A stretch of DNA of 64,000 nucleotides from Sipunculus nudus. Its lineage: Eukaryota; Annelida; Sipuncula; Golfingiida; Sipunculidae. Location of the stretch: assembly GCA_026874595.1 (NCBI GenBank), contig CM049320.1:20717714-20781713 (forward strand). The letters are read 5' to 3'. The notes under the pieces were generated by a model that was given only the letters and a program-made list of their open reading frames with translations, made no database searches and had not been told where the DNA came from. Positions 1 to 64,000 of this stretch are shown in pieces. Made by a program: the position numbers and the translations under genes. Every line of letters begins with the position of its first letter. Within the stretch, counting starts at the first letter, position 1.

Positions 1-1200
1 GGACCTAGAAACTTGTAACTTGACATTCTGAGAGGTTCATGAAAAATCTCCTTTGAAACCAGAAATGAGGTCTCTGTTACTCATATCCTTCAAGCTATGG
101 GGCCCCAAAATACCCCCAAGAATAGTAAAAAATTTCATACAAAAACTTCAATATCTCATTAACTACACCACCGATGTTCATGATTTTTTGCATACGTATT
201 GATCATGAGATGTTCCATCAGTTCCTGTAGACTGGTGGCACCACCTCTTTTTTAGCTCTGCTGACTTTCAGTCATGCTGGGCTATAGCGATGGGTCTTTG
301 TCCGGCGTCCTTCCGTCTGTCCGTCCGGCCGGCCGGCCGTTAGCAGGGCACAAATCGTAACCGTAGGGGCTAGGGCCATGAACCCTATGCAGTCTTAGAG
401 GTTATAAAAAGATCTCCTTGCAAACCTGAAATTAGGTCACTGCAACCTATATTCTCAAAGTTATGGGGTGTGTTTGCACCCCCTAGAAATAACTCTTTGA
501 GACAAAATTTTCATCCCAAACCTTCCATCTTTCACATACAACTCACCTACTAAGTTGGAGAAGAATCCTATAGATTTTGAGGTCAAAAGGTCAAAGGTCA
601 AGGTCACAGGATCCACTTCTTGGAAAAGGTAGTGGACACATTTCAAGCTAGACTTTTCATTCCAAACCTTCCAGCACTGATATCGCTTCTCTGCCAACAG
701 GGGAAAAGACCTGTTGATTTTGAGGTCAAAGGTCAAGTTCACAGCACCCACTTCTTGCGTGGAGTCATTTTCAGGCAAACTTATCAATCTGTACCTTCCA
801 TCTGTCATATATGGCTTACCTACCAATAAGGGAAGAAGCCTATTGATGTTGAGGTCAAAAAGTCAAAGGTCAAGGTCACAATATTTAATTGTTCTAAATG
901 CTTGTGAGCATATTTCAAGTGTAACTGTTCAACCCAAACCTTCAGTCTTTCACATATGCCACATCTATGCTTCACTCAGTTTGACTCAAACTTCATATTT
1001 ATGGGTCTTTTTGCTTGAATAAATAACTTATTGATTTTGGGGTCAGCTGGTCAGCAGGTTAAAGGTTGCAGGTCAAAGTTATTCACCCATTGGTTGCCAA
1101 GTAATTACACCAGATTTAAGTGGTCAGTAGTTACCCATCATTTAGAAAGAATCCAGTAGATAAATGTGCAAAAGGCCAAGGTCATAGGTCAGGGATGTTC
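1..1200. repeat. Dispersed repeat with internal ~135-bp units rich in AGGTCA
   Basis: Between about 510 and 1080 a unit of roughly 135 bp recurs three to four times with divergence. Each unit has a stretch like CCAAACCTTCCATCTTTCA, a phrase around CTATTGATTTTGAGGTCA and a run of AGGTCA half-sites. At 588-600 and 723-735 the half-sites form a perfect direct repeat with one-base spacing. Upstream, 260-345 has the CTGTCCGTCCGG type of simple repeat also found at 4970 and 28680. Short open frames here follow the repeat and are not genes. Confidence 0.7.
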
Positions 1201-2790
1201 ACAATTACTTATTTTATAGACCATCTCTATTTTTCTTGTATATATAACCATCCCACTCCAGCTGGTACATCTCCCTGTGTGGCTGTAATTATGAGTGACA
1301 CTGGTGACATATGACTCCCTTTTGTATCAGCCTATTAAGTGATAAGGCTCAGTGATAAGTACCTGTTACTTCATAACAAAAACACTGTTGTCAGAATGCT
1401 TCAGCCAGGCATTAAGACTATGAGAGTATAGTATTACGGTTTATCTACTGATTTATAAGATGATGGGAACATTTTGCAGTTTATTTTATGGAATCCTAGC
1501 AATAAACTTAGTTTCCTAGATATCTGAATATTTTAATATATATCACCACATATAAAAGCAAGTGTTTGTTCTCATAATATGTGGAAGTGTACCTTGATTT
1601 AGGATGGCTTTTTGTTTTATTTCAAGACTCTTAGTCATGCTTTCTGCATTTCTTTTCTTTCAGGTTTGGCAGTTTACCTACCCTGCTGACCCCATTGAAA
1701 AGCAGAGTGATAATAAAAAATATTGGACTTACACTTTTTACAATTGCATATCTATAAATCTGATATGAGGGCCTGGACATGCCTATGAATTATTTTGGGC
1801 ATTTATTACTGGATAATTTGCCCCAAGTTTGGTCTCTTATTGGAGAATGTGGGATATCAAATGTCATACTTGTCAGAAATCCATTATGTCTGCCAGTTAG
1901 CCACCTTAGAAATTCTTTCTTCAGGGCAGTTTCAGTAATTTTTCTTTAATGTTTGGTCCGATTTAGAGAATGTTTGTTGTCTGATTTCAGACTTGTCAGA
2001 AGTCCAATATGGCCACCAGGCAACAATCTTTTAATTCCTTTTGATCATATTATCTCAAGAACAGTTAAAGTGAATGCAGTTGGATGTATATTTATGTAAT
2101 CTTGTAAAGGATTGGGTCAAATATTTCTGAATAAATATTACCATCATTTATAAAAGTGCAGTACAGTTGGCTTGTATTGAATAAAAATTCATACAGAAGC
2201 ACCTGTTTCTCAATAATTCTTGCATGTATTTCCTTGATTTTTGCTATATATTTTGATCTTATATTTGCCCTTTGTGGTGTTCCTTTTGAGACTGACAGGT
2301 TTCAAGCAAGCTGTTGGAATAGTTCCTGATAGCTTAACAATCATGCATTTCTTCAGACCATCAATTCACTGTGTTTTAACCAGACATAGGTGATATATAT
2401 TTCTGTTGTCATAGAAAATTTTCAACAAATTGGCAAATTGGTTCTTCAAAATTTGACTGGAAGTTGTGAATCTCAGTCCATGATGTCACAGGTCATGCTT
2501 GGCAGCTGAGCGTCATGACCCATGGGTCACTTGTTTAAAAGCTTTTAAAAAATGTAGATTCATGATTTTAGATATTCCTCATGCCCGGCAGTGTTTCCAA
2601 TCACAGGTATACAGCTCTCTGTGGGTATATAAAGACGGCTGTACATGGATTATAAATAATTGGTAACCATACTCAACTTAATTCAAGATTTTGCCATCAG
2701 TGAGATGTATCTGTATTATAATTTTGCATTCAGTATGCACCTGTAGTAATTTTTAGCGAACCTGTGAGCTAATGTGATGATGTGGCAGTG
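1200..2790. other. Non-coding AT-rich stretch
   Basis: I see no exon, RNA gene or clear element here. Degenerate duplicated phrases (for example near 1855-1890 and 1985-2015, both containing CTTGTCAGAA followed by a TATGGCC- or TATGTCTGCC-like phrase) suggest old repeat material. It is probably part of an intron, or the 5' flank, of the plus-strand kinase gene. Confidence 0.5.
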
Positions 2791-2794
2791 TCCG

Positions 2795-3660
2795 TTGTCT
2801 GTACGTTAACCCATACTATTTTGAAAACAACTGGAGCTAGCATCATGAAATTTAATGCAAGAAATTAGCCATCTGAAAAATTCTGCATTTTCTTAGACTT
2901 TTTAGAGAAAAAGCTAAACACCTTAAAAAAATCTTCTCCTCCGAAACTGTCTAGCCAAATTATTCAATATTTCACAGAAACAATCTTTTATACCATCTCT
3001 CTCAAGTTTGTTCGAATGGTTCAAGTTTGGAGAATTTTGGCCGAGTTACAGGAAGTTGAACTTAGTCATCTGTCCAAAAAAGCACATTAAAATGACAGTC
3101 TCAGAAATGGCCAGAGCTATCATCACCAAATTTTATGTCAGTGTTGGTCACATGAGTCATATATGAAATTCAGGTATTGGTGGTGCCACCTGCATTGACC
3201 TTTTTTGTACGGGGGTCATTGGTCATCTGTACATTAACCCATAATTTCTCAGGAATAGCAGGAGCTACCAGACCCAGATTTTATGCAATAATCTGTCGTA
3301 TATAAAATTTTGTGGGATTCAGCTTATTTTTTTTACTATATGCATTTACTTAGATATTATAGGGAAAAAGCTGAAAAACTTTTAAAAGTCTTCATATAAA
3401 CGGTCCAGCCAAATTGTTCAATATTTTACAGAAATGATCCCAGAGGAAAGCCCTCTAAAGTTTGTTCAAATGGTTTGCATTTGATGAATTTTAGTGGAGT
3501 TAAATGAATTTGAACAGTCATTTGGCCAAGTAAGCATACTGACAAAGTAATCTCAGAAATGCAGAAGCTAGCACTACCAAGTATTGTGCAAATGATGGTC
3601 ACATGACTCATATTTGAAGTTGCAGATTTTGTGGTGCCACCTACATTGACCTGTTTTTTA
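2795..3660 (+). repeat. Tandem pair of ~430-bp repeat units
   Basis: Two diverged copies lie head to tail, about 2795-3210 and 3222-3660. Both run from a GTTAACCCATA phrase, through CAAATT(A/G)TTCAATATTT and AAGTTTGTTC(G/A)AATGGTT, to GGTGCCACCT(A/G)CATTGACC. No coding potential is seen. Confidence 0.7.
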
Positions 3661-4079
3661 TGGGCAAAACCTCACAATTTTAGCCTCTTTCAGCTTAAAA
3701 TGTTAATGATGAAACTTTCAGGTTGAATGGTTCAATTTTTCAAAAGAACTATTCTAGGACATGGTTCTTTCAATCATATCAGAAAAGCTTAAGTTGGTCT
3801 TATGGCAACTATAATGTCTATTTCAAACTGAGGACTGCAAAACTGTTCTTCTACAAAATTATTGTTTCAATTATAACTTCTGTAACATTGCACAAAAATT
3901 ATTCTTAGGTGGCCTTTGTTCAAGTTTACTTGAATGATTTTGGCAGAATTATTGGACCTTTAACAATAAAGGGACTGCATCTTTTATCATTCTAGATATT
4001 TTGATAACATGTTTTTGAATATTTCAGCTTTAAAAAAAGCATTTTAGCCAAAGTCTTTCAGTATTTGTTAACAGTTTTA

Positions 4080-4560
4080 CCATCAGGCCAAGATTGTGTA
4101 TCTTTAATAGGTTGAGAAACTGCCAATTGTTTCAGATTTGGCAACAGATCAAGAGTTCATTCAGTGTAGCCAGATATAGGTCTAAAGTTCAATCAGTGCA
4201 TCACAAGGCATGTGATCACCTCATAGGTGACATGTGAACACCTCATGGGCACCATGTGATCACTTCATGGGTGTCATGCCCCTCAGGGCAGGGCCCCTGC
4301 ATGTGCTTATGCAATGGTGTGGCTACTATTTCAGATTTGGCAACAGGCTAGAGGTCAGTCTTGATCTATTTATAGCTCTGTCAGACTGCCAACTGTATCA
4401 GATTAGGCAACAAGTCAAGAGTTCACCGAGTGCAGCCAGGTACAGGTCAAAAGTTCACTCAGTCTAGCCATTTGCAAGTCATGAGTTCACTAAGTGCAGT
4501 AGACTGAGCCAGCAAATTTGTCACAGTTCACTCGGGGCAACTGCCTTGCTCACCTAAGCC
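4080..4560 (+). repeat. Degenerate short tandem repeats
   Basis: Phrases such as TTTCAGATTTGGCAACAG and AGTTCACTCAGTGCAGCCAG recur several times with small changes across this stretch, which indicates a decayed short-period array. There is no gene. Confidence 0.55.
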
Positions 4561-4650
4561 TGGTCAGCCCAATGCATCAGACTCAAGGTAAGTTTAATGT
4601 ATTGGCCTGATATTTTGACCTGTCTATGTGTCTTTGATGGCTTACTCGTT

Positions 4651-4915
4651 CACAAGACAGGTGTCGCCACCTACAATGACTTTTGCACAGTGTATGTGCC
4701 TGCTTATTTCTACAGAGGAATTTGATATATCAGCCTGAAATTGGGCATATATATACTTATCGAATAGCTTTGTCGTATACAAGACTGGTGGTGCCCCTAC
4801 AGTGTGTGTTCCTGCTTATTTTCAGGAGGGGTTTGATATATGAGTCTGAAATTGGGCATATGTATATATCTCTGATAACTTTATTGTATACAAGACTGGC
4901 GGTGCCAGCTACAAT
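4651..4915 (+). repeat. ~125-bp tandem repeat, two-plus copies
   Basis: The phrase TGCCTGCTTATTT...TTTGATATAT...CTGAAATTGGGCATAT recurs at about 4690 and 4810. Each copy is followed by ATACAAGACTGG(T/C)GGTGCC. The unit is about 125 bp. Confidence 0.7.
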
Positions 4916-4916
4916 C

Positions 4917-5580
4917 ATTAGCTCAGCTGACTATAAGTCATCTGAGCTATAGTCGTGGTCCATTGTCCGTCGTCCGTCCGTCCGTCCGTCCGTAGATGTG
5001 GCACGTTTTGAAACCGTTAGACCTAGGAATCCAAAATTCAGCATAATGTTAGATGTCCCCAAGATCTCCTACCAAGCCGAAAACTGGATCTTTGCGACTT
5101 CGTTCCTTTGAGAAATTAAGGAAAAACCTCAATTTTTTATTAAAATCCTATTTTCACACTTCAGGACTGCCTAATATCAAAACCACTCATCTGTTTTTCC
5201 TCATATTTACCATAAATATTCTTCTATATAGTTCCTATGTACATGCCAGAAATTAAGTCTGTTAAGAATAAATTCTTTAAGTTATGGGCCCAAACTTAAT
5301 GGACTTTGTAAAAAATCAGGAAAAATATTTACTCACTTAACATGAAAAATTTTGAAACTAGAGTCTGTTTTCCCAAGTATATAACTATGTTTAATTAAGA
5401 TTCAATTGTTTACCCAAAATTAGATCTGAATTTTGTAAATTTTTTAAGTAATTAGCATAAAAATAAAATCAGTACCTTAAATTTTGCCCAACTTTGACCA
5501 TGGCACGTTTTTTTCCTGTAAGTACCATTGATTTAATTTTCACAGCATGTAAACATAAATATTTAATTTGTTTAAATCTG
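4917..5580 (+). repeat. Dispersed repeat family R1, copy 1
   Basis: It starts with AGCTCAGCTGACTATAAGTC, then a (CCGT)n microsatellite at about 4966-4993, then a conserved body (CTCCTACCAAGCCGAAAACT, TTTCACACTTCAGGACTGCC, TTTGCCCAACTTTGACCATG). The same body occurs at 28618-29330 and, lacking the microsatellite start, at 29395-30010. The conserved order across copies shows a mobile or formerly mobile family. No protein is encoded, and I do not recognise the class. Confidence 0.75.
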
Positions 5581-5796
5581 AAATTTGGAAGTAAAAGCTT
5601 GAAAATTAAGCTAGTTATTGATTATTTTCTTGAGGCTCTATTGTAGTCATTTGCTTTGTTTACAGATTACAGATGCAGGGTCCCACTCCAGGTCACTGGA
5701 AGTCAGCTATGCCAGGTTTCTGATTTGTTACAGTCACTGGGGTAGATCCCCTGCTGTGACAGGTGTACAGTTATTCTCATATCACCACCCCAATCA

Positions 5797-5821
5797 CCCC
5801 CCCCCCCCCCCCCCCCCCCCC
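5797..5821 (+). repeat. Homopolymer of 25 C
   Basis: An uninterrupted run of C, preceded by C-rich sequence from 5786. Runs of this length are prone to length errors in assembly. Confidence 0.9.
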
Positions 5822-6590
5822 GCAAACACAACCCACCAAGTGTTATGCAGTATTGTTATTGTTTTCACTGTATCTCCTTAATTGTAATGCTGATTCCACT
5901 CTGATATGCAAAAACTTTCCTTGCAAAAGTAATTCAAGGTGTAATCCAGAAGATGCAATGTTGTGTAATGTAGCATTTTTAAAGAAATAATTTTTCTTTT
6001 AAATGATTTTACCAATCATAATGGAACCCATCAGTATGCTTAATTTATGATAAAATATGAAGCACATTATGGATAAATAAAGACACAATTAAAAATTGTA
6101 AAATCTAAATCAAGTATTTTTTTTAGATATTTATTGTTTTGCAGATTTAAAAGATATATTTTTGTCGTAAAAAATAAAGAAACATTTGTATGCATGATGT
6201 GGTGTTATCTGACAAGATTGAGATTTATGATGATGCAATTGAGAATTATGAATCAACTTTTATATTCAGATATATATGTTATATTGAAAATGTATAGAAA
6301 TATAAACTTAAATTAAAAAAAGGAGGATTTATTACAAACATTTGTTCATTATTTTCCTGCATCAGCAGAATTTGAGATCAGGCTTTGTTTGCCATGTTTT
6401 ATGTTGTTAATTAGTTATATTTCAACTGTATACATTTCATAAAAAAAAAACATATGTTTAATAATATATATTATACCAAAAAAAGATTCGATTGAACAAA
6501 TGTGTAAACTACTGAAATGTCAACAGTTAATCGAAAAGCCAACTAATGATCATGGTAATTGTACAGATCATTTGTTCACAAACTGCTCAC
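5822..6590. other. AT-rich stretch, nothing recognised
   Basis: Strongly AT-rich sequence with short spurious frames. I see no splice-site-bounded coding segment matching the CDK11 N-terminal region. Confidence 0.5.
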
Positions 6591-6594
6591 ATGC

Positions 6595-7335
6595 TTCAGT
6601 TTCATCATTAGGAAACACATGGTCAGGTCACCAAATATTATTTGCAACAATTTCTTGCTCATCAATACAAACCAATCATATAAACCAACCATGGCCTTTA
6701 TTACCTCTTCCTCTTACACTTTATCTCCATTTGATATTTTTTTAGATTTTTACCTTCAAGGTTAACTTCAGCTGAGCACAGTGACCCATAGGTCCCTTGT
6801 TTTTGTGTTGTGTGCACCCATGCCAGAATTTCAGCAGTGATGTTTGTGTTATTGTTTCTTATTCAAAATGTTTAGTACTTGCATTGTTCATATACATGAG
6901 AAGTAATGGTCCAGCATTGAAGCATTATACCTGGTGTATTTCCATATGCACAGGTTCGCATTAGGCCTGTAGGCCTTGTTTAAAGTTTATGCATTTTTTC
7001 TCTATTTTTGAGATATATAAATACAGACACAATCTTGGCCTGTTGATAAATCTGTTTGATGCTTCAGTTGAATGGGTATATACTACCATTTAGATGATAA
7101 AATTTCCTTTTACGAATCTCTTCCCAGTCATCTGAGCGTCATGACCCATGGGTCACTTGTTAACTACGGAAACACATGGTCAGGTCACAAAATATTATTT
7201 TGCAGCAATATTTTACTCTTTAATTCAAACCACTCATATCAACCAACCATGGCCCTAGTTATCTCTTCCTCTCAGACTTACCTTCAAGGTCAACTTCAGC
7301 TAAGCACAGTGACCCATGGGTCCCTTGTTATTACA
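6595..7335 (+). repeat. Two copies of a ~220-bp dispersed repeat (R3)
   Basis: Copies at about 6608-6806 and 7130-7330 share AACACATGGTCAGGTCAC, CAACCATGGCC and CACAGTGACCCATRGGTCCC. The second starts with GAGCGTCATGACCCATGGGT, which also occurs at about 2509-2530. The two copies flank ordinary AT-rich sequence. Confidence 0.7.
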
Positions 7336-7499
7336 CATTAGGGCAATTAGTCTTACTTTTTTTTAAATATAAGTACTTCAATGCTTTCATTATTTCCCAG
7401 CCATTGCTTTTATATATGATTCACTGCAATATATTAACTGGTCATATGTAAACATACAAAGTATCCCTCTGATGTTTGATTAACCTCTTACTGTTCCAG

Positions 7500-7643
7500 A
7501 AATGGAGAAAAGAGAAAAAGACAGATCTCGAGTGGAACGGGTACGAAGAAAGGAGCGCAGCAGAAGTCCAGTTGAAAAGAGGGACAATGAGCAGCGTGAA
7601 CGAGTGAGAGAGGGAGATGAGAGGCGTGTCGTCAGGAGTCAAG
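7500..7643 (+). CDS. CDK11: CDK11 exon a (first in window)
   Basis: Acceptor CTGTTCCAG, donor AAG|GTACAG. The frame starts with a two-base partial codon, then ATG GAG AAA AGA, and encodes 47 codons of Arg/Glu/Ser-rich sequence ([17 protein letters not shown]-like), as in the N-terminal region of CDK11. It ends in phase 1. Its last 10 bases and the donor are the founder copy of the 46-bp minisatellite that follows. The ATG at 7502 is probably internal, because an open frame and an acceptor precede it. Confidence 0.85.
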
Positions 7644-10597
7644 GTACAGTAAACAAGGAAAGATAAAAGGTGTGATTCAGGAGTCAAGGTACAGTAGCGG
7701 GGAAAGATGAAAGGCTTGTTGTCAGGAGTCAAGATACAGTAAACGAGAAAAGACGCAAGGTGTGTTTTCAGGAGTCCAGGTACAGTAAACAAGGAAAGAT
7801 GAAACGTGTGATTCAGGAGTCAAGGTACAGTAAAGGAGGAAAGCGAAAGGCGTGTTGTCAGGTGTCAAGTTACAGTAAACGGGGAAAGATGAAAGGCATG
7901 TTGTCAGGAGTCAAGGTACAGTAAACGAGAAAAGACGCAAGGTGTGTTGTCACGAGTCAAGATACAGTAAACAAGGAAAGACAAAAGACTTGTTGTCAGG
8001 AGTCAGGGTAAAATAAATGGGGAAAGACGAAAGGAGTGTTGTCAGGAGTCAAGGTACAGTAAAAGAGGAAAGAGGAAAGGCGTGTTGTCAGGAGTCAAGG
8101 TACAGTAAACGAGAAAAGACGCAAGGTGTGTTGTCAGGAGTCAAGTTACAGTGAACAAGGAAAGACAAAAGACTTGTTGTCAGGAGTCAAGGTAGAGTAA
8201 ACGAGAAATGACGCAAGGTGTGTTGTCAGGAGTCAGGGTAAAATAAATGGGGAAAGACAAAAGGCGTGTTGTCAGGAGTCAAGGTACAGTAAAAGAGAAA
8301 AGACGCAAGGTGTGTTGTCAGGAGTCAAGGTACAGTAAATGAGGAAAGACGAAAAGCGTGTTGTCACGAGTCAAGGTACAGTAAACGAGAAAAGATGAAA
8401 GGTGTGTTGTCACGAGTCAAGATACAGTAAATGAGGAAAGACAAAAGGCGTGTTGTCAGGAGTCAAGGTACAATGAACGAGTAAAGATGAAAGGTGTGTT
8501 GTCACGAGTCAAGGTACAGTAAACGAGGAAAGACGAAAGGAGTGTTGTCAGGAGTCAAGGTACAGTAAACGAGAAAAGACGCAAGGTGTGTTGTCAGGAG
8601 TCAAGTTACAGTGAACAAGGAAAGACAAAAGACTTGTTGTCAGGAGTCAAGGTACAGTAAACGAGAAAAGACGCAAGGTGTGTTGTCAGGAGTCAGGGTA
8701 AAATAAATGGGGAAAGACGAAAGGCGTGTTGTCAGGAGTCAAGGTAAAATAAATGGGGAAAGACGAAAGGCGTGTTGTCAGGAGTCAGGGTAAAATAAAT
8801 GGGGGAAGACGAAAGGCGTGTTGTCAGGAGTCAAGGTACAGTAAACGAGAAAAGACGCAAGGTGTGTTGTCAGGAGTCAAGGTACAGTAAATGAGGAAAG
8901 ACAAAAGACTTGTTGTCAGGAGTCAAGGTACAGTAAACGAGAAAAGACGCAAGGTGTGTTGTCAGGAGTCAGGGTAAAATAAATGGGGAAAGACGAAAGG
9001 CGTGTTGTCAGGAGTCAGGGTAAAATAAATGGGGAAAGACGAAAGGCGTGTTGTCAGGAGTCAGGGTAAAATAAATGGGGGAAGACGAAAGGCGTGTTGT
9101 CAGGAGTCAAGGTACAGTAAACGAGAAAAGACGCAAGGTGTGTTGTCAGGAGTCAAGGTACAGTAAATGAGGAAAGACAAAAAGCGTGTTGTCACGAGTC
9201 AAGGTAAAATAAATGGGGAAAGACGAAAGCGTGTTGTCAGGAGTCAGGGTAAAATAAATGGGGAAAGACGAAAGGCGTGTTGTCAGGAGTCACGGTACAG
9301 TAAACGAGAAAAGACGCAAGGTGTGTTGTCAGGAGTCAAGGTACAGTAAAAGAGAAAAGATGAAAGGTGTGTTGTCACGAGTCAAGGTACAGTAAACGAG
9401 AAAAGACGAAAGGAGTGTTGTCAGGAGTCAAGGTACAGTAAACGAGAAAAGACGCAAGGTGTGTTTTCAGGAGTCAAGTTACAGTGAACAAGGAAAGACA
9501 AAAGACTTGTTGTCAGGAGTCAAGGTACAGTAAACGAGAAAAGACGCAAGGTGTGTTGTCAGGAGTCAGGGTAAAATAAATGGGGAAAGACGAAAGGCGT
9601 GTTGTCAGGAGTCAAGGTACAGTAAACGAGAAAAGACGCAAGGTGTGTTGTCAGGAGTCAAGGTACAGTAAACAAGGAAGGGTGAATCAATAAAGGCCTG
9701 AAGGACAGGGATTTAATTTTTGCAAGACTATCTATGGTGGGATATATTATGGTGTACCCACAGTCTGCATGTCTGTTGGTTAACTATTAGCGTCGCTGTG
9801 ATAACTTACTAAGGATTTGATGGGTTTTGTCTGGATGAATGATTTTTCCTGCAACAAAAGAATGTCACAGAAAGAAGTCAGTACCAGTAGATTTATCTGT
9901 GACACTGAACATTTATTACCAGATTTTATGTATGTCCTAAACTCTATATAACTCTGATATGTTGCATCAAAAGCTACTTTTAGATTTAATTAATATAAAG
10001 AAGCAGAATCACTTTAAAACATACAGTGATAGTTAATCATAGTAATCATCAATGATTTATACAATTACTTTTTCAATGTTAAAGATTACAATTACAGTAA
10101 ATCTACTCAGAAACAAAATGTAATTGATTACAAATACATTTTAATGCATCAGTTGTGATCACCTACTATTATTGATTACGATAACCCCAACTGTGATGCT
10201 GTGTTTTTGCAATATTAGAACATGAGGAGGAGGGGGAGGATATCGAAATCATCGAGGATGAACCACCAGAGCATCATCATGAGGAATATGAGGAACATCA
10301 GCCAATCAGGAAACAGGAATCAGGTAGCGAGGCTGAGCAGTCTCCCTCTGCTGGTTCCGGCTCTGACAGCGAAAGTGACTCTGAAGATTCAGACTCAGAC
10401 TCAGGTGGGTGTCAATCAAGTTTCAGCTGTCAGTCCAGCTTTTATCACCTGTCAATCAAATCTTCTCTGAGTCAACTATCTTAGCTCATGTAGAGATGCT
10501 TGATCTCAGAACCTGATCTGATCTGCAAGGCTTATTGCAATATAAAGGTATAGTTTATAGATGTAATATTGTAGTTGTTCAGCAGTGCCATATGGCA

Positions 10598-10684
<87 letters not shown>

Positions 10685-13600
10685 TACACACACACATGCA
10701 TACATACATACATACATATACTGTGGTTGCCTTTTTGCTCTGATGTTTTTAATTTTGCAATATTTGTGAATGCAACATACCGTAAAAGTCGTTGCAGAAG
10801 TCGCATCCTTATTACAAGTCGCACCCTGACTTTTAGGATCCCCCTGGGGAATAGCCGTTCAAGTTTAGTTTCAGGAAAAGTCCATAATAAAGGTCGCACC
10901 CAGACTTCGGAGGCGTCCCAACCACCTGATACTTTTGGAAATTGAGTATCATTCCTTGCAATGCAAGACTACAACCAACGTCCCCGTAGCAGTTTTGTGG
11001 TTTATAAACTAGATAAACCATTTAAACGTAAAAAATAATTGGACAGCTTTAATACAATGCTTATATTTAAGGAATAACAACAGAATCTTAACATATAAAG
11101 TCGGGGTTTAATTGTCAGGTAAGATTTGTACAGTGCCAAAGTCAGCTGCGTCGGATAACATTTTGTGCCGTGAAACGATGTCCTTGTTGCTGTTTTTTAC
11201 TAGGTTAAGTAACATTAAAATGCAAATATCAAGTTAAATGACTGTATTAATAAACTAAAAGAGTCTGAGGCAAAATACTATTACCATCGAGCAACTCTTT
11301 AAATTGTTAAAGATCGTCAAACGTGGGGTGGATTCATTAGACTATGATTAGTTTGCGTACGCGTGACGAGTCCCAATCCGCTGCATTGGGCATGATTTGA
11401 ACTGACTTAAGACAACTGAAAGATGGAAAGAATAATTCAGTTTGAATTTATTCACCTAATTTCTTAAATGGGCTCTTAAACTGAATTTATTATCCCTTCA
11501 ATTAAGTGTTACAACTTACCATCTAGGCGCGGCACATGCACGGTATTACTGAAATCACTGAAATATCAACAGGGGGATAATGAACGCTTTATTGACCGGT
11601 CAGTTAACGTAAAATAAACATAATTGAATTTACAGATATTATATTTACTGGGACTAATGATTTATTTTTCTTTGATAATATCTGGAAAACCCAATTTCCA
11701 GCGTTATCAGTGATTATATTCAAGTGGCTTGGATGTATGGCAAACTCAGCCGTGTTGAACCAGATCCGTCATGACACCAAACGGTGCCGGTTCCCGTGGA
11801 ATTTAGGTGCGTATGTGGCATTTTAAGTAAATAAAATATATACCTATATGGTGTTTGTTATTTCATTGTATTGATTAATGTGTCTTCATTAAAAAAATCA
11901 CGAATACGTCAACGCACGATTGACCGTAATGCATGCGTGCCGCCATATTGTTGGGCATACGATCGTCCTGAAAGAGACACGGGTAACACTCGAAGCAAAT
12001 CGTATATTTGTAGCTCACCTGAAACGTTATAACGCTTGAAAACCACGAGATGGTGACAGTGACCTAATGGTTCTTAATATGAGAGTTTATAATTGTGGAT
12101 ATCAGTCACGGAAGGCTTAGTTGACATGGGGATGTAAAGGTCATTGCACGGGTGACCCGGGGCTTGAACTTCCGCTACACGGTTTCAAAGGTCAGCTGGT
12201 ATTCAGCGATCAACCGGGCAGGCAAAAGAATTCACGACGTATGTGTAGTGGATCAAGCTTGAATGTGACGCAACTTTACATGCATAAACGGATATGGAAC
12301 CGCAAGTTTTTCATTATGGAAAGCATTCCCATATAGTTAAACGGAAAGAAAATGTACATCAAAGAGCTGCAGACTGGCATATGCGTCAAATTGACTCATG
12401 ATATAATAGTAACGCAGATTAGGAAGTGTCACTTGAATGGCGACTTGTCAGAACGAGTAGGTCTTGAACCGGGCAAATTTAAAATTTGCATTAAATGTTA
12501 ATAAAATGAAAATTACGTCCTTTCACAAAATATAAAGCATAAGAGATGGTTAAAAGTGTAAATTATTGGGGAAAGACGTTTCACAAAGCACTGGTTAAAG
12601 GTATTGCCGATTATCGCTCAACTGACGTCGTTCCATGTACCGGGAAAGCTGACAGAAACGGGATAAGTATGTATAACAAGTCGCACCCCGACTTTGCTAG
12701 AAAATTCTAGTTTTTAGAATTCGATTTCCTAGTACAAGTCGCGACTTCTGCAACGACTTTTACGGTAATCTGCGAATATGAAACCCTTGGGAATAAGATG
12801 CCCCATAAACTAAGATGAACAAGAGGGGATGATGCATCTGCACAAACAGATTACTTCATATAAGTAATGGCTTTGGAAACAACCTATAGTCACAATCTTA
12901 TCTGTGTATGGTATCTAAAATGGCCCATGCATACAAGCATAAGTAGTTGTTATACATGCGGTAATCACATGAGATATATTGATTGTGACACTGGCCAAAG
13001 TGAATGACTGCACCAAAATTGGGTTAGGTATTGTTGGATTAATTCTAAAATCTGCCATGCTCAGATTTTATAAGTTCTTTTGCAGTCGCAAAAATGAAAC
13101 CTTTGCAAAATGTTAAAAATGAAGAAATTGTGAATATAAAGCCAACCACAGTAAATATATAATTCTTGCATTATTATATCATTTTTCTTCGTTAGATTTA
13201 TCAATCATAATGTCTTCTGCTGTTAACTTTATGTGCATGGATTTGATATTTTTTCCTGAGGAATTTTCGTTTTGAACATATTTTACAAGCTGAATAAAAT
13301 ATATCTGTGTTCCAGCCACCCAGGCAGCATTGACACATAGGACCCATCTGGGTATTTATTTGGACCCTCAGCTTTACACACCTCACACACTTCTCTTAAG
13401 GACTCAGTATTGGTTGTTACCATCCAAACTTGATGTTCTGAACATTAACTCAAGTACCTTCAAATTAAGGCAAAAAAAAAATGAAAGGTATGGTTCTCAG
13501 GCATGGCCCGCATCAATTTAAACCCCCCGCATCAAACATTTTTATTTTGGTTTTCATCTTTCAAGAAGATGATATAATACAATTTTGATATGATTTCCTT

Positions 13601-16600
13601 TGTTATGTAGTGCTTTTACCTGTTTAGCAAAAATATACCTGTTATTTTCATGCTGTTCCCTGATCATATGACATTTTTTCGAAACATACAAAAAAGGTCA
13701 AAAATAAAATACCGCCCACCTGTATTGATTTCTGAAAAAAAGTGCCTGAGAACCTTACCTTTTTATTTTTTCGGCCTTATCTATCTATTTATCAATCGTA
13801 GCTTTAGTATGATATAAAGTTGGATATATTTAGTACAACATTCACCGATTTGAAGATCAGGAATTCATCCGAAGATCCATACTCTGTTAAACTACCTGTC
13901 TGTTTAACATTTCATGAACATATATTGTCGTCGATTAATACTGAGTCCTTTATTTATGCATAATGCAATCCCTGCACAGAATTACAGTTGTATGCTTAGC
14001 TGGCTTGCAGGATTTTGATTTCGCACTGGGGTTTCATAATGGTGACTCTGAACTCCCTCTGAGGTCCATCGCTTTTATATGTTATAATTTACATTTTCAT
14101 TGCTAAAATAGGATTAACATTTATGAGCATAAAAGCGAAATGATTGAGGTGTAATGCTGCTTATTTTTTTTTGGTAATTTATCAAGTCTGTTTGGTCTGT
14201 CTTGCATCTGATCAGTGATTTCAGGAATCTTTGAATCCAGTTTTGTAATTAAATTCTATTTGCATTTATGAGTTAATTCTGGTCTCTTTCTAATGTGATT
14301 GACCCTTTAGAATGTAACCTATTCAGCTTGTACATATATTACTTCTGACTTCTGGAAATGTATTGTTTGACAAGCTTATAATATATTTGGGGATCTGTGG
14401 CACTGGATGTAAATATGTGTGTTATCTGTTTGACTTTTGTGTTATGAGTCTTATACTATAACACTGATTTAGACTCTCAATTTGAGGTATTTGGATTGAT
14501 TTGTAACCCAGTGTTTGTCTAAATGCTGAATGCCTGGATATTGGGAATATGACTTCTGGCACACAAATGAAATGAATGTTCCGGCAATCTTTCCATACCT
14601 GATAAATAATAATGGAGATTCCAGCAAACTTTCCATACCTGATAAATATTAATGAATGTTCTGGCAATCTTTCCATACCTTTCCTGAGCCTGACCATAAT
14701 ATATTGAGTAAACATGACCTGGTAACATGTTTAACCTCTATAATCATCACTTTTTTTTATTCATTATTGAAACAGCTATGTTGTGATTTACTTGGTCAAC
14801 ACAAAATGTTCGTTCACATGGTGCTTGGTCGAGCTGATCATTACTAGTACTTGGCCAGGGAGAGAGTCTGGGGGCGGCTTTAAAAGGAGTTTTTGAGTAT
14901 TAGGACCTAAGTGGGAGGCTGGGAGCTGCTTAAAAGGGCCTTGCAAACTCAGGGTCACCCGTCCACCGGAGGTCTTTTCTACTCGAAACAAATGTCTTCT
15001 TTTTAGGCACTGTGGGACGGCCGGGACTACTTGTCTCAACTGTCAAACTTGATAATCAAAATTTTGTCAACGTTTCCACGAAACACCTGTTTACATTTCA
15101 CATGTGCATGCAGTACAAAGTATTGTTTATACCATAAAGTCCTTGCCATAAAAACACCCATGTTTATTTAATTTGTCTTGGAATAATTCATATCCAACAC
15201 ACTTAAAGAGACTGCATTGCCCTCTTCACTACATTTACACCTACGCTGCTGGTGTATTCAGAAGCCCCGGTGCATTGTGGGGGTCAGATTTGACTCCAAC
15301 AATCCCCAAACAGCAGAGTCATATTCTTGTGAGTCTGTGCAGTGTGACTCAGGGTGCTATAAATAGACATGGGGTCATAAAAGGGGATCCACGGTCGAGC
15401 ACTTTTTGTGTAGCTTCACATATAGAACAACATTGCAGTAGTCAACAAGCAGTTTCTATCTGGTTCAAAGATAAAAATAATATGTGGATATGGGCAAGGT
15501 AAATGTATATTTGTTATAATTGTTGCTTTGTAAAAATTGCTTTTTGGATCTCAAACCCCATTGTAAATAATCTGTGATGAACATAATCAATCATCAAAGA
15601 TTAAATTATTATTTACCTATGTGTGCATCTACAGATGATATGTATTCAAAATGAATATTGTATTAATATCCAAGAATGTTAAAGGTCCTAAGAATGAGCA
15701 TATGTTCTTGAGTCGCAAGTATGATAAAATTGAGGCTGTAATAAAGTAAGACTAATAAGCTTTCTGTGGAATAATTCAGACACAGGTTTTTGAAAAATAT
15801 TATTATATAATAAATGTAAATACATGTAGCATGGGGAATGTAATAGTCAGCAATTTATGCATATAATGCAATAATTCACAATGAGATATTTTAGATGACT
15901 TACCCCGGTAGTGTGTAACATATGACAGGTGGCCAATGGCAGGCTGAATATAAATCATTGTACCAGGTCAATGAATCGAGATTCACCCTCTACCTACAGA
16001 ACCCAATAAAATCACATTAAAGTTTATAAGCAGGACTCACATATTGTATTTCTCAGAGATTTTACTCATTCCTATGCTGTTATATGTGATAATATCAGGA
16101 ATAAGGTTTACTGTTACAGTCAGAAAGTGTTGAAGGAAATTATGGAATATTATTGTGTAGAATAATCGCTGTCATTCAGTGTTTCCCTGCAATTTTATTA
16201 AACCTGCATTTATCTCACTTGAACATTCATATACAGTTATCTGACAAATTATAAATTTTTATGACCATTCCACATGCATGATTTTCTGCAATGACATTTT
16301 TTTTACAAATTCCTGCATTATTCCATGTTGTATCCACAGTTTAACATGTTTAAAATTTTAAATATGATTTCCTTCACACTTTTATACACCCGTCTATGGC
16401 GAGACGTATTATGGTATACCCGTTGTCCATCCCTCCATCCGTTGTCCATCCATTAACCTTTAGTGTCACCACAATAACTTACCAGGGATTTGATGGGTTT
16501 TCACGAAAACTCACTGTAACTTCTTAACCAATAGATAATCTCACCCTAGTTGGATTATTAGCAAAGTCCATGCATATTTAATGAGGTCAGAGGTCACCAG

Positions 16601-19600
16601 ACATTTATTGGTGTCATCACTATAACTTACCAGGACTGTGTTGAAGCTCAAAAGAAATATTGGTTATAAAATCTCACATGAGTTTGATTTCTGGCAAATC
16701 CATGCATATTTAAGGAGATCAGAGGTCACCATACTTTGCTGGTTTTAAATAACTTGGCTAAAATCTGATGGATTTTCATTATAAATATTAACCAATGTTA
16801 GACTTTCTCCCGTGAGTTAGATTTTCAGCAAAATTCAAGCATATTTAATGAGGTCAGAGGTCACAAGACATAGGACAAGTATATTATGCACCTTTGTAGG
16901 GCTCTTGTTTTGGCTTGGTATGACAGGGCTTTGTTATAGGTATTTGAGAAAATCATATGAAATCACAAGAAAAACACTGTGAGACCTGCTTTACCGTTTA
17001 TATTTATTTTTAATTTAAGTATACACAGTAAACCTGGATGTCACATGGCAAGCAGGAATTTACCATATAAATTGATGACTGATTAATTTTAGCCTCTCCT
17101 GAGTGCCATACTACCTTGAAAATACATTAAAATGTTTGCCTTGAACCATTTGAAAAAATTGCATGCTGCTTGTGTTGTGGTTTATGTTTTGGTAATTAGC
17201 CCCATTTGCTATCTGTTATAACAAACTTAGGTGATTTGAAATGTTGGTATTACAGATAAAACAGAGTAGAATATAATATTTAGGATTTGACATTTGTTGT
17301 TTGTGGAGTTGATATTTTAGTGCATTAATATATTTATTTTGTTTTATATTCAAATTATTTATTTCTGTGTTGATTATATGGGTCCTAGACAACAGTGAAA
17401 TTTGCCAGTATAGGAAGAGTAATGGAATCTTGAATGAATATCTTTGTAGGAAGTGGGAGTGGTTCACCACCAAGTACTCGAGATGTGCAGCATATGGAAG
17501 AGGAGGAGGAAGAGGAAGCTCACGATGAGCATCACTCGGGTAAACTAAAACCTCAGATAAACTAAAGCCTCAGGTAAACTAAAGCCTCAGATAAACTAAA
17601 GCCTCAGATAAACTAAAGCCTCAGGTAAACTAAAGTCTCAGGTAAACTAAAGCCTCAGGTTAACTACAGTGGAGCGCTGTTCATCCTAACATCTCGGGGG
17701 ACACAGGTTTTCTTCAGATAAACGAACATTCGGATGAACGAACATCTGTAAAATAAAATCGTTTCATCGATGTTGTCATCCCGGTATTACTACTAAATGG
17801 TGGTACTGTGTCACGGACTTCGGTTAGCTTTCAGAGTTATAAAAAACGTGAACAGAACGGAATAATGTGTTATAAATACCTTTTTACTATCAAATCAAAA
17901 TTTCAATCAAGCTATTATAATATCTTTAATTACTTTATTAAGATTTTTTGTCAGTAAAGTACATGTATCAGTTAATCTTTCGCTGAACGTGTGGATATCC
18001 GCCATGATAGATTTACCGCCCTCGGTTCCGCCCCCTATGTGCAGACAGTTAAACTAAATGTGCTTGTGAGACTCATTTATTACTTGCTGCGATGTAGAAA
18101 TTGACAAAATATAAAAAAAAGTTTTATATGAATGCACAGTTTATTTACAACAATAGTGCGGAAATATCACATGAAAACTGATGAACATGGGGTTCGGCGG
18201 ATCACATGCATCGAGAAAGTCACATCATAAAATCAGTTAAAATAACTGCGGATATCAGACTGCCTGGAACGATAACTGCCTGCCTGATTTCTGATGTAGC
18301 GTAGCTCACTCAAGTGAAGCGGGTCAGCCTTTGGTAGGCTCTCTAACCACGATAGAACACCTTTGACATGAACAAATGCCTCTGAAGTTGTGGGTGGGGG
18401 CTTCACGGGGGCTGATGTGTCTTCCTCATTATCAGATGTCTCGAGAGCAGCTTCTTGAGTGACTGACTGCACAATCTCCTCGTCTGTCAGCATTGCAGCA
18501 GTTGGTAGATTGCCATCACAGTGGAGCCAGTCAGCAACTATCAGTTCACTGTAGTCCGAGTCCACCGCCTTGGCAACTGAGCTGACCTGAATGTCTGTCG
18601 GTGATTCCACCTCATCCGCATCAGCTGGGGGCTGAGCACCAGCAGGAGATTTAAGCTCCATAAAAAGGGAATTCTGCCAGCACTTGTGGATTGTAGACTG
18701 TCTCAGGTCGTTCCAGGCATCACCTAACAGGTTGATGGCATCACACAAGTTGAAACCGCGCATCCGTTCTATGATGGACAAGCTGTTGTCGACGCAGTCT
18801 GCAAGCAAGGATGACAGCAAGCGTTTACGATAATATCGTTTTGTACATTCTATGATGCCAGCATCACAGGGCTGTATCTTGCTGGTCAATTCTTCGGCAG
18901 GAAGATACACCATATGTTCCCGTCACTAGTCCGCAGTTCATCTTCAATGGGATGGGCGGGGCAGTTGTCCACAAGAAGTAATGCGCGTGCTGGCGTCTGC
19001 TTCAGACTCTCCCTGGCATACTGACGGACGGACGGGACGAATTCCTGGTGAAACCAATCCGTGAAGAGCTTACGGCTCATCCACGCGTTTTTCTGAGCCC
19101 GATACGCCACAGGCAGGGAGTCCATGTTCACATGCTTGAAACACCTTGGTTTAGTTGACTTCCTGATCACCAGGGGGCGCACTTTGTGTTCACCGGTTGC
19201 GTTGGTGCACAACAGAGCAGTAATCCGCTCTTTTGACACCTTATGTCCAGGAGCACATTTCTCGGACGCATCAGCTAGGGTTTTGTCAGGCAAAACCTTC
19301 CAGTAGAGACCTGTCTCGTCGGCGTTGTACACTTGACAGTCTCTCAAACCTTCCCGTTCTTGCAATTCACGCACGTGGGATCGGAATTCGTCGATGTGGC
19401 TGGTGTCCCCTGACAAGGCCTTGCCCTGAATCTCAAGCTGCCGGATGCCGTGACGTTCCTTGAACCGCTTGAGCCACCCACTTGATGCCAAAAATGTACT
19501 TTCAGAGCCATGCATCGACTTGTTGTACATCGCTGCCTTTTCCATCAGGATTGGACCGGATATGGGGCTGCCTTTGGACCGTTCCTGCAGAAACCATGTG

Positions 19601-22600
19601 TATACGGTCGCATCCAGCTTGTCATCAGACGCCGTGCGCATCGTCTTTCGTCTCTTGGAAGCATGCGTGTCTGGCGTCTGGCCCTTGAAATCCTTTAGCT
19701 TCTGACCACTGTTCTTGATGTCACTAATAGTAGATCTGCCAACATTGAACTCTCTGGCCACCTCAGCTGCCTTGGTGCCTCGATCAAGTCTCTCCAGAAT
19801 GCTGAGCTTGTCTTCAAGTGACAGGACATGGCGTTTGCGCTTGCGAGACCCTGACTCCATCTGACATGAAACTTGAGTGCTCTGTTGTCGTTTTGAAGAT
19901 TTGCTAAATTGTGAATGAACTTGCGTGTCATGGTATAGCTTATATAGAAGATAGATTTGCCTGCACTGTTAAACTGCTCAGATGAGTACAAGTTCGAGCG
20001 TATCAGAGTCCGACATTATCAGCTCAAAATCTACTCGCTCTCATGGCCGGATGGTTTGCAGGTGTGAACAACTCGACATTGCAGGACACAAGGTTAATTA
20101 GGGGACTCGGCCGGTGGTAGTTATCACATCTATAACTGCTCAAATGAGTACAAGCCCAAGCTGCGTGTGTACAACTTGGGTAATTAGGCGTTGTCACACC
20201 TGCAGAAACGAACCGGTGATGCATTCATAATTAGTCGGGACCGACCAGGAGTAAATACACGAGCCATTATCAGTTCTTCTTATTGAATAAATATTATTTT
20301 ATATTTCCAGATTTTCAAAATTACGGATAAACGGTCATAATTTCGGTTCTCCAGTTTAAAAAACGGATAAACGATTTTACGGATAAACGGTGTTCGGATG
20401 AATGGTGCTCCACTGTATAGCCTCAGGCAAACTAAAGTCTCAGGTAAACTAAAGCCTCCAGTTAACTTAAGGCTCAGGTAATTTAAAGCCTCAGGTAAAC
20501 TTAAGCAAACATCTGGCTCAGTGGTCAGACCCTCGTAGAGTTGCACATTAATAATGATAATAATATGCCCATATTAATAATAATCAGACCTCCTTCATGA
20601 ACAGTAACAGGACCACTCATGAATAATAATAAGACCTCTCATGAATATTAATAGGACTGTCCAGGGAGAGAGTACAAGAAAATAATCTGTAAGCACCAAG
20701 TGAATTTGTTCTTGCTCAAAGTTGGAAGCTATTCAGTTATATTCAATTATGTTAGCATAAATGCTGTTGCTCTAAAGAGGCAGATTTGTATAATACAGCA
20801 ACTTAAATATTTTATAAACCACATTCTTCCAGGTGATTCAAGTATTGGTTCAAGCATTATCTGGGGTTCACTATGGCATTTATACTTCACCGTCGGTGTA
20901 TCAGTGCCTTTTCCCCTTGTTTACAATATGACATTCCTGTATGCTGGAGCCTGTACAACTTCGGCTTGGTCACCTGGGTTAGGATACATAATAACATCCA
21001 CTGAACCCAGAAACATTACTGATGATGTGACTAAGTTTGTATCCATTGATATATTAAAATTATAAACTGTGTCGATTTCAAGAAATTCACCATTTCATTG
21101 AGCAGATCAAAACCCTTCAAAAGCCTTTAACACTAGGTAATGTACATAAAAGATTTAAATAACCCAAAAAATATCTATTTAATTTGCCAGGAAAAGTCAG
21201 ATCCAAGTTTGACGATGAAGACGACCATCCCAGTGAAACAGAGTCAGGTCAAAGGTCATTTGACGAGAGAGAGGATGATGGGTACTTGGATGAATCTCCA
21301 CCTGTGTCTCCCGTTGAACTTCAGCCAGAGCTGCCCCCGTTCTTCCCGGCCACACAGGGATGTAGAAGTGTAGAAGAGTTTCATTGTCTTAATAGGATTG
21401 AAGAAGGTACCTACGGCGTGGTCTACAGGGCCAGGGACAAGAAGACAGGTGGGTCAGCATTCAAGTATCAGGGCTTCCACTGACGCTGACAAATTCCTAT
21501 ATTTTCCTGTATTTCCAATGAAAAAAAGTCTCTTTTTAAGTTTTTATGTTTTTTTCCCAGCATTTTGAATGTAATATCCTAAATTTTCATGTATTTTTGT
21601 TTCCTATATAATGTTATTATTCAATAAATATTTCTTATAGACCTGATATTTTTGAAAACATTAAGCTCTTTCATAGAACTGTACCTGCAAATGTTGCAAT
21701 TATTGTCCCCCGCTTCTGTAGAATGGGGAACATTGATTTGGGTTTGTCTGACTGTCCCTCTTGTCTGTCTCTCCATCAGGTTTTCCATTCTGTGTGATAA
21801 CTTTCCTGAATATTATCCAATTTCATTTAAATTTGGGTCATTGATAACTCTTATGCATACGTTGGTTGGGATTGGTTTTGGAGTGTCTGTCTGAATATTT
21901 ATTATCATCAGCTTGTAAACAAACAAAGATTTAGCAGCCAAAACTCCTTTTGTTTTTCATATATTATAACTGAAAATTTTTACAAACTCCTATACATTTG
22001 TCTGTAGTAATCCTACAAAGTTCCTATATTTCTACAGGACTCTGGTAGGCGCCTCGGTGTATGTCCCATATCCAAACCCTTTAATCAGGCACATGTGTAA
22101 GGCAGTGTGTAAAATTTGAAAATTCATATTTTTTTACAGTTGCTTGAAAACATCTGCCAGGGGTCATACAACCTTTATAAATTGTAAAATGTGCATAAAA
22201 TTTGAAATACATGATTTATCATGTACATGAAAATGGGTGGAAAACTCATGATTCACCATTTTCTCATTTCACCATAGTATCAGTGAGAAAGTAGCATCTT
22301 GAATTTTATCAAAGAGTCCCTTCATTCATGAAATCTTAATCTTTTGGCCAAGAATTAGCTCTGTATTTGATATTATTGAAAAGAGGTGAAAATCTAAATA
22401 ATCGGTGTCAATCAGGAAATGCCCTGACTGACTTGGCCTAAAAATTTGATACATGTTCCTGCTGGCTGTAACACTGCATGTTGTGGCTCACAATCAGGCC
22501 TCCAGTCACACGGCCTTGTTATGGTAAACAGACACACGTGGACTGTGTTTACCAACATGCAGAGCCATAACAAGGTGTTAAGCAGCCGTATGCGAGGTAC

Positions 22601-25600
22601 TGAGACTGTGTACTGGGATGGATTTGCTGGGAAACTTTACTATAAAGCAAAACTGAAGTGATAGTGGGAAAGAATAGGCATAATATTGCTCATTATTATG
22701 TCCCTTTAATTTAAAATAAATGCCACAAACTCCTCTTGGAAGAAGCATTATAATAATATATATTCATGAAACCTAAGAGAAGCAAACATAAGGGACCAAT
22801 ATATTTCAATTCCACATAGCTCCTACTCTGGTTGAAATGGCTGAATTTGAGACTTTGCCGTTAACGTGGAATTTGACAGATGTTACCGTGAGTGTTGCCA
22901 TGGGAGCCCCTTAAGGAGTCAGAGAGAACCTTAGTTTTACTGTGGAAAGTTATTCTGTATTTTGAAAATCAGAGGTGTAAGTTACAGCATCTCCAGAAGA
23001 CCTATGCTAAGTCCACATAGGGAAATTAATAGATTATGCCTATTATAACCCTGCCTCCCACCATACCCCCTTAATGAAGACATCACTGAAGATAATTTTG
23101 TTGATTTTCAGCTGAGATTGTCGCCCTGAAGAGGCTGAAGATGGAAAAAGAGAAAGAGGGATTTCCAATAACATCACTGAGAGAAATCAATACCCTACTC
23201 AAAGCGCAGCACCCTAACATTGTCACAGTCAGGGTAAGCCCAGCACATTAATGTTGTCACAGTCAGAGTAAGCCCAGCACACTAATATTGTCACAGTCAG
23301 GTTAAGCCCAGCACATTAATGTTGTCACAGTCAGAGTAAGCTCACAACCCTAATAATTTCACAGGGTGAGGAATTGGTGCTTTCAAATAAAAAAAATCAC
23401 AAAATCAAATCATGTTTTTTAATTGCCAATCTTATGGTAAAATACATTCATCAATTGCTCAGGTCTAGACTTCCACATTAAATTACTATGGGGTGTTTCT
23501 TATAGAAAGGAAATTAATTATTTGAATTTATATGTAATTTTAAATCTATAGTAATCAAAGGGTCTCTCAAAACCTCTTGAAATTGACACATAGAAACTCA
23601 GTTGAATACATATTCAGTAACATAAAACATGTATATGTATTTTCAGTTCTAAAGATTTTCATGAACCAAAAGCAAACCTTTCTATTGTAAATGTTAAACA
23701 TATTGGTAGAGATATACTGAAAACTGAGTGAGATAATGCCTCAATTTAAAAATATAGGCTCAGATTTTGTCAAAAGCTTAATTTTAATCAGCAAAGGAAC
23801 CATATAATGAATGATAATTTTTGGCATAATACAGATACACATAAATCAGTATAATAATATACGTGACATTGCGGTAAAAAAGTTAATACACACTGATGCT
23901 ATTCTTAAAATTCATTTTTTTCTGCCCAGATTTATATTGAATATTTCATTTCTCACCATCATGCACCTATCATTAGTAGTTCATTCGGGTACCATCCCAG
24001 CAAAATAATTTTTAAAATTAAATGGACATATGCATATTGAATAGAAATATATAAAAAACAGGTTTAAATTAAAAAGAAACATGATAGAGGGAAAAAAAGT
24101 TTTGAGATTCATGTATTGTCATGTAACTTGATGTTAGCCACCTAAAATGTTGTTTGCTGTTAGTGGATGCTTAAAATTGTGTACCATTTAAAAATTTTAA
24201 AGTTTCAAAATTGTTAAAGTATCATATGAAAATGAATGTGAATATCATAAATGCATATACCATTAGTAAGAACTCTGTACCATGCAGTTTTAAAATTATA
24301 TATATACCTAATTGGGTCTAAATTGAAACAACCTTTGGATTGATTGTATTTTCAGTAGTTTTGCCCAGAAGCTACCCTAAATAAAAAATGTGAGATATAT
24401 ATATATTATTGAAAACTGTATGGCCTTCTTAGTGATAAATCCATTCTTCATGTGTTTTGTAATTTTAATTTTGCAGGAAATAGTTGTTGGGAGTAACATG
24501 GATAAGATCTACATTGTAATGGACTATGTTGAGCATGATTTGAAGGGACTCATGGAAACTATGAAGGAACCATTCTTAGTCTGTGAGTATAGGGTCTGTG
24601 ATCTCTGTTGTTTATAAGACCAAGCACTGTAGTACTAAAATTGTGGAGATTATAGTACTGTTAGCTGTAAAAGCTAACATTATTTACCAGCCACACCTGT
24701 TATGGCCTGGATACAGAGCCCACGACGATGTAATTCAAGGTTCAAATGAATATATACCTAGGGTTATACAACTTTTAAATATAAATACACTTATTTAATA
24801 CATTAGGCTCATATCAGCCCAACACTCTGTGCACTCAGGGATGCAATGCTTCTGAATGAAATTGACAAGCATCACAATTTATGTGAGGTCACTTTGCTCT
24901 GTGACACACCGCAGAGGAATAAAACTGACAACAAAGTAGGACCCTGAATGTGTGATGGTGCTAATTATGTGCCTTGGAACAGTTTTACTTGAGTACTATA
25001 CATGGGTGGTTGTGTTGATAACATGTATGGCCATTTAATAAAACATAATGAGCTGGCTCTTTTGGTATTGCCTTTATGCAGCTGTATCGTCCCTGAGCCA
25101 TACAGGCCTCAGTCTGATATGCTACCCTCGGGCCAGTACAACTGCAGTATAGAACAAGCCAGTAAATAGCATAGAAATATTATTGTGAATGAAACCACAG
25201 TGTTTTTCAACATAAAGAGCTCACCCCACCGAAGTATCTTGCTTTCATCATTTAGCATTTTGTTGAATCAGATATCTATGCAAGCCTGATAAATTGTCCC
25301 TACCAGTCTGGTTTGCAAATTAAAATGTGTTTGCGGATGTAGGAAGTTGGTAAATTCCAAGTTCACCCATAGAGGTGTACCATACAAAATTAAAATCAAG
25401 TGTTTTTTTAATAGAAGATTTATGATAAGTAACATGTTACCAGGCACAAAAATTTGTCAGAGAACAGTAATAATAGTATTTTTGTATTGATAGTTATAGA
25501 GCATTAAGTTAATATATAATGATAGAAACATGAGATTGTATTTCTTATGAATATTTATTCATTATTTATGTTGATTTTTTTTTTCAGCTGAGGTGAAGAC

Positions 25601-28600
25601 ACTGATGATACAGTTGTTAAGGGCAGTTGCCCATCTCCACGACAACTGGATATTACATCGTGACCTGAAGACATCAAACCTGCTGCTGAGTCACAAGGGC
25701 ATTCTCAAGGTCATTACTACAAGTTAATTTTAAAATTAAGGGTTAGGGTTAGGAAAGGGAAAAAGAAATGTCAGTGGAGCAATATGTAAAAGGATGTAGG
25801 GACAACACACATTTAAGGAAAACACAAAAAATTGTATGAAAGTAAAGAAAAGGACAATGTTTGTATACACAAAATATTTGTATAAACAGAGTGATGGACA
25901 TTTGTCTGTAATACACATATACCTCTAAGGTGTACATCCATGTATACTACCAGGCATATACCTCTAAATATAGGTAATTGTATATGTTACTTTAAAAAAT
26001 GAAATTTCTATATTTTGTTCATGGAATGTCTTGTTAAGAGTTTTATTGCAATGCTACAAGGAGTAATGTTGTATAATGCTATAGTCTAAAGCAACATCAT
26101 TAGCTAACACTGTAATCATTTATGAAATACTTGAGAAATGAAATGAATAACAAATCATGTGCAATATACATGTAGGAACAAAAATAGTCAAACAAAAGAC
26201 AGTCTTGCATCAATGTGCTTACCTTTCAGGTTGGTGACTTTGGGCTGGCCAGGGAATATGGATCTCCGCTGAAGTATTACACGCCCATCGTGGTGACACT
26301 GTGGTATCGAGCACCAGAGCTGCTCCTGGGTGCTAAGGTAGGTTGTCAGACTCGACCATTCCTGCTGGTTGAATGGGTAGCATATCTAACTACTAAACTG
26401 GTTAACTATAAAGTGGAGGTATAAATCTGGTAAGTGATATAAACATATTATGATTTTACTTTTGAGTAATTTTAAAGTTATCAGAATATACATAGCAGTG
26501 ACATCACATTAGGTATTCATGCTTAAACAGATGGCAGTCTGTTCATAGTGCTATTAATTGAGTAGTTTTCAGTTTTCCAGTAGCAGGCACAGTTTTCCCT
26601 TCTTTTGGATGAGCTGTCAGCCAACAAAATTGAACATGAGAGTTGATAGGTGTGTTTATGTAACAAAGGCAGGAACAATATATCCAATTTTTTTTCCCCT
26701 GCTTCCTCAAACAGGGGACATTGATTTGGGTTTGTCTGTGTGTCTGTCCATCTGTCTGTTATTCTCTTTGTCCGCCTTCAGGTTTTCTTTTCCGTGCCAT
26801 AACTTTCCTAAATATTATCTGATTTCATTCAAATTTGGGCCAGTGATTGCTCGCATGCTTACCTTGGTTGGGATTGGTTTTGGAGTGTCTGGCCCTCTGT
26901 CTGTCACTCTGTCTGTGTCTGTCAGGTTTTCATTGTAGTGCGATAACGTCCCTAAATTTTATTGGATTTCATTCAAATTTGGTTATTGATTGCTTTCATG
27001 CTTACCGTGGTTGGATTTGGTTTTGGAATGTCTGTCTCACAAGATAATAATACAATATAATATTTCGTTTTTTATGTGATGAATCAGCACATATACTTTA
27101 ACTTTTCACCAACAGGTGTCCATTTTTCAGTAAGTGTCAGGTGCTGCCATCTTTTGAGCATGGTAAAAACTATTTGTACTTATTCACCACAGACTTTAAA
27201 AGCATCTTGGATTTGAAGGCGGAGGCGGATACATAAATTCCTTGAATATTCTTTACCAGATACCTTCACGTTTTGTATATTTTGATATTTTACACAGTCA
27301 TCAGTTTGTCTCACTTTTCTATTACTTTCCAGAAATACAGCTGCCCTATTGACATGTGGTCAGTAGGTTGTATATTTGGTGAATTCTTGCTGATGAAGCC
27401 ACTCTTCCCAGGAAAGTCAGAGATTGATGAGCTCAATAAAATATTTAAGGTACGCATTATAGTAATGTAGGACATAAGTCTCAACTTGCCTCGATTCCAT
27501 TTTTATATTGACTCAGACTTGGACTTGATTGTCCTGGACTAAGACTTGTACTTGAACTCTGAGGTAAGGAATTGAGAAATCAGGCTGAGACCATCTGAAG
27601 TCCCATAGAAAAACTGTCCCATATTTTAATGACTTATGTGTGAACTGGTAAAGGAATATTACAAAATAATGACACTATATATACCAAGCTTTGCTCTGCA
27701 TCAGGAGCTATAAATGTAATAAACTGTTACAGTAAAAGCATGTGTGATCTAGCAAAAAAATGTACATTATAATCTGAAATTTCCACTTTAAATTGTTTTT
27801 TTTTAAGGATATTTGTATCGGATTCAAACTCAGACTTGGACTTGGGTTCCAAATGACTCAGACTCGAAGAAGGTGAAGCTGGACTCAAACTCAAGGATTG
27901 ACTCAGACTTGGACTTGGACTAGAGTGACCTGGACTCAGACTTGCACTTAGACTTAGATGATGTGGAAAATCATGTTTGCTGATCAAAAGAAATATAACG
28001 ACTGATGATTGATTTTTAATTGATAGTTTTATGTAACTTCAGTATTATCATAAAATCTGCTGTATGGAATTATACCTAAAACAATGACCAAGTAAATTTG
28101 TCCATAACCTTGGGAGGTAAAGGCAGTTGCCAGGTTGTGTACACTTATTAGCTACAAAAGGTTCAGTTATAATGTTGTTCATCACTTTGTGTCCCGTCAT
28201 TCTTATGTCTCACTGACATAAGAATTTGTTTCTGGGTGATATTGACTTCTTTGTATGCATGTGCATACATGATCATCTGTGATAATGTATGCAAAGAAGC
28301 AATCAGTTAGATTGATTATAAACTAAAACTACCAATCATCTATATAATTGATTAATTTACACCAGTAGTATGCAGACATGATTGGTTACTTTTATATCAC
28401 AGGCTCTTTGTAAATAAGCCTGTTAATTACTATTTATAATGTATTTCAGGGTAATATTAACAAAATTTCCAATAGAAGTGAAATAAAATCTAATTTGGCC
28501 CAAATTATTTTATTAAACAACTCCTTTTGATTAAATCTTTACTTTGAAGTGCTCCTATTCAAAATTGTTCCACAGGGTTTAAGATTGTCACATGTATGGT

Positions 28601-31600
28601 CCAAATAAAAATATTTTTTTAGCTCTGCTGACTATAAGTCATCTGAGCTATAGTCGTGGTCAATTGTCTGTCTTCTGTCTGTCCGTCCGTCTGTCCGTCC
28701 GTAAGACTGGCACATTTCGACACCATTGGACCTACGGATCTGAAATTTGCCATACAGTTAGATTTCCCAAAAATCTCCTACCATGCCGAAAATTGGGTCA
28801 ATAGGACTTTGTTCCTTCGAGATATTCAGGAAAAACCTCAATTTTTTGTTTGAAATCTATTTTCACGTTTCAGGACTGCCTAATATCAAGACCACTCATC
28901 TGGTTTTCTTCATATTTACCATAAATATTCCTCTATATAGTTCATATGAACATGCCAGAAACTAAGTCAGTATTATTAAATTTAAAAAAGTTATGGGCCC
29001 AAACATAATGGACTTTGTAAAAATATCAGGAAAGATATTTGGTCACTTAAGACCAAAAGTGTTAAAGGTAGGGACTTTTTTTCAGTAATACAACTTTAAT
29101 TGATCAAAATTTAATTGTTTACCAAAAATTAGATCAAAATCTGTTAATTTTTTTTAAATATTGGCAAAAATATAAAATTGGTACCTTAAATTTTGCCCAA
29201 GTTTGACCATGGCACGTTTTTTTCCTGTGAGTACTGTGGATTTAATTTTCACAGCATGTTTTTGTTAGCATTTTGTCTGTTAACACCAAAAATTTGAAAC
29301 CAGTTGATCAAAAACTGTAGATTTTATTCAAGTTTTCAAGCACCATGTCACATCAAGTTTACATCAAGCTAGTGTTATGCAGTTTTGCTAGAGCTCAGCT
29401 CCCCAGCTTCAGCTGTAAGTTCCTTAAATTTAGCATACAGTTAAATGTCTCCAAAATCCCCTACCATGCCAAGAATTTGATCACTAGGACTTAATTCCTT
29501 CGAAATATTAATGAAAAACTTCATTTTTCCATTAAAAACCCATTGTTACACTGTAAGACTGCCTAATATCAAAACCACTGATCTGACTTTGATCATATAT
29601 AATATACATATTTTTCTATACAATCGCTATGCACATGCCAGAAATGATGTCAGTATTGCGTAATTGTTTTAAGTTATGGGCCCAAACATAATGCACTTTT
29701 TAAAAAATCAAGAAATATATTTACTCCCTTAACAAGAGGATTGCTGAAGCTAGAGTTTTTTTGTCAGGGATGTAACATTACTTAATCAAGATTCAATTGA
29801 ATACCAAAAATTAGTTCTGAATTTTACAAATTTTTAAGTTATTAGTATAAATATAAAATTAGTACCTTAAATTTTGCCCAACTTTGATCATGGCACGTTT
29901 GTTTCCTGAGAGCAATGTTGATATAATTTTCATATCATACACACATAAGGATTTCATCTTTGTAGTTTAGAAAGCTGAAAGAAATTGGCCAAATATTGTA
30001 GCTTTTATTAATGTTTATATGAGACCATGTCTTAATCCAGCCCCTCTTCAGTCACCTGTATGTTGACCTTGTTGACCTTTCATCAGATTATGCATGCTTG
30101 AGCGAAGCATACACTGGGGCAGCCAGGCAGCTAATGCCCAGCCACAGTTGATCCAGGTGTCCAACCCAACTCATCTAGTAGTTGTTTTGAAAAACAACAT
30201 AACAATAAACAATAAATTAATAATTTTGTATTGTTTTTTTTATAACAAATTAAAGAAAAATTAATAGAAAAGGAATTTGTTAGTTGATGAGTAACAGAAA
30301 ATTAACTTGCAGTTACTGATGATGTAAGAATCTTGTATGGATGGATAGAATGTCAATGTCAGTGTTATTCCAAATAACACCATGCAGTCACCTATGGTAT
30401 TTTTCAGTGAAATTTTAATGATAAAAAAATAAATCATATTATTCATTACTAATCATTAGGGACCATATGAAGGAAATTAATGATAGACAAATAAGCAGTT
30501 GATAATATTAATCTAGATTCCTACTGTGTCTAGTGTGTAGATTGATGTGGAAGTAGTCCAAAGTGAATATATAACATTTATTTTTTTTATATAAATAAAA
30601 GCCATAAAACCAGGTACTTATGATCATTATTTAAATTTGTGAATTTTGTATATTCTGGATTCTCAACATCTTTGTTTGGCTAAACTAAATAAATATTAGA
30701 CATGGTGCGAATGCTTTGCAAATGTATTTGAATACGAATATGAATATGTACTGCATTAAAAAATTTATTGCATAAGAATGGGAATTCAGGTTAAAATGTT
30801 TGCATTTCAAGACTAAATGTTCAAGATTAGATTATGTTGACATGTATTTCATTTATATGTGTGTAACAGCTAAAAAGGATTTAAAATCTCAGTTCCTAGA
30901 AATTGTTTTTTTGCTCTTTTCAGGATCTCGGTACCCCAAGTGAAAAAATCTGGCCAGGAGTAGCTCAGCTGCCCACCATGAAGAAGTGTACATTCACGGA
31001 ATACCCCTACAACTCATTACGTAACCGATTTGGTTCTCGACTTACAGACCAAGGGTTTGATTTGATAAACAGGTAAGATAAATTGATACAGTATACAAAG
31101 GAAACACTGTATTTCTCAGATTCACCTGACATCAGTGCTGCCACCTGTATTCAAGGATAAGCTTCATTTTTCTTTATCTGTTCTGATTCAAAGCAATGTG
31201 GATAAAGTTTTTCATAAACAAATTAAAAAAGACTTTATATAAGGCCATCATTCTTCACATGCCTCGGCTTGTCATGGAAGCACCAAAAAATGAATAAACA
31301 TTCCTTATCCAGTCCAACTTACGACAATGTGATCTTTTCAAGTTAAAAGGTCAATATAAGAAATAAAAACCAGCTTTATCTTTATAAATAACTCACATGA
31401 TAGATTAGATAAGGGTTGTATGACTTGTATCTGTTTTTGTAAGCAGTAGTGTTTCGATACAATGAATCAACATGCATAACTTATCAATGTGGTGTATTGA
31501 TGTATATCAGTATATTTTTACAATCCTGGTCCCCAGTAACCAGCCCTAGGTGAATCTCTGATCTATTGACACTCTTTGAACTGTTACTTCTAGCTCAACA

Positions 31601-33519
31601 GTCTTCTGCCATTTTCACAATGCTGTTTTGTTTTTTACATCACCCAATTAATTCTTGCATTCCAGTTATTAATTCTTGCATTCCAGGTTTCTTACTTATA
31701 ATCCCGAGAAACGGATAACAGCGGCAGATGCACTGAACCATGAATACTTTCAAGAATCACCACGGCCTGTCGATCCGTCGATGTTCCCGACGTGGCCGGC
31801 CAAGAGTGAACAGGGTAGACAGAAGCACACGAGTTCACCAAAACCACCCTCAGGAGGAAAGGCCTACTCCAAACTTCTGGTAGGTTTTGATATATTAGGA
31901 AAAAGTTTTAGAAGCTACAGAACTTCATATATCCGTAGGTCTGACTAGTGGTAGGTATCGGCTGTAAAATCATATTCGTAGATTTAAAGATAGAAAATGA
32001 CCTATGATCAGTTAATAATCTTTTACTTTATATATCATCTGTGTTAAATATACTGCATAGAATTATACCTAAAATACTGACTGAGTAAATTCAGTCTAAC
32101 TTTTACATCATGCTGAAAAGCTTAGGTAATGGCATTAATTCATTGCAAAAAGTTGAGATTTATTTTTAAGGCTGTTCGCTGATTTGTGTCCTGTCTTTCT
32201 TAATCTCTGACAGAATGAGGATAATTAATCGGGATGTCTTCTTTTGATTTGCATACACAATTGTTTAATTGAATTTTATTTTTTTAAAAATGACCAATCA
32301 TCAGTATAATAGATTAATTGGCACACCACTAGTTCTGACCACTGGTAGCCTGTGTGCATAGATTTAAAGTTGCCTAACTGTTAAAAGACCCAAATCTGTA
32401 ATTTGGAATTCTGTCAGTGCTTTTGGGGCAAATAAAGTTTTGTTTTTCATACCAGCAGACATTCATAAAAGCAGAAAAATATTAAATTAATCATGTAATT
32501 ATTCTAATGTTATGGGTGTTTTAATCCTGAATGGAGCATCTAAATACCCATTAAGAGTTTACACACAGAGGCCTTTTTTGCCTTGAGTTACAAAATTAAG
32601 TTTCCTCTTGAATTACCAGCAATAATTTCATTGCAGAGAGCTAAGTATTCAGTTGGAAAAGTCAAAAGCTATATCATCATACTTTAAAAGTCTGTGGCAT
32701 CCACGCTTACACAGACCTAGATTCAGTGACCCACTCAGCTTTTTATTTTATGAATAATAAGTGCTCAGGCCGAAATCAAAACCCCCATTCAAATCCAATG
32801 GACAAAATGTAAACAATACACTGTTCAGGCAATGTCTGAACAAGAGCACGTGCATCAGTAATGGGACTGGTTTATGTGGCTTTCTATGATTGGTCAAATT
32901 CTCGGTTCCCTCCTTGCAGTGCTATACATTTTGTCCAGAACTAGCACCTGGCGTGCTGCAGAAGGTGCGAAAACAAGTTTACACAAGTTATTTCATAGGT
33001 TCACTTGCCTTGTTCATTATTCATGAAATACAAATAGATGCCAGAGCCGGTTGCTGAAACAAGGTCTGTGAAAGTGTGGCTGCTACATGCTTGGTAATGT
33101 GAAGCTGCAAATTACAGACACTGCATGAACTTCTCTGAAAGATAGAATGATGGATAAAAGTGTTCTCTAAAATTACTCATCCAAGTGTCTGCCATAGTAA
33201 GTTGTCCATCAAATGTCATATCTGTACATTGAATTAATTCTGGGATACAGTTACATGCCTAATATTTCTTGGTTTATTGGAGAATCCTAAATCATTAGGT
33301 TTTGGTGATCTGAATATTTTTTTGTGGATTAACCTAATAAGGGCAGTTTATCAGTTTTCATTTGACCATATCACCTTTTTGCAATAGACTGTTCCACGTG
33401 ATACTGATTTGCATATAATTGTGTTATTTCAGGGTGATGAAGATGATGATTCCGGCTTCCACATGACCAGCGCATCCAAAGGTGCCGCTGCAGGAGTAGG
33501 ATTCTCTCTCAAGTTTTAA
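7500..33519 (+). CDS. CDK11: CDK11 (PITSLRE) cyclin-dependent kinase, 3' 12 exons
   Basis: Serine/threonine kinase of the CDK family. In animals CDK11 pairs with cyclin L and acts in the nucleus on transcription and splicing factors. The 12 exons join without a break into 559 codons after the first in-frame ATG at 7502, then TAA. Counting from that ATG: a charged Arg/Glu/Ser-rich and acidic N-terminal region (1 to about 200), a Gly-rich loop EEGTYG (210-215), the ATP-binding Lys in VALK (232), the PITSLRE helix (244-250) that names the family, catalytic HRDLK (325-329), DFG (345-347), an activation-loop Thr (365) before WYRAPE, and a C-terminal tail ending GFSLKF. These match animal CDK11 closely. 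The first exon has an open upstream partial codon, so the true start is before the window. Splice sites are GT-AG throughout. Confidence 0.95.
7624..9690 (+). repeat. 46-bp minisatellite that includes an exon end and 5' splice site
   Basis: About 44 head-to-tail copies of a 45-46-bp unit fill the start of this CDK11 intron. Copy starts (AGGAGTC) at 7634, 7679, 7724 and 7770 show the period. The unit holds GTGTTGTCAGGAGTCAAG, which copies the coding exon end, followed by GTACAGTAAACGAGAAAAG, which copies the donor and the first intron bases. At least three unit types alternate (GTACAGTAAACGAG, GTAAAATAAATGGGG and GTTACAGTGAACAAG). A block of several units at 8521-8730 recurs almost unchanged at about 9400-9600, so multi-unit blocks have duplicated. 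Reading through from the exon meets TAA at 7664-7666. Confidence 0.95.
9720..9960 (+). repeat. Fragment of dispersed repeat R5
   Basis: The phrase CTATGGTGGGATATATTATGG...TAACTTACTAAGGATTTGATGGGTTTT parallels 16395-16505. The remainder to 10218 is AT-rich intron with nothing recognised. Confidence 0.6.
10219..10404 (+). CDS. CDK11: CDK11 exon b (acidic region)
   Basis: Acceptor GCAATATTAG (weak pyrimidine tract), donor CAG|GTGGGT, 186 nt, phase 1 at both ends. It encodes about 61 residues dominated by Glu, His and Ser-Asp repeats ([26 protein letters not shown]), typical of the long acidic stretch ahead of the CDK11 kinase domain. Because both phases match, skipping it would keep the frame. 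Confidence 0.85.
10600..10720. repeat. (TA)n microsatellite with CA and CATA tails
   Basis: About 80 bp of pure alternating AT (10600-10680), then a short CA run, then CATA repeats. Open frames through it (Tyr-Ile repeats) are artefacts. Confidence 0.95.
10780..12765. mobile_element. Inverted-repeat element A, CCGTAAAA termini, TA duplication
   Basis: The left end CCGTAAAAGTCGTTGCAG and the right end CTGCAACGACTTTTACGG are perfect inverted repeats; the match extends to about 25 bp. TA flanks each side (10778-10779 and 12766-12767). Subterminal AAGTCGCACCC motifs occur just inside both ends. The 1986-bp interior has no recognisable transposase, so it is non-autonomous. TA duplication fits the Tc1/mariner-pogo group. 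It lies in the intron between CDK11 exons b and c. Confidence 0.8.
12768..14570. other. Intron remainder, nothing recognised
   Basis: AT-rich intronic sequence between CDK11 exons b and c, without splice-bounded coding segments or clear repeats. Confidence 0.5.
14573..14683 (+). repeat. ~55-bp tandem repeat, three partial copies
   Basis: GGCAATCTTTCCATACCT (once as AGCAAACTTTCCATACCT) recurs three times, with GATAAATA(A/T)TAATG between copies. Confidence 0.8.
14690..16380. other. Intron remainder, nothing firmly recognised
   Basis: Between 14850 and 15060 and between 15200 and 15420 the sequence is less AT-rich than its surroundings. It could be remnants of mobile elements, but no termini, tail or protein family was identified. 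Confidence 0.4.
16384..16890 (+). repeat. Dispersed repeat R5 with three internal ~130-bp units
   Basis: It starts TCTATGGCGAGACGTATTATGG. It then has three diverged units, each ending in GCATATTTAA(T/G)GAG(G/A)TCAGAGGTCAC (about 16574, 16707 and 16845). A fragment of the same family is at 9720. Confidence 0.75.
16900..17449. other. Intron remainder before exon c
   Basis: AT-rich, with nothing recognised beyond the acceptor of the next exon. Confidence 0.5.
17450..17539 (+). CDS. CDK11: CDK11 exon c
   Basis: Acceptor ATCTTTGTAG, donor CGG|GTAAAC, 90 nt, phase 1 at both ends, so it can be skipped without a frameshift. It encodes a Ser/Pro stretch followed by a Glu run ([15 protein letters not shown]). 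The ATG at 17494-17496 sits at the head of the Glu run. A 17-bp tandem array starts at its donor. Confidence 0.85.
17667..20415 (-). mobile_element. Tigger/pogo DNA transposon, 2749 bp, TA duplication
   Basis: The ends are CAGTGGAGCGCTGTTCATCC (left) and, read inward from the right, CAGTGGAGCACCATTCATCC. The imperfect inverted repeats extend to about 24 bp. TA flanks both sides (17665-17666 and 20416-20417), as expected for pogo-type insertion. Subterminal ACGGATAAACG motifs recur three times near the right end and may be transposase binding sites. The interior carries one transposase gene on the minus strand. The insertion point is inside the 17-bp array, so the element is younger than the array. 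Confidence 0.95.
18233..19860 (-). pseudogene. Tigger/pogo transposase, one frameshift
   Basis: Two abutting frames make one gene. The first (19860-18886, 324 residues) starts [19 protein letters not shown]. It has a psq-type helix-turn-helix (about 8-55, with the recognition-like helix [12 protein letters not shown]), a CENP-B-type DNA-binding domain (about 75-145) and a DDE_1 domain with Asp181 in NADETG and Asp298 in VDNCPAH. It then runs into a stop just after FLPKN. The next frame (to 18233) resumes with [10 protein letters not shown], supplying the third catalytic Asp, and continues about 200 residues to an acidic C-terminus. The break at about 18886-18890 fits loss of one base. All three catalytic acids survive, so the decay is slight or a sequencing error. 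Confidence 0.9.
20511..21190. other. Intron remainder before exon d
   Basis: AT-rich. A short array of AATAATAATA(A/T)GACC(T/A)C-like phrases lies at about 20545-20660. No gene is supported; the open frame at 20700-21065 matches nothing I recognise. Confidence 0.5.
21191..21448 (+). CDS. CDK11: CDK11 exon d (linker and Gly-rich loop)
   Basis: Acceptor AATTTGCCAG, donor CAG|GTGGGT, 258 nt, phase 1 at both ends. It encodes an acidic linker, then [19 protein letters not shown] and [21 protein letters not shown], the start of the kinase domain with its nucleotide-binding loop. This stretch is nearly the same in vertebrate CDK11. Confidence 0.95.
21469..22045. repeat. Mixed repeat: CAGGGCTTCC-start element and R2 fragment
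   Basis: CAGGGCTTCCACTGACGCTG begins 20 bp after the donor of exon d. It is followed by CCTATATTTTCCTGTATTTCC, resembling the element at 55192. At 21706-21895 lies a copy of repeat R2 (CCATTCTGTGTGATAACTTTCC, TTTCATT(T/C)AAATTTGGG, GTTGGGATTGGTTTTGGAGTGTCTG), also present twice at 26700-27035. The limits are approximate. Confidence 0.5.
22046..23111. other. Intron remainder before exon e
   Basis: AT-rich intron with nothing recognised apart from the acceptor. Confidence 0.5.
23112..23233 (+). CDS. CDK11: CDK11 exon e (ATP Lys and PITSLRE)
   Basis: Acceptor TTGATTTTCAG, donor AGG|GTAAGC, phase 1 to 0. It encodes [18 protein letters not shown] then PITSLRE and HPNIVTV. It holds the ATP-anchoring Lys and the family-defining PITSLRE helix, where cyclin contacts are expected. 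Its last 27 bases and donor are copied in tandem in the intron. Confidence 0.97.
23207..23369 (+). repeat. 34-bp tandem array copying an exon end and donor
   Basis: The founder unit, CAGCACCCTAACATTGTCAC then AGTCAGGGTAAGCC, straddles the end of exon e. Three more full copies follow (CAGCACATTAATGTTGTCAC..., about 23241, 23275 and 23309), then a partial, diverged one ending ACAGGGTGAGG. Every copy retains a GT at the donor position (GAGTAAGC, AGGTTAAGC). Confidence 0.92.
23370..24476. other. Intron remainder, nothing recognised
   Basis: Very AT-rich intron between exons e and f. No repeats with clear ends. Confidence 0.5.
24477..24582 (+). CDS. CDK11: CDK11 exon f
   Basis: Acceptor TTAATTTTGCAG, donor TCT|GTGAGT, phase 0 to 1. 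It encodes [20 protein letters not shown] and [15 protein letters not shown], the hinge and the following helix of the kinase domain. Confidence 0.95.
24583..25587. other. Intron, nothing recognised
   Basis: No exon or clear mobile element. A long T-run precedes the acceptor of the next exon. Confidence 0.5.
25588..25709 (+). CDS. CDK11: CDK11 exon g (catalytic loop)
   Basis: Acceptor TTTTTTTTCAG, donor AAG|GTCATT, phase 1 to 0. It encodes [19 protein letters not shown], then [18 protein letters not shown] with the catalytic Asp and Lys. The donor GTCATT is weak beyond the GT. The boundary is still secure because the protein continues exactly with VGDFG in the next exon. Confidence 0.95.
25710..26229. 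other. Intron, nothing recognised
   Basis: It contains GGTTAGGGTTAGG at about 25741-25754, too short to mean anything, and AT-rich sequence. Confidence 0.5.
26230..26337 (+). CDS. CDK11: CDK11 exon h (DFG to APE)
   Basis: Acceptor TACCTTTCAG, donor AAG|GTAGGT, 108 nt, phase 0. It encodes [19 protein letters not shown] and [12 protein letters not shown]: the metal-binding DFG, the activation loop with its conserved Thr, and the APE motif. Confidence 0.97.
26338..27332. repeat. Intron with two head-to-tail copies of repeat R2
   Basis: Copies at about 26695-26895 and 26885-27035 share GTCTGTC runs, AACTTTCCTAAATATTAT- or AACGTCCCTAAATTTTATTG-like sequence, TTTCATTCAAATTTGG and TTGG(G)ATT(G)GGTTTTGGA(G/A)TGTCTG. 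The rest of the intron has nothing recognised. Confidence 0.6.
27333..27449 (+). CDS. CDK11: CDK11 exon i
   Basis: Acceptor ACTTTCCAG, donor AAG|GTACGC, 117 nt, phase 0. It encodes [20 protein letters not shown] and [18 protein letters not shown], the C-lobe helix F region with the conserved DMWSVGCIF. Confidence 0.97.
27500..27960 (+). repeat. Imperfect low-complexity GACTCAGACTTGGACTTG repeats
   Basis: Variants of ACTCAGACTTGGACTTG occur at about 27510-27560 and 27825-27955, with AT-rich sequence between them. Short frames here are artefacts. Confidence 0.7.
27995..28372 (+). repeat. Diverged copy of the 31946 hAT-like short element
   Basis: It shares AATTATACCTAAAA..TGA(C/T)..AGTAAATT near its start and ACCAATCATC(T/A)..ATA..ATTAATT..(C/A)ACCA near its end with the element at 31946-32331. 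Its left terminus is not clear, so the limits are approximate. Confidence 0.45.
28618..29330 (+). repeat. Dispersed repeat family R1, copy 2
   Basis: Near-full copy of the 4917 repeat: AGCTCTGCTGACTATAAGTC, a GTCCGTCCGTCTGTCCGTCC microsatellite at 28678-28700, then the conserved body through TTTGCCCAAGTTTGACCATGG and the GCACGTTTTTTTCCTGTGAG phrase. Confidence 0.8.
29395..30010 (+). repeat. Dispersed repeat family R1, copy 3 (5'-truncated)
   Basis: It follows copy 2 in the same orientation, lacks the microsatellite start and repeats the body (CCCTACCATGCCAAGAATTT, GACTGCCTAATATCAAAACC, TTTGCCCAACTTTGATCATG). Confidence 0.75.
30011..30923. other. Intron remainder before exon j
   Basis: AT-rich intron with nothing recognised. 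Confidence 0.5.
30924..31072 (+). CDS. CDK11: CDK11 exon j
   Basis: Acceptor TTGCTCTTTTCAG, donor CAG|GTAAGA, 149 nt, phase 0 to 2. It encodes [20 protein letters not shown] to DQGFDLIN, the CMGC-type insert and C-lobe helices of the kinase. Confidence 0.96.
31073..31686. other. Intron ending in a duplicated 3' splice site
   Basis: Mostly unremarkable AT-rich intron. Its last 40 bases contain TTAATTCTTGCATTCCAG twice, 21 bp apart. The first AG is at 31664-31665 and the second at 31685-31686. Confidence 0.9.
31687..31879 (+). CDS. CDK11: CDK11 exon k
   Basis: Acceptor TTGCATTCCAG, donor CTG|GTAGGT, 193 nt, phase 2 to 0. It encodes [20 protein letters not shown], then [20 protein letters not shown] and a Lys/Ser/Pro-rich tail. 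The downstream of the two duplicated acceptors must be used, because using the upstream one would insert an in-frame TAA after two codons. Confidence 0.95.
31946..32331. mobile_element. Short hAT-like non-autonomous element with 8-bp duplication
   Basis: Termini TAGTGGT...ACCACTA. The flanks GGTCTGAC (31938-31945) and GTTCTGAC (32332-32339) match at 7 of 8 bases, the target-site length typical of hAT transposons. The element is 386 bp with no coding sequence. A diverged relative lies at 27995-28372. Confidence 0.6.
32332..33432. other. Intron remainder before the last CDK11 exon
   Basis: Nothing recognised. Confidence 0.5.
33433..33519 (+). CDS. CDK11: CDK11 last exon and stop
   Basis: Acceptor TGTTATTTCAG, phase 0, 28 codons, then TAA at 33517-33519. 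It encodes [20 protein letters not shown] and GVGFSLKF. The GFSLKF end is the same as in vertebrate CDK11. Confidence 0.96.
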   Translation, partial: GDEDDDSGFHMTSASKGAAAGVGFSLKF

Positions 33520-34262
33520 TGCAGCTTCAAAGCATAAACAAACTGTTACCACAACACAAGGCCACCCGATGGACCATAATGTGCAGGGCCTGCCAGACCC
33601 AAGTTTTTTCTGGCTGTTCACAGTTTTGAATGTGAAATTGAGCCTTCACATTGCAATCCAAAGCATTTTCAAATGATTTGAATCAAATTATCTGCTCTGC
33701 TGAAGTGCTGTGTGAATTCTTAATTCACAATCAAATTGGTTTAGATTAAGTTTTGAAGAAGCAATGCAAGCATAAATGCTTATGGCAGCATGTTGTTACA
33801 TTGTTCCACAAATGAAAATACACCTCATGCATTGCATGGTGTTAAATGCCTGTGTGAATGCACAGTAAGTTTCAAACCGATATGACCAATCTGCATTGCC
33901 TGAAACATTTTAAAAGGGGTGAAACACTCAATGAACATAAGAAAGTCACTGTCTGTGTAAGAACCTGAAAAGGTGGTTCCACTCAAAATAATCATCATTT
34001 CCAGATAAACTGTTCAATGGATTTTTCTGAACATGTATCAAAAATGGCACCACCAGTACATCAAAATATCAAACTTTGTTATCATGTTACACCAGGACAG
34101 AAGTTGTGGAAATTTGTTATAAAGTGGTGGCAGACCACCCTTGAATGGACCACGTGTATCCACTTTTCAAACCAATTGTACCCTTTTCCTGATAGGGTCT
34201 TTTGTTGGATGTATATAGCATTGTATATATGATCTTTAATAAACCTTAATATACTTTTTTAA
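33520..34262 (+). other. CDK11: CDK11 3' UTR
   Basis: Runs from the TAA to just past the AATAAA at 34238. There is no splice signal or competing gene, so the length of about 740 bp is inferred from the first good polyadenylation signal. Confidence 0.65.
34238..34243 (+). terminator. Polyadenylation signal AATAAA for CDK11
   Basis: A canonical AATAAA followed about 25 bp later by a T-rich and GT-rich stretch (CAGTGTTTTCTTGTGCTTTT), the usual layout of a cleavage site. Confidence 0.7.
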
Positions 34263-35905
34263 TGGCCAGTGTTTTCTTGTGCTTTTGACTTTGGTAATAT
34301 ATGTGTTCATTGGTGCTGCCCTCTGGTTTACTGGTCAACTTTTTCAACACGTTTTGAAGGTTCCTGTATCTCTTAGGCGCCCAAAGATTGTCTGCTGTTT
34401 ATTAAAAAGAATAGATACAAGTATTATCTAGAGGTTTGGAACCGTAAAGGTCCTCAATTATTGCCCTGTGATTGCCAGTTTCTCAAAATGGCGGCCTTGT
34501 AGCCCAATTGGATATCAGATTGGTTTGAAATTTATCACCATATTTAATGTAAAATCATGACATTATCTAAAATATTTGCCTGGCAATCATTTAACAGGAG
34601 TCTAAAATTTAAAAGTACACCCTTATGGGTGTCAATTTTTTTAAATTTTCTTAAAAGAAAATCCTATTTTGCACTGTGGCAGCCATACTGGTTTTTGTCT
34701 ATATATTGTGTATAATTTGAATGGGCTGGAGCCTTCATAGGCACCAGTCATTCCAATGAATCTGTGAAAGATCACCCATATTCTCGTGGAAATATTGCAC
34801 ACAACAGAAAATCACTGATGTGCTGTGGCAGTCATACTGCAATTTGTCAATGTATTTTGTTGAGATAATGTGCACAAAAGAAAGCATCACTGACAGAGGG
34901 ATGGACAAGTTGATCACTATAGGTAATAGTTAATCTCTACTAGATGCAGAATCTGTTTGGGAGTACAAAATGGCTACATGTTCAAAAACTGTTCATTAAA
35001 TGCCCAATTCACAGTTTACACAACAACTGGGAGAGGAAAGTGTAATGTTCGTGTGTGTAAAGGACTGACAAAACAACTGAGTAACTTCAATGTTTACTGA
35101 TACCCAAGATGGCAGCAACCTTATGCTGTACATATAATGTGACTCGGTGTATCATGCGACCCTGTAAGTTTGACCATTTGACTTTTAGATATTGAATTTA
35201 ATTCATACACAACAAAAATGCAATTAAAAAAAAGAAACTAAATAAAAATTGACATTTGTTTATTGTTGGTTGGGATTTACATGCAAACAAGTATTAATGG
35301 TTTTGAAATTAAATGCAAACGAATTTAATCATTTAAAGAATTTCCTAAGCAGACATTAATGCATCTATTTCTGTGGAGTCCGCAGGCGCGAAGCTGTATG
35401 ACCAATCCTCAGTATCCTCCATGGTAGTTTTTTACCTAAATGGCCTGGAATTACATATGATATAAACCATAGCTTAAAATACATTGCAACTAGAATGGAC
35501 TTTTCTGAAGTAGCCAAAAAAAATATCTTTATAGGATGCTGTTAAATAACCTGAACATAATTATTCTTCATTCTGTAACTTCAAATATATAATGAAGGTT
35601 GATTCTAGAAATTAAACCTATCCTTAACAGATTTTCTTAAATTTAACAAAATATACCCCTCTTATTTAACAGATACGGAATATATATATCAACAAACCAC
35701 CATAAATGCATGACAGATTCATAAACAATCTACCTTGGAACCTGTCTGGAAGACCACCTGACTTACAAATCCACCTCTCTTTTAAGACCACCCTCAGGTG
35801 AACCATAAGACCACTTGTAAATTAAGACCACATTACAGTAAGATAAGACTGGCCAAAAGTGATCATTTTACACAGGATTCACAGTTTCTGTACAGCAGTA
35901 GGTTC
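34263..35905. other. Intergenic region between convergent 3' ends
   Basis: AT-rich, with degenerate direct repeats such as GC(A/T)GTGGCAG(C/T)CATACTG at about 34672 and 34821. No gene is visible. It separates the 3' ends of CDK11 (+) and EXOSC10 (-). Confidence 0.6.
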
Positions 35906-35912
35906 TGGATTC

Positions 35913-35918
35913 TTTATT
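35913..35918 (-). terminator. Candidate polyadenylation signal for EXOSC10
   Basis: TTTATT on the plus strand reads AATAAA on the minus strand, 36 bp past the stop. This would give a very short 3' UTR. Another AATAAA at 35259-35264 is an alternative. Confidence 0.45.
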
Positions 35919-35954
35919 TAACAGTCATAAAGTCCTAAGATCTTCTGCACACTA

Positions 35955-36056
35955 TCATCTCTTTGGCCAGTGTGTTTTACTGCTGTGTCCACCGTGTCTG
36001 CCGTATGTCATACTTTTATTTCCACCACGCCCTGGCATCCTGTGCTTTTTTGGACC
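35955..36056 (-). CDS. EXOSC10: EXOSC10 last exon and stop
   Basis: Acceptor TCTTTTCAG, phase 0, 33 codons then TGA (35957-35955). It encodes [20 protein letters not shown] to HWPKR. The NKSM and terminal W-P-x-R pattern matches the vertebrate C-terminus. Confidence 0.92.
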   Translation of the reverse strand, partial: GPKKHRMPGRGGNKSMTYGRHGGHSSKTHWPKR

Positions 36057-39000
36057 CTGAAAAGACAAAAAACAAACTGATAAGAGAAAGATAATACTAC
36101 AAACAATCAGAGAAAAAATTAATTGGACTCTTAACCATAAAATACAAGTAATAAGGGAAGATGAATAAATTCTGGAAAACTGAAATACATATGATAAGGG
36201 AAAATTACTGACCCCTTGAAAGGAAAAATATACAAATAATAAGGGAAAATTACTAAACCCTCGGAAAGGTAAAATGCATATGATCAGGGAAAATTACTGA
36301 ACCCTGGAAAGGTTAAACACATATGATAAGGGCAAAATAACTGAACCCTGGAAAGGTAAAAAACATGATAAGGGAAAAATACTGAACCCTGGAAAGGGCC
36401 AACAATAGAAGGAACACAAAGGCAAAAATATGAGCACAAATAATAAAGAAAGGGTCTCTAGTAATGGAGACTAAAAAGATACAATAACAGTGTACTACTA
36501 CAAATACTGATACTGTTAGTAATAATAATAATCACTAGTAATACTCTAAAAATGTTTGTTCATTAGCAGTAAATCTGTAAGTTTACATATAGGTACTGAC
36601 ATCAGGTGGCAACATCTGGAACAATTAACACAGCTCATTTAAAGTTGATCTTACTGTTTTACAGACTTTGTAAACTGACTTTGACATAGCTCTTCAAACT
36701 ACAGTAATATTATTATGTTCTTACCCGGTTTTTCTCTGGAGCAAGCTGTGCCATGGGGTCTATCCTCTGTTTCTTCCCTTGTTTTGGTTCTGCAATAAAA
36801 AAACACTAGATATAGATATTTTAATTTCAATTTTAAATTTGTACATTTTGCAGGTCAAAATAATAAACAATTTTTTGTCAAATGGTGATTATAATTTTGC
36901 CATGGTATTTACAAGTTAATAAATGTGCATTATAATTTCTGCAAATACGACTCCAGTAGGTAGCTTGTGCTTATGTATTATGAAAAATTTGAGTAGTTTC
37001 ATGCATACTTATTAACTTTATTTACCATGCTTATATCATGGATTTTGATAGGATTATAGCAATATTAGTACAAATCAATCTAATCTGGATGTATAATAAT
37101 AACTAGAAACTGACCTTGGAAGACCTGCTTACTGGCAGCATTATAATCAAATGCTTTGAAGCCCTGGTCCTCTAATTCCTCTGCAGTTAGACTGGATTTG
37201 TGCTTCTTGGCTGAGCTGGCAGAGTCTGCATCTATTGATTTGTCTCTCTTGTGCTTCTTTTTCTTTTTGCGTTCTTGTTCTGGGAGCTGTAAAATATTGT
37301 ATACACTTTTTAGTTGATACCTAGCCTCTGTGCTCCCTCCCTATGCTTCATTGCTCTCCACTGTGAGAGAGCCCTATAGTCCACTCAAGCTAACTTGGCA
37401 CTGCAATTTGATTTCACCCATGTGATGCAGTCTTGGTATCAAATCTATATCTGTTAACCCAAGAGGGGAGCTTAATGACCACTGGTCAAATCTATTCAGT
37501 CAAGGCCAAAACATAGTCCATTCATTCATATTTATTTCAAAGTATGTCTTTGTCCAAATATTTGATTTATAGTTTACATATGTTTTAAGGAGAACATAAT
37601 CTTATTTGTTCAGCAGAAAAAAAATATGTCATTTCCATTTGTCATTTATATAAAACTGTGACATCTCCCTTTGATGAATGATCTTGTCACAGGGGTGGAC
37701 CAGGGTAATCCAGCCTCTACCCAGATTTACTGCTGTCCACTCCAGGAACGGGGGCCATCTCACGATTAGTTCACTTGAATGTATGGAAATTTCAAATAAC
37801 ATGGCTAACCAAGTAAAACACTTTGTAACATACAGTTTTAAAAAAAATGTCTTTAGATGGTCCCAAAATAAAGCAGGTCTGCAGCCACACAGGTCCGTAC
37901 AGCAGATGAATATCAAGTTACATCCAAGTGGGGTTAAGCCTGATAAGACTTGAAATGATCGCTCTGTACTGATAAATAGATCTCTGTATTTTCCTATACT
38001 TTTGCTTTTAAAATATCAGGGACAACCAGTGCAAGGAATAAATGCAAGTTTAATAAATGTTATTAGGATAATGCAAATTAGAGTGTGTCCTTGATAAAGA
38101 AGCATGAAGGGACTTGTTTTAATCATTTTAAGATCAGGAACTATGTGGTGGAGGCCTACATAAAGTGAATCAAGAGATCAGCACATTGCTGTCTACTGTG
38201 ATAACTGCCCAGAACTCTGTGGAGTACTCTTGAACCACCATATGACATCATCCTTGGGTATAAATAGCACCTACATGGGAGGCTCTACACAGACAGGCTG
38301 ATTTATGCTGTGTTTGCTACCTCTGGGACTGATGGTAAATACGAGTTGACAAGTGGAAAATAGCTTTCCTCATGTGGTCCCGGTGGTAAATATCACTGGC
38401 AAACTGGTCCTTCTTCAAGAAGTTCCATCTGTCCCATTTTATCCATAGCTTTACCAGATCCAGGGAGCAAATATTGACACAAATATTTCACTGACTGAAT
38501 ACTGACTGAAAGTGAAATCGGTGCTCAAGCCAATCACAGTTCTCCGGAAAATCTGGCCTGCACTGGCTTCTTCAGCAACAACAAAGATTGACAGGCTGAG
38601 TCGGTTTCTGGTTGATCCAAAATATTTCAGGCGAAAGTAGAAGATACTGATAAAGTTGAAGATCATTGTGAGAGAGGTGGAGGAAGCCGGAGAGACCCAC
38701 GGACCTTTGACGGGGCACAACAACCCACTCTAATGGCAACACCTATAAAAGTTTTAATGCCAAATAAAATTAAACAAATGTGATATGGAACATATTTTAT
38801 AACTCAGTTTCTCTTTGTTTACTATGACAACCTAGACATCTGGTCAGTGGGCCTTTTGTTGGGTACCCCAAAGGTTGCAAATTGTTTGCACTACCTGACA
38901 TCTGGTAATTATAATAAATTCCAGAAGTAGCGAATGCAGCATCAGTCTCCTTGGGTTACACTCCTTGTCATTAATAAAACGTTACTAAAGTCGAGTGACA

Positions 39001-42000
39001 GTCCACCATACATATAATGACCTACCTGCTCCCTGACTGTTTGAACTACTTCTTCCTCTTCTTCAACAGCTGCTGGCTCAGACTTAGTGAGAGGTTTATC
39101 TGGGGCTGTAATATATTGTATTTTGTTAAATCATAGTGTATTATATATATTATTATATTACATTACATTCGGTACAGTACTGTACAGTATAGTATTGTAA
39201 AATTACATTATATTTTACCGTAAAAATCTCAACAGAATATGCGTATTATTTTAAGATATTTTCATTAACAAATTGGGGAATTTTGTATGAACTCTACTGG
39301 CGTCTTACATTTGGGGCATCCCCGTAAATCTGATCTGGAGCAGTATGATAAATGATCGGGAGTGAGTGATAATAGGAGCATTTACAGGAAAGTGTTTGCA
39401 CTTTGAAATTTTCCCTATTTTCTTACAAATATCATTCTAATTTCTATACAAGAGTCTAAAAATTATTTTTAAACTACTTTTACAGCGTTTCCAGTGGAAG
39501 TTGTAAAATATATGATTATATTATCATCACTAGCCAATCACATACCACTTGGCGTGTCATATGGTGTTGGTAGGGACATCAGTGTAAGTCTTTAAACAAA
39601 CACAAGGTGGCCCTACCCTAAGGCTACATTCACTACTTTCGGTAGCAAATTTTATTCATTTGCATTAACTAAATACGGCACATTGTCTTCTAACCAGGTA
39701 TACATACACTTCAAATATATCCAATAGGGGTCATGAATAGTAATACAGGTGAAATACCGCAGGATATTTATGTACATGCTTCTATTTTTTCACAGCTTTA
39801 AAATACATGAATACATGGCAATATAAGATTTTTTTATGAATTACATCATATTAGGTAGGAGTTGTGGGCGGGTTTGAGCTTAATTTGAGTGCATTGATGT
39901 TAGGGAATTAGGTGGAAGTAGTACGTGTGCATGGATGACTAAACATTCTGAGCAAAAACGGGGTGCATAGTCTAATGAGGCAGCGTTTTCTGTTGAGAAC
40001 TTTACGGTACTATATTATACTATATTACAGTACAGAATAGTATAGAATAGTAACACTGTCATTACTTTTTGTTATATCATATTGATTACAGTATAGCATA
40101 TAACAGTTAAACTTATAAATTATATTATATTACATATTATTTTATATTAGTTATATATTTATTATTAGTTACATATATTGTTACATTAGTTCAGCAATAG
40201 ATCAATGGAGACACAGTTGCCCCAGTGATTATCAGAGCATCATGTCTGAAGTTGATATATTGTTCAAAGTCAGCAATAGATCAAAGAAACACCCTTAGCT
40301 CTGTTGAATGGAGACAGATGACCATGTGTTTCCCTACCTCATACTAGACAGTCTGGACATCTTACACTCACTAACATCGAGCTGGTGGATAGTTTCATAA
40401 TTAAATGCCTCCACCGGGAGTGTATGCATTCATCTCCATTCATATGTGTGTGTGTGTGTGTGTACAATAACACATGGGATCTCATAAAATTTTCAGGGCA
40501 TTTCTGGTATGGACCAATAAAGAACAGGGTTAGATTTTGGTGTGGATCTGGCACATGATCCATATTCAGGATTGTCATCAAGGATTATCCATAAATCTAC
40601 ACTCACTTATCCATGTGAAGCAGGGAATATGGCCTAAATTAGAGTATGCAAATAGGGTTTTGGAAGCATACTACAACAAGGAGAGACCTGCCTTCCTCAG
40701 AACGCAGATTTCTAGTCCACAGATGCAAACAGTCAAAAAGTTGTCAGGATAGACTATCTAGCAGACTAACTTAGAATAGTGGCTGATAATTTTATATATA
40801 TATAGTGACTGACCTGTTTTAGTTGTCTCCTCTGTCTCAGTCTCTTTAGTGTGCTGTTTCATTTTCCAAACTTTTGTGGCCTGGAAATATAAAAAGACGC
40901 ACTAAAATTCAGTTCTAAAGAAAAATTGTTGATATTTAATACAGTAAAACCTCAAAATTAGGACCACCAATGGGACCTCAATAAAACAGTCACAGTCTCC
41001 AGGTGATCATATAAGCGAGGTTTTATGTAAAAACTAAAAAAAAGAATTGGGGCAGTGAACAGCTGGTTATTATTTTGAGGTGTTCAAGGAACAGAGGGGG
41101 TCATTAGGCAAGGTTTGACTGTAAAATCACTAATGGTTGTCACAACAGATAAAGGAAGCTTAAGACCACAGGTATGCCCAAGTCTCTATGTTAACCATTA
41201 TGACATTATAATTATAACCATCATATTTAAGTCAGCACAATTGTTTAAGGTAACATTATCATACAATGTTATAGCAAAAAACATGTATAACCCACAGCTG
41301 TTCATATTAATTTTAGATTTGGACAAAAGTCTTTTACATTTACATTACAGGCAATATCTTGCTCAGCTTCTGTTGTATCCTTATCAAAATTTTCAACAGT
41401 TCCTACAGATAGGGTTTGCCTAAGAAAATTTGAATCTTAGAACTTATAATAAATTTATGCAATATGTCTGAACTCGGAGAATAGAATGATATGATGGATT
41501 TCTCGTTGCTAAATTTATTTATCTTAATTTCGAATACTTCTGAGACAGAAATATTTATGTAAGTCTGATATAACACTGTCATCACAATTGTTTTTTGGTG
41601 TAGGTAACCACCTCCATTTTTTTAATACTTGCTTAACTCAATACTATATGCATCTGCAAAGTTACATTCCGGTTTCAGACTATGTGACAGAGGCTTATAC
41701 TTGATTATCATGGCATCAACTAGGCTCGGTGTACCACTCCTGTAGGTTCTGGGTGTAGGTGTCATCCCCATTACTGAGTCATAAAACTGACAAACCCCAA
41801 AAAGGTGCACTTGTTTGTAAGTGAAACATGACAGATTGGTGCAGTCTCTCTATTAAGCTTGCAAAGCGCTCACCCTTTGTGGGGTCGACCGTGAAAAATC
41901 TCACTGCCTCAGCTGAGATTCAAACTCACAATCTCCAAGAACTGAACCCTGTGCTCTACCCCTAGACCCCCCCCCCCATTCCCTCCCTGTGAAAGGTGGT

Positions 42001-45000
42001 TTTGTTAGTAAACTGTTGTGAGCTTTTCTGTATTAATGAGAATTTTCTCTGTTAAAGTTTATACGCCAGAGTAAGCCAACCGAAAATTTTCCCTTATTGG
42101 GCCTATTATCGCCCATCCTGCCTCGTTCCCATGTATCTAGGTCACACTTCCGCTACCTGTAATCACATTTTTGAAGGCGTAAGGAAGAGGACCGGGAGGA
42201 AGCGATGTTTGTAATACAGAAAAGCTCACAACAGTTTATTAACAAAACCACCATTCACAGGGAGGGAATGGGGGTGTTTTATTACGTAAACATAATTGTG
42301 AGCTGTTTCTGTATTAATGAGAAAAGAGCAGACAGGCCTTGGGGAGGGAGCACCTACCTGTAACGCTGGAACGAGGAGAATCTCAGTGCTGGGATGACGC
42401 AGCAGACGACATCGGCGGTGGAACAGACAGAGAGGAAGAAGATGGCCTGGAAAATTGTAGGACCTCACCCGAAGCGATCACAGGGCCCAGGGAATAAAGG
42501 CCCGAAGCCTGGAGCTGAACATCCTTTAGATAAAAGCGTGTGAATGTAGATGGGGATTTCCAGTATCCCTTCTTGACCAATTGATTGGGGGAGATCCCGG
42601 AGAAATGGCCCAAGGAAGTCGAAGAGCTCGAATGTCATGAGCCTTGATGTGAAGTTGTTCTAAGGGGGATTGAGAAGCTGATTCATATGCGGCGACGATA
42701 GTAGCTTTGAGCCACGCACTAATGGCAATAGGGCTAATCTCCTTATTGGAAGTTGTGACTTTTGTAGAAATAAACAACTTCTTGCGCCCCCCCCCCCCCC
42801 CCCCCCCGTAAAGACGGAGGAGCTTTAAGATAATAACATAACGCACGAACCTGGCAATTGGTAGCCCCATAACAGTACTGACCGTTAGGTCAAGCAGACG
42901 GAGGATCATCGAAAGTTTGGTTCTTTCTCTAAATCCGGAGGAAAATGTAGGGTGGCCAACGAACCGTCGGCCGCTATTTGCGTGAATTTCGAATCAGCCA
43001 CAAGGGCATGAAAGGCAGAACGGCGACCGGCCGAGGCAAGAGCGAGGAGGAAAACCGTTTTCCTAGATAATGGAGAAGATGGGCCGAACGCAACGGCTCA
43101 TAAGGGGTTTCCCGGAGGTGACGTAAGACGACTTCCAGGCGCCAGGAAGGCGTAACATACCGAGGACGAGACGCACGGGCGTGAACCCCCTTGAGAAAAT
43201 CTGACACCAACGGATGATGAAGGACACGATCGTGACCCAGCAGACATAGCACAGACAGCAGGGCGGCACGATAGCCACGCAGAGAGGGATAGGATAAATG
43301 TTTATCCTGCAGTAAGAACACAAAAAAAATCCAAAACTGCCGCAAGCGACGGATCTAAAGGGGAGATTCCCCGGGAAGACGTCCACTCGGTGAAGAGACG
43401 CCACCAGGAGTCATAGATGCGGTCCGAAGAACGGCGACGGGGAGCCGAGGCAAGGAGAGCAGCCGGACTTGAATTGCCCGGATCCTTGAGGTGTCCGAGG
43501 AGAGCACGCATGCGCATAGAGGGCACGACCGAAATGGGCGACGCACTCGAGGGAACGATGGGAGTGCGATGCGGAGCGGTAGTAGAAGCGGGGGGCTAGA
43601 GAGAAGCGAGCGCCACAGAGGAAACCAGGGAGCCCCAGGATGAAACGGGAGTATGAGAGGAAGGGTAGTCTGGTCCGCGCGGGACAAGCAGAGAAGGACA
43701 CAGCGGATGAGATGAGGCGCCAGAAACGCAAAGAGATACCGGTGAGACCACCCGGACGGCTGCGTGTCGGGGAGACGGTTGCGAGGGTGACGTAGACGCA
43801 TCTCGGTAGGCACTAGAACAGGGGGGGGGGGACGGAAAATCGAACAGATCGAATTCCGGCCGCCCCAGGCGAGCGAAAACACTCCGAACCACCGGGAGCG
43901 GAAGGAGCGGCGGGGAAGGAGGAGACGCCGGATGACGGGAAAGGGCGTCCGCGAGGATGTTCGACACGCCCGGAAGATGGGATGCACGAACCGACGCCCG
44001 GAGAGAGATGCAGAGATCGAACAAAAGGTAAGTCTCCTGCATGAGAGAGGGAGACCGAGTACCGCCCTGCCTGTTGATATATGCCACCACCGCGGTATTG
44101 TCGGTCCGGACGAGAATGGGACGGCCGATCAAGCGGGGAGACCAGTGGGAGATCGCACTACAGACAAAACGCAGTTCGAGGATAGAACCAAGGTTAAATG
44201 GAGAAGGCCCTGACGGCGTAGGATAGACGGAATCGGACGGAGGTACAGTCGGCCAAACGGGATAAAGGACGCAGCCCAGTTGAGAGCACTGTGGAGAGAA
44301 GCCATGGTGCGCGAGTCGACATGGCGCCGCGTGAGAAATGAACAAATTTGCCTGGGCGCCAACGGCCGTGCGGTTTGGGAACAAGAAAAAGGCGAGAGTA
44401 AAACCCCACGGTGGATGGGGAAACCTCGAAAATTGCCCGTTTGTCTATCATAGATTGAATGGCCTCCTCTAAAGCGAGGCGTTTGGCCAGAACTGACAGA
44501 GGCGGAGTGAAGAACGGGTGCATGGTGACGGGAGGTGCGTGCAAAAACGTAAGACGGAACCCGAACTTGATGGTGCTGAGAATTAACCGCTGGGAGGTGA
44601 GAGCCGCCCACGCGGGAAAATGGTCGCTGAGACAAGCGCCGACCGGAACGAGAGAGTCATTTCTTGGTCGAACCTCGTTTGGAGAAAGGACCACGAAAAG
44701 GCTGAGAACGCTGGAACGTCCTGAAGGACTTGAAGACATAGCAGATGCGCGACGCGGCTGAGCGGAAGCCGCAACCGGAGGCCGAGGGTGGGGAACGCGG
44801 AAGGATGGCCGAGGCGCAATAGAGGTCGAGCGGAGGCGGGCCTGACGATCCGAGGGCTCCAAGGCACGGTCAAATAGAGGCTGTAAATGGCCGCCAAACA
44901 GCAGGGAACTGGTAAAAGGCTGAGAATAAAGCTTGGTTAACTCTGCCTGAGTAAGCTCCGGCTTTAAGTGCTGTAATGACTGAATGCAAGCCGTGCGTCG

Positions 45001-48000
45001 TAACAAGATGCAATTTACAACCATGCGCCAAACGACCTGATTTACCTCAGCGCAAGTATGGGCAGAAGCCTGCCATATGTCGTTGAGAGTGAGCGTGTCC
45101 GGAGAAACGGCAAGCAAGCTAGTAACAGCCTGCAAGTTGTTAACCATACCGGCCGCTTGCCGGCCGAGCCCCTCCAGATCTGACAGGTGCCGATCGGAAA
45201 ACTGGACAGACAATGGAAATAAAGACTTACCGTCCGCAAACGGCTGTTCAAGGCCGGACTCGAGTTGCATCGGAGCAGACGGAATATCCGGGTGATCAGG
45301 ATAAGGGAGCAAGCGATCGAAACAGGTAGCCAGGTACCCACGTGAATTCCAGAGGGTACCGGGGGACCACGGTTTATCCGAACCTGGCGGAAGCGTGGCC
45401 CCAGTAGTAGTAGAGAGGGACCCCGAGACCACCGCGTGGTGCTCACGTAAGAGATCCACCGTGTGGTCTGTAAATTCCAGACACACTGCGAGCTCGGCGG
45501 AGGGCGATTGAAAGGTGGCCGGATTCAAATTAGAACCGGCCGCCAACGCCGAGGAAGTCCGAGGTTGTAACCTATGGAACTTCGGACCACTAGGGTTAGC
45601 CTCCTGGGTGGTGGTAGCCACTAGGTCCAGAAGCGCAGATTTGCGCGTACGCCAAGCCTGGCGTTGCAGCACGATCTCTGACCACTGGTCTTGTGCCAGG
45701 GCGGGATGGGCTGACTGAGAAGTCGGGGACCCTGGAGAACCCCGTGAAGGGGGATCCAGAGAGACCCGCTGAGCCGGAATGACCGGAGGCTGGAAACAGG
45801 AAGCCAGGGAACGGGCAGCAGCAGGAACCATCCTGGAAGGCACAGGAACCGGAGCCGCAGGCAGCACAGCAGATGGTAACTGAAATAAAGAGCCCGCCGG
45901 CCGGGTCGGAACGGCGGCAGACGGAGTAACAGGAGGCCAGGCCGGCTGCCCCGAAACAGAGGCAGGAGGGACCGACACACTTACCTGCACACCAGGAAGG
46001 TCCGGGCGATCCAGCGGGACGACTCCAGCCGGATCCGGGGATAATGAAGGAATCCGGCGAGGAGCCGGGGGCAACGAGAACGGCCGGGGAGAAAGTACCG
46101 GGGGCGCCGGCCAGGGCGCCGGCCGGACTGATTCGGGTCTAGACGAATCGTCGAGATCCGACATAAGGGATGATCAAAACCGGGACAATTTATGTAATAT
46201 GGAATAGGCAGATGGGCCGTCAGAACAGGAGGCCGCAGGAACGGGGGAAGACTTCCGTTTGCGTGTATGAGAAAGCAACGATTTAACTGTCGAAACTACT
46301 GGAGAGGAGACAGGACCGGCGGGAACGGACGGGGAACGCAACACGGCCGTGTTGCGGTCACCCAGGGTGGCTCCCCCCCCACCACCCCGGAGACAACCAC
46401 GGGGCCAGACAAGGGAATATTGAAGGGGGAATGAGCCCAATCCTGGAACAAGGCCCACTTGTCAGTGGTCCACGTCTGGCAATGAAAACAAGGATCAGCT
46501 GGACCACGGCAGGAGTCATTGTTGGTGCGGCAACAAAAATAAGTGGGGTGGGAGTCCCAACCGGGATTACAGAACCACAAGAGACACAGTAATTGGGGTT
46601 CTCCATGGCGGGCAAGGGAAAAGAAGCTGACAACTTACATTCAGTTGGCAAACTCAACACGTACAAACCCAACAGTGGACGAATCTCGCAGTGCGGAATC
46701 ACACGTCCATCATGGCGAACGCCAGAAGAAAATGTGATTACAGGTAGCGGAAGTGTGACCTAGATACATGGGAACGAGGCGGGATGGGCGATTATAGGCC
46801 CAATAAGGGAAAATTTTCGGTTGGCTTACTCTGGCGTATAAACTTTAACAGAGAAAATTCTCATTAATACAGAAACAGCTCACAATTATGTTTACGTAAT
46901 AAAACACAGAGTCCAGTTTCTGTAATCACAGTTACTGCATTGTCAGTACCTGAATAAGCTGTGACCCGGCTGTGTCCTCCTCCATATTATCTTCTGCTGT
47001 GGCTGGTGGATAAAACTTGGCTGGCTGTACCACTTTGTATTTGGGTAAATACTGTAAAAACATTGATGACAATAGTTGAAAGAAAAAAAAAGAATACTAG
47101 TTATATGCCTTGTAACTTGCATTAAAGGGTTTACCTTTACATGCATTACCTGGCATATACCAGGTATAGTGTATTATTTTATACTCCTATACAAACATCA
47201 GAAAAAAGCTCCCACCTCTCTATATACCTGCCCCTGCACAAAGTCATGCCTGTCTAACTGGAATATTTTTGTAAGCTTTACATGCCGCTGTTTTGATTTG
47301 ACAAAGGCAGAATGGGAATCCCCATTCCCTTAAACTCATAAAGCAAAAATAATAATTATTAATGAGAATAACATCAGCTATCAAACAGATCTGTTATTAT
47401 TCTTCAGTGTTCCCATGCTTGTTAGAAACCACATGATAAAAGCAGAAATAATCTATAAACCAATAGTATTCAAGGTCTCATATTTTTTATATTAGCAATT
47501 CTATAGCTTAACAACAAGTTTCACATCGGAAAAATACATGATACACAGTGGATCACTAATAAACATAGTGTTTATCTGAACTCTATACAAGGACAAGGTT
47601 TTAGTTGCAGTAACAATTGTTTGGATATATGGTCTGATACCACAATTTCAGTGTCAGCAACCTGAAAAATTGTGATGGACTCCTATAGTTACATGTCAAA
47701 GGCCAGAGTTAATTGAAATATCAGAATTTGATAATTTATTATAAATTTCTTCATACAGTTACAGGTGGAGTATTGTAGCTATAGTGTGACCCAACCTTCT
47801 CAAATGGATTTGCAATGGAGGCTTTTATCTTCTCAACTTTCTTCTGACCTTCTGTTAATTTCCAATCTTCCTGAAATTACACAAAAACATTTAAAACTTT
47901 TCAAACACTCTTTAAATTCTTGCACTTTTTTTCTTTTTTTTTGTTGGGGGTAAACTCCTCCATTTTTCAGCACAAGCTTCACTAAATATAGATATCTGCA

Positions 48001-51000
48001 GAGTTCCATTTTGGTTTCAGACAAGGTGACAGGGTAGTAGCACATACTTCCTCTCATTTTATATTCTTTTGTTAACCAGGCCCGGTGACTACTGTACCTG
48101 CAGGCCCTGGGTGTGTACTGGTCCCTATTGCTCAGTTATACCTCGGGGAAACCAGTGAATTGTGCACTCATTTGTGAGTGAAACACAGCGGTAGGGAACA
48201 GCCTTCGTATTTAAAACTCACCTAGGTTGGGGACAGACCATGAACAATCTCACCACCTCGGCTGAGATTCAAACTCTGCATCTCCTGGCGTTAAATCCTG
48301 TGCTCTGACACTAAACCACAAAAGTCTGTTTAAATCTTATTTAAATTACACATTCACAATAAAATCAACATTAAAATATCACTCAATACAAGGTGCAAAA
48401 ACACTAATTTTCCTTGTGAAATGAGTAAAAAAATTCCCAATCAACTGACCTGAATTAATGTGTTTTGATCATTTTGGCTTGCACCTACATGTTATAAACA
48501 CAAGGATATAAACAAAAGGAACAGCCTGCGTGCAGTGGGATGGGTTTTTTTACTATATTTACTAAGTTTAAGCAATTATCTTTAGTTAATACATGCCAGA
48601 TAATAGGTTAGGTCCCATCAATATACTTACCACTGTGCTCCAAGCGAATGCTGATAACAGTGGTGTCTCTTTGATTAAATCTTCAATCAAACTCTCCTTA
48701 AATAGCTCTGAGCTGTTCTTCACCAGGGACCGGTCTGTAAAATAATTTTTCAACTGTTAAATTTTGTTTGCTCAGACTATCACTTCATTAAATTTCACCG
48801 ATTAACAGGATTAATCCCTAGTCCATTGTAGCTTTTTTTTCATTAAGCTGGCTTTATGTATTAGCAAACCAGTTAAGCAAAGTTTAACCACTCTGGTCAT
48901 TCTGAGTCATACAAAATGATGTGAAGATCTAAAGAAACAAAATTTTTCCTTATTTTGGACCAGTCGCTATGTTCAGGTATTGTATAACAATTCACTGAAG
49001 AATTGATGCATTGAATTCCAAACCCTCAATTAAACTGTACTTCTTAACCTCATAATCAATTAGTTTCAATTATTATTTTATTCAAGCTCCATTACAAAAC
49101 CTTATGTAAGCTGTCAACTTTGACACATAACACTATGATGTTGAGACTATTTATTGTGTATGTGCTCAAGATATAGTTTCAACTCTCAACGGTGAAGCAC
49201 TACACTTGCATAGAAACAAAAATGGCAGTGTTGAAAAGAGGGCAAACTCTAATTTTTCCTTTACTTCCTAAAATCAACTGCCATCTGTTATGGTAAATAA
49301 TAAAACTTTATTTAAAAGAAAGTGTGAAATTTAGTTTTAAAGTAATAATGAATTGAGAATTGAATCGAAAGCCTAATTTTTAAGTACAAGGGCCTAGACG
49401 CACATAGACGCCATATGTAACTATGAAAGTGAAGGATCAGTGATGAGGTGGGACAGATGGATTGCCAGTCATATGCAGATCATTTTAGTTGTTATCCATC
49501 CTTACAGCAGGGGACTGATAAGTAATTTCCTGGAAGACACATATCTTGAACAAAAAAGAATTTGTTATAACTCTAATAGTTACTTTCCCTGCACATTTCT
49601 TTAATTTTTGTCAACAACATGTATTCCATGCTGTCCATAATTAAACTTTGAATAATCATCATAGCTTTTAGATATTAACTTGTTTGTTCACAAGTTCTTT
49701 AGTGTGAATATCTCACTCACAGCATAATATTAAGGTTACTGCCCGTGTACAACAAGCAACTTTATGAAATATGACTGGTCACTGCAGCACAGTTTTAGGC
49801 ACGACTGCAGTCACAACTTAAAGTAGGCCATATCAATCCAATTATTATAACTACTGAAACATGTATTCAAATCTTTCCTAACCCCCACAATGATAAAATG
49901 ATACAGAAAGTGAAAGACTTACCAGACAAAACACCATCACTGGTGATTTCTAAATCTTTGTTGCTATAAGACAAGTCATGTGGACAGTGCAGGGCTGCCT
50001 CTTTTTCGGGCTTCCTGTTGAGGACTGTTGGTGACTTGGATGATGGTGCAAGTGCTGGCTGGAAAAGATAAAAGATAAATTAGGTAAATCTTAATTCACT
50101 AGGAGTGCTGCATTTGATTTGTACCTGACTTTCTGATAATTTTCTGTGACCCCCCTGGGCAAGCCCCTGGAGAAGCTTTTGAATTTTTTTTAAATGACAG
50201 AATATGACATATTATCACTATGATTCCTTTACTATGTGATTGTTTCAGCCAATCATAGTTCCAGATTTCCTTTACTGTGTTTGCTGTGCAAATAATCACT
50301 TGATCAGAAGAAAACTGCAAGCAAAGTCTGTCAGCTGAATTTGACCAGTGAACCAGGAGCCAAGCAACCATCCCACTTCTTTATTTTTTCATGGCCACAT
50401 GAACTTTGCCACTATAATGGTGTACACATTTTGATCAAGGGGAAACAAATTTGTGGACAGATGGGCAGACAGACACACTGATGGACAGGTTGATTACCAT
50501 AAATTTCCGCATATATGTCGCACCCCTGTATAAGTCGAGGTGGGATTTTCAAGAGAGAAATCAGGAGAAAATTTTTTAGAGCCCTCTGAGTGGAATAGTC
50601 CCTAGCTCACAACAGATAAGTAAATGAAAACCAATTGAATGAGTCATTTAAAAGTCGCACCCAAAAATAACTTCCCTGCATAGTTGTCAGGCTACAAGTA
50701 CCCACTACCACTGCTTGTAGTGCAGTTAACATTCCCTTTCAGTGAAGGTCAAACCCACTGGACACCGTGATTTATAGCTAAAAGTGAAAACCCAGGGAAG
50801 GCCCGCCGTGTGACAACGTAGGTGACAATATTTACATGGGTTCACTGTCACTTCTTGTCGCTTTCAAATGAACAAAGACGTTTCCCGAGTGTTATGAATA
50901 AGTATCTACATAAGTATGATATGAGTAATTATATATACGTAAGTCTATATAGTTACAGACATAATTCCATAGCTTTGAGAACCTACAATACTTTATACCA

Positions 51001-54000
51001 ACGGCATAGAAGTAGTCATACATTTTATTGGAAGATGTCCCCACTGTTGCGTGAAAATAAATGGGGAAATTGACAACCAAAAGTCAAGGAGACCGTTTCT
51101 GCTTATTAGAAAAGGGAGAAACTGAATTCACATTATTTCATGTTTGAATTTTATTTTCTATACATAAAAATGAACAAGATTTGCTCTTTAAGTGTTATGA
51201 ATAGGTAAAAAAATCGTAAGACTAAATAGCTTTCATTTTACACCTTCAGAACAAGCCTTAATTTGTCACCACTATAAAAAAATAGTCAACTATATTTCTG
51301 TCAGGTGTCGCCAATGTTGCATGAAGAAAAATGGAAAATAGAATCAAGGATCAAGCTCAAATTTGCCATTTCTGCTTATTTCTGACAGTGGATCAAATAA
51401 AATAATCTTCGTCAATGTTCAAAATGGATAACCTGTGAATGAAAATATGATATCCGTTTATAGTTTTGTATTTTAAATGCATGTACTTAACAGACTGCAG
51501 ATTTATCAGCTACTCGATACGATCGCTGGCTGAATGGAGCACGTATCTCGCCTGACCTGCTTGGGTGACCACAGTTATATGCGGGTCATGGCGATCATCA
51601 TGGCATATATTTCCAAGCTAACTGTCAGCATTTTAAATGTGGGAAGAAACAGTTATGAAACAATTGCGCTCTGAAGACCCATGACCTGTGTCAATGGGAA
51701 AATGGCTATGAAGTTCACCCGAGTTCGCCCGCCTTTTGTCACCTGTTCATTTTTACAAACAGCGGCCCACGGTCATTTGTGTGTTTGCTCCCATATGCAA
51801 GAATCAAATGTTGATGCCAAGCAATTCTTAAACAGACTTTGATGTCAAATACACAGAGGTCGATGCCATTAAAAACCCTGATTGATTACACAATACTCGT
51901 GCCTCTAGCACCCATGCTCAATCGCCAATGAATGAAGCTCGTTAATTATAACTAGGCGCGGGGTTACCTGCTGGTGGTCAGCATCCAGGTTTATCACATG
52001 AATTTTGATATACAGCATTCCTAATTAAAAGGACAGCGTAAATGGCCGAACTTGAAAAAAAATAGTATGGAAGTCTAATTCCACAGTATTTAATGACTGA
52101 AAGGGCCACATATGTACCCGACATCCCCGGAAACGATCATCTGATGAGCGATTAGGCAAGTCCTATCTGGGTCAGCCGGACATTCAGGTCAGCAGTTTGA
52201 CGAAGTCTGGGTAAAAATTGGACTGTCAGGCTTAGACCCGCAAATAAGGCAACCCCCATTCCTGGATTATTTTTTTAGGAGCAAATTTCTCGACGTGTAT
52301 GCGGAAATTTACGGTACTATCACTTTTTTTTCAAGCAAGGCCCGAATAATTAGTAGTTGCCTCCACTGACCCAAACTCTACATGACTGTCTCACAGATGT
52401 CCAATGCTGCCTCGCTGGTCACAAGAAATGGACTGATAGCTGGCTACACTATATGCAGACTGTTCATGTATATAAAAAGGTCAATATATCTTCCATTTTC
52501 AAAAATTTTCCTTGAAGTTTAATATTTTAGAAACCTTCACTTCCTAAGCTTTCAGGAAATAGGTTTAATTTTTTTTAATGGCACCAATTCCAAGATTTTC
52601 CTGATATACCAAGATAAATGACTTAATTTTCATATAACCTAACCTAGGTTATTTCTGCATTGAACTGGAATACCATCAGAAATGGATAAAATAATTTATA
52701 ATTTAGACAAACTGATTTGAGACATAACAAGTGACCTTTGGGTCATGCATGAGCCTCAACTGATAAGCATGACCTATGGACAAACATGAGTAAGAAAGAA
52801 ACATAAAAATTTGATTAAACACATTATTTCAAGGTCATTGTTGAAGTAGGGCTAAAGTATCTGAAAAATTGACCAAGCCTCCACAGACTTTATGCTCTGC
52901 CCCTTTGACCTAACGAGCCCCAAAAACACTCCTACACTCCATGCCTATATAGTTGCCAGAGCTGTTTATAAAACACCAGTGATGTCATGAAGATGTCACA
53001 CAGGTCAGTCAAACATGATGTTCCATTGACTAACATCATCAGATAGAACTGCTCTATCTCTTTTCTTCAGTGATGATAATATTGCCATCATTGTGAAGTG
53101 TTTTCCCATATATACTGCATTATTTTGTCTCATAGGGATTAAGTGCAAGGTAAGACATTATTATTTACTCAGCAGCCAGAGGAAAAGCTCCAGCAACCTT
53201 TGGCCTAGCACTTTTATACGGTCTACTTTGTATAAAAAATATCCCAGGAAAACATATGGACAGGGGTACTGGTACAAACTAATTATATTTTCTTCTGTTT
53301 CTGGCAAATATATAGGAAACAAATAGGTATTTTCAATGCAATTGCCACTTTTACCTGGTCCCTTACCATGACCATCAGTTCTAAAGGCAGCATCTGAAGA
53401 TCTGTTTAATTGACCTATTCATGAACTCTATGTGACCTTAATCGCATATTCATTCAATGAATAATCATGAGCATTGGACTTACAAGCAACCAATCAAGTG
53501 ACCATTAACATTGTAAAGCATCAATCATCCGACAAAAACAAAATTTGCATAATTTTACAGAGCTCTGTCGAACAGAACACCTGTAGTCTGTACAAGTACC
53601 CTAGTCGGCATGTTTTCCAGGATATTTTTTGTACAAAGGTGATACCAGTTGATGACATCAGTCAATGCAGTCATATGTCATCGACCTTTGTGACGTCATT
53701 ATTATGTTGAAAGCAACTCTCGCTACCATGGGCATGGAAGACTTTCTGTGTAGGAGCGTTTTGGGGGGTCATTATAATAATTAGGTTAAAAGGGCAGAGC
53801 ATTTGGGCTGTGGTGGATAGGTCAATTGCTTTAAATGGCTTTACTTGTATAAAAGATACACTAACATGCAGTCTTAATATTGAGCTGAAGGTTTATAGGA
53901 GACAATTTGTTCATAGGAATATATAGGAAAATAAAGGATATCCAAGAGTCAATTGAAGCCCTAAATAACTCCACCTGCCAGCTACATGGCCCCCTGGTGT

Positions 54001-57000
54001 GAAAGTTTGGAAACTTGTTTCATGGATGATTGAACTTACTGACCTTTGTGACAGGAGCTTCTCTGCTTTTTGACACAATACCATAGATTTCATGAAGACA
54101 TTGACGAACCATCGGTGGAATCGGGTTACAGCAAGCCAACACTCCTTGCATTTCCCTGTAACAAATCAGTCATATATAATTATTTTCAAAAAATTAATGA
54201 AAACAGAATTTTGAGACACAGAAGAAACAATATTTGGGAAATCATAATTTTGTCAGAATATTTTCTTCAGTGCAGAACACAATTATTGTATCTATAATAA
54301 AAAGTAAAATAATCAATATTTATGACCTTTTAAGAGTCAATTTCATGAGTCACTTTTTATAATCTTGGTAAAAGATACATGAACAACACTAAGAAAGGGT
54401 TAGTAATCTTTCAGTATAAATCCACCCCATTTTAAGAATAAACAAACCATGTGACTGCCAGTTGCACTGTTTTTTAGTCCAGGATGCAGGGAGCTTCCTT
54501 CACACTAGAGCGACCAAGGTTCCTGACCCTGGAAGTGGCCTATTTCATGCGACGGGGGTTTGGGATCTTAGTTAATGAACACTAATCACTATACATAACA
54601 GGTCATAGGGATTCAGAATGGGCAGAATAATTACATTTGTAACACTTAAAAATTCTCATCTCACAAGAAAACATTCGGTAATTACATTGCCTTGACATGT
54701 ACATTATTATCTCTAGTCCCTAAAACAAATGTTTGCAACTCCTAAAACTTGGCCAATATGACTGCCTCTATGTCTGTGGTTCTAACAAGTAGTCATGTAT
54801 AACAGTACGGGATTTTATAATCAGACTTTCTCAGCATGTAGGTTAAGTACACTACACAGAAAGTCAGACCCCTGTCACACAAAGCACTCAAAAACATTTA
54901 CCAAAAGCAGATGCTCTCTGTTGCAACCCAACCCACTCCACTCACGAGTAAATGGGTACTGGTCATGGGCACCAGACATAAGTGAATCAAATAACTTCTA
55001 ATGCCTACAAGTAAAGTTAACCAAGAACTACTTCAAATCCTCACCTTGGTAAAATTTCTGCTATGTGAAGTAACATGTGGTTTGGCAACACATATCTGAA
55101 AAAAAAACAACATAAAGATACAATTGGAGGAACATTAAATGGACACAGCTTTAACCTGGGTATTTGCTTTTAATAGAAAGCTACCTCTATTCAGGGCTTC
55201 CCACCAGGTCTTCCTGGAGAAATACAGAAATTTTATAGGAGGACCTGAGACATATGTAGGAGTTTAAAAGAGTTTTTTCAGCAAAAAGAGTTAGAGAGGA
55301 TAGGGAGAATCCTGGTATACACAGTAAATTAAAATGACTGTCTATTCTAGATGCAGTTTCTACAGGTCTGTTTAACTATAGTCAGTTTCAGCACCACTGT
55401 CCACCTGTTTTTTTTTTCAAAACCTACCTTATGTCATTTCCTGTAAACAATTTAAAACCAGTTTATGAGTAACTAGTCTATTCTATAACGAAATCTTGCC
55501 ACCAATCTGTGAAATGGGCATATCAGGGAATAGTGATGATGTCATAATTGAGGTGATGCACAAAAGAGGCACCCACATTCATGGGACCAATATTAAAGAG
55601 CTGTCACCCCAGGTTTGAAGCAAGGCTTGTATTCTCCCCATGCACATGCTTCACTATTATGTCACATTACTTTCTATACATATCAAAGGAAAATAAACAA
55701 TGGATACTTACTGGGGATGCCATGAACTACAGAATTATATGAGACAGGTCAACTGGGCTGTAAAGTGAATAATATTAATATCATAAGCAGGTAGGGTACC
55801 AAAAATTACACATTTTCCTCTTTCGGCCATTGGTGCATATTTTGTTTGGCAAGTTTGTGTAATGTGGAGATAATCGCAAAAAGCAGGTGGAAGGGGTGCA
55901 TGGAACGGACTTCAGTTTTGATAGAGGCACTTGTATAACTACATCACTTACACTGTCAGTTATACAAATGGAACAGATGTTTTCAAATATGACAGGTTTA
56001 TATAGCAAGTATTACTCAATAATAACAGATACATTGAAAACATGATTGTGAAGTGAAAAATATGGGATAATATAGGGGATTCTGGTTTAAAAAACCTTGA
56101 AAATACAGAAAACCATAGCAGACATATATTTCATTGGTAATTATAGGAAACATAATGGATTATAGAAGCCCTGCTGTATTAGGTGGTTTAAAGGTTAATT
56201 CCCCTTACCACAGGAGCACCACTGTGGGGTGTCTGTAACAGTGAGGTGCCTGTTAATGGAGGTTTTTAAATATCTGTGATTTTCGAATAGTTTATTATTA
56301 AGCCACTTGGAGCCTAGTGTATGGTTAGAGTGATGGACTTGTGAAGGTTGCAGGTTAATCGCCGAAAAAGAGTAAGCCAAATTCCTCACCACAAGGGTTT
56401 GCTCTCTAGACCTGGGACTGAATGGGTACTTGTCATGGGTGGCAAGCAAATGTTTAATGAAACACCTTCAAATGTCAATTATAGCTGCTTGAGTTGTATG
56501 CCCCTAGAGAACTGAGATAAGCTACAAGTATGAACAGGCCTGAAAGACGCCAGGAAGGCAAAAGGTAAAGTTGGATGAGACTGACATCATCGGAGATACC
56601 AGACTATTAACCCTAATCTTACCTTTTTTTATCTACATTTTTCAGCTCACCCTATGCTTTCATCCTCCTCTCGTGCTACGCGGTCCCTCCAGGCATACAG
56701 CCCCTTCAGTGCCTCCATCTGGCGGTTGTCAAACCTTTTCTTACTGTTAATGTACAGCTTCAAGTGGCTCTTATCATCTATCTGAGGCTTGCAATATGTC
56801 TGCAAATGTTTCAGAGTAACCCATGGTTAAACATGGATAATGTACACTGTAATTGTCAGGTGAATGTCTCAGGATATACATCATTCAACAAGTACATACA
56901 CATTCACTTGTCCTTCTCTGGCATTCACTTGATACAAAGTATCAAAATATCCTGATATGAACTATCTGACATACAGCAGTATTTTTTTCACTGTTTTCCC

Positions 57001-60000
57001 CTTTGGCATAAAAAGAATGGTTGAAAATGACTACATCACTATAATGGTATTTCCATTTTTTATCTATAAAGATTGTTAATGCCACACTACATGGCATCAT
57101 CTTTTAGTTGTGTAGCATGGTTATCTGGACATATGTTTGGAAACTGTTCTTCCATTGTGTGCAACACCTCCTGTGGAGGTATGCCTCCTGGAGGTATGCC
57201 ACAAAAATTGAAAAATACTATTTTTTGGGCCCCCGTACATTGAAGATTTTAAATTTGTATAACAACTAGAGGAATGCTGTAAAAGGTGGAATATATTTCA
57301 AATCGGATATTTTTGTACATTGTTAAAAGGATTTGCAGATGCATAGCAGACCTTTATGAATGAAAAAGCATACATGCATATGGTTATTTCCAATTACATA
57401 CACACATACATGCATATCATCATGTTACTTACTTTTAGTATTTTCACCAGTTCCTTTAAAGAAGTTATTCCATTAAGTTCTTTTTCAACGAAACCAATGA
57501 GTGAATATGGATTGCTTTGTCAGTTTAAGGACAAATTCACTGATTATGACATATGTACAAATTCATATTCAAATGACATATCAGCAGGTTGCTGGAAAGT
57601 ACCAAATGTTTGTGAAAAGTCCAAAAACATTTTTAAAATGTACCATAAACTTACTTAAGAGCACAAATTTATTATTGGAAAGTACCAAAACATTGCCAAA
57701 AAGGTACAAACAAAGTAACAACAAGTGCTGAAAACTGACACTTCTTAAGCAGCAGTTGTACACTACAGCTGATCCCGATTTCCATTGCTTTAACCACTCT
57801 CAGCAGGTTTTCTTGGGTCTCAACATCAGTGTTGGCATATGGCGTAGAATCAGACCAATGAAAGCGGGGTGTCTCAGGTTTAAACCTGGGAATTTGTTTG
57901 GAAAAAGCAATACCACACTCTCATTGGCCAGATAACCATTCTTTGTTCTGTGCAAGCCCTGGTGGTGAAACTCGTAAAATCTTGCTATACAAAGCAGCGG
58001 TTAAAGGGAAGGAGATATAGAATGACTACAGTGTATAACCCCTGCATGAGGAGTGTACTGAGAAGTAAAAATAATTTATTGAAAAGTGTATATTTGTTCC
58101 TGATATAACTCAAGCAATCCAGAATGGAATGTCAGAAAACTTTCAGGGCATTTCAAGAATGTTCAATGAATAATAAACTAGATTTTGGTGTAGATCTGGC
58201 ACATGATCCGGATTCAGGAACATCATTTAGCAATATTCACAAATGTGCAGTCACTTCTTCATGAATGAACCTGGGAATATGGGCCGAATAAGTGAACATG
58301 GTGGAGACTTACTTTGAGACAGACTTCCTTGCTTTTCTGCAGGACCAGTTGCAGCATGTTTTTCTGTTTGTTCCCTTTCTCCAGCAGTGCGTTCTTCATC
58401 TGGTCGTAGATGTACAGGAGATAATGTGTGTCACTCCGTGCATATTTAATAAGCTCCTCTGGCAATGGCCTATAAACAAAGAGTATTTAACATTCATAGT
58501 GAGCTTCACTTTTGTTAAATATTCCTTTGATAGAGGTGTAATTACCTTAAACTCAAACCTCTTGTGGTCATAGAGTAAGCTTTCATATAAATGTGTGGTA
58601 CTCTGAATAAAAGAGGCTGTCAAGCACACACTCATGAGAAAGTAAGAAAAAAGTATGACTGGGATTATAATAACAGCAGGGAAAAGTAGGAAAATACTTG
58701 ATAACGAATGTAGAATAAAAAATGTTATTAAACTGAGAACATATATAAATATCAGTTAAGTTGGTGGTCTGTTTGCACCCTCAGTTCTGAGATTGCATGG
58801 TGCTACAAAATCCCCCATAAAAATTTTACAATAATAATGAAAGGAAAATTAAACTATATCTGACACCTTTTTGACACTGTATGAAAAAGTAGGAAAAAAG
58901 AGAAAACAGATGGAAAAGGTACAGAAAAAGTAGGAAAAAGAGGGAATTTTCAAGAAAAAGTAGGAAGGAGTAGGCAAAGTAGGATTACTCGAAAGCCTGT
59001 TTAAACTGTGATAACTATTCTGGTAACAACATGTTTACATTAGTGTTACCATTTCCATAATATTACAAAACTGTTTTAGTTTGAAAGCTAATGCTGTCTA
59101 TGTGACAAGAGCATGATTAAATGATGAGATATAAAGGAATGTACTGATTGTATTGGAACTGATACATATCAGTGAATATTTCTTTAAATATGAAATCTAT
59201 TTGTTAATACCTATAATAGTATTAAAACTCACAGCTGTGAATATTTTTTAAGAAAGAGCATATTTTCCTCTCCATTTCTTTTACAGGTGCTCAAACACAT
59301 TATATTTGCTTTTGGATATTAATCAAATCATTTATTCTGTAAAGAGATCTATAATAAATATTCATCACCACTGCATATTCATTGATATCCTAAAAAGCTA
59401 GCATACCTGACAATATATGGTCATTCTGAATTTATATGCATGAGCATGAGTTTCAATATGAATATCAGAAATATGAATATTCATAAGTTTCATACCTAAT
59501 CCTCCAATCAGCTAGCTGGTATTGTTTGTCTGCCTCTACATTACAATACAGCTGCAAGAGATATGCTAATGAGTAGTGCTGGTGCATCACTCTGGCAGCC
59601 TGACCTGTGTCAAACATGTTGACGATGTACACCCCAAAGTCTCTCTGCAGCCAAGGTATATCCATGTTCGCTCCATGAAGCACCTATATAGATATAAATA
59701 AATATATAAGAGCAACAGTATGAAATGTCCTATTCAAATGCAGGTAGATGTCCTAAACGTGTTTATGTATCAGATTTTTTCTTACAGCTTCCTGTGATGA
59801 AAAAAAAGGTTTCAAACATGAGACACAAAGAAAAGTTCTGAATTTGAGGTGAATTGTAAATACTAAAGGCTGTTATAATACAGGGCTGTTATCATTATAA
59901 TTTAAACCATACTTAAAACAGCAAAATGATGGTCATTATGAAACCAGAACAAAATGGTCAAAATCATGGACATTTACTGATCATTACTCTGCTGATTTTC

Positions 60001-60394
60001 CCCTCTATTAAACCACACATAGTAACAGCTTATTTAACTAGAAATGTCTGGCATCAGAGATGCCTTAGTATCATGAGACATTTAGCCTATCCCCTTTATC
60101 AAAGGCCCCATTCTTCTGAAACCCATACTGACACTTAACAAAGTGTAGGTCACCATTTTTAGAATTGTCTAACAACCAAAAACACTGTTATATATCAAAC
60201 TTGAGTAAAATAATGCACTACTTAAAAATATATACAAAAAAAAATCATGTATTCTCAAAAATTTGGAATTAAAGATCATGATTACCACTTTCAAACATGT
60301 GTGGGATCCTGGTTGAAAAAAATGAAGGGGAAAAATAGTACGGCTGTTCTGTAATAGATACAGGCTCAAAAAACCTATATTCCCACAGATTTGA

Positions 60395-60430
<36 letters not shown>

Positions 60431-63400
60431 ATAAAGGTCAGTTTTAAGATGCATTTCAGAATTTGTAATTGGTTTTTCCACCAAAATTGTGGCTCTAAGT
60501 GGGGGTGGGGGTTATCAATGGTAGCAGATTATCTTTGGTGAAAGATGGATAACAATATCCGAGTCAATTTTATGAAGAAATTTGCAGTACATCAAAAGTT
60601 GTGGGGTTCACATTTAACATAGATTTCTGCAGGTTTAACTTTGAAGACTGTGATCAAGGTGACCGATTTTAAAACAGATTTTGACCTTGGTAGAAACACT
60701 GGGTGTGACTGTCAAATTTGAGGAATAAATATGCAGTACTTCCAAAATTATGGGGTTCACAATAATCCTATATTTCCAAAGATTTGACCTTCCATCTGGG
60801 GATACAATTAACCACATGTAGTTATTCTGGTTTTCCTACCTTGACAATACTAGGATCTGTAAAGATGTCATTCATCCTGTAAAGTTCATGCCTGAGTGCG
60901 AGAGTATCCACCACGTAATCCTCCGCCCTTGTAGACAGCTGCAGCAGGCACGTGAACCCCTGGTACGTCCGGTATGTGTGAGCCTGAAAAACCATGTACA
61001 GCGAAACCTAAAAATTATGACCGCCAACGAGACCTCAATCAAGGTCACATTTAGGAGGTGATGCAGGGCTGGACATTAACTTTTGAAAGTATTTGCCCAG
61101 TTGTATAAGTAACATTTAGCTTTTACTTGACCTAAATGAATTTTTACTTGCCCTACAAGAATCATTGATTGTATTTAATAACACAAATATCCATTTTCAG
61201 GCCTTTGGATAAAGGTTTATGTAGGACCAACTTGCCCTACTCGGCAAGTTGGAGGTGACTTTTAGTTGCCCTTCCACTATTTTCTGAATTTTTCACTTGC
61301 CCCAGGCAAGCGGTTAACTGTAAATGTTGAGCCCTGCAGTGGTCTAAGCAAGGCCTGGCCATAAGTGCCATAAAGCATTGGGACTGGGAAAAAGTAGTCA
61401 GTATTTTGAGGTGGTAACAAAACTGAGGTAGTCATTAGATGAGTTTTACTGTAGTATGTTACTTACTAAGCCGTAACGAACATTTGACCCATCAAGAGTC
61501 CTCAAGCCATGCAAGAAATCAGAGCACGAATATCTGCCCACTGCAACATTTCAGGTTCAGAAATCTGTTGAAACACCTTATACAAGCTAAGAAACATAGA
61601 AATAGCAAGAAATAAAACAAAAATCTCTGACTAGATTGAATTATCTTATATTCATCGTCCATTCATTTGCTGTGTCCTCATTGGTACTTGGTAAAAGCTG
61701 TATATATTGGTACTGATCCAATTTAAAGCAGAACGTCATGTATAACCATAAATCAATATGCCAAGAATCTCAGTCATGTGAGATAATCTATTTGTGAGTA
61801 TTTAAAGTAAGTTTTTAGAAAATATATTAGATCTCTGGTAATTTATCACCGTGACAATAAATGTTAAAGGACAGACAGGTGTATGGATGTGGGCCATACC
61901 ATAACAAAACCTCTCTGAGATTGGTTTATAATAAGTATAAAGGCAGCACTGACAAAGCTGTGTTTGCTCTGATTCAATAACAGCTAATTATTTTATAGGT
62001 ACAAAATTTTCTGCAGACTGAATTCTGTAACATTCAAACAATGTTGGTTTTAATTTGATATCAATCATTATGTCAGTTTAGCCACCTGTTCCCTCCTGGT
62101 ATTTTCAGGCTGTTCACGTTTAAACATTTCTCAACTATAGCAGGTGCAATGCAAACATAACCTCCCCTAAAGAGGTTATGCTTTTCCTCTGTTTGCTGTT
62201 CTTTTGCAGGATAAACAATTTCCATGAAAGCTAGTAGCAGGGATTCCTGGAAGGATAAAGGCCAGGAAAGAAGCCATAACACCTCAATTTTTATGCTGTC
62301 TTAACTAATTCTTAATGTATGTACATTTGCATTTTCATGTCAGTTTTGGACTTCATGAGAGGATGGTAGCACTCACTTAATATCATGATATTTTTATATG
62401 CTGGTGTCACTTAGGCCTCATGTCAACACACCTGCAGGTCCTGATTGTGTAATCATGCCTATTGCTTGATCATAACACCGAGGGCACTCAGGAAACCCCC
62501 AAAGGCGCACTGGTATATGAGTGTTGCACAGCTGTGGGACACAGCTTTCCCATTAAGCATGCAGAGCCCTCACCATGAGTGGGGGCTTACCACTTCTTGG
62601 GTGAAATTTGAACACATGACCTGGCTTTCAGAAGCCTGTAGGTTTGCTCATTTCTACTCATACTGTAATCTCCCTTTTTCAGTGATCAACCTAATAAAAC
62701 CTTTATTAAAATGAGCAAGATGGCCCTACCTCCAGATCTATCGCAATTTCTTTCTCTTTCTTCAGTACATCACACAGCTTGAGCAGGTCTTCCAGAGTAT
62801 CAATGAAGGTGAGAGGTGTCTCTTCAAGGGAGGCTGGCACCTTCAGGAATACAGCAATAACAGTAACAGGTATTATCAGATAACAGGTAGGCCCAAAATA
62901 ACGAAACATACTAAAAAGGGAAAAACAATCCATTCTATTAGTGATAACAAGGAGTTTATATACACCCCTTGGTAATAACTCTCAACTCAGGGTCTAGCTT
63001 TTGCTAAGCTTTTGTCTGGCCAAATTGCTGACCTTGGGAAACGGTTGAAAGCTACTGCTACAAAAAATGTAAGTGCTTGAGAAGAGAATAATTACTAATA
63101 TTATGGAAACTCCAGGGACAGGATCCAACATATATAGTTTAAGTTTTTAAGCAACAAAAAATATTGAGGTAAAAAACATTTTGTCACAATTGTTTTGTTG
63201 TGAGATTCCTTCCATATTGGCAAAAGTGAAACTTGGGATCTTTCCATCCATAGCTAAGTGTAATTTGCACAACATAACATTACTTGAACTGATCACATTT
63301 GTTGAGGTATATTAATTATTATATTAAAGTATTATGTTGACAGCAGACAAGGTTATACCACTTATTACCTTTGGTTCAACAGGCTCCAGTTGGTCAGGAA

Positions 63401-63450
63401 GTGGAACAAAATGATCAAGCTCATACTGGTACGGATGAGGGAACAAGTGG
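35955..63450 (-). CDS. EXOSC10: EXOSC10/Rrp6 exosome 3'-5' exonuclease, 3' 17 exons
   Basis: Distributive 3'-5' exonuclease of the nuclear RNA exosome, used in 5.8S rRNA, snoRNA and nuclear RNA processing and decay. Seventeen exons join into 631 codons plus TGA with consistent phases. Numbering from the first full codon: an exonuclease domain (about 25-230) with the DEDD-Y set Asp62 and Glu64 (AIDLE), Asp120 ([10 protein letters not shown]), Tyr184 and Asp188 ([14 protein letters not shown]), plus [15 protein letters not shown]; an HRDC domain (about 235-330: [38 protein letters not shown]); then a low-complexity C-terminal part with Lys-rich [12 protein letters not shown] and an end like the exosome-binding lasso ([16 protein letters not shown]). 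The N-terminal PMC2NT region lies beyond the window. Confidence 0.95.
36149..36400 (+). repeat. ~50-bp tandem repeat in the last EXOSC10 intron
   Basis: About five copies of a unit containing ATATGATAAGGGAAAATTAC and TGAACCCTGGAAAGGTAAAA. The array starts about 90 bp from the last exon and does not include the splice site. Confidence 0.85.
36401..36724. other. Remainder of the last EXOSC10 intron
   Basis: AT-rich with nothing recognised. Confidence 0.5.
36725..36789 (-). CDS. EXOSC10: EXOSC10 exon 16 of window
   Basis: Acceptor TTTTTTATTGCAG, donor CGG|GTAAGA, phase 1 to 0. It encodes [20 protein letters not shown], a basic C-terminal segment. Confidence 0.9.
37115..37286 (-). CDS. EXOSC10: EXOSC10 exon 15 of window (basic region)
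   Basis: Acceptor TATTTTACAG, donor AAG|GTCAGT, 172 nt, phase 0 to 1. It encodes [17 protein letters not shown], a probable nuclear localisation signal, then [14 protein letters not shown], parallel to the human PYDYSQSDFKAF region. Confidence 0.92.
37287..39025. other. EXOSC10 intron, nothing recognised
   Basis: Several moderately GC-balanced stretches (37320-37500, 38130-38480, 38490-38740) look like decayed repeats, but no ends or protein homology were identified. Confidence 0.45.
39026..39105 (-). CDS. EXOSC10: EXOSC10 exon 14 of window
   Basis: Acceptor ATATATTACAG, donor CAG|GTAGGT, phase 1 to 0. It encodes [20 protein letters not shown], an acidic low-complexity linker with little conservation. 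Phase agreement with both neighbours supports it. Confidence 0.85.
39218..40007. mobile_element. Inverted-repeat element B, CCGTAAA termini, TA duplication
   Basis: The left end CCGTAAAAATCTCAACAGAA and the right end TTCTGTTGAGAACTTTACGG are inverted repeats with two mismatches. TA flanks both sides (39216-39217 and 40008-40009). It is 790 bp without coding sequence. It sits inside a TATTACAGTACTG-like AT-rich simple repeat, visible on both sides. Confidence 0.78.
40010..40490. other. AT-rich simple sequence and a (GT)n run
   Basis: ACTATATTA-type simple repeats at 40010-40190, then intron sequence. (TG)n lies at 40445-40463. Confidence 0.7.
40493..40655 (+). repeat. Dispersed ~155-bp repeat R8, copy 1
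   Basis: It shares TTCAGGGCATTTC, AGATTTTGGTGT(G/A)GATCTGGCACATGATCC and the ACTCACTT..TCCATGTGAA-to-GGGAATATGGCC tail with 58144-58295. Both copies are in EXOSC10 introns. Confidence 0.75.
40814..40880 (-). CDS. EXOSC10: EXOSC10 exon 13 of window
   Basis: Acceptor TATTTCCAG, donor ACAG|GTCAGT, phase 0 to 1. It encodes [20 protein letters not shown], corresponding to the human SNRWKLAQVQVQ region. Confidence 0.88.
40942..41121. mobile_element. MITE D, copy 1 (CAGT-AAACC termini, TA duplication)
   Basis: The left end CAGTAAAACCTCAAAATTAG and, from the right, CAGTCAAACCTTGCCTAATG are imperfect inverted repeats. TA flanks at 40940-40941 and 41122-41123. It is 180 bp, non-coding, and of Tigger-like type by ends and target. 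A second copy is at 60999-61451. Confidence 0.7.
41124..41587. other. EXOSC10 intron, nothing recognised
   Basis: AT-rich intronic sequence. Confidence 0.5.
41588..41966 (-). mobile_element. tRNA-derived SINE, copy 1
   Basis: On the minus strand it begins TCTAGGGGTAGAGCACAGGG, with an A-box-like TAGGGGTAGAGC (41964-41953) and a B-box-like GTTTGAATCTC (41925-41915), and ends at an A-run (41595-41590). The body is shared with 47930-48330 (GGTTTCAGAC, TTTGTGAGTGAAAC-like and GCTGAGATTCAAACTC on the plus strand). The DIRS element begins right at its head. Confidence 0.75.
42016..42171 (+). repeat. DIRS left inverted terminal repeat
   Basis: It matches the reverse complement of 46729-46884 with few differences (for example GGGCCTATTATCGCCC against GGGCCTATAATCGCCC). 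The outermost flanks beyond it differ at the two ends, as is normal for DIRS. Confidence 0.92.
42212..42321 (+). repeat. DIRS internal complementary region
   Basis: The first part (42212-42273) is the reverse complement of 41973-42035. The second (42274-42321, GTGTTTTATTACGTAAACAT...) is the reverse complement of 46860-46907 with no mismatch seen. Read together, it is the junction that would form if the two ends were joined in a circle. Confidence 0.9.
42383..43526 (-). pseudogene. DIRS tyrosine recombinase, frameshifted
   Basis: Four overlapping frames together cover one recombinase. An N-terminal core-binding part runs at 43526-43330 ([20 protein letters not shown]). A second segment at 43345-42974 ([29 protein letters not shown]) changes frame near 43050, just before the first catalytic Arg block. 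A third at 42909-42526 holds KAHDIRAL, the HxxR motif. The last at 42613-42383 has [15 protein letters not shown] with the likely nucleophilic Tyr. Frame changes lie near A-runs and at the 21-C run (42787-42807). Arg, HxxR and Tyr motifs survive, but no single frame encodes them. Confidence 0.85.
42787..42807 (+). repeat. 21-C homopolymer inside the recombinase
   Basis: It reads as a Gly run in the minus-strand recombinase frame, where no such run is expected. It could be a true expansion or an assembly length error. C- or G-runs also occur at 41967-41977 and about 43820-43830. Confidence 0.9.
43935..44195 (-). pseudogene. DIRS RNase H fragment
   Basis: It encodes ILELRF, then [20 protein letters not shown] and [17 protein letters not shown], the second half of the RNase H domain typical of DIRS and related elements. 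The first catalytic block (usually TDAS..GWGA) is absent, which fits a deletion just upstream. Confidence 0.85.
44194..46164 (-). pseudogene. DIRS gag-like ORF running into truncated reverse transcriptase
   Basis: A 656-codon frame begins [20 protein letters not shown]. The first ~500 residues are Pro/Ser/Arg-rich with no recognised domain, as in DIRS ORF1. From about 44643 it reads as the RT N-terminal part ([46 protein letters not shown]). After 44353 the frame leaves RT. The palm with its YxDD block is missing, and only 40-50 bp further on another frame resumes with an RT C-terminal piece ([20 protein letters not shown]). RT is therefore non-functional here. Confidence 0.85.
46296..46702 (-). 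pseudogene. Cys-rich short reading frames at the DIRS 5' end
   Basis: Two overlapping frames upstream of ORF1 encode Cys-rich peptides ([46 protein letters not shown]). The spacing suggests a small zinc-binding module, possibly the start of the gag-like protein separated from it by a frame change. I do not know its role. Confidence 0.5.
46729..46884 (-). repeat. DIRS right inverted terminal repeat
   Basis: Reverse complement of the left repeat. The 23-bp end beyond it (to 46907, TTATGTTTACGTAATAAAAC..) is unique to this side and is mirrored in the internal complementary region. Confidence 0.92.
46950..47051 (-). CDS. EXOSC10: EXOSC10 exon 12 of window
   Basis: Acceptor TTTTTACAG, donor CAG|GTACTG, 102 nt, phase 0. 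It encodes [20 protein letters not shown] then acidic residues, corresponding to the FLPSLGHRAPVSQAAKFDPS region of the human protein. The DIRS 5' end lies 42 bp beyond its donor. Confidence 0.9.
47052..47795. other. EXOSC10 intron, nothing recognised
   Basis: AT-rich intron. Confidence 0.5.
47796..47870 (-). CDS. EXOSC10: EXOSC10 exon 11 of window
   Basis: Acceptor GTAATTTCAG, donor AAG|GTTGGG, 75 nt, phase 0. It encodes [20 protein letters not shown] and NPFEK, parallel to the human AQKKAQNIMESFENPF. The donor GTTGGG is weak after the GT. Confidence 0.9.
47930..48330 (-). mobile_element. tRNA-derived SINE, copy 2
   Basis: On the minus strand it starts near TGGTTTAGTGTCAGAGCACA (A-box-like) with a B-box-like GTTTGAATCTC (48274-48264). 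It has the same body as copy 1 and ends in an A-run (T-run 47928-47942 on the plus strand). Confidence 0.75.
48631..48734 (-). CDS. EXOSC10: EXOSC10 exon 10 of window
   Basis: Acceptor AATTTTACAG, donor GTG|GTAAGT, phase 1 to 0. It encodes [20 protein letters not shown] and [15 protein letters not shown]. The region is weakly conserved but open and phase-consistent. Confidence 0.88.
48735..49922. other. EXOSC10 intron, nothing recognised
   Basis: AT-rich intron. Confidence 0.5.
49923..50058 (-). CDS. EXOSC10: EXOSC10 exon 9 of window
   Basis: Acceptor TCTTTTCCAG, donor CTG|GTAAGT, 136 nt, phase 0 to 1. It encodes [20 protein letters not shown] and [11 protein letters not shown], comparable with the human FGPHDCSHA segment after the HRDC domain. 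Confidence 0.9.
50497..52314. mobile_element. Inverted-repeat element C, CCRTAAATTTCCGC termini, TA duplication
   Basis: The left end CCATAAATTTCCGCATATAT and, from the right, CCGTAAATTTCCGCATACAC match for about 26 bp with few changes. TA flanks both sides (50495-50496 and 52315-52316). GTCGCACCC and AAGTCG motifs lie just inside the left end, as in element A. The interior has a ~300-bp tandem duplication (about 50870-51110 and 51170-51390, both with GTGTTATGAATA and GTTTCTGCTTATT-like phrases) and no transposase. Confidence 0.78.
52317..54043. other. EXOSC10 intron remainder, nothing firmly recognised
   Basis: AT-rich. The 53885-53975 stretch (ATATATAGGAAAATAAAGGA then GAAGCCCT) resembles the right end of the CAGGGCTTC element at 55192 and may be a fragment of that family. 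Confidence 0.45.
54044..54155 (-). CDS. EXOSC10: EXOSC10 exon 8 of window (HRDC end)
   Basis: Acceptor ATTTGTTACAG, donor AAG|GTCAGT, 112 nt, phase 2 to 0. It encodes [20 protein letters not shown] and [14 protein letters not shown], the conserved C-terminal part of the HRDC domain. Confidence 0.95.
54156..55044. other. EXOSC10 intron, nothing recognised
   Basis: AT-rich intron. Confidence 0.5.
55045..55095 (-). CDS. EXOSC10: EXOSC10 exon 7 of window (51 nt)
   Basis: Acceptor TTTTTTTCAG, donor AAG|GTGAGG, 51 nt, phase 2 at both ends. It encodes [16 protein letters not shown], the core HRDC motif (human YVLPNHMMLKIAEELP). It is short enough to be missed by gene finders. Confidence 0.95.
55192..56173. 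mobile_element. Possible hAT-like element with CAGGGCTTC/GAAGCCCTG ends
   Basis: CAGGGCTTC at 55192 and GAAGCCCTG at 56165-56173 are inverted. Flanks CTCTATT and CTGTATT are similar but offset by one base. Internal CCTATA/TATAGG phrases recur near both ends. No coding sequence. The short perfect repeat makes this tentative. Confidence 0.4.
56174..56650. other. EXOSC10 intron, nothing recognised
   Basis: No clear features. The 56200-56450 stretch is less AT-rich. Confidence 0.45.
56651..56799 (-). CDS. EXOSC10: EXOSC10 exon 6 of window (HRDC start)
   Basis: Acceptor ACATTTGCAG, donor AGG|GTGAGC, 149 nt, phase 0 to 2. It encodes [20 protein letters not shown] and [17 protein letters not shown], the linker and first HRDC helices. 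Confidence 0.95.
56800..58140. other. EXOSC10 intron, nothing recognised
   Basis: AT-rich intron with a small duplication of GGAGGTATGCC at about 57175-57200. Confidence 0.5.
58144..58295 (+). repeat. Dispersed ~155-bp repeat R8, copy 2
   Basis: Matches 40493-40655. It ends about 17 bp from the donor of EXOSC10 exon 5. Confidence 0.75.
58313..58469 (-). CDS. EXOSC10: EXOSC10 exon 5 of window (catalytic Tyr/Asp)
   Basis: Acceptor CTTTGTTTATAG, donor AAA|GTAAGT, 157 nt, phase 2 to 0. It encodes [20 protein letters not shown] and IYDQMKN, with Tyr184 and Asp188 of the DEDD-Y active site. Confidence 0.97.
58470..59495. other. EXOSC10 intron, nothing recognised
   Basis: AT-rich, with AGGAAAAAGT-type low-complexity phrases at 58880-58985. 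Confidence 0.5.
59496..59683 (-). CDS. EXOSC10: EXOSC10 exon 4 of window
   Basis: Acceptor ATCTATATAG, donor TTAG|GTATGA, 188 nt, phase 0 to 2. It encodes [29 protein letters not shown], and [18 protein letters not shown], with the third catalytic Asp (120). Confidence 0.97.
59684..60839. other. EXOSC10 intron with (TA)n and degenerate ~130-bp repeats
   Basis: (TA)n at about 60396-60429. GTGGGGTTCACA/ATGGGGTTCACA followed by CCAAAGATTTGACCT-like phrases recur at about 60380, 60600 and 60750, a decayed tandem structure. Confidence 0.55.
60840..60983 (-). CDS. EXOSC10: EXOSC10 exon 3 of window
   Basis: Acceptor TGGTTTTTCAG, donor AAG|GTAGGA, 144 nt, phase 0. It encodes [33 protein letters not shown] and FTDPSIVK, the beta-sheet core of the exonuclease domain. 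A MITE ends 16 bp upstream of the exon start. Confidence 0.97.
60999..61451. mobile_element. MITE D, copy 2, interrupted by a hAT-like MITE
   Basis: Ends CAGCGAAACCTAAAAATTAT and, from the right, CAGTAAAACTCATCTAATGA are imperfect inverted repeats. TA at 60997-60998 and 61452-61453. It matches copy 1 on both outer parts (GACCTCAAT, AGGTGAT; TAGTCATTAG) and is split by 61066-61336. Confidence 0.65.
61066..61336. mobile_element. hAT-like MITE nested in MITE D copy 2
   Basis: Ends CAGGGCTGGACATTAAC and, from the right, CAGGGCTCAACATTTAC. The interior has mirrored ACTTGCCC/TTTGCCC phrases. The flanking octamers AGGTGATG and CAGTGGTC are only partly alike, so the target duplication has decayed. 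Comparison with the uninterrupted copy at 40942 supports the insertion. Confidence 0.6.
61454..62339. other. EXOSC10 intron, nothing recognised
   Basis: AT-rich intron. Confidence 0.5.
62340..62645 (-). mobile_element. Probable diverged SINE, copy 3
   Basis: It shares the order CACCTGCAGGTCCTG, GCCTATTGCTTGATCATAA, AAACCCCCAAAGGCGCACTG..ATGAGTG and GGTGAAATTTGAACACATGAC with the SINEs at 41588 and 47930. It is too diverged for the A box to be clear. Confidence 0.5.
62730..62840 (-). CDS. EXOSC10: EXOSC10 exon 2 of window (catalytic Asp/Glu)
   Basis: Acceptor ATTCCTGAAG, donor GAG|GTAGGG, 111 nt, phase 0. It encodes [20 protein letters not shown] and [10 protein letters not shown], with the first two metal ligands Asp62 and Glu64 of the exonuclease. 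The acceptor has a modest pyrimidine tract but gives an exact join. Confidence 0.93.
62841..63368. other. EXOSC10 intron, nothing recognised
   Basis: AT-rich intron. Confidence 0.5.
63369..63450 (-). CDS. EXOSC10: EXOSC10 exon 1 of window
   Basis: Acceptor TTCTTTTCCAG, donor AAG|GTAATA, 82 nt, starting with one base of a split codon. It encodes [20 protein letters not shown], matching the FAHPYQYELNHF signature just before the exonuclease domain. Earlier exons must lie beyond the window. Confidence 0.95.
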
Positions 63451-64000
63451 CTGGAAAAGAACAAATGAAATATGTACTCAATTTTATAACTATGGGAACT
63501 GTTCTTCTTAAAAATATGTAATCTTCATGTATGAACACATGTGGATATGAATGTGGATAAGTTTGTGTTTGTCTCCATTTATACATTAATCACTTTGCTT
63601 TTAGGTCTTCACCTCTTCCAAAGGCACCCAGCACATCAACATTAAAACTTTACGGAGAGATTATAATAATTACTGCAGCTTACACAGTGATGAAAGGAAA
63701 GATAGGAAAGTTATATGAAAGGAAAGAACCTAACTGTGGTGTGTGCATGAGGTTAACTGGAGAAGGTTCAAGACACATGCAAGTACAGTGGCATACCACA
63801 ATATTGTACAGGATTTGGTATTTGATGGAGTATAAGCATTAATAAAACGTGCCTTGGTGCAAGGCTGAGAATTACACACCGGGGACCCAGGCTCTATACT
63901 CTGTCTTGAATATGACGTTGGTAACCTGGTAGCAAACTCTGCTCTAGGTTGACCAGAAGGAAAAAATAAACAAATCAATATGGCTTAGATGATGCCTAAA
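63451..64000. other. EXOSC10 intron, nothing recognised
   Basis: Upstream intron (transcript sense) to the window end, with no further exon seen. Confidence 0.5.

Follow-up and report, generated by a model that had tools for sequence, protein, structure and literature searches.

A 46-bp minisatellite spanning an exon–intron boundary of a CDK11 gene, and related arrays at other 5' splice sites

In the window, the whole stretch of 64 000 nucleotides that was analysed here, the intron following a coding exon of a CDK11 gene opens with a large minisatellite, the unit of which is composed of the end of the exon and the beginning of the intron. This boundary minisatellite is real, unusually large, and recurrent both in the gene and in the genome, while any function beyond being tolerated is conjectural. 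It is probably an array of the kind described in amphioxus as 'mirages', a by-product of mutation that is tolerated because exon definition and the order of transcription favour the first 5' splice site (donor).

Ten exons lying between 7500 and 31879 join in a single frame with no stops, their splice signals and phases being compatible. In a comparison with PDB sequences, their 501-residue product matches CDK11B (31zn_B, E=1e-203) over residues 113–500. The exon at which the array begins, 7500–7643, codes for a charged, RS-containing stretch that is N-terminal to this alignment (which starts at residue 113). Its assignment to CDK11, proposed in an earlier note on this DNA, is therefore supported by the fit of frame and phase across the ten joined exons and not by the PDB alignment, which does not cover it. 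It joins the acceptor at 10219. An AT microsatellite (43.5 copies) is found at 10600–10686, in the intron after exon 10219–10404. The features are listed below, with positions as in the window and a slash marking the splice junction.

7500..7643, + strand: CDK11 exon founding the large array; phase 1, acceptor tgttccag/AAATGG, donor gtcaag/GTACAG; joins nine other exons.
7615..9679, + strand: 46-bp minisatellite of 45 copies, the first being the exon end with the authentic donor and the other 44 intronic (TRF and unit table).
7644..7655, + strand: intron start with the authentic 5' splice site, AAG/GTACAGTAAACA; in its predicted duplex with U1 the C at +4 is bulged (duplexfold, -8.4 kcal/mol).
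7664..7666, + strand: in-frame stop codon TAA, included when any of the 44 later donors is used (translation).
10219..10404, + strand: next CDK11 exon (ten-exon frame).
21191..21448, + strand: CDK11 exon (ten-exon frame; the surrounding ORF matches PDB CDK11B, 1.8e-24).
23112..23233, + strand: CDK11 kinase exon, founder of the second array (ten-exon frame, CDK11B alignment).
23202..23364, + strand: second boundary array, 34 bp, 4.8 copies, comprising the final 32 nt of the kinase exon and the beginning of the intron (TRF, sequence).
24477..24582, 25588..25709, 26230..26337, 27333..27449, 30924..31072 and 31687..31879, + strand: remaining CDK11 exons (ten-exon frame).
31647..31686, + strand: exact 21-bp duplication, 1.9 copies, in the intronic 3' splice-site region before exon 31687 (TRF, sequence).

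TRF reports a tandem array of period 46 with 45.0 copies and 84 % matches at 7615–9679. The earlier note had recognized a minisatellite of about 44 copies in this intron, and the number of intronic copies is indeed 44. The limits it gave, 7624..9690, were corrected, as homology starts near 7615 and the array ends at 9679. When the array is split at the donor, the unit is seen to consist of approximately 28 nt of the CDK11 exon end and the first 18 nt of the intron, which bears out the earlier description of the unit as an exon end with its 5' splice site. The spacing between the 45 copies (copy 0 being the exonic one) is either 45 or 46 bp. GT occupies the donor position in 38 of the 45 copies, including 37 of the 44 in the intron, so the claim that the intron opens with dozens of near-copies of the donor also stands. 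The exact 18-mer gagtcaag/GTACAGTAAA is kept in 22 of the 45 copies (21 of the 44 intronic copies).

There are 33 distinct units among the 45, with a mean pairwise identity of 0.85. The lowest mean identities are those of units 1 and 4, both adjoining the exon side of the array, and four of the five 45-bp spacings are also located at this edge. The exon-side edge is diverged, whereas the far edge (unit 44) is not. A weak two-unit order is seen when units are compared by lag, identity being slightly higher at most of the even lags. The part of the exon that precedes the first copy does not resemble the repeat (identity of 0.45–0.50 to the array consensus), and the exonic copy carries two private bases (G versus A and C versus T) against 44 of 44 intronic copies. 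From these two bases, we infer that a single founder duplicate gave rise to the array, which did not exchange sequence with the exon.

The assembly searched is 1.4265 Gb in 153 contigs, with the long contigs among those shown being 61–111 Mb. Among the best-scoring candidates for a query covering 7300–7660, the array part had no match elsewhere in the genome, and the other matches fell only on the first 30–38 bases of the query. A dispersed satellite or transposon-borne repeat was rejected, as the array matches this locus alone among those candidates.

The earlier note missed that the phenomenon recurs: a second CDK11 exon end and exons of myosin genes carry the same kind of array. In the second CDK11 array, the donor AGG/GTAAGC recurs in altered form, as AGA/GTAAGC twice and GG/TTAAGC once (in the order AGA, GG, AGA), and the last residues encoded by exon 23112–23233 differ from CDK11B at one position. 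In a uniform test, a segment of 25 nt of exon and 8 nt of intron was compared with the neighbouring ~230 nt at each CDK11 junction. The donor segment recurs downstream at two of ten donors (z of 12.6 and, for the second array, 14.6), while recurrence of the acceptor segment upstream was found at none of ten acceptors, effectively nine tested. The junctions used were off by 1 nt for one donor, 3 nt for another and 1 nt for one acceptor, and for the third exon the acceptor had been put 28 nt upstream of its true position. As the test segment is mostly exonic, it is blind to the intronic duplication at 31647.

With the PF00063 profile, myosin-head exons were found at 75 places, and 40 of these were examined with 260–300 bp of flanking sequence. 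The junctions were set by a script, except for the L065 acceptor, which was set by hand, and seven of the 40 donors are uncertain and were nonetheless counted. The donor junction is duplicated downstream in four of the 40 exons, listed here.

L056: 36 bp, at least 7.8 copies, 94 % matches; exon end ..SILTG/GTCAGT.
L063: 29 bp, at least 6.7 copies; exon end ..SRRIQQ/GTAAAT, inferred from an open frame that runs on for 63 nt beyond the match to the profile.
L065: 83 bp, 1.9 copies, with 50 exonic nt; ..GFPVRMTLASFFKR.
L046: two copies at a spacing of 56 bp, identical at 28 of 36 aligned bases.

The 50 exonic nt of L065 lie inside the PF00063 match (..RRLGFPVRMTLASFFKR). L063 was counted on the basis of TRF (its z is only 3.3) and L046 on the alignment (there is no TRF array), and dropping both leaves two of 40. 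Best downstream matches that miss the junction were not counted (L042, z of 4.9), nor were TRF rows scoring only 33–47 on the donor side of L044, L057 and L058 or the row scoring 33 on the acceptor side of L044.

In the same 40 exons, no acceptor junction was duplicated upstream, and none of 80 wrong-side comparisons exceeded z>5. The difference between four of 40 donors and none of 40 acceptors is weak alone (Fisher P=0.116) and stronger when the donors are set against all 120 control comparisons (0/120, P=0.0035). Including the CDK11 exons, whose selection was not blind, gives 6/50 versus 0/50 (P=0.027). With a TRF score of ≥50 and a period of ≥15, the counts are 3/40 donors and 0/40 acceptors. 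Arrays cover 6.2 % of donor-side and 0.4 % of acceptor-side intron bases at the myosin loci, and most of the 6.2 % is made up of the boundary arrays themselves. However, the three of 40 donors that fall within TRF arrays are no excess (P=0.31) over the array coverage of 4.9 % found elsewhere (9,818 of 200,000 bases, for arrays of period 10–200 in twenty arbitrarily placed 10-kb stretches). Four neighbouring matches at 44.849–44.852 Mb of G000 C2 overlap almost completely on the myosin-head profile (positions 109–153) and look like a tandemly duplicated exon, perhaps mutually exclusive exons.

The strength of the donors was assessed by predicting their duplexes with the 5' end of U1; these results leave out the later copies of the second CDK11 array. 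The authentic donor of exon 7500–7643 is predicted to pair at -8.4 kcal/mol, the bulged C at +4 restoring GUA-AGUA pairing, and ranks 7th of the ten CDK11 donors, one of which was cut one base differently. By the same prediction, 24 of the 44 intronic donors, referred to here as decoys, pair with U1 as strongly as the authentic donor or more strongly. Two exceed it, namely CAG/GTACAGTAA at 7780 (-9.9 kcal/mol) and AAG/GTAGAGTAA at 8192 (-8.5 kcal/mol), and copies without GT score -1.6 to -1.9. On paper, the array would be a set of real competitors to the authentic donor. The authentic donor closes an exon of 144 nt, whereas with the decoys, which lie at 7689–9663, the exon would be 189 to 2163 nt long. 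The junction 7643/10219 gives an open CDK11 frame, and translation agrees with the earlier claim that use of any decoy adds the stop at 7664, as the TAA at 7664–7666 is upstream of all 44 later copies.

One reading of these predictions, which takes up the roles suggested in the earlier note (U1 sink, source of unstable isoforms or length-variable regulator), is that the array is a selected regulatory device in which decoys would bind U1 and thereby titrate it or divert transcripts to NMD, or in which array length would tune CDK11 output. The 37 of 44 intronic copies that retain GT, the 24 of 44 predicted duplexes that equal or exceed the authentic one, and the stop at 7664 that any later donor brings in would all suit such a device, and binding of U1 within an intron can alter splicing of the upstream exon (PMC5933811). 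However, conservation within the unit is no higher at the donor bases than elsewhere. Four of the nine donor columns (-3 to +6) are invariant across the 44 intronic copies, compared with 15 of the 37 other columns, and the donor G is lost in seven of the 45 copies, with +4 and +6 varying in 27 %. The similar arrays at unrelated myosin exons favour a mutational cause, and we regard selection for a regulatory role as rather unlikely.

It is also unlikely that the near decoys serve as a landing strip, where bound U1 would aid recognition of a middling authentic donor that pairs in a bulged register. Although the rank of this donor among the ten in CDK11 is in keeping with a need for help, and exon-enhancing binding of U1 downstream of a 5' splice site has been reported (PMC5933811), GT is missing in three of the seven nearest decoys versus four of the 37 others (P=0.07, not significant), which is if anything the opposite of what a helper would predict. 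The other four cut-offs for loss of GT near the exon gave P values of 0.10–0.32.

Alternatively, the exon may have been extended into an older intronic minisatellite. The end of exon 7500–7643 lies in a charged, RS-rich region beyond the PDB alignment, so its age is not fixed by that alignment. The two private bases of the exonic copy at 7615 argue against this, as does the fact that, in the arrays at 23202 and L065, the exonic portion of the unit is conserved coding sequence. Because this coding sequence predates the array, the direction at those two exons is from exon to intron, and exonization appears improbable. Misassembly is frequent in tandem arrays, but inflation or collapse of the copy number is very improbable here, since 33 of the 45 units are distinct, hence no stutter of one read, and the array is inside a 64-Mb contig of the 153-contig assembly.

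A tolerated boundary minisatellite is the reading that we prefer. It would have originated in a single short tandem duplication taking in the last bases of the coding exon and the first of its intron, and slippage or unequal exchange would then have expanded the intronic copies while coding selection maintained the exonic one. The choice of a 5' splice site is guided by proximity across the exon when the flanking introns are large (PMC9225289). The first donor, which is nearest to the exon's own acceptor and is transcribed first, is most likely still the one used. Decoys would leave with the spliced intron, and any mRNA occasionally spliced from one would carry a premature stop. Use of the first donor is made less certain on paper by the 24 of 44 decoys whose predicted U1 pairing equals or exceeds its own, and this was counted against the preferred explanation. 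The arrays at other exons, together with amphioxus cases reported as normally spliced (PMC3087553, PMC3902484), point to a recurrent, tolerated product of mutation and not to a device specific to CDK11.

For a duplicated acceptor, the rules of proximity and transcription order would both work in reverse, which may be why acceptor arrays are missing from the sample. Boundary minisatellites may even be pervasive in this genome and tolerated on one side only, with donor copies surviving and acceptor copies purged because their decoys come in front, though we hold this only tentatively and with some doubt.

Enrichment of donor-bearing arrays across the genome is only suggested. In 29 arrays from 304 kb, including those of the window, donor-like words were not significantly richer than in the reversed units (P=0.20). 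Three occurrences of CAGGTAAG with gaps of 15–45 were found 822 times (424+398) in the genome, versus 179 (126+53) for the backward pattern, all of these being counted as matches to the sequence pattern only. Among the matches listed, which run past C1, 11 such loci versus two backward ones were counted by hand on C1. However, the single word CAGGTAAG is 2.6 times commoner than its backward form (21 versus 8 in 304,000 bases), and this single-word bias may account for part or much of the excess of triples, which is therefore suggestive only. CAGGAAAG, which is frequency-matched to CAGGTAAG, occurs 19 times in the same 304,000 bases.

Several other arrays do not count as boundary arrays. Two arrays of a 17-bp unit (CTCAGGTAAACTAAAGC, which contains a donor-like word), at 17535–17666 and 20419–20506, flank and enclose ORFs at 18233–19968 (- strand) that we take to be transposase-like and, judged by eye, pogo/Tigger-like. 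No adjoining exon was found by eye for the array at 36138–36397 or for a 35-bp array in L025 (2875–4583, 48.8 copies). The latter shares the core AAGGTACAG with the CDK11 donor array, and inverted copies of part of its unit adjoin its ends. A 34-bp array of 19.8 copies in L011 (4876–5548, or 68876–69548 in continued window numbering) is rich in AGGTAC, and no exon was recognized there.

The kind of array is already known, and the novel aspects are its size, the host genome and the recurrence at donors. In amphioxus, tandem repeats that span exon–intron boundaries were named mirages in the globin genes BflGb6 and BflGb9 and in Adh3 (units of 10–72 bp), where they show length and somatic instability with apparently regular splicing (PMC3087553), and TnC and PGBD5 are further cases (PMC3902484). 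As in those genes, the unit of the 7615–9679 array spans the boundary, and many but not all copies (38 of 45) keep the splice dinucleotide; for amphioxus, regular splicing is reported to be undisturbed (PMC3087553). The hosts differ, being CDK11 and myosin genes of another genome, and so does the scale, as the haplotypes of BflGb6 have six and three repeat units compared with 45 copies in CDK11 (PMC3087553). Amphioxus mirages are found at both boundaries, BflGb6 including an acceptor-side case, whereas only donor junctions are affected among the exons sampled here (PMC3087553).

Intron gain by tandem duplication of AG/GT (PMC3087553, PMC4974935, PMC2891723) likewise involves duplication across sequence bearing a splice site. 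Here, however, an existing intron has been enlarged, no new intron has been created and the CDK11 frame is intact. The internal tandem repeats of human genes are also minisatellites expanded within genes, but fifty percent of the variable ones modify proteins (PMC2812944), whereas the CDK11 copies are intronic. Intronic minisatellites are known from earthworm metallothionein, for which the available text of the report does not describe units spanning a boundary (PMC12783039). No boundary minisatellites in molluscs were recognized in the literature covered, which was partial and consisted mostly of titles and the openings of abstracts.

The arrays described here suggest that mirages are apparently not peculiar to the amphioxus lineage. 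Engineered duplications are the usual means of studying how one of several near-identical 5' splice sites is chosen. A natural series of 45 donor copies in a conserved kinase gene, together with the smaller arrays, could allow a direct test of the rules of proximity and transcription order. If boundary minisatellites were indeed pervasive and tolerated one-sidedly, this genome would contain a very large number of naturally occurring tests of the choice between near-identical 5' splice sites, and would continually supply cryptic exon extensions.
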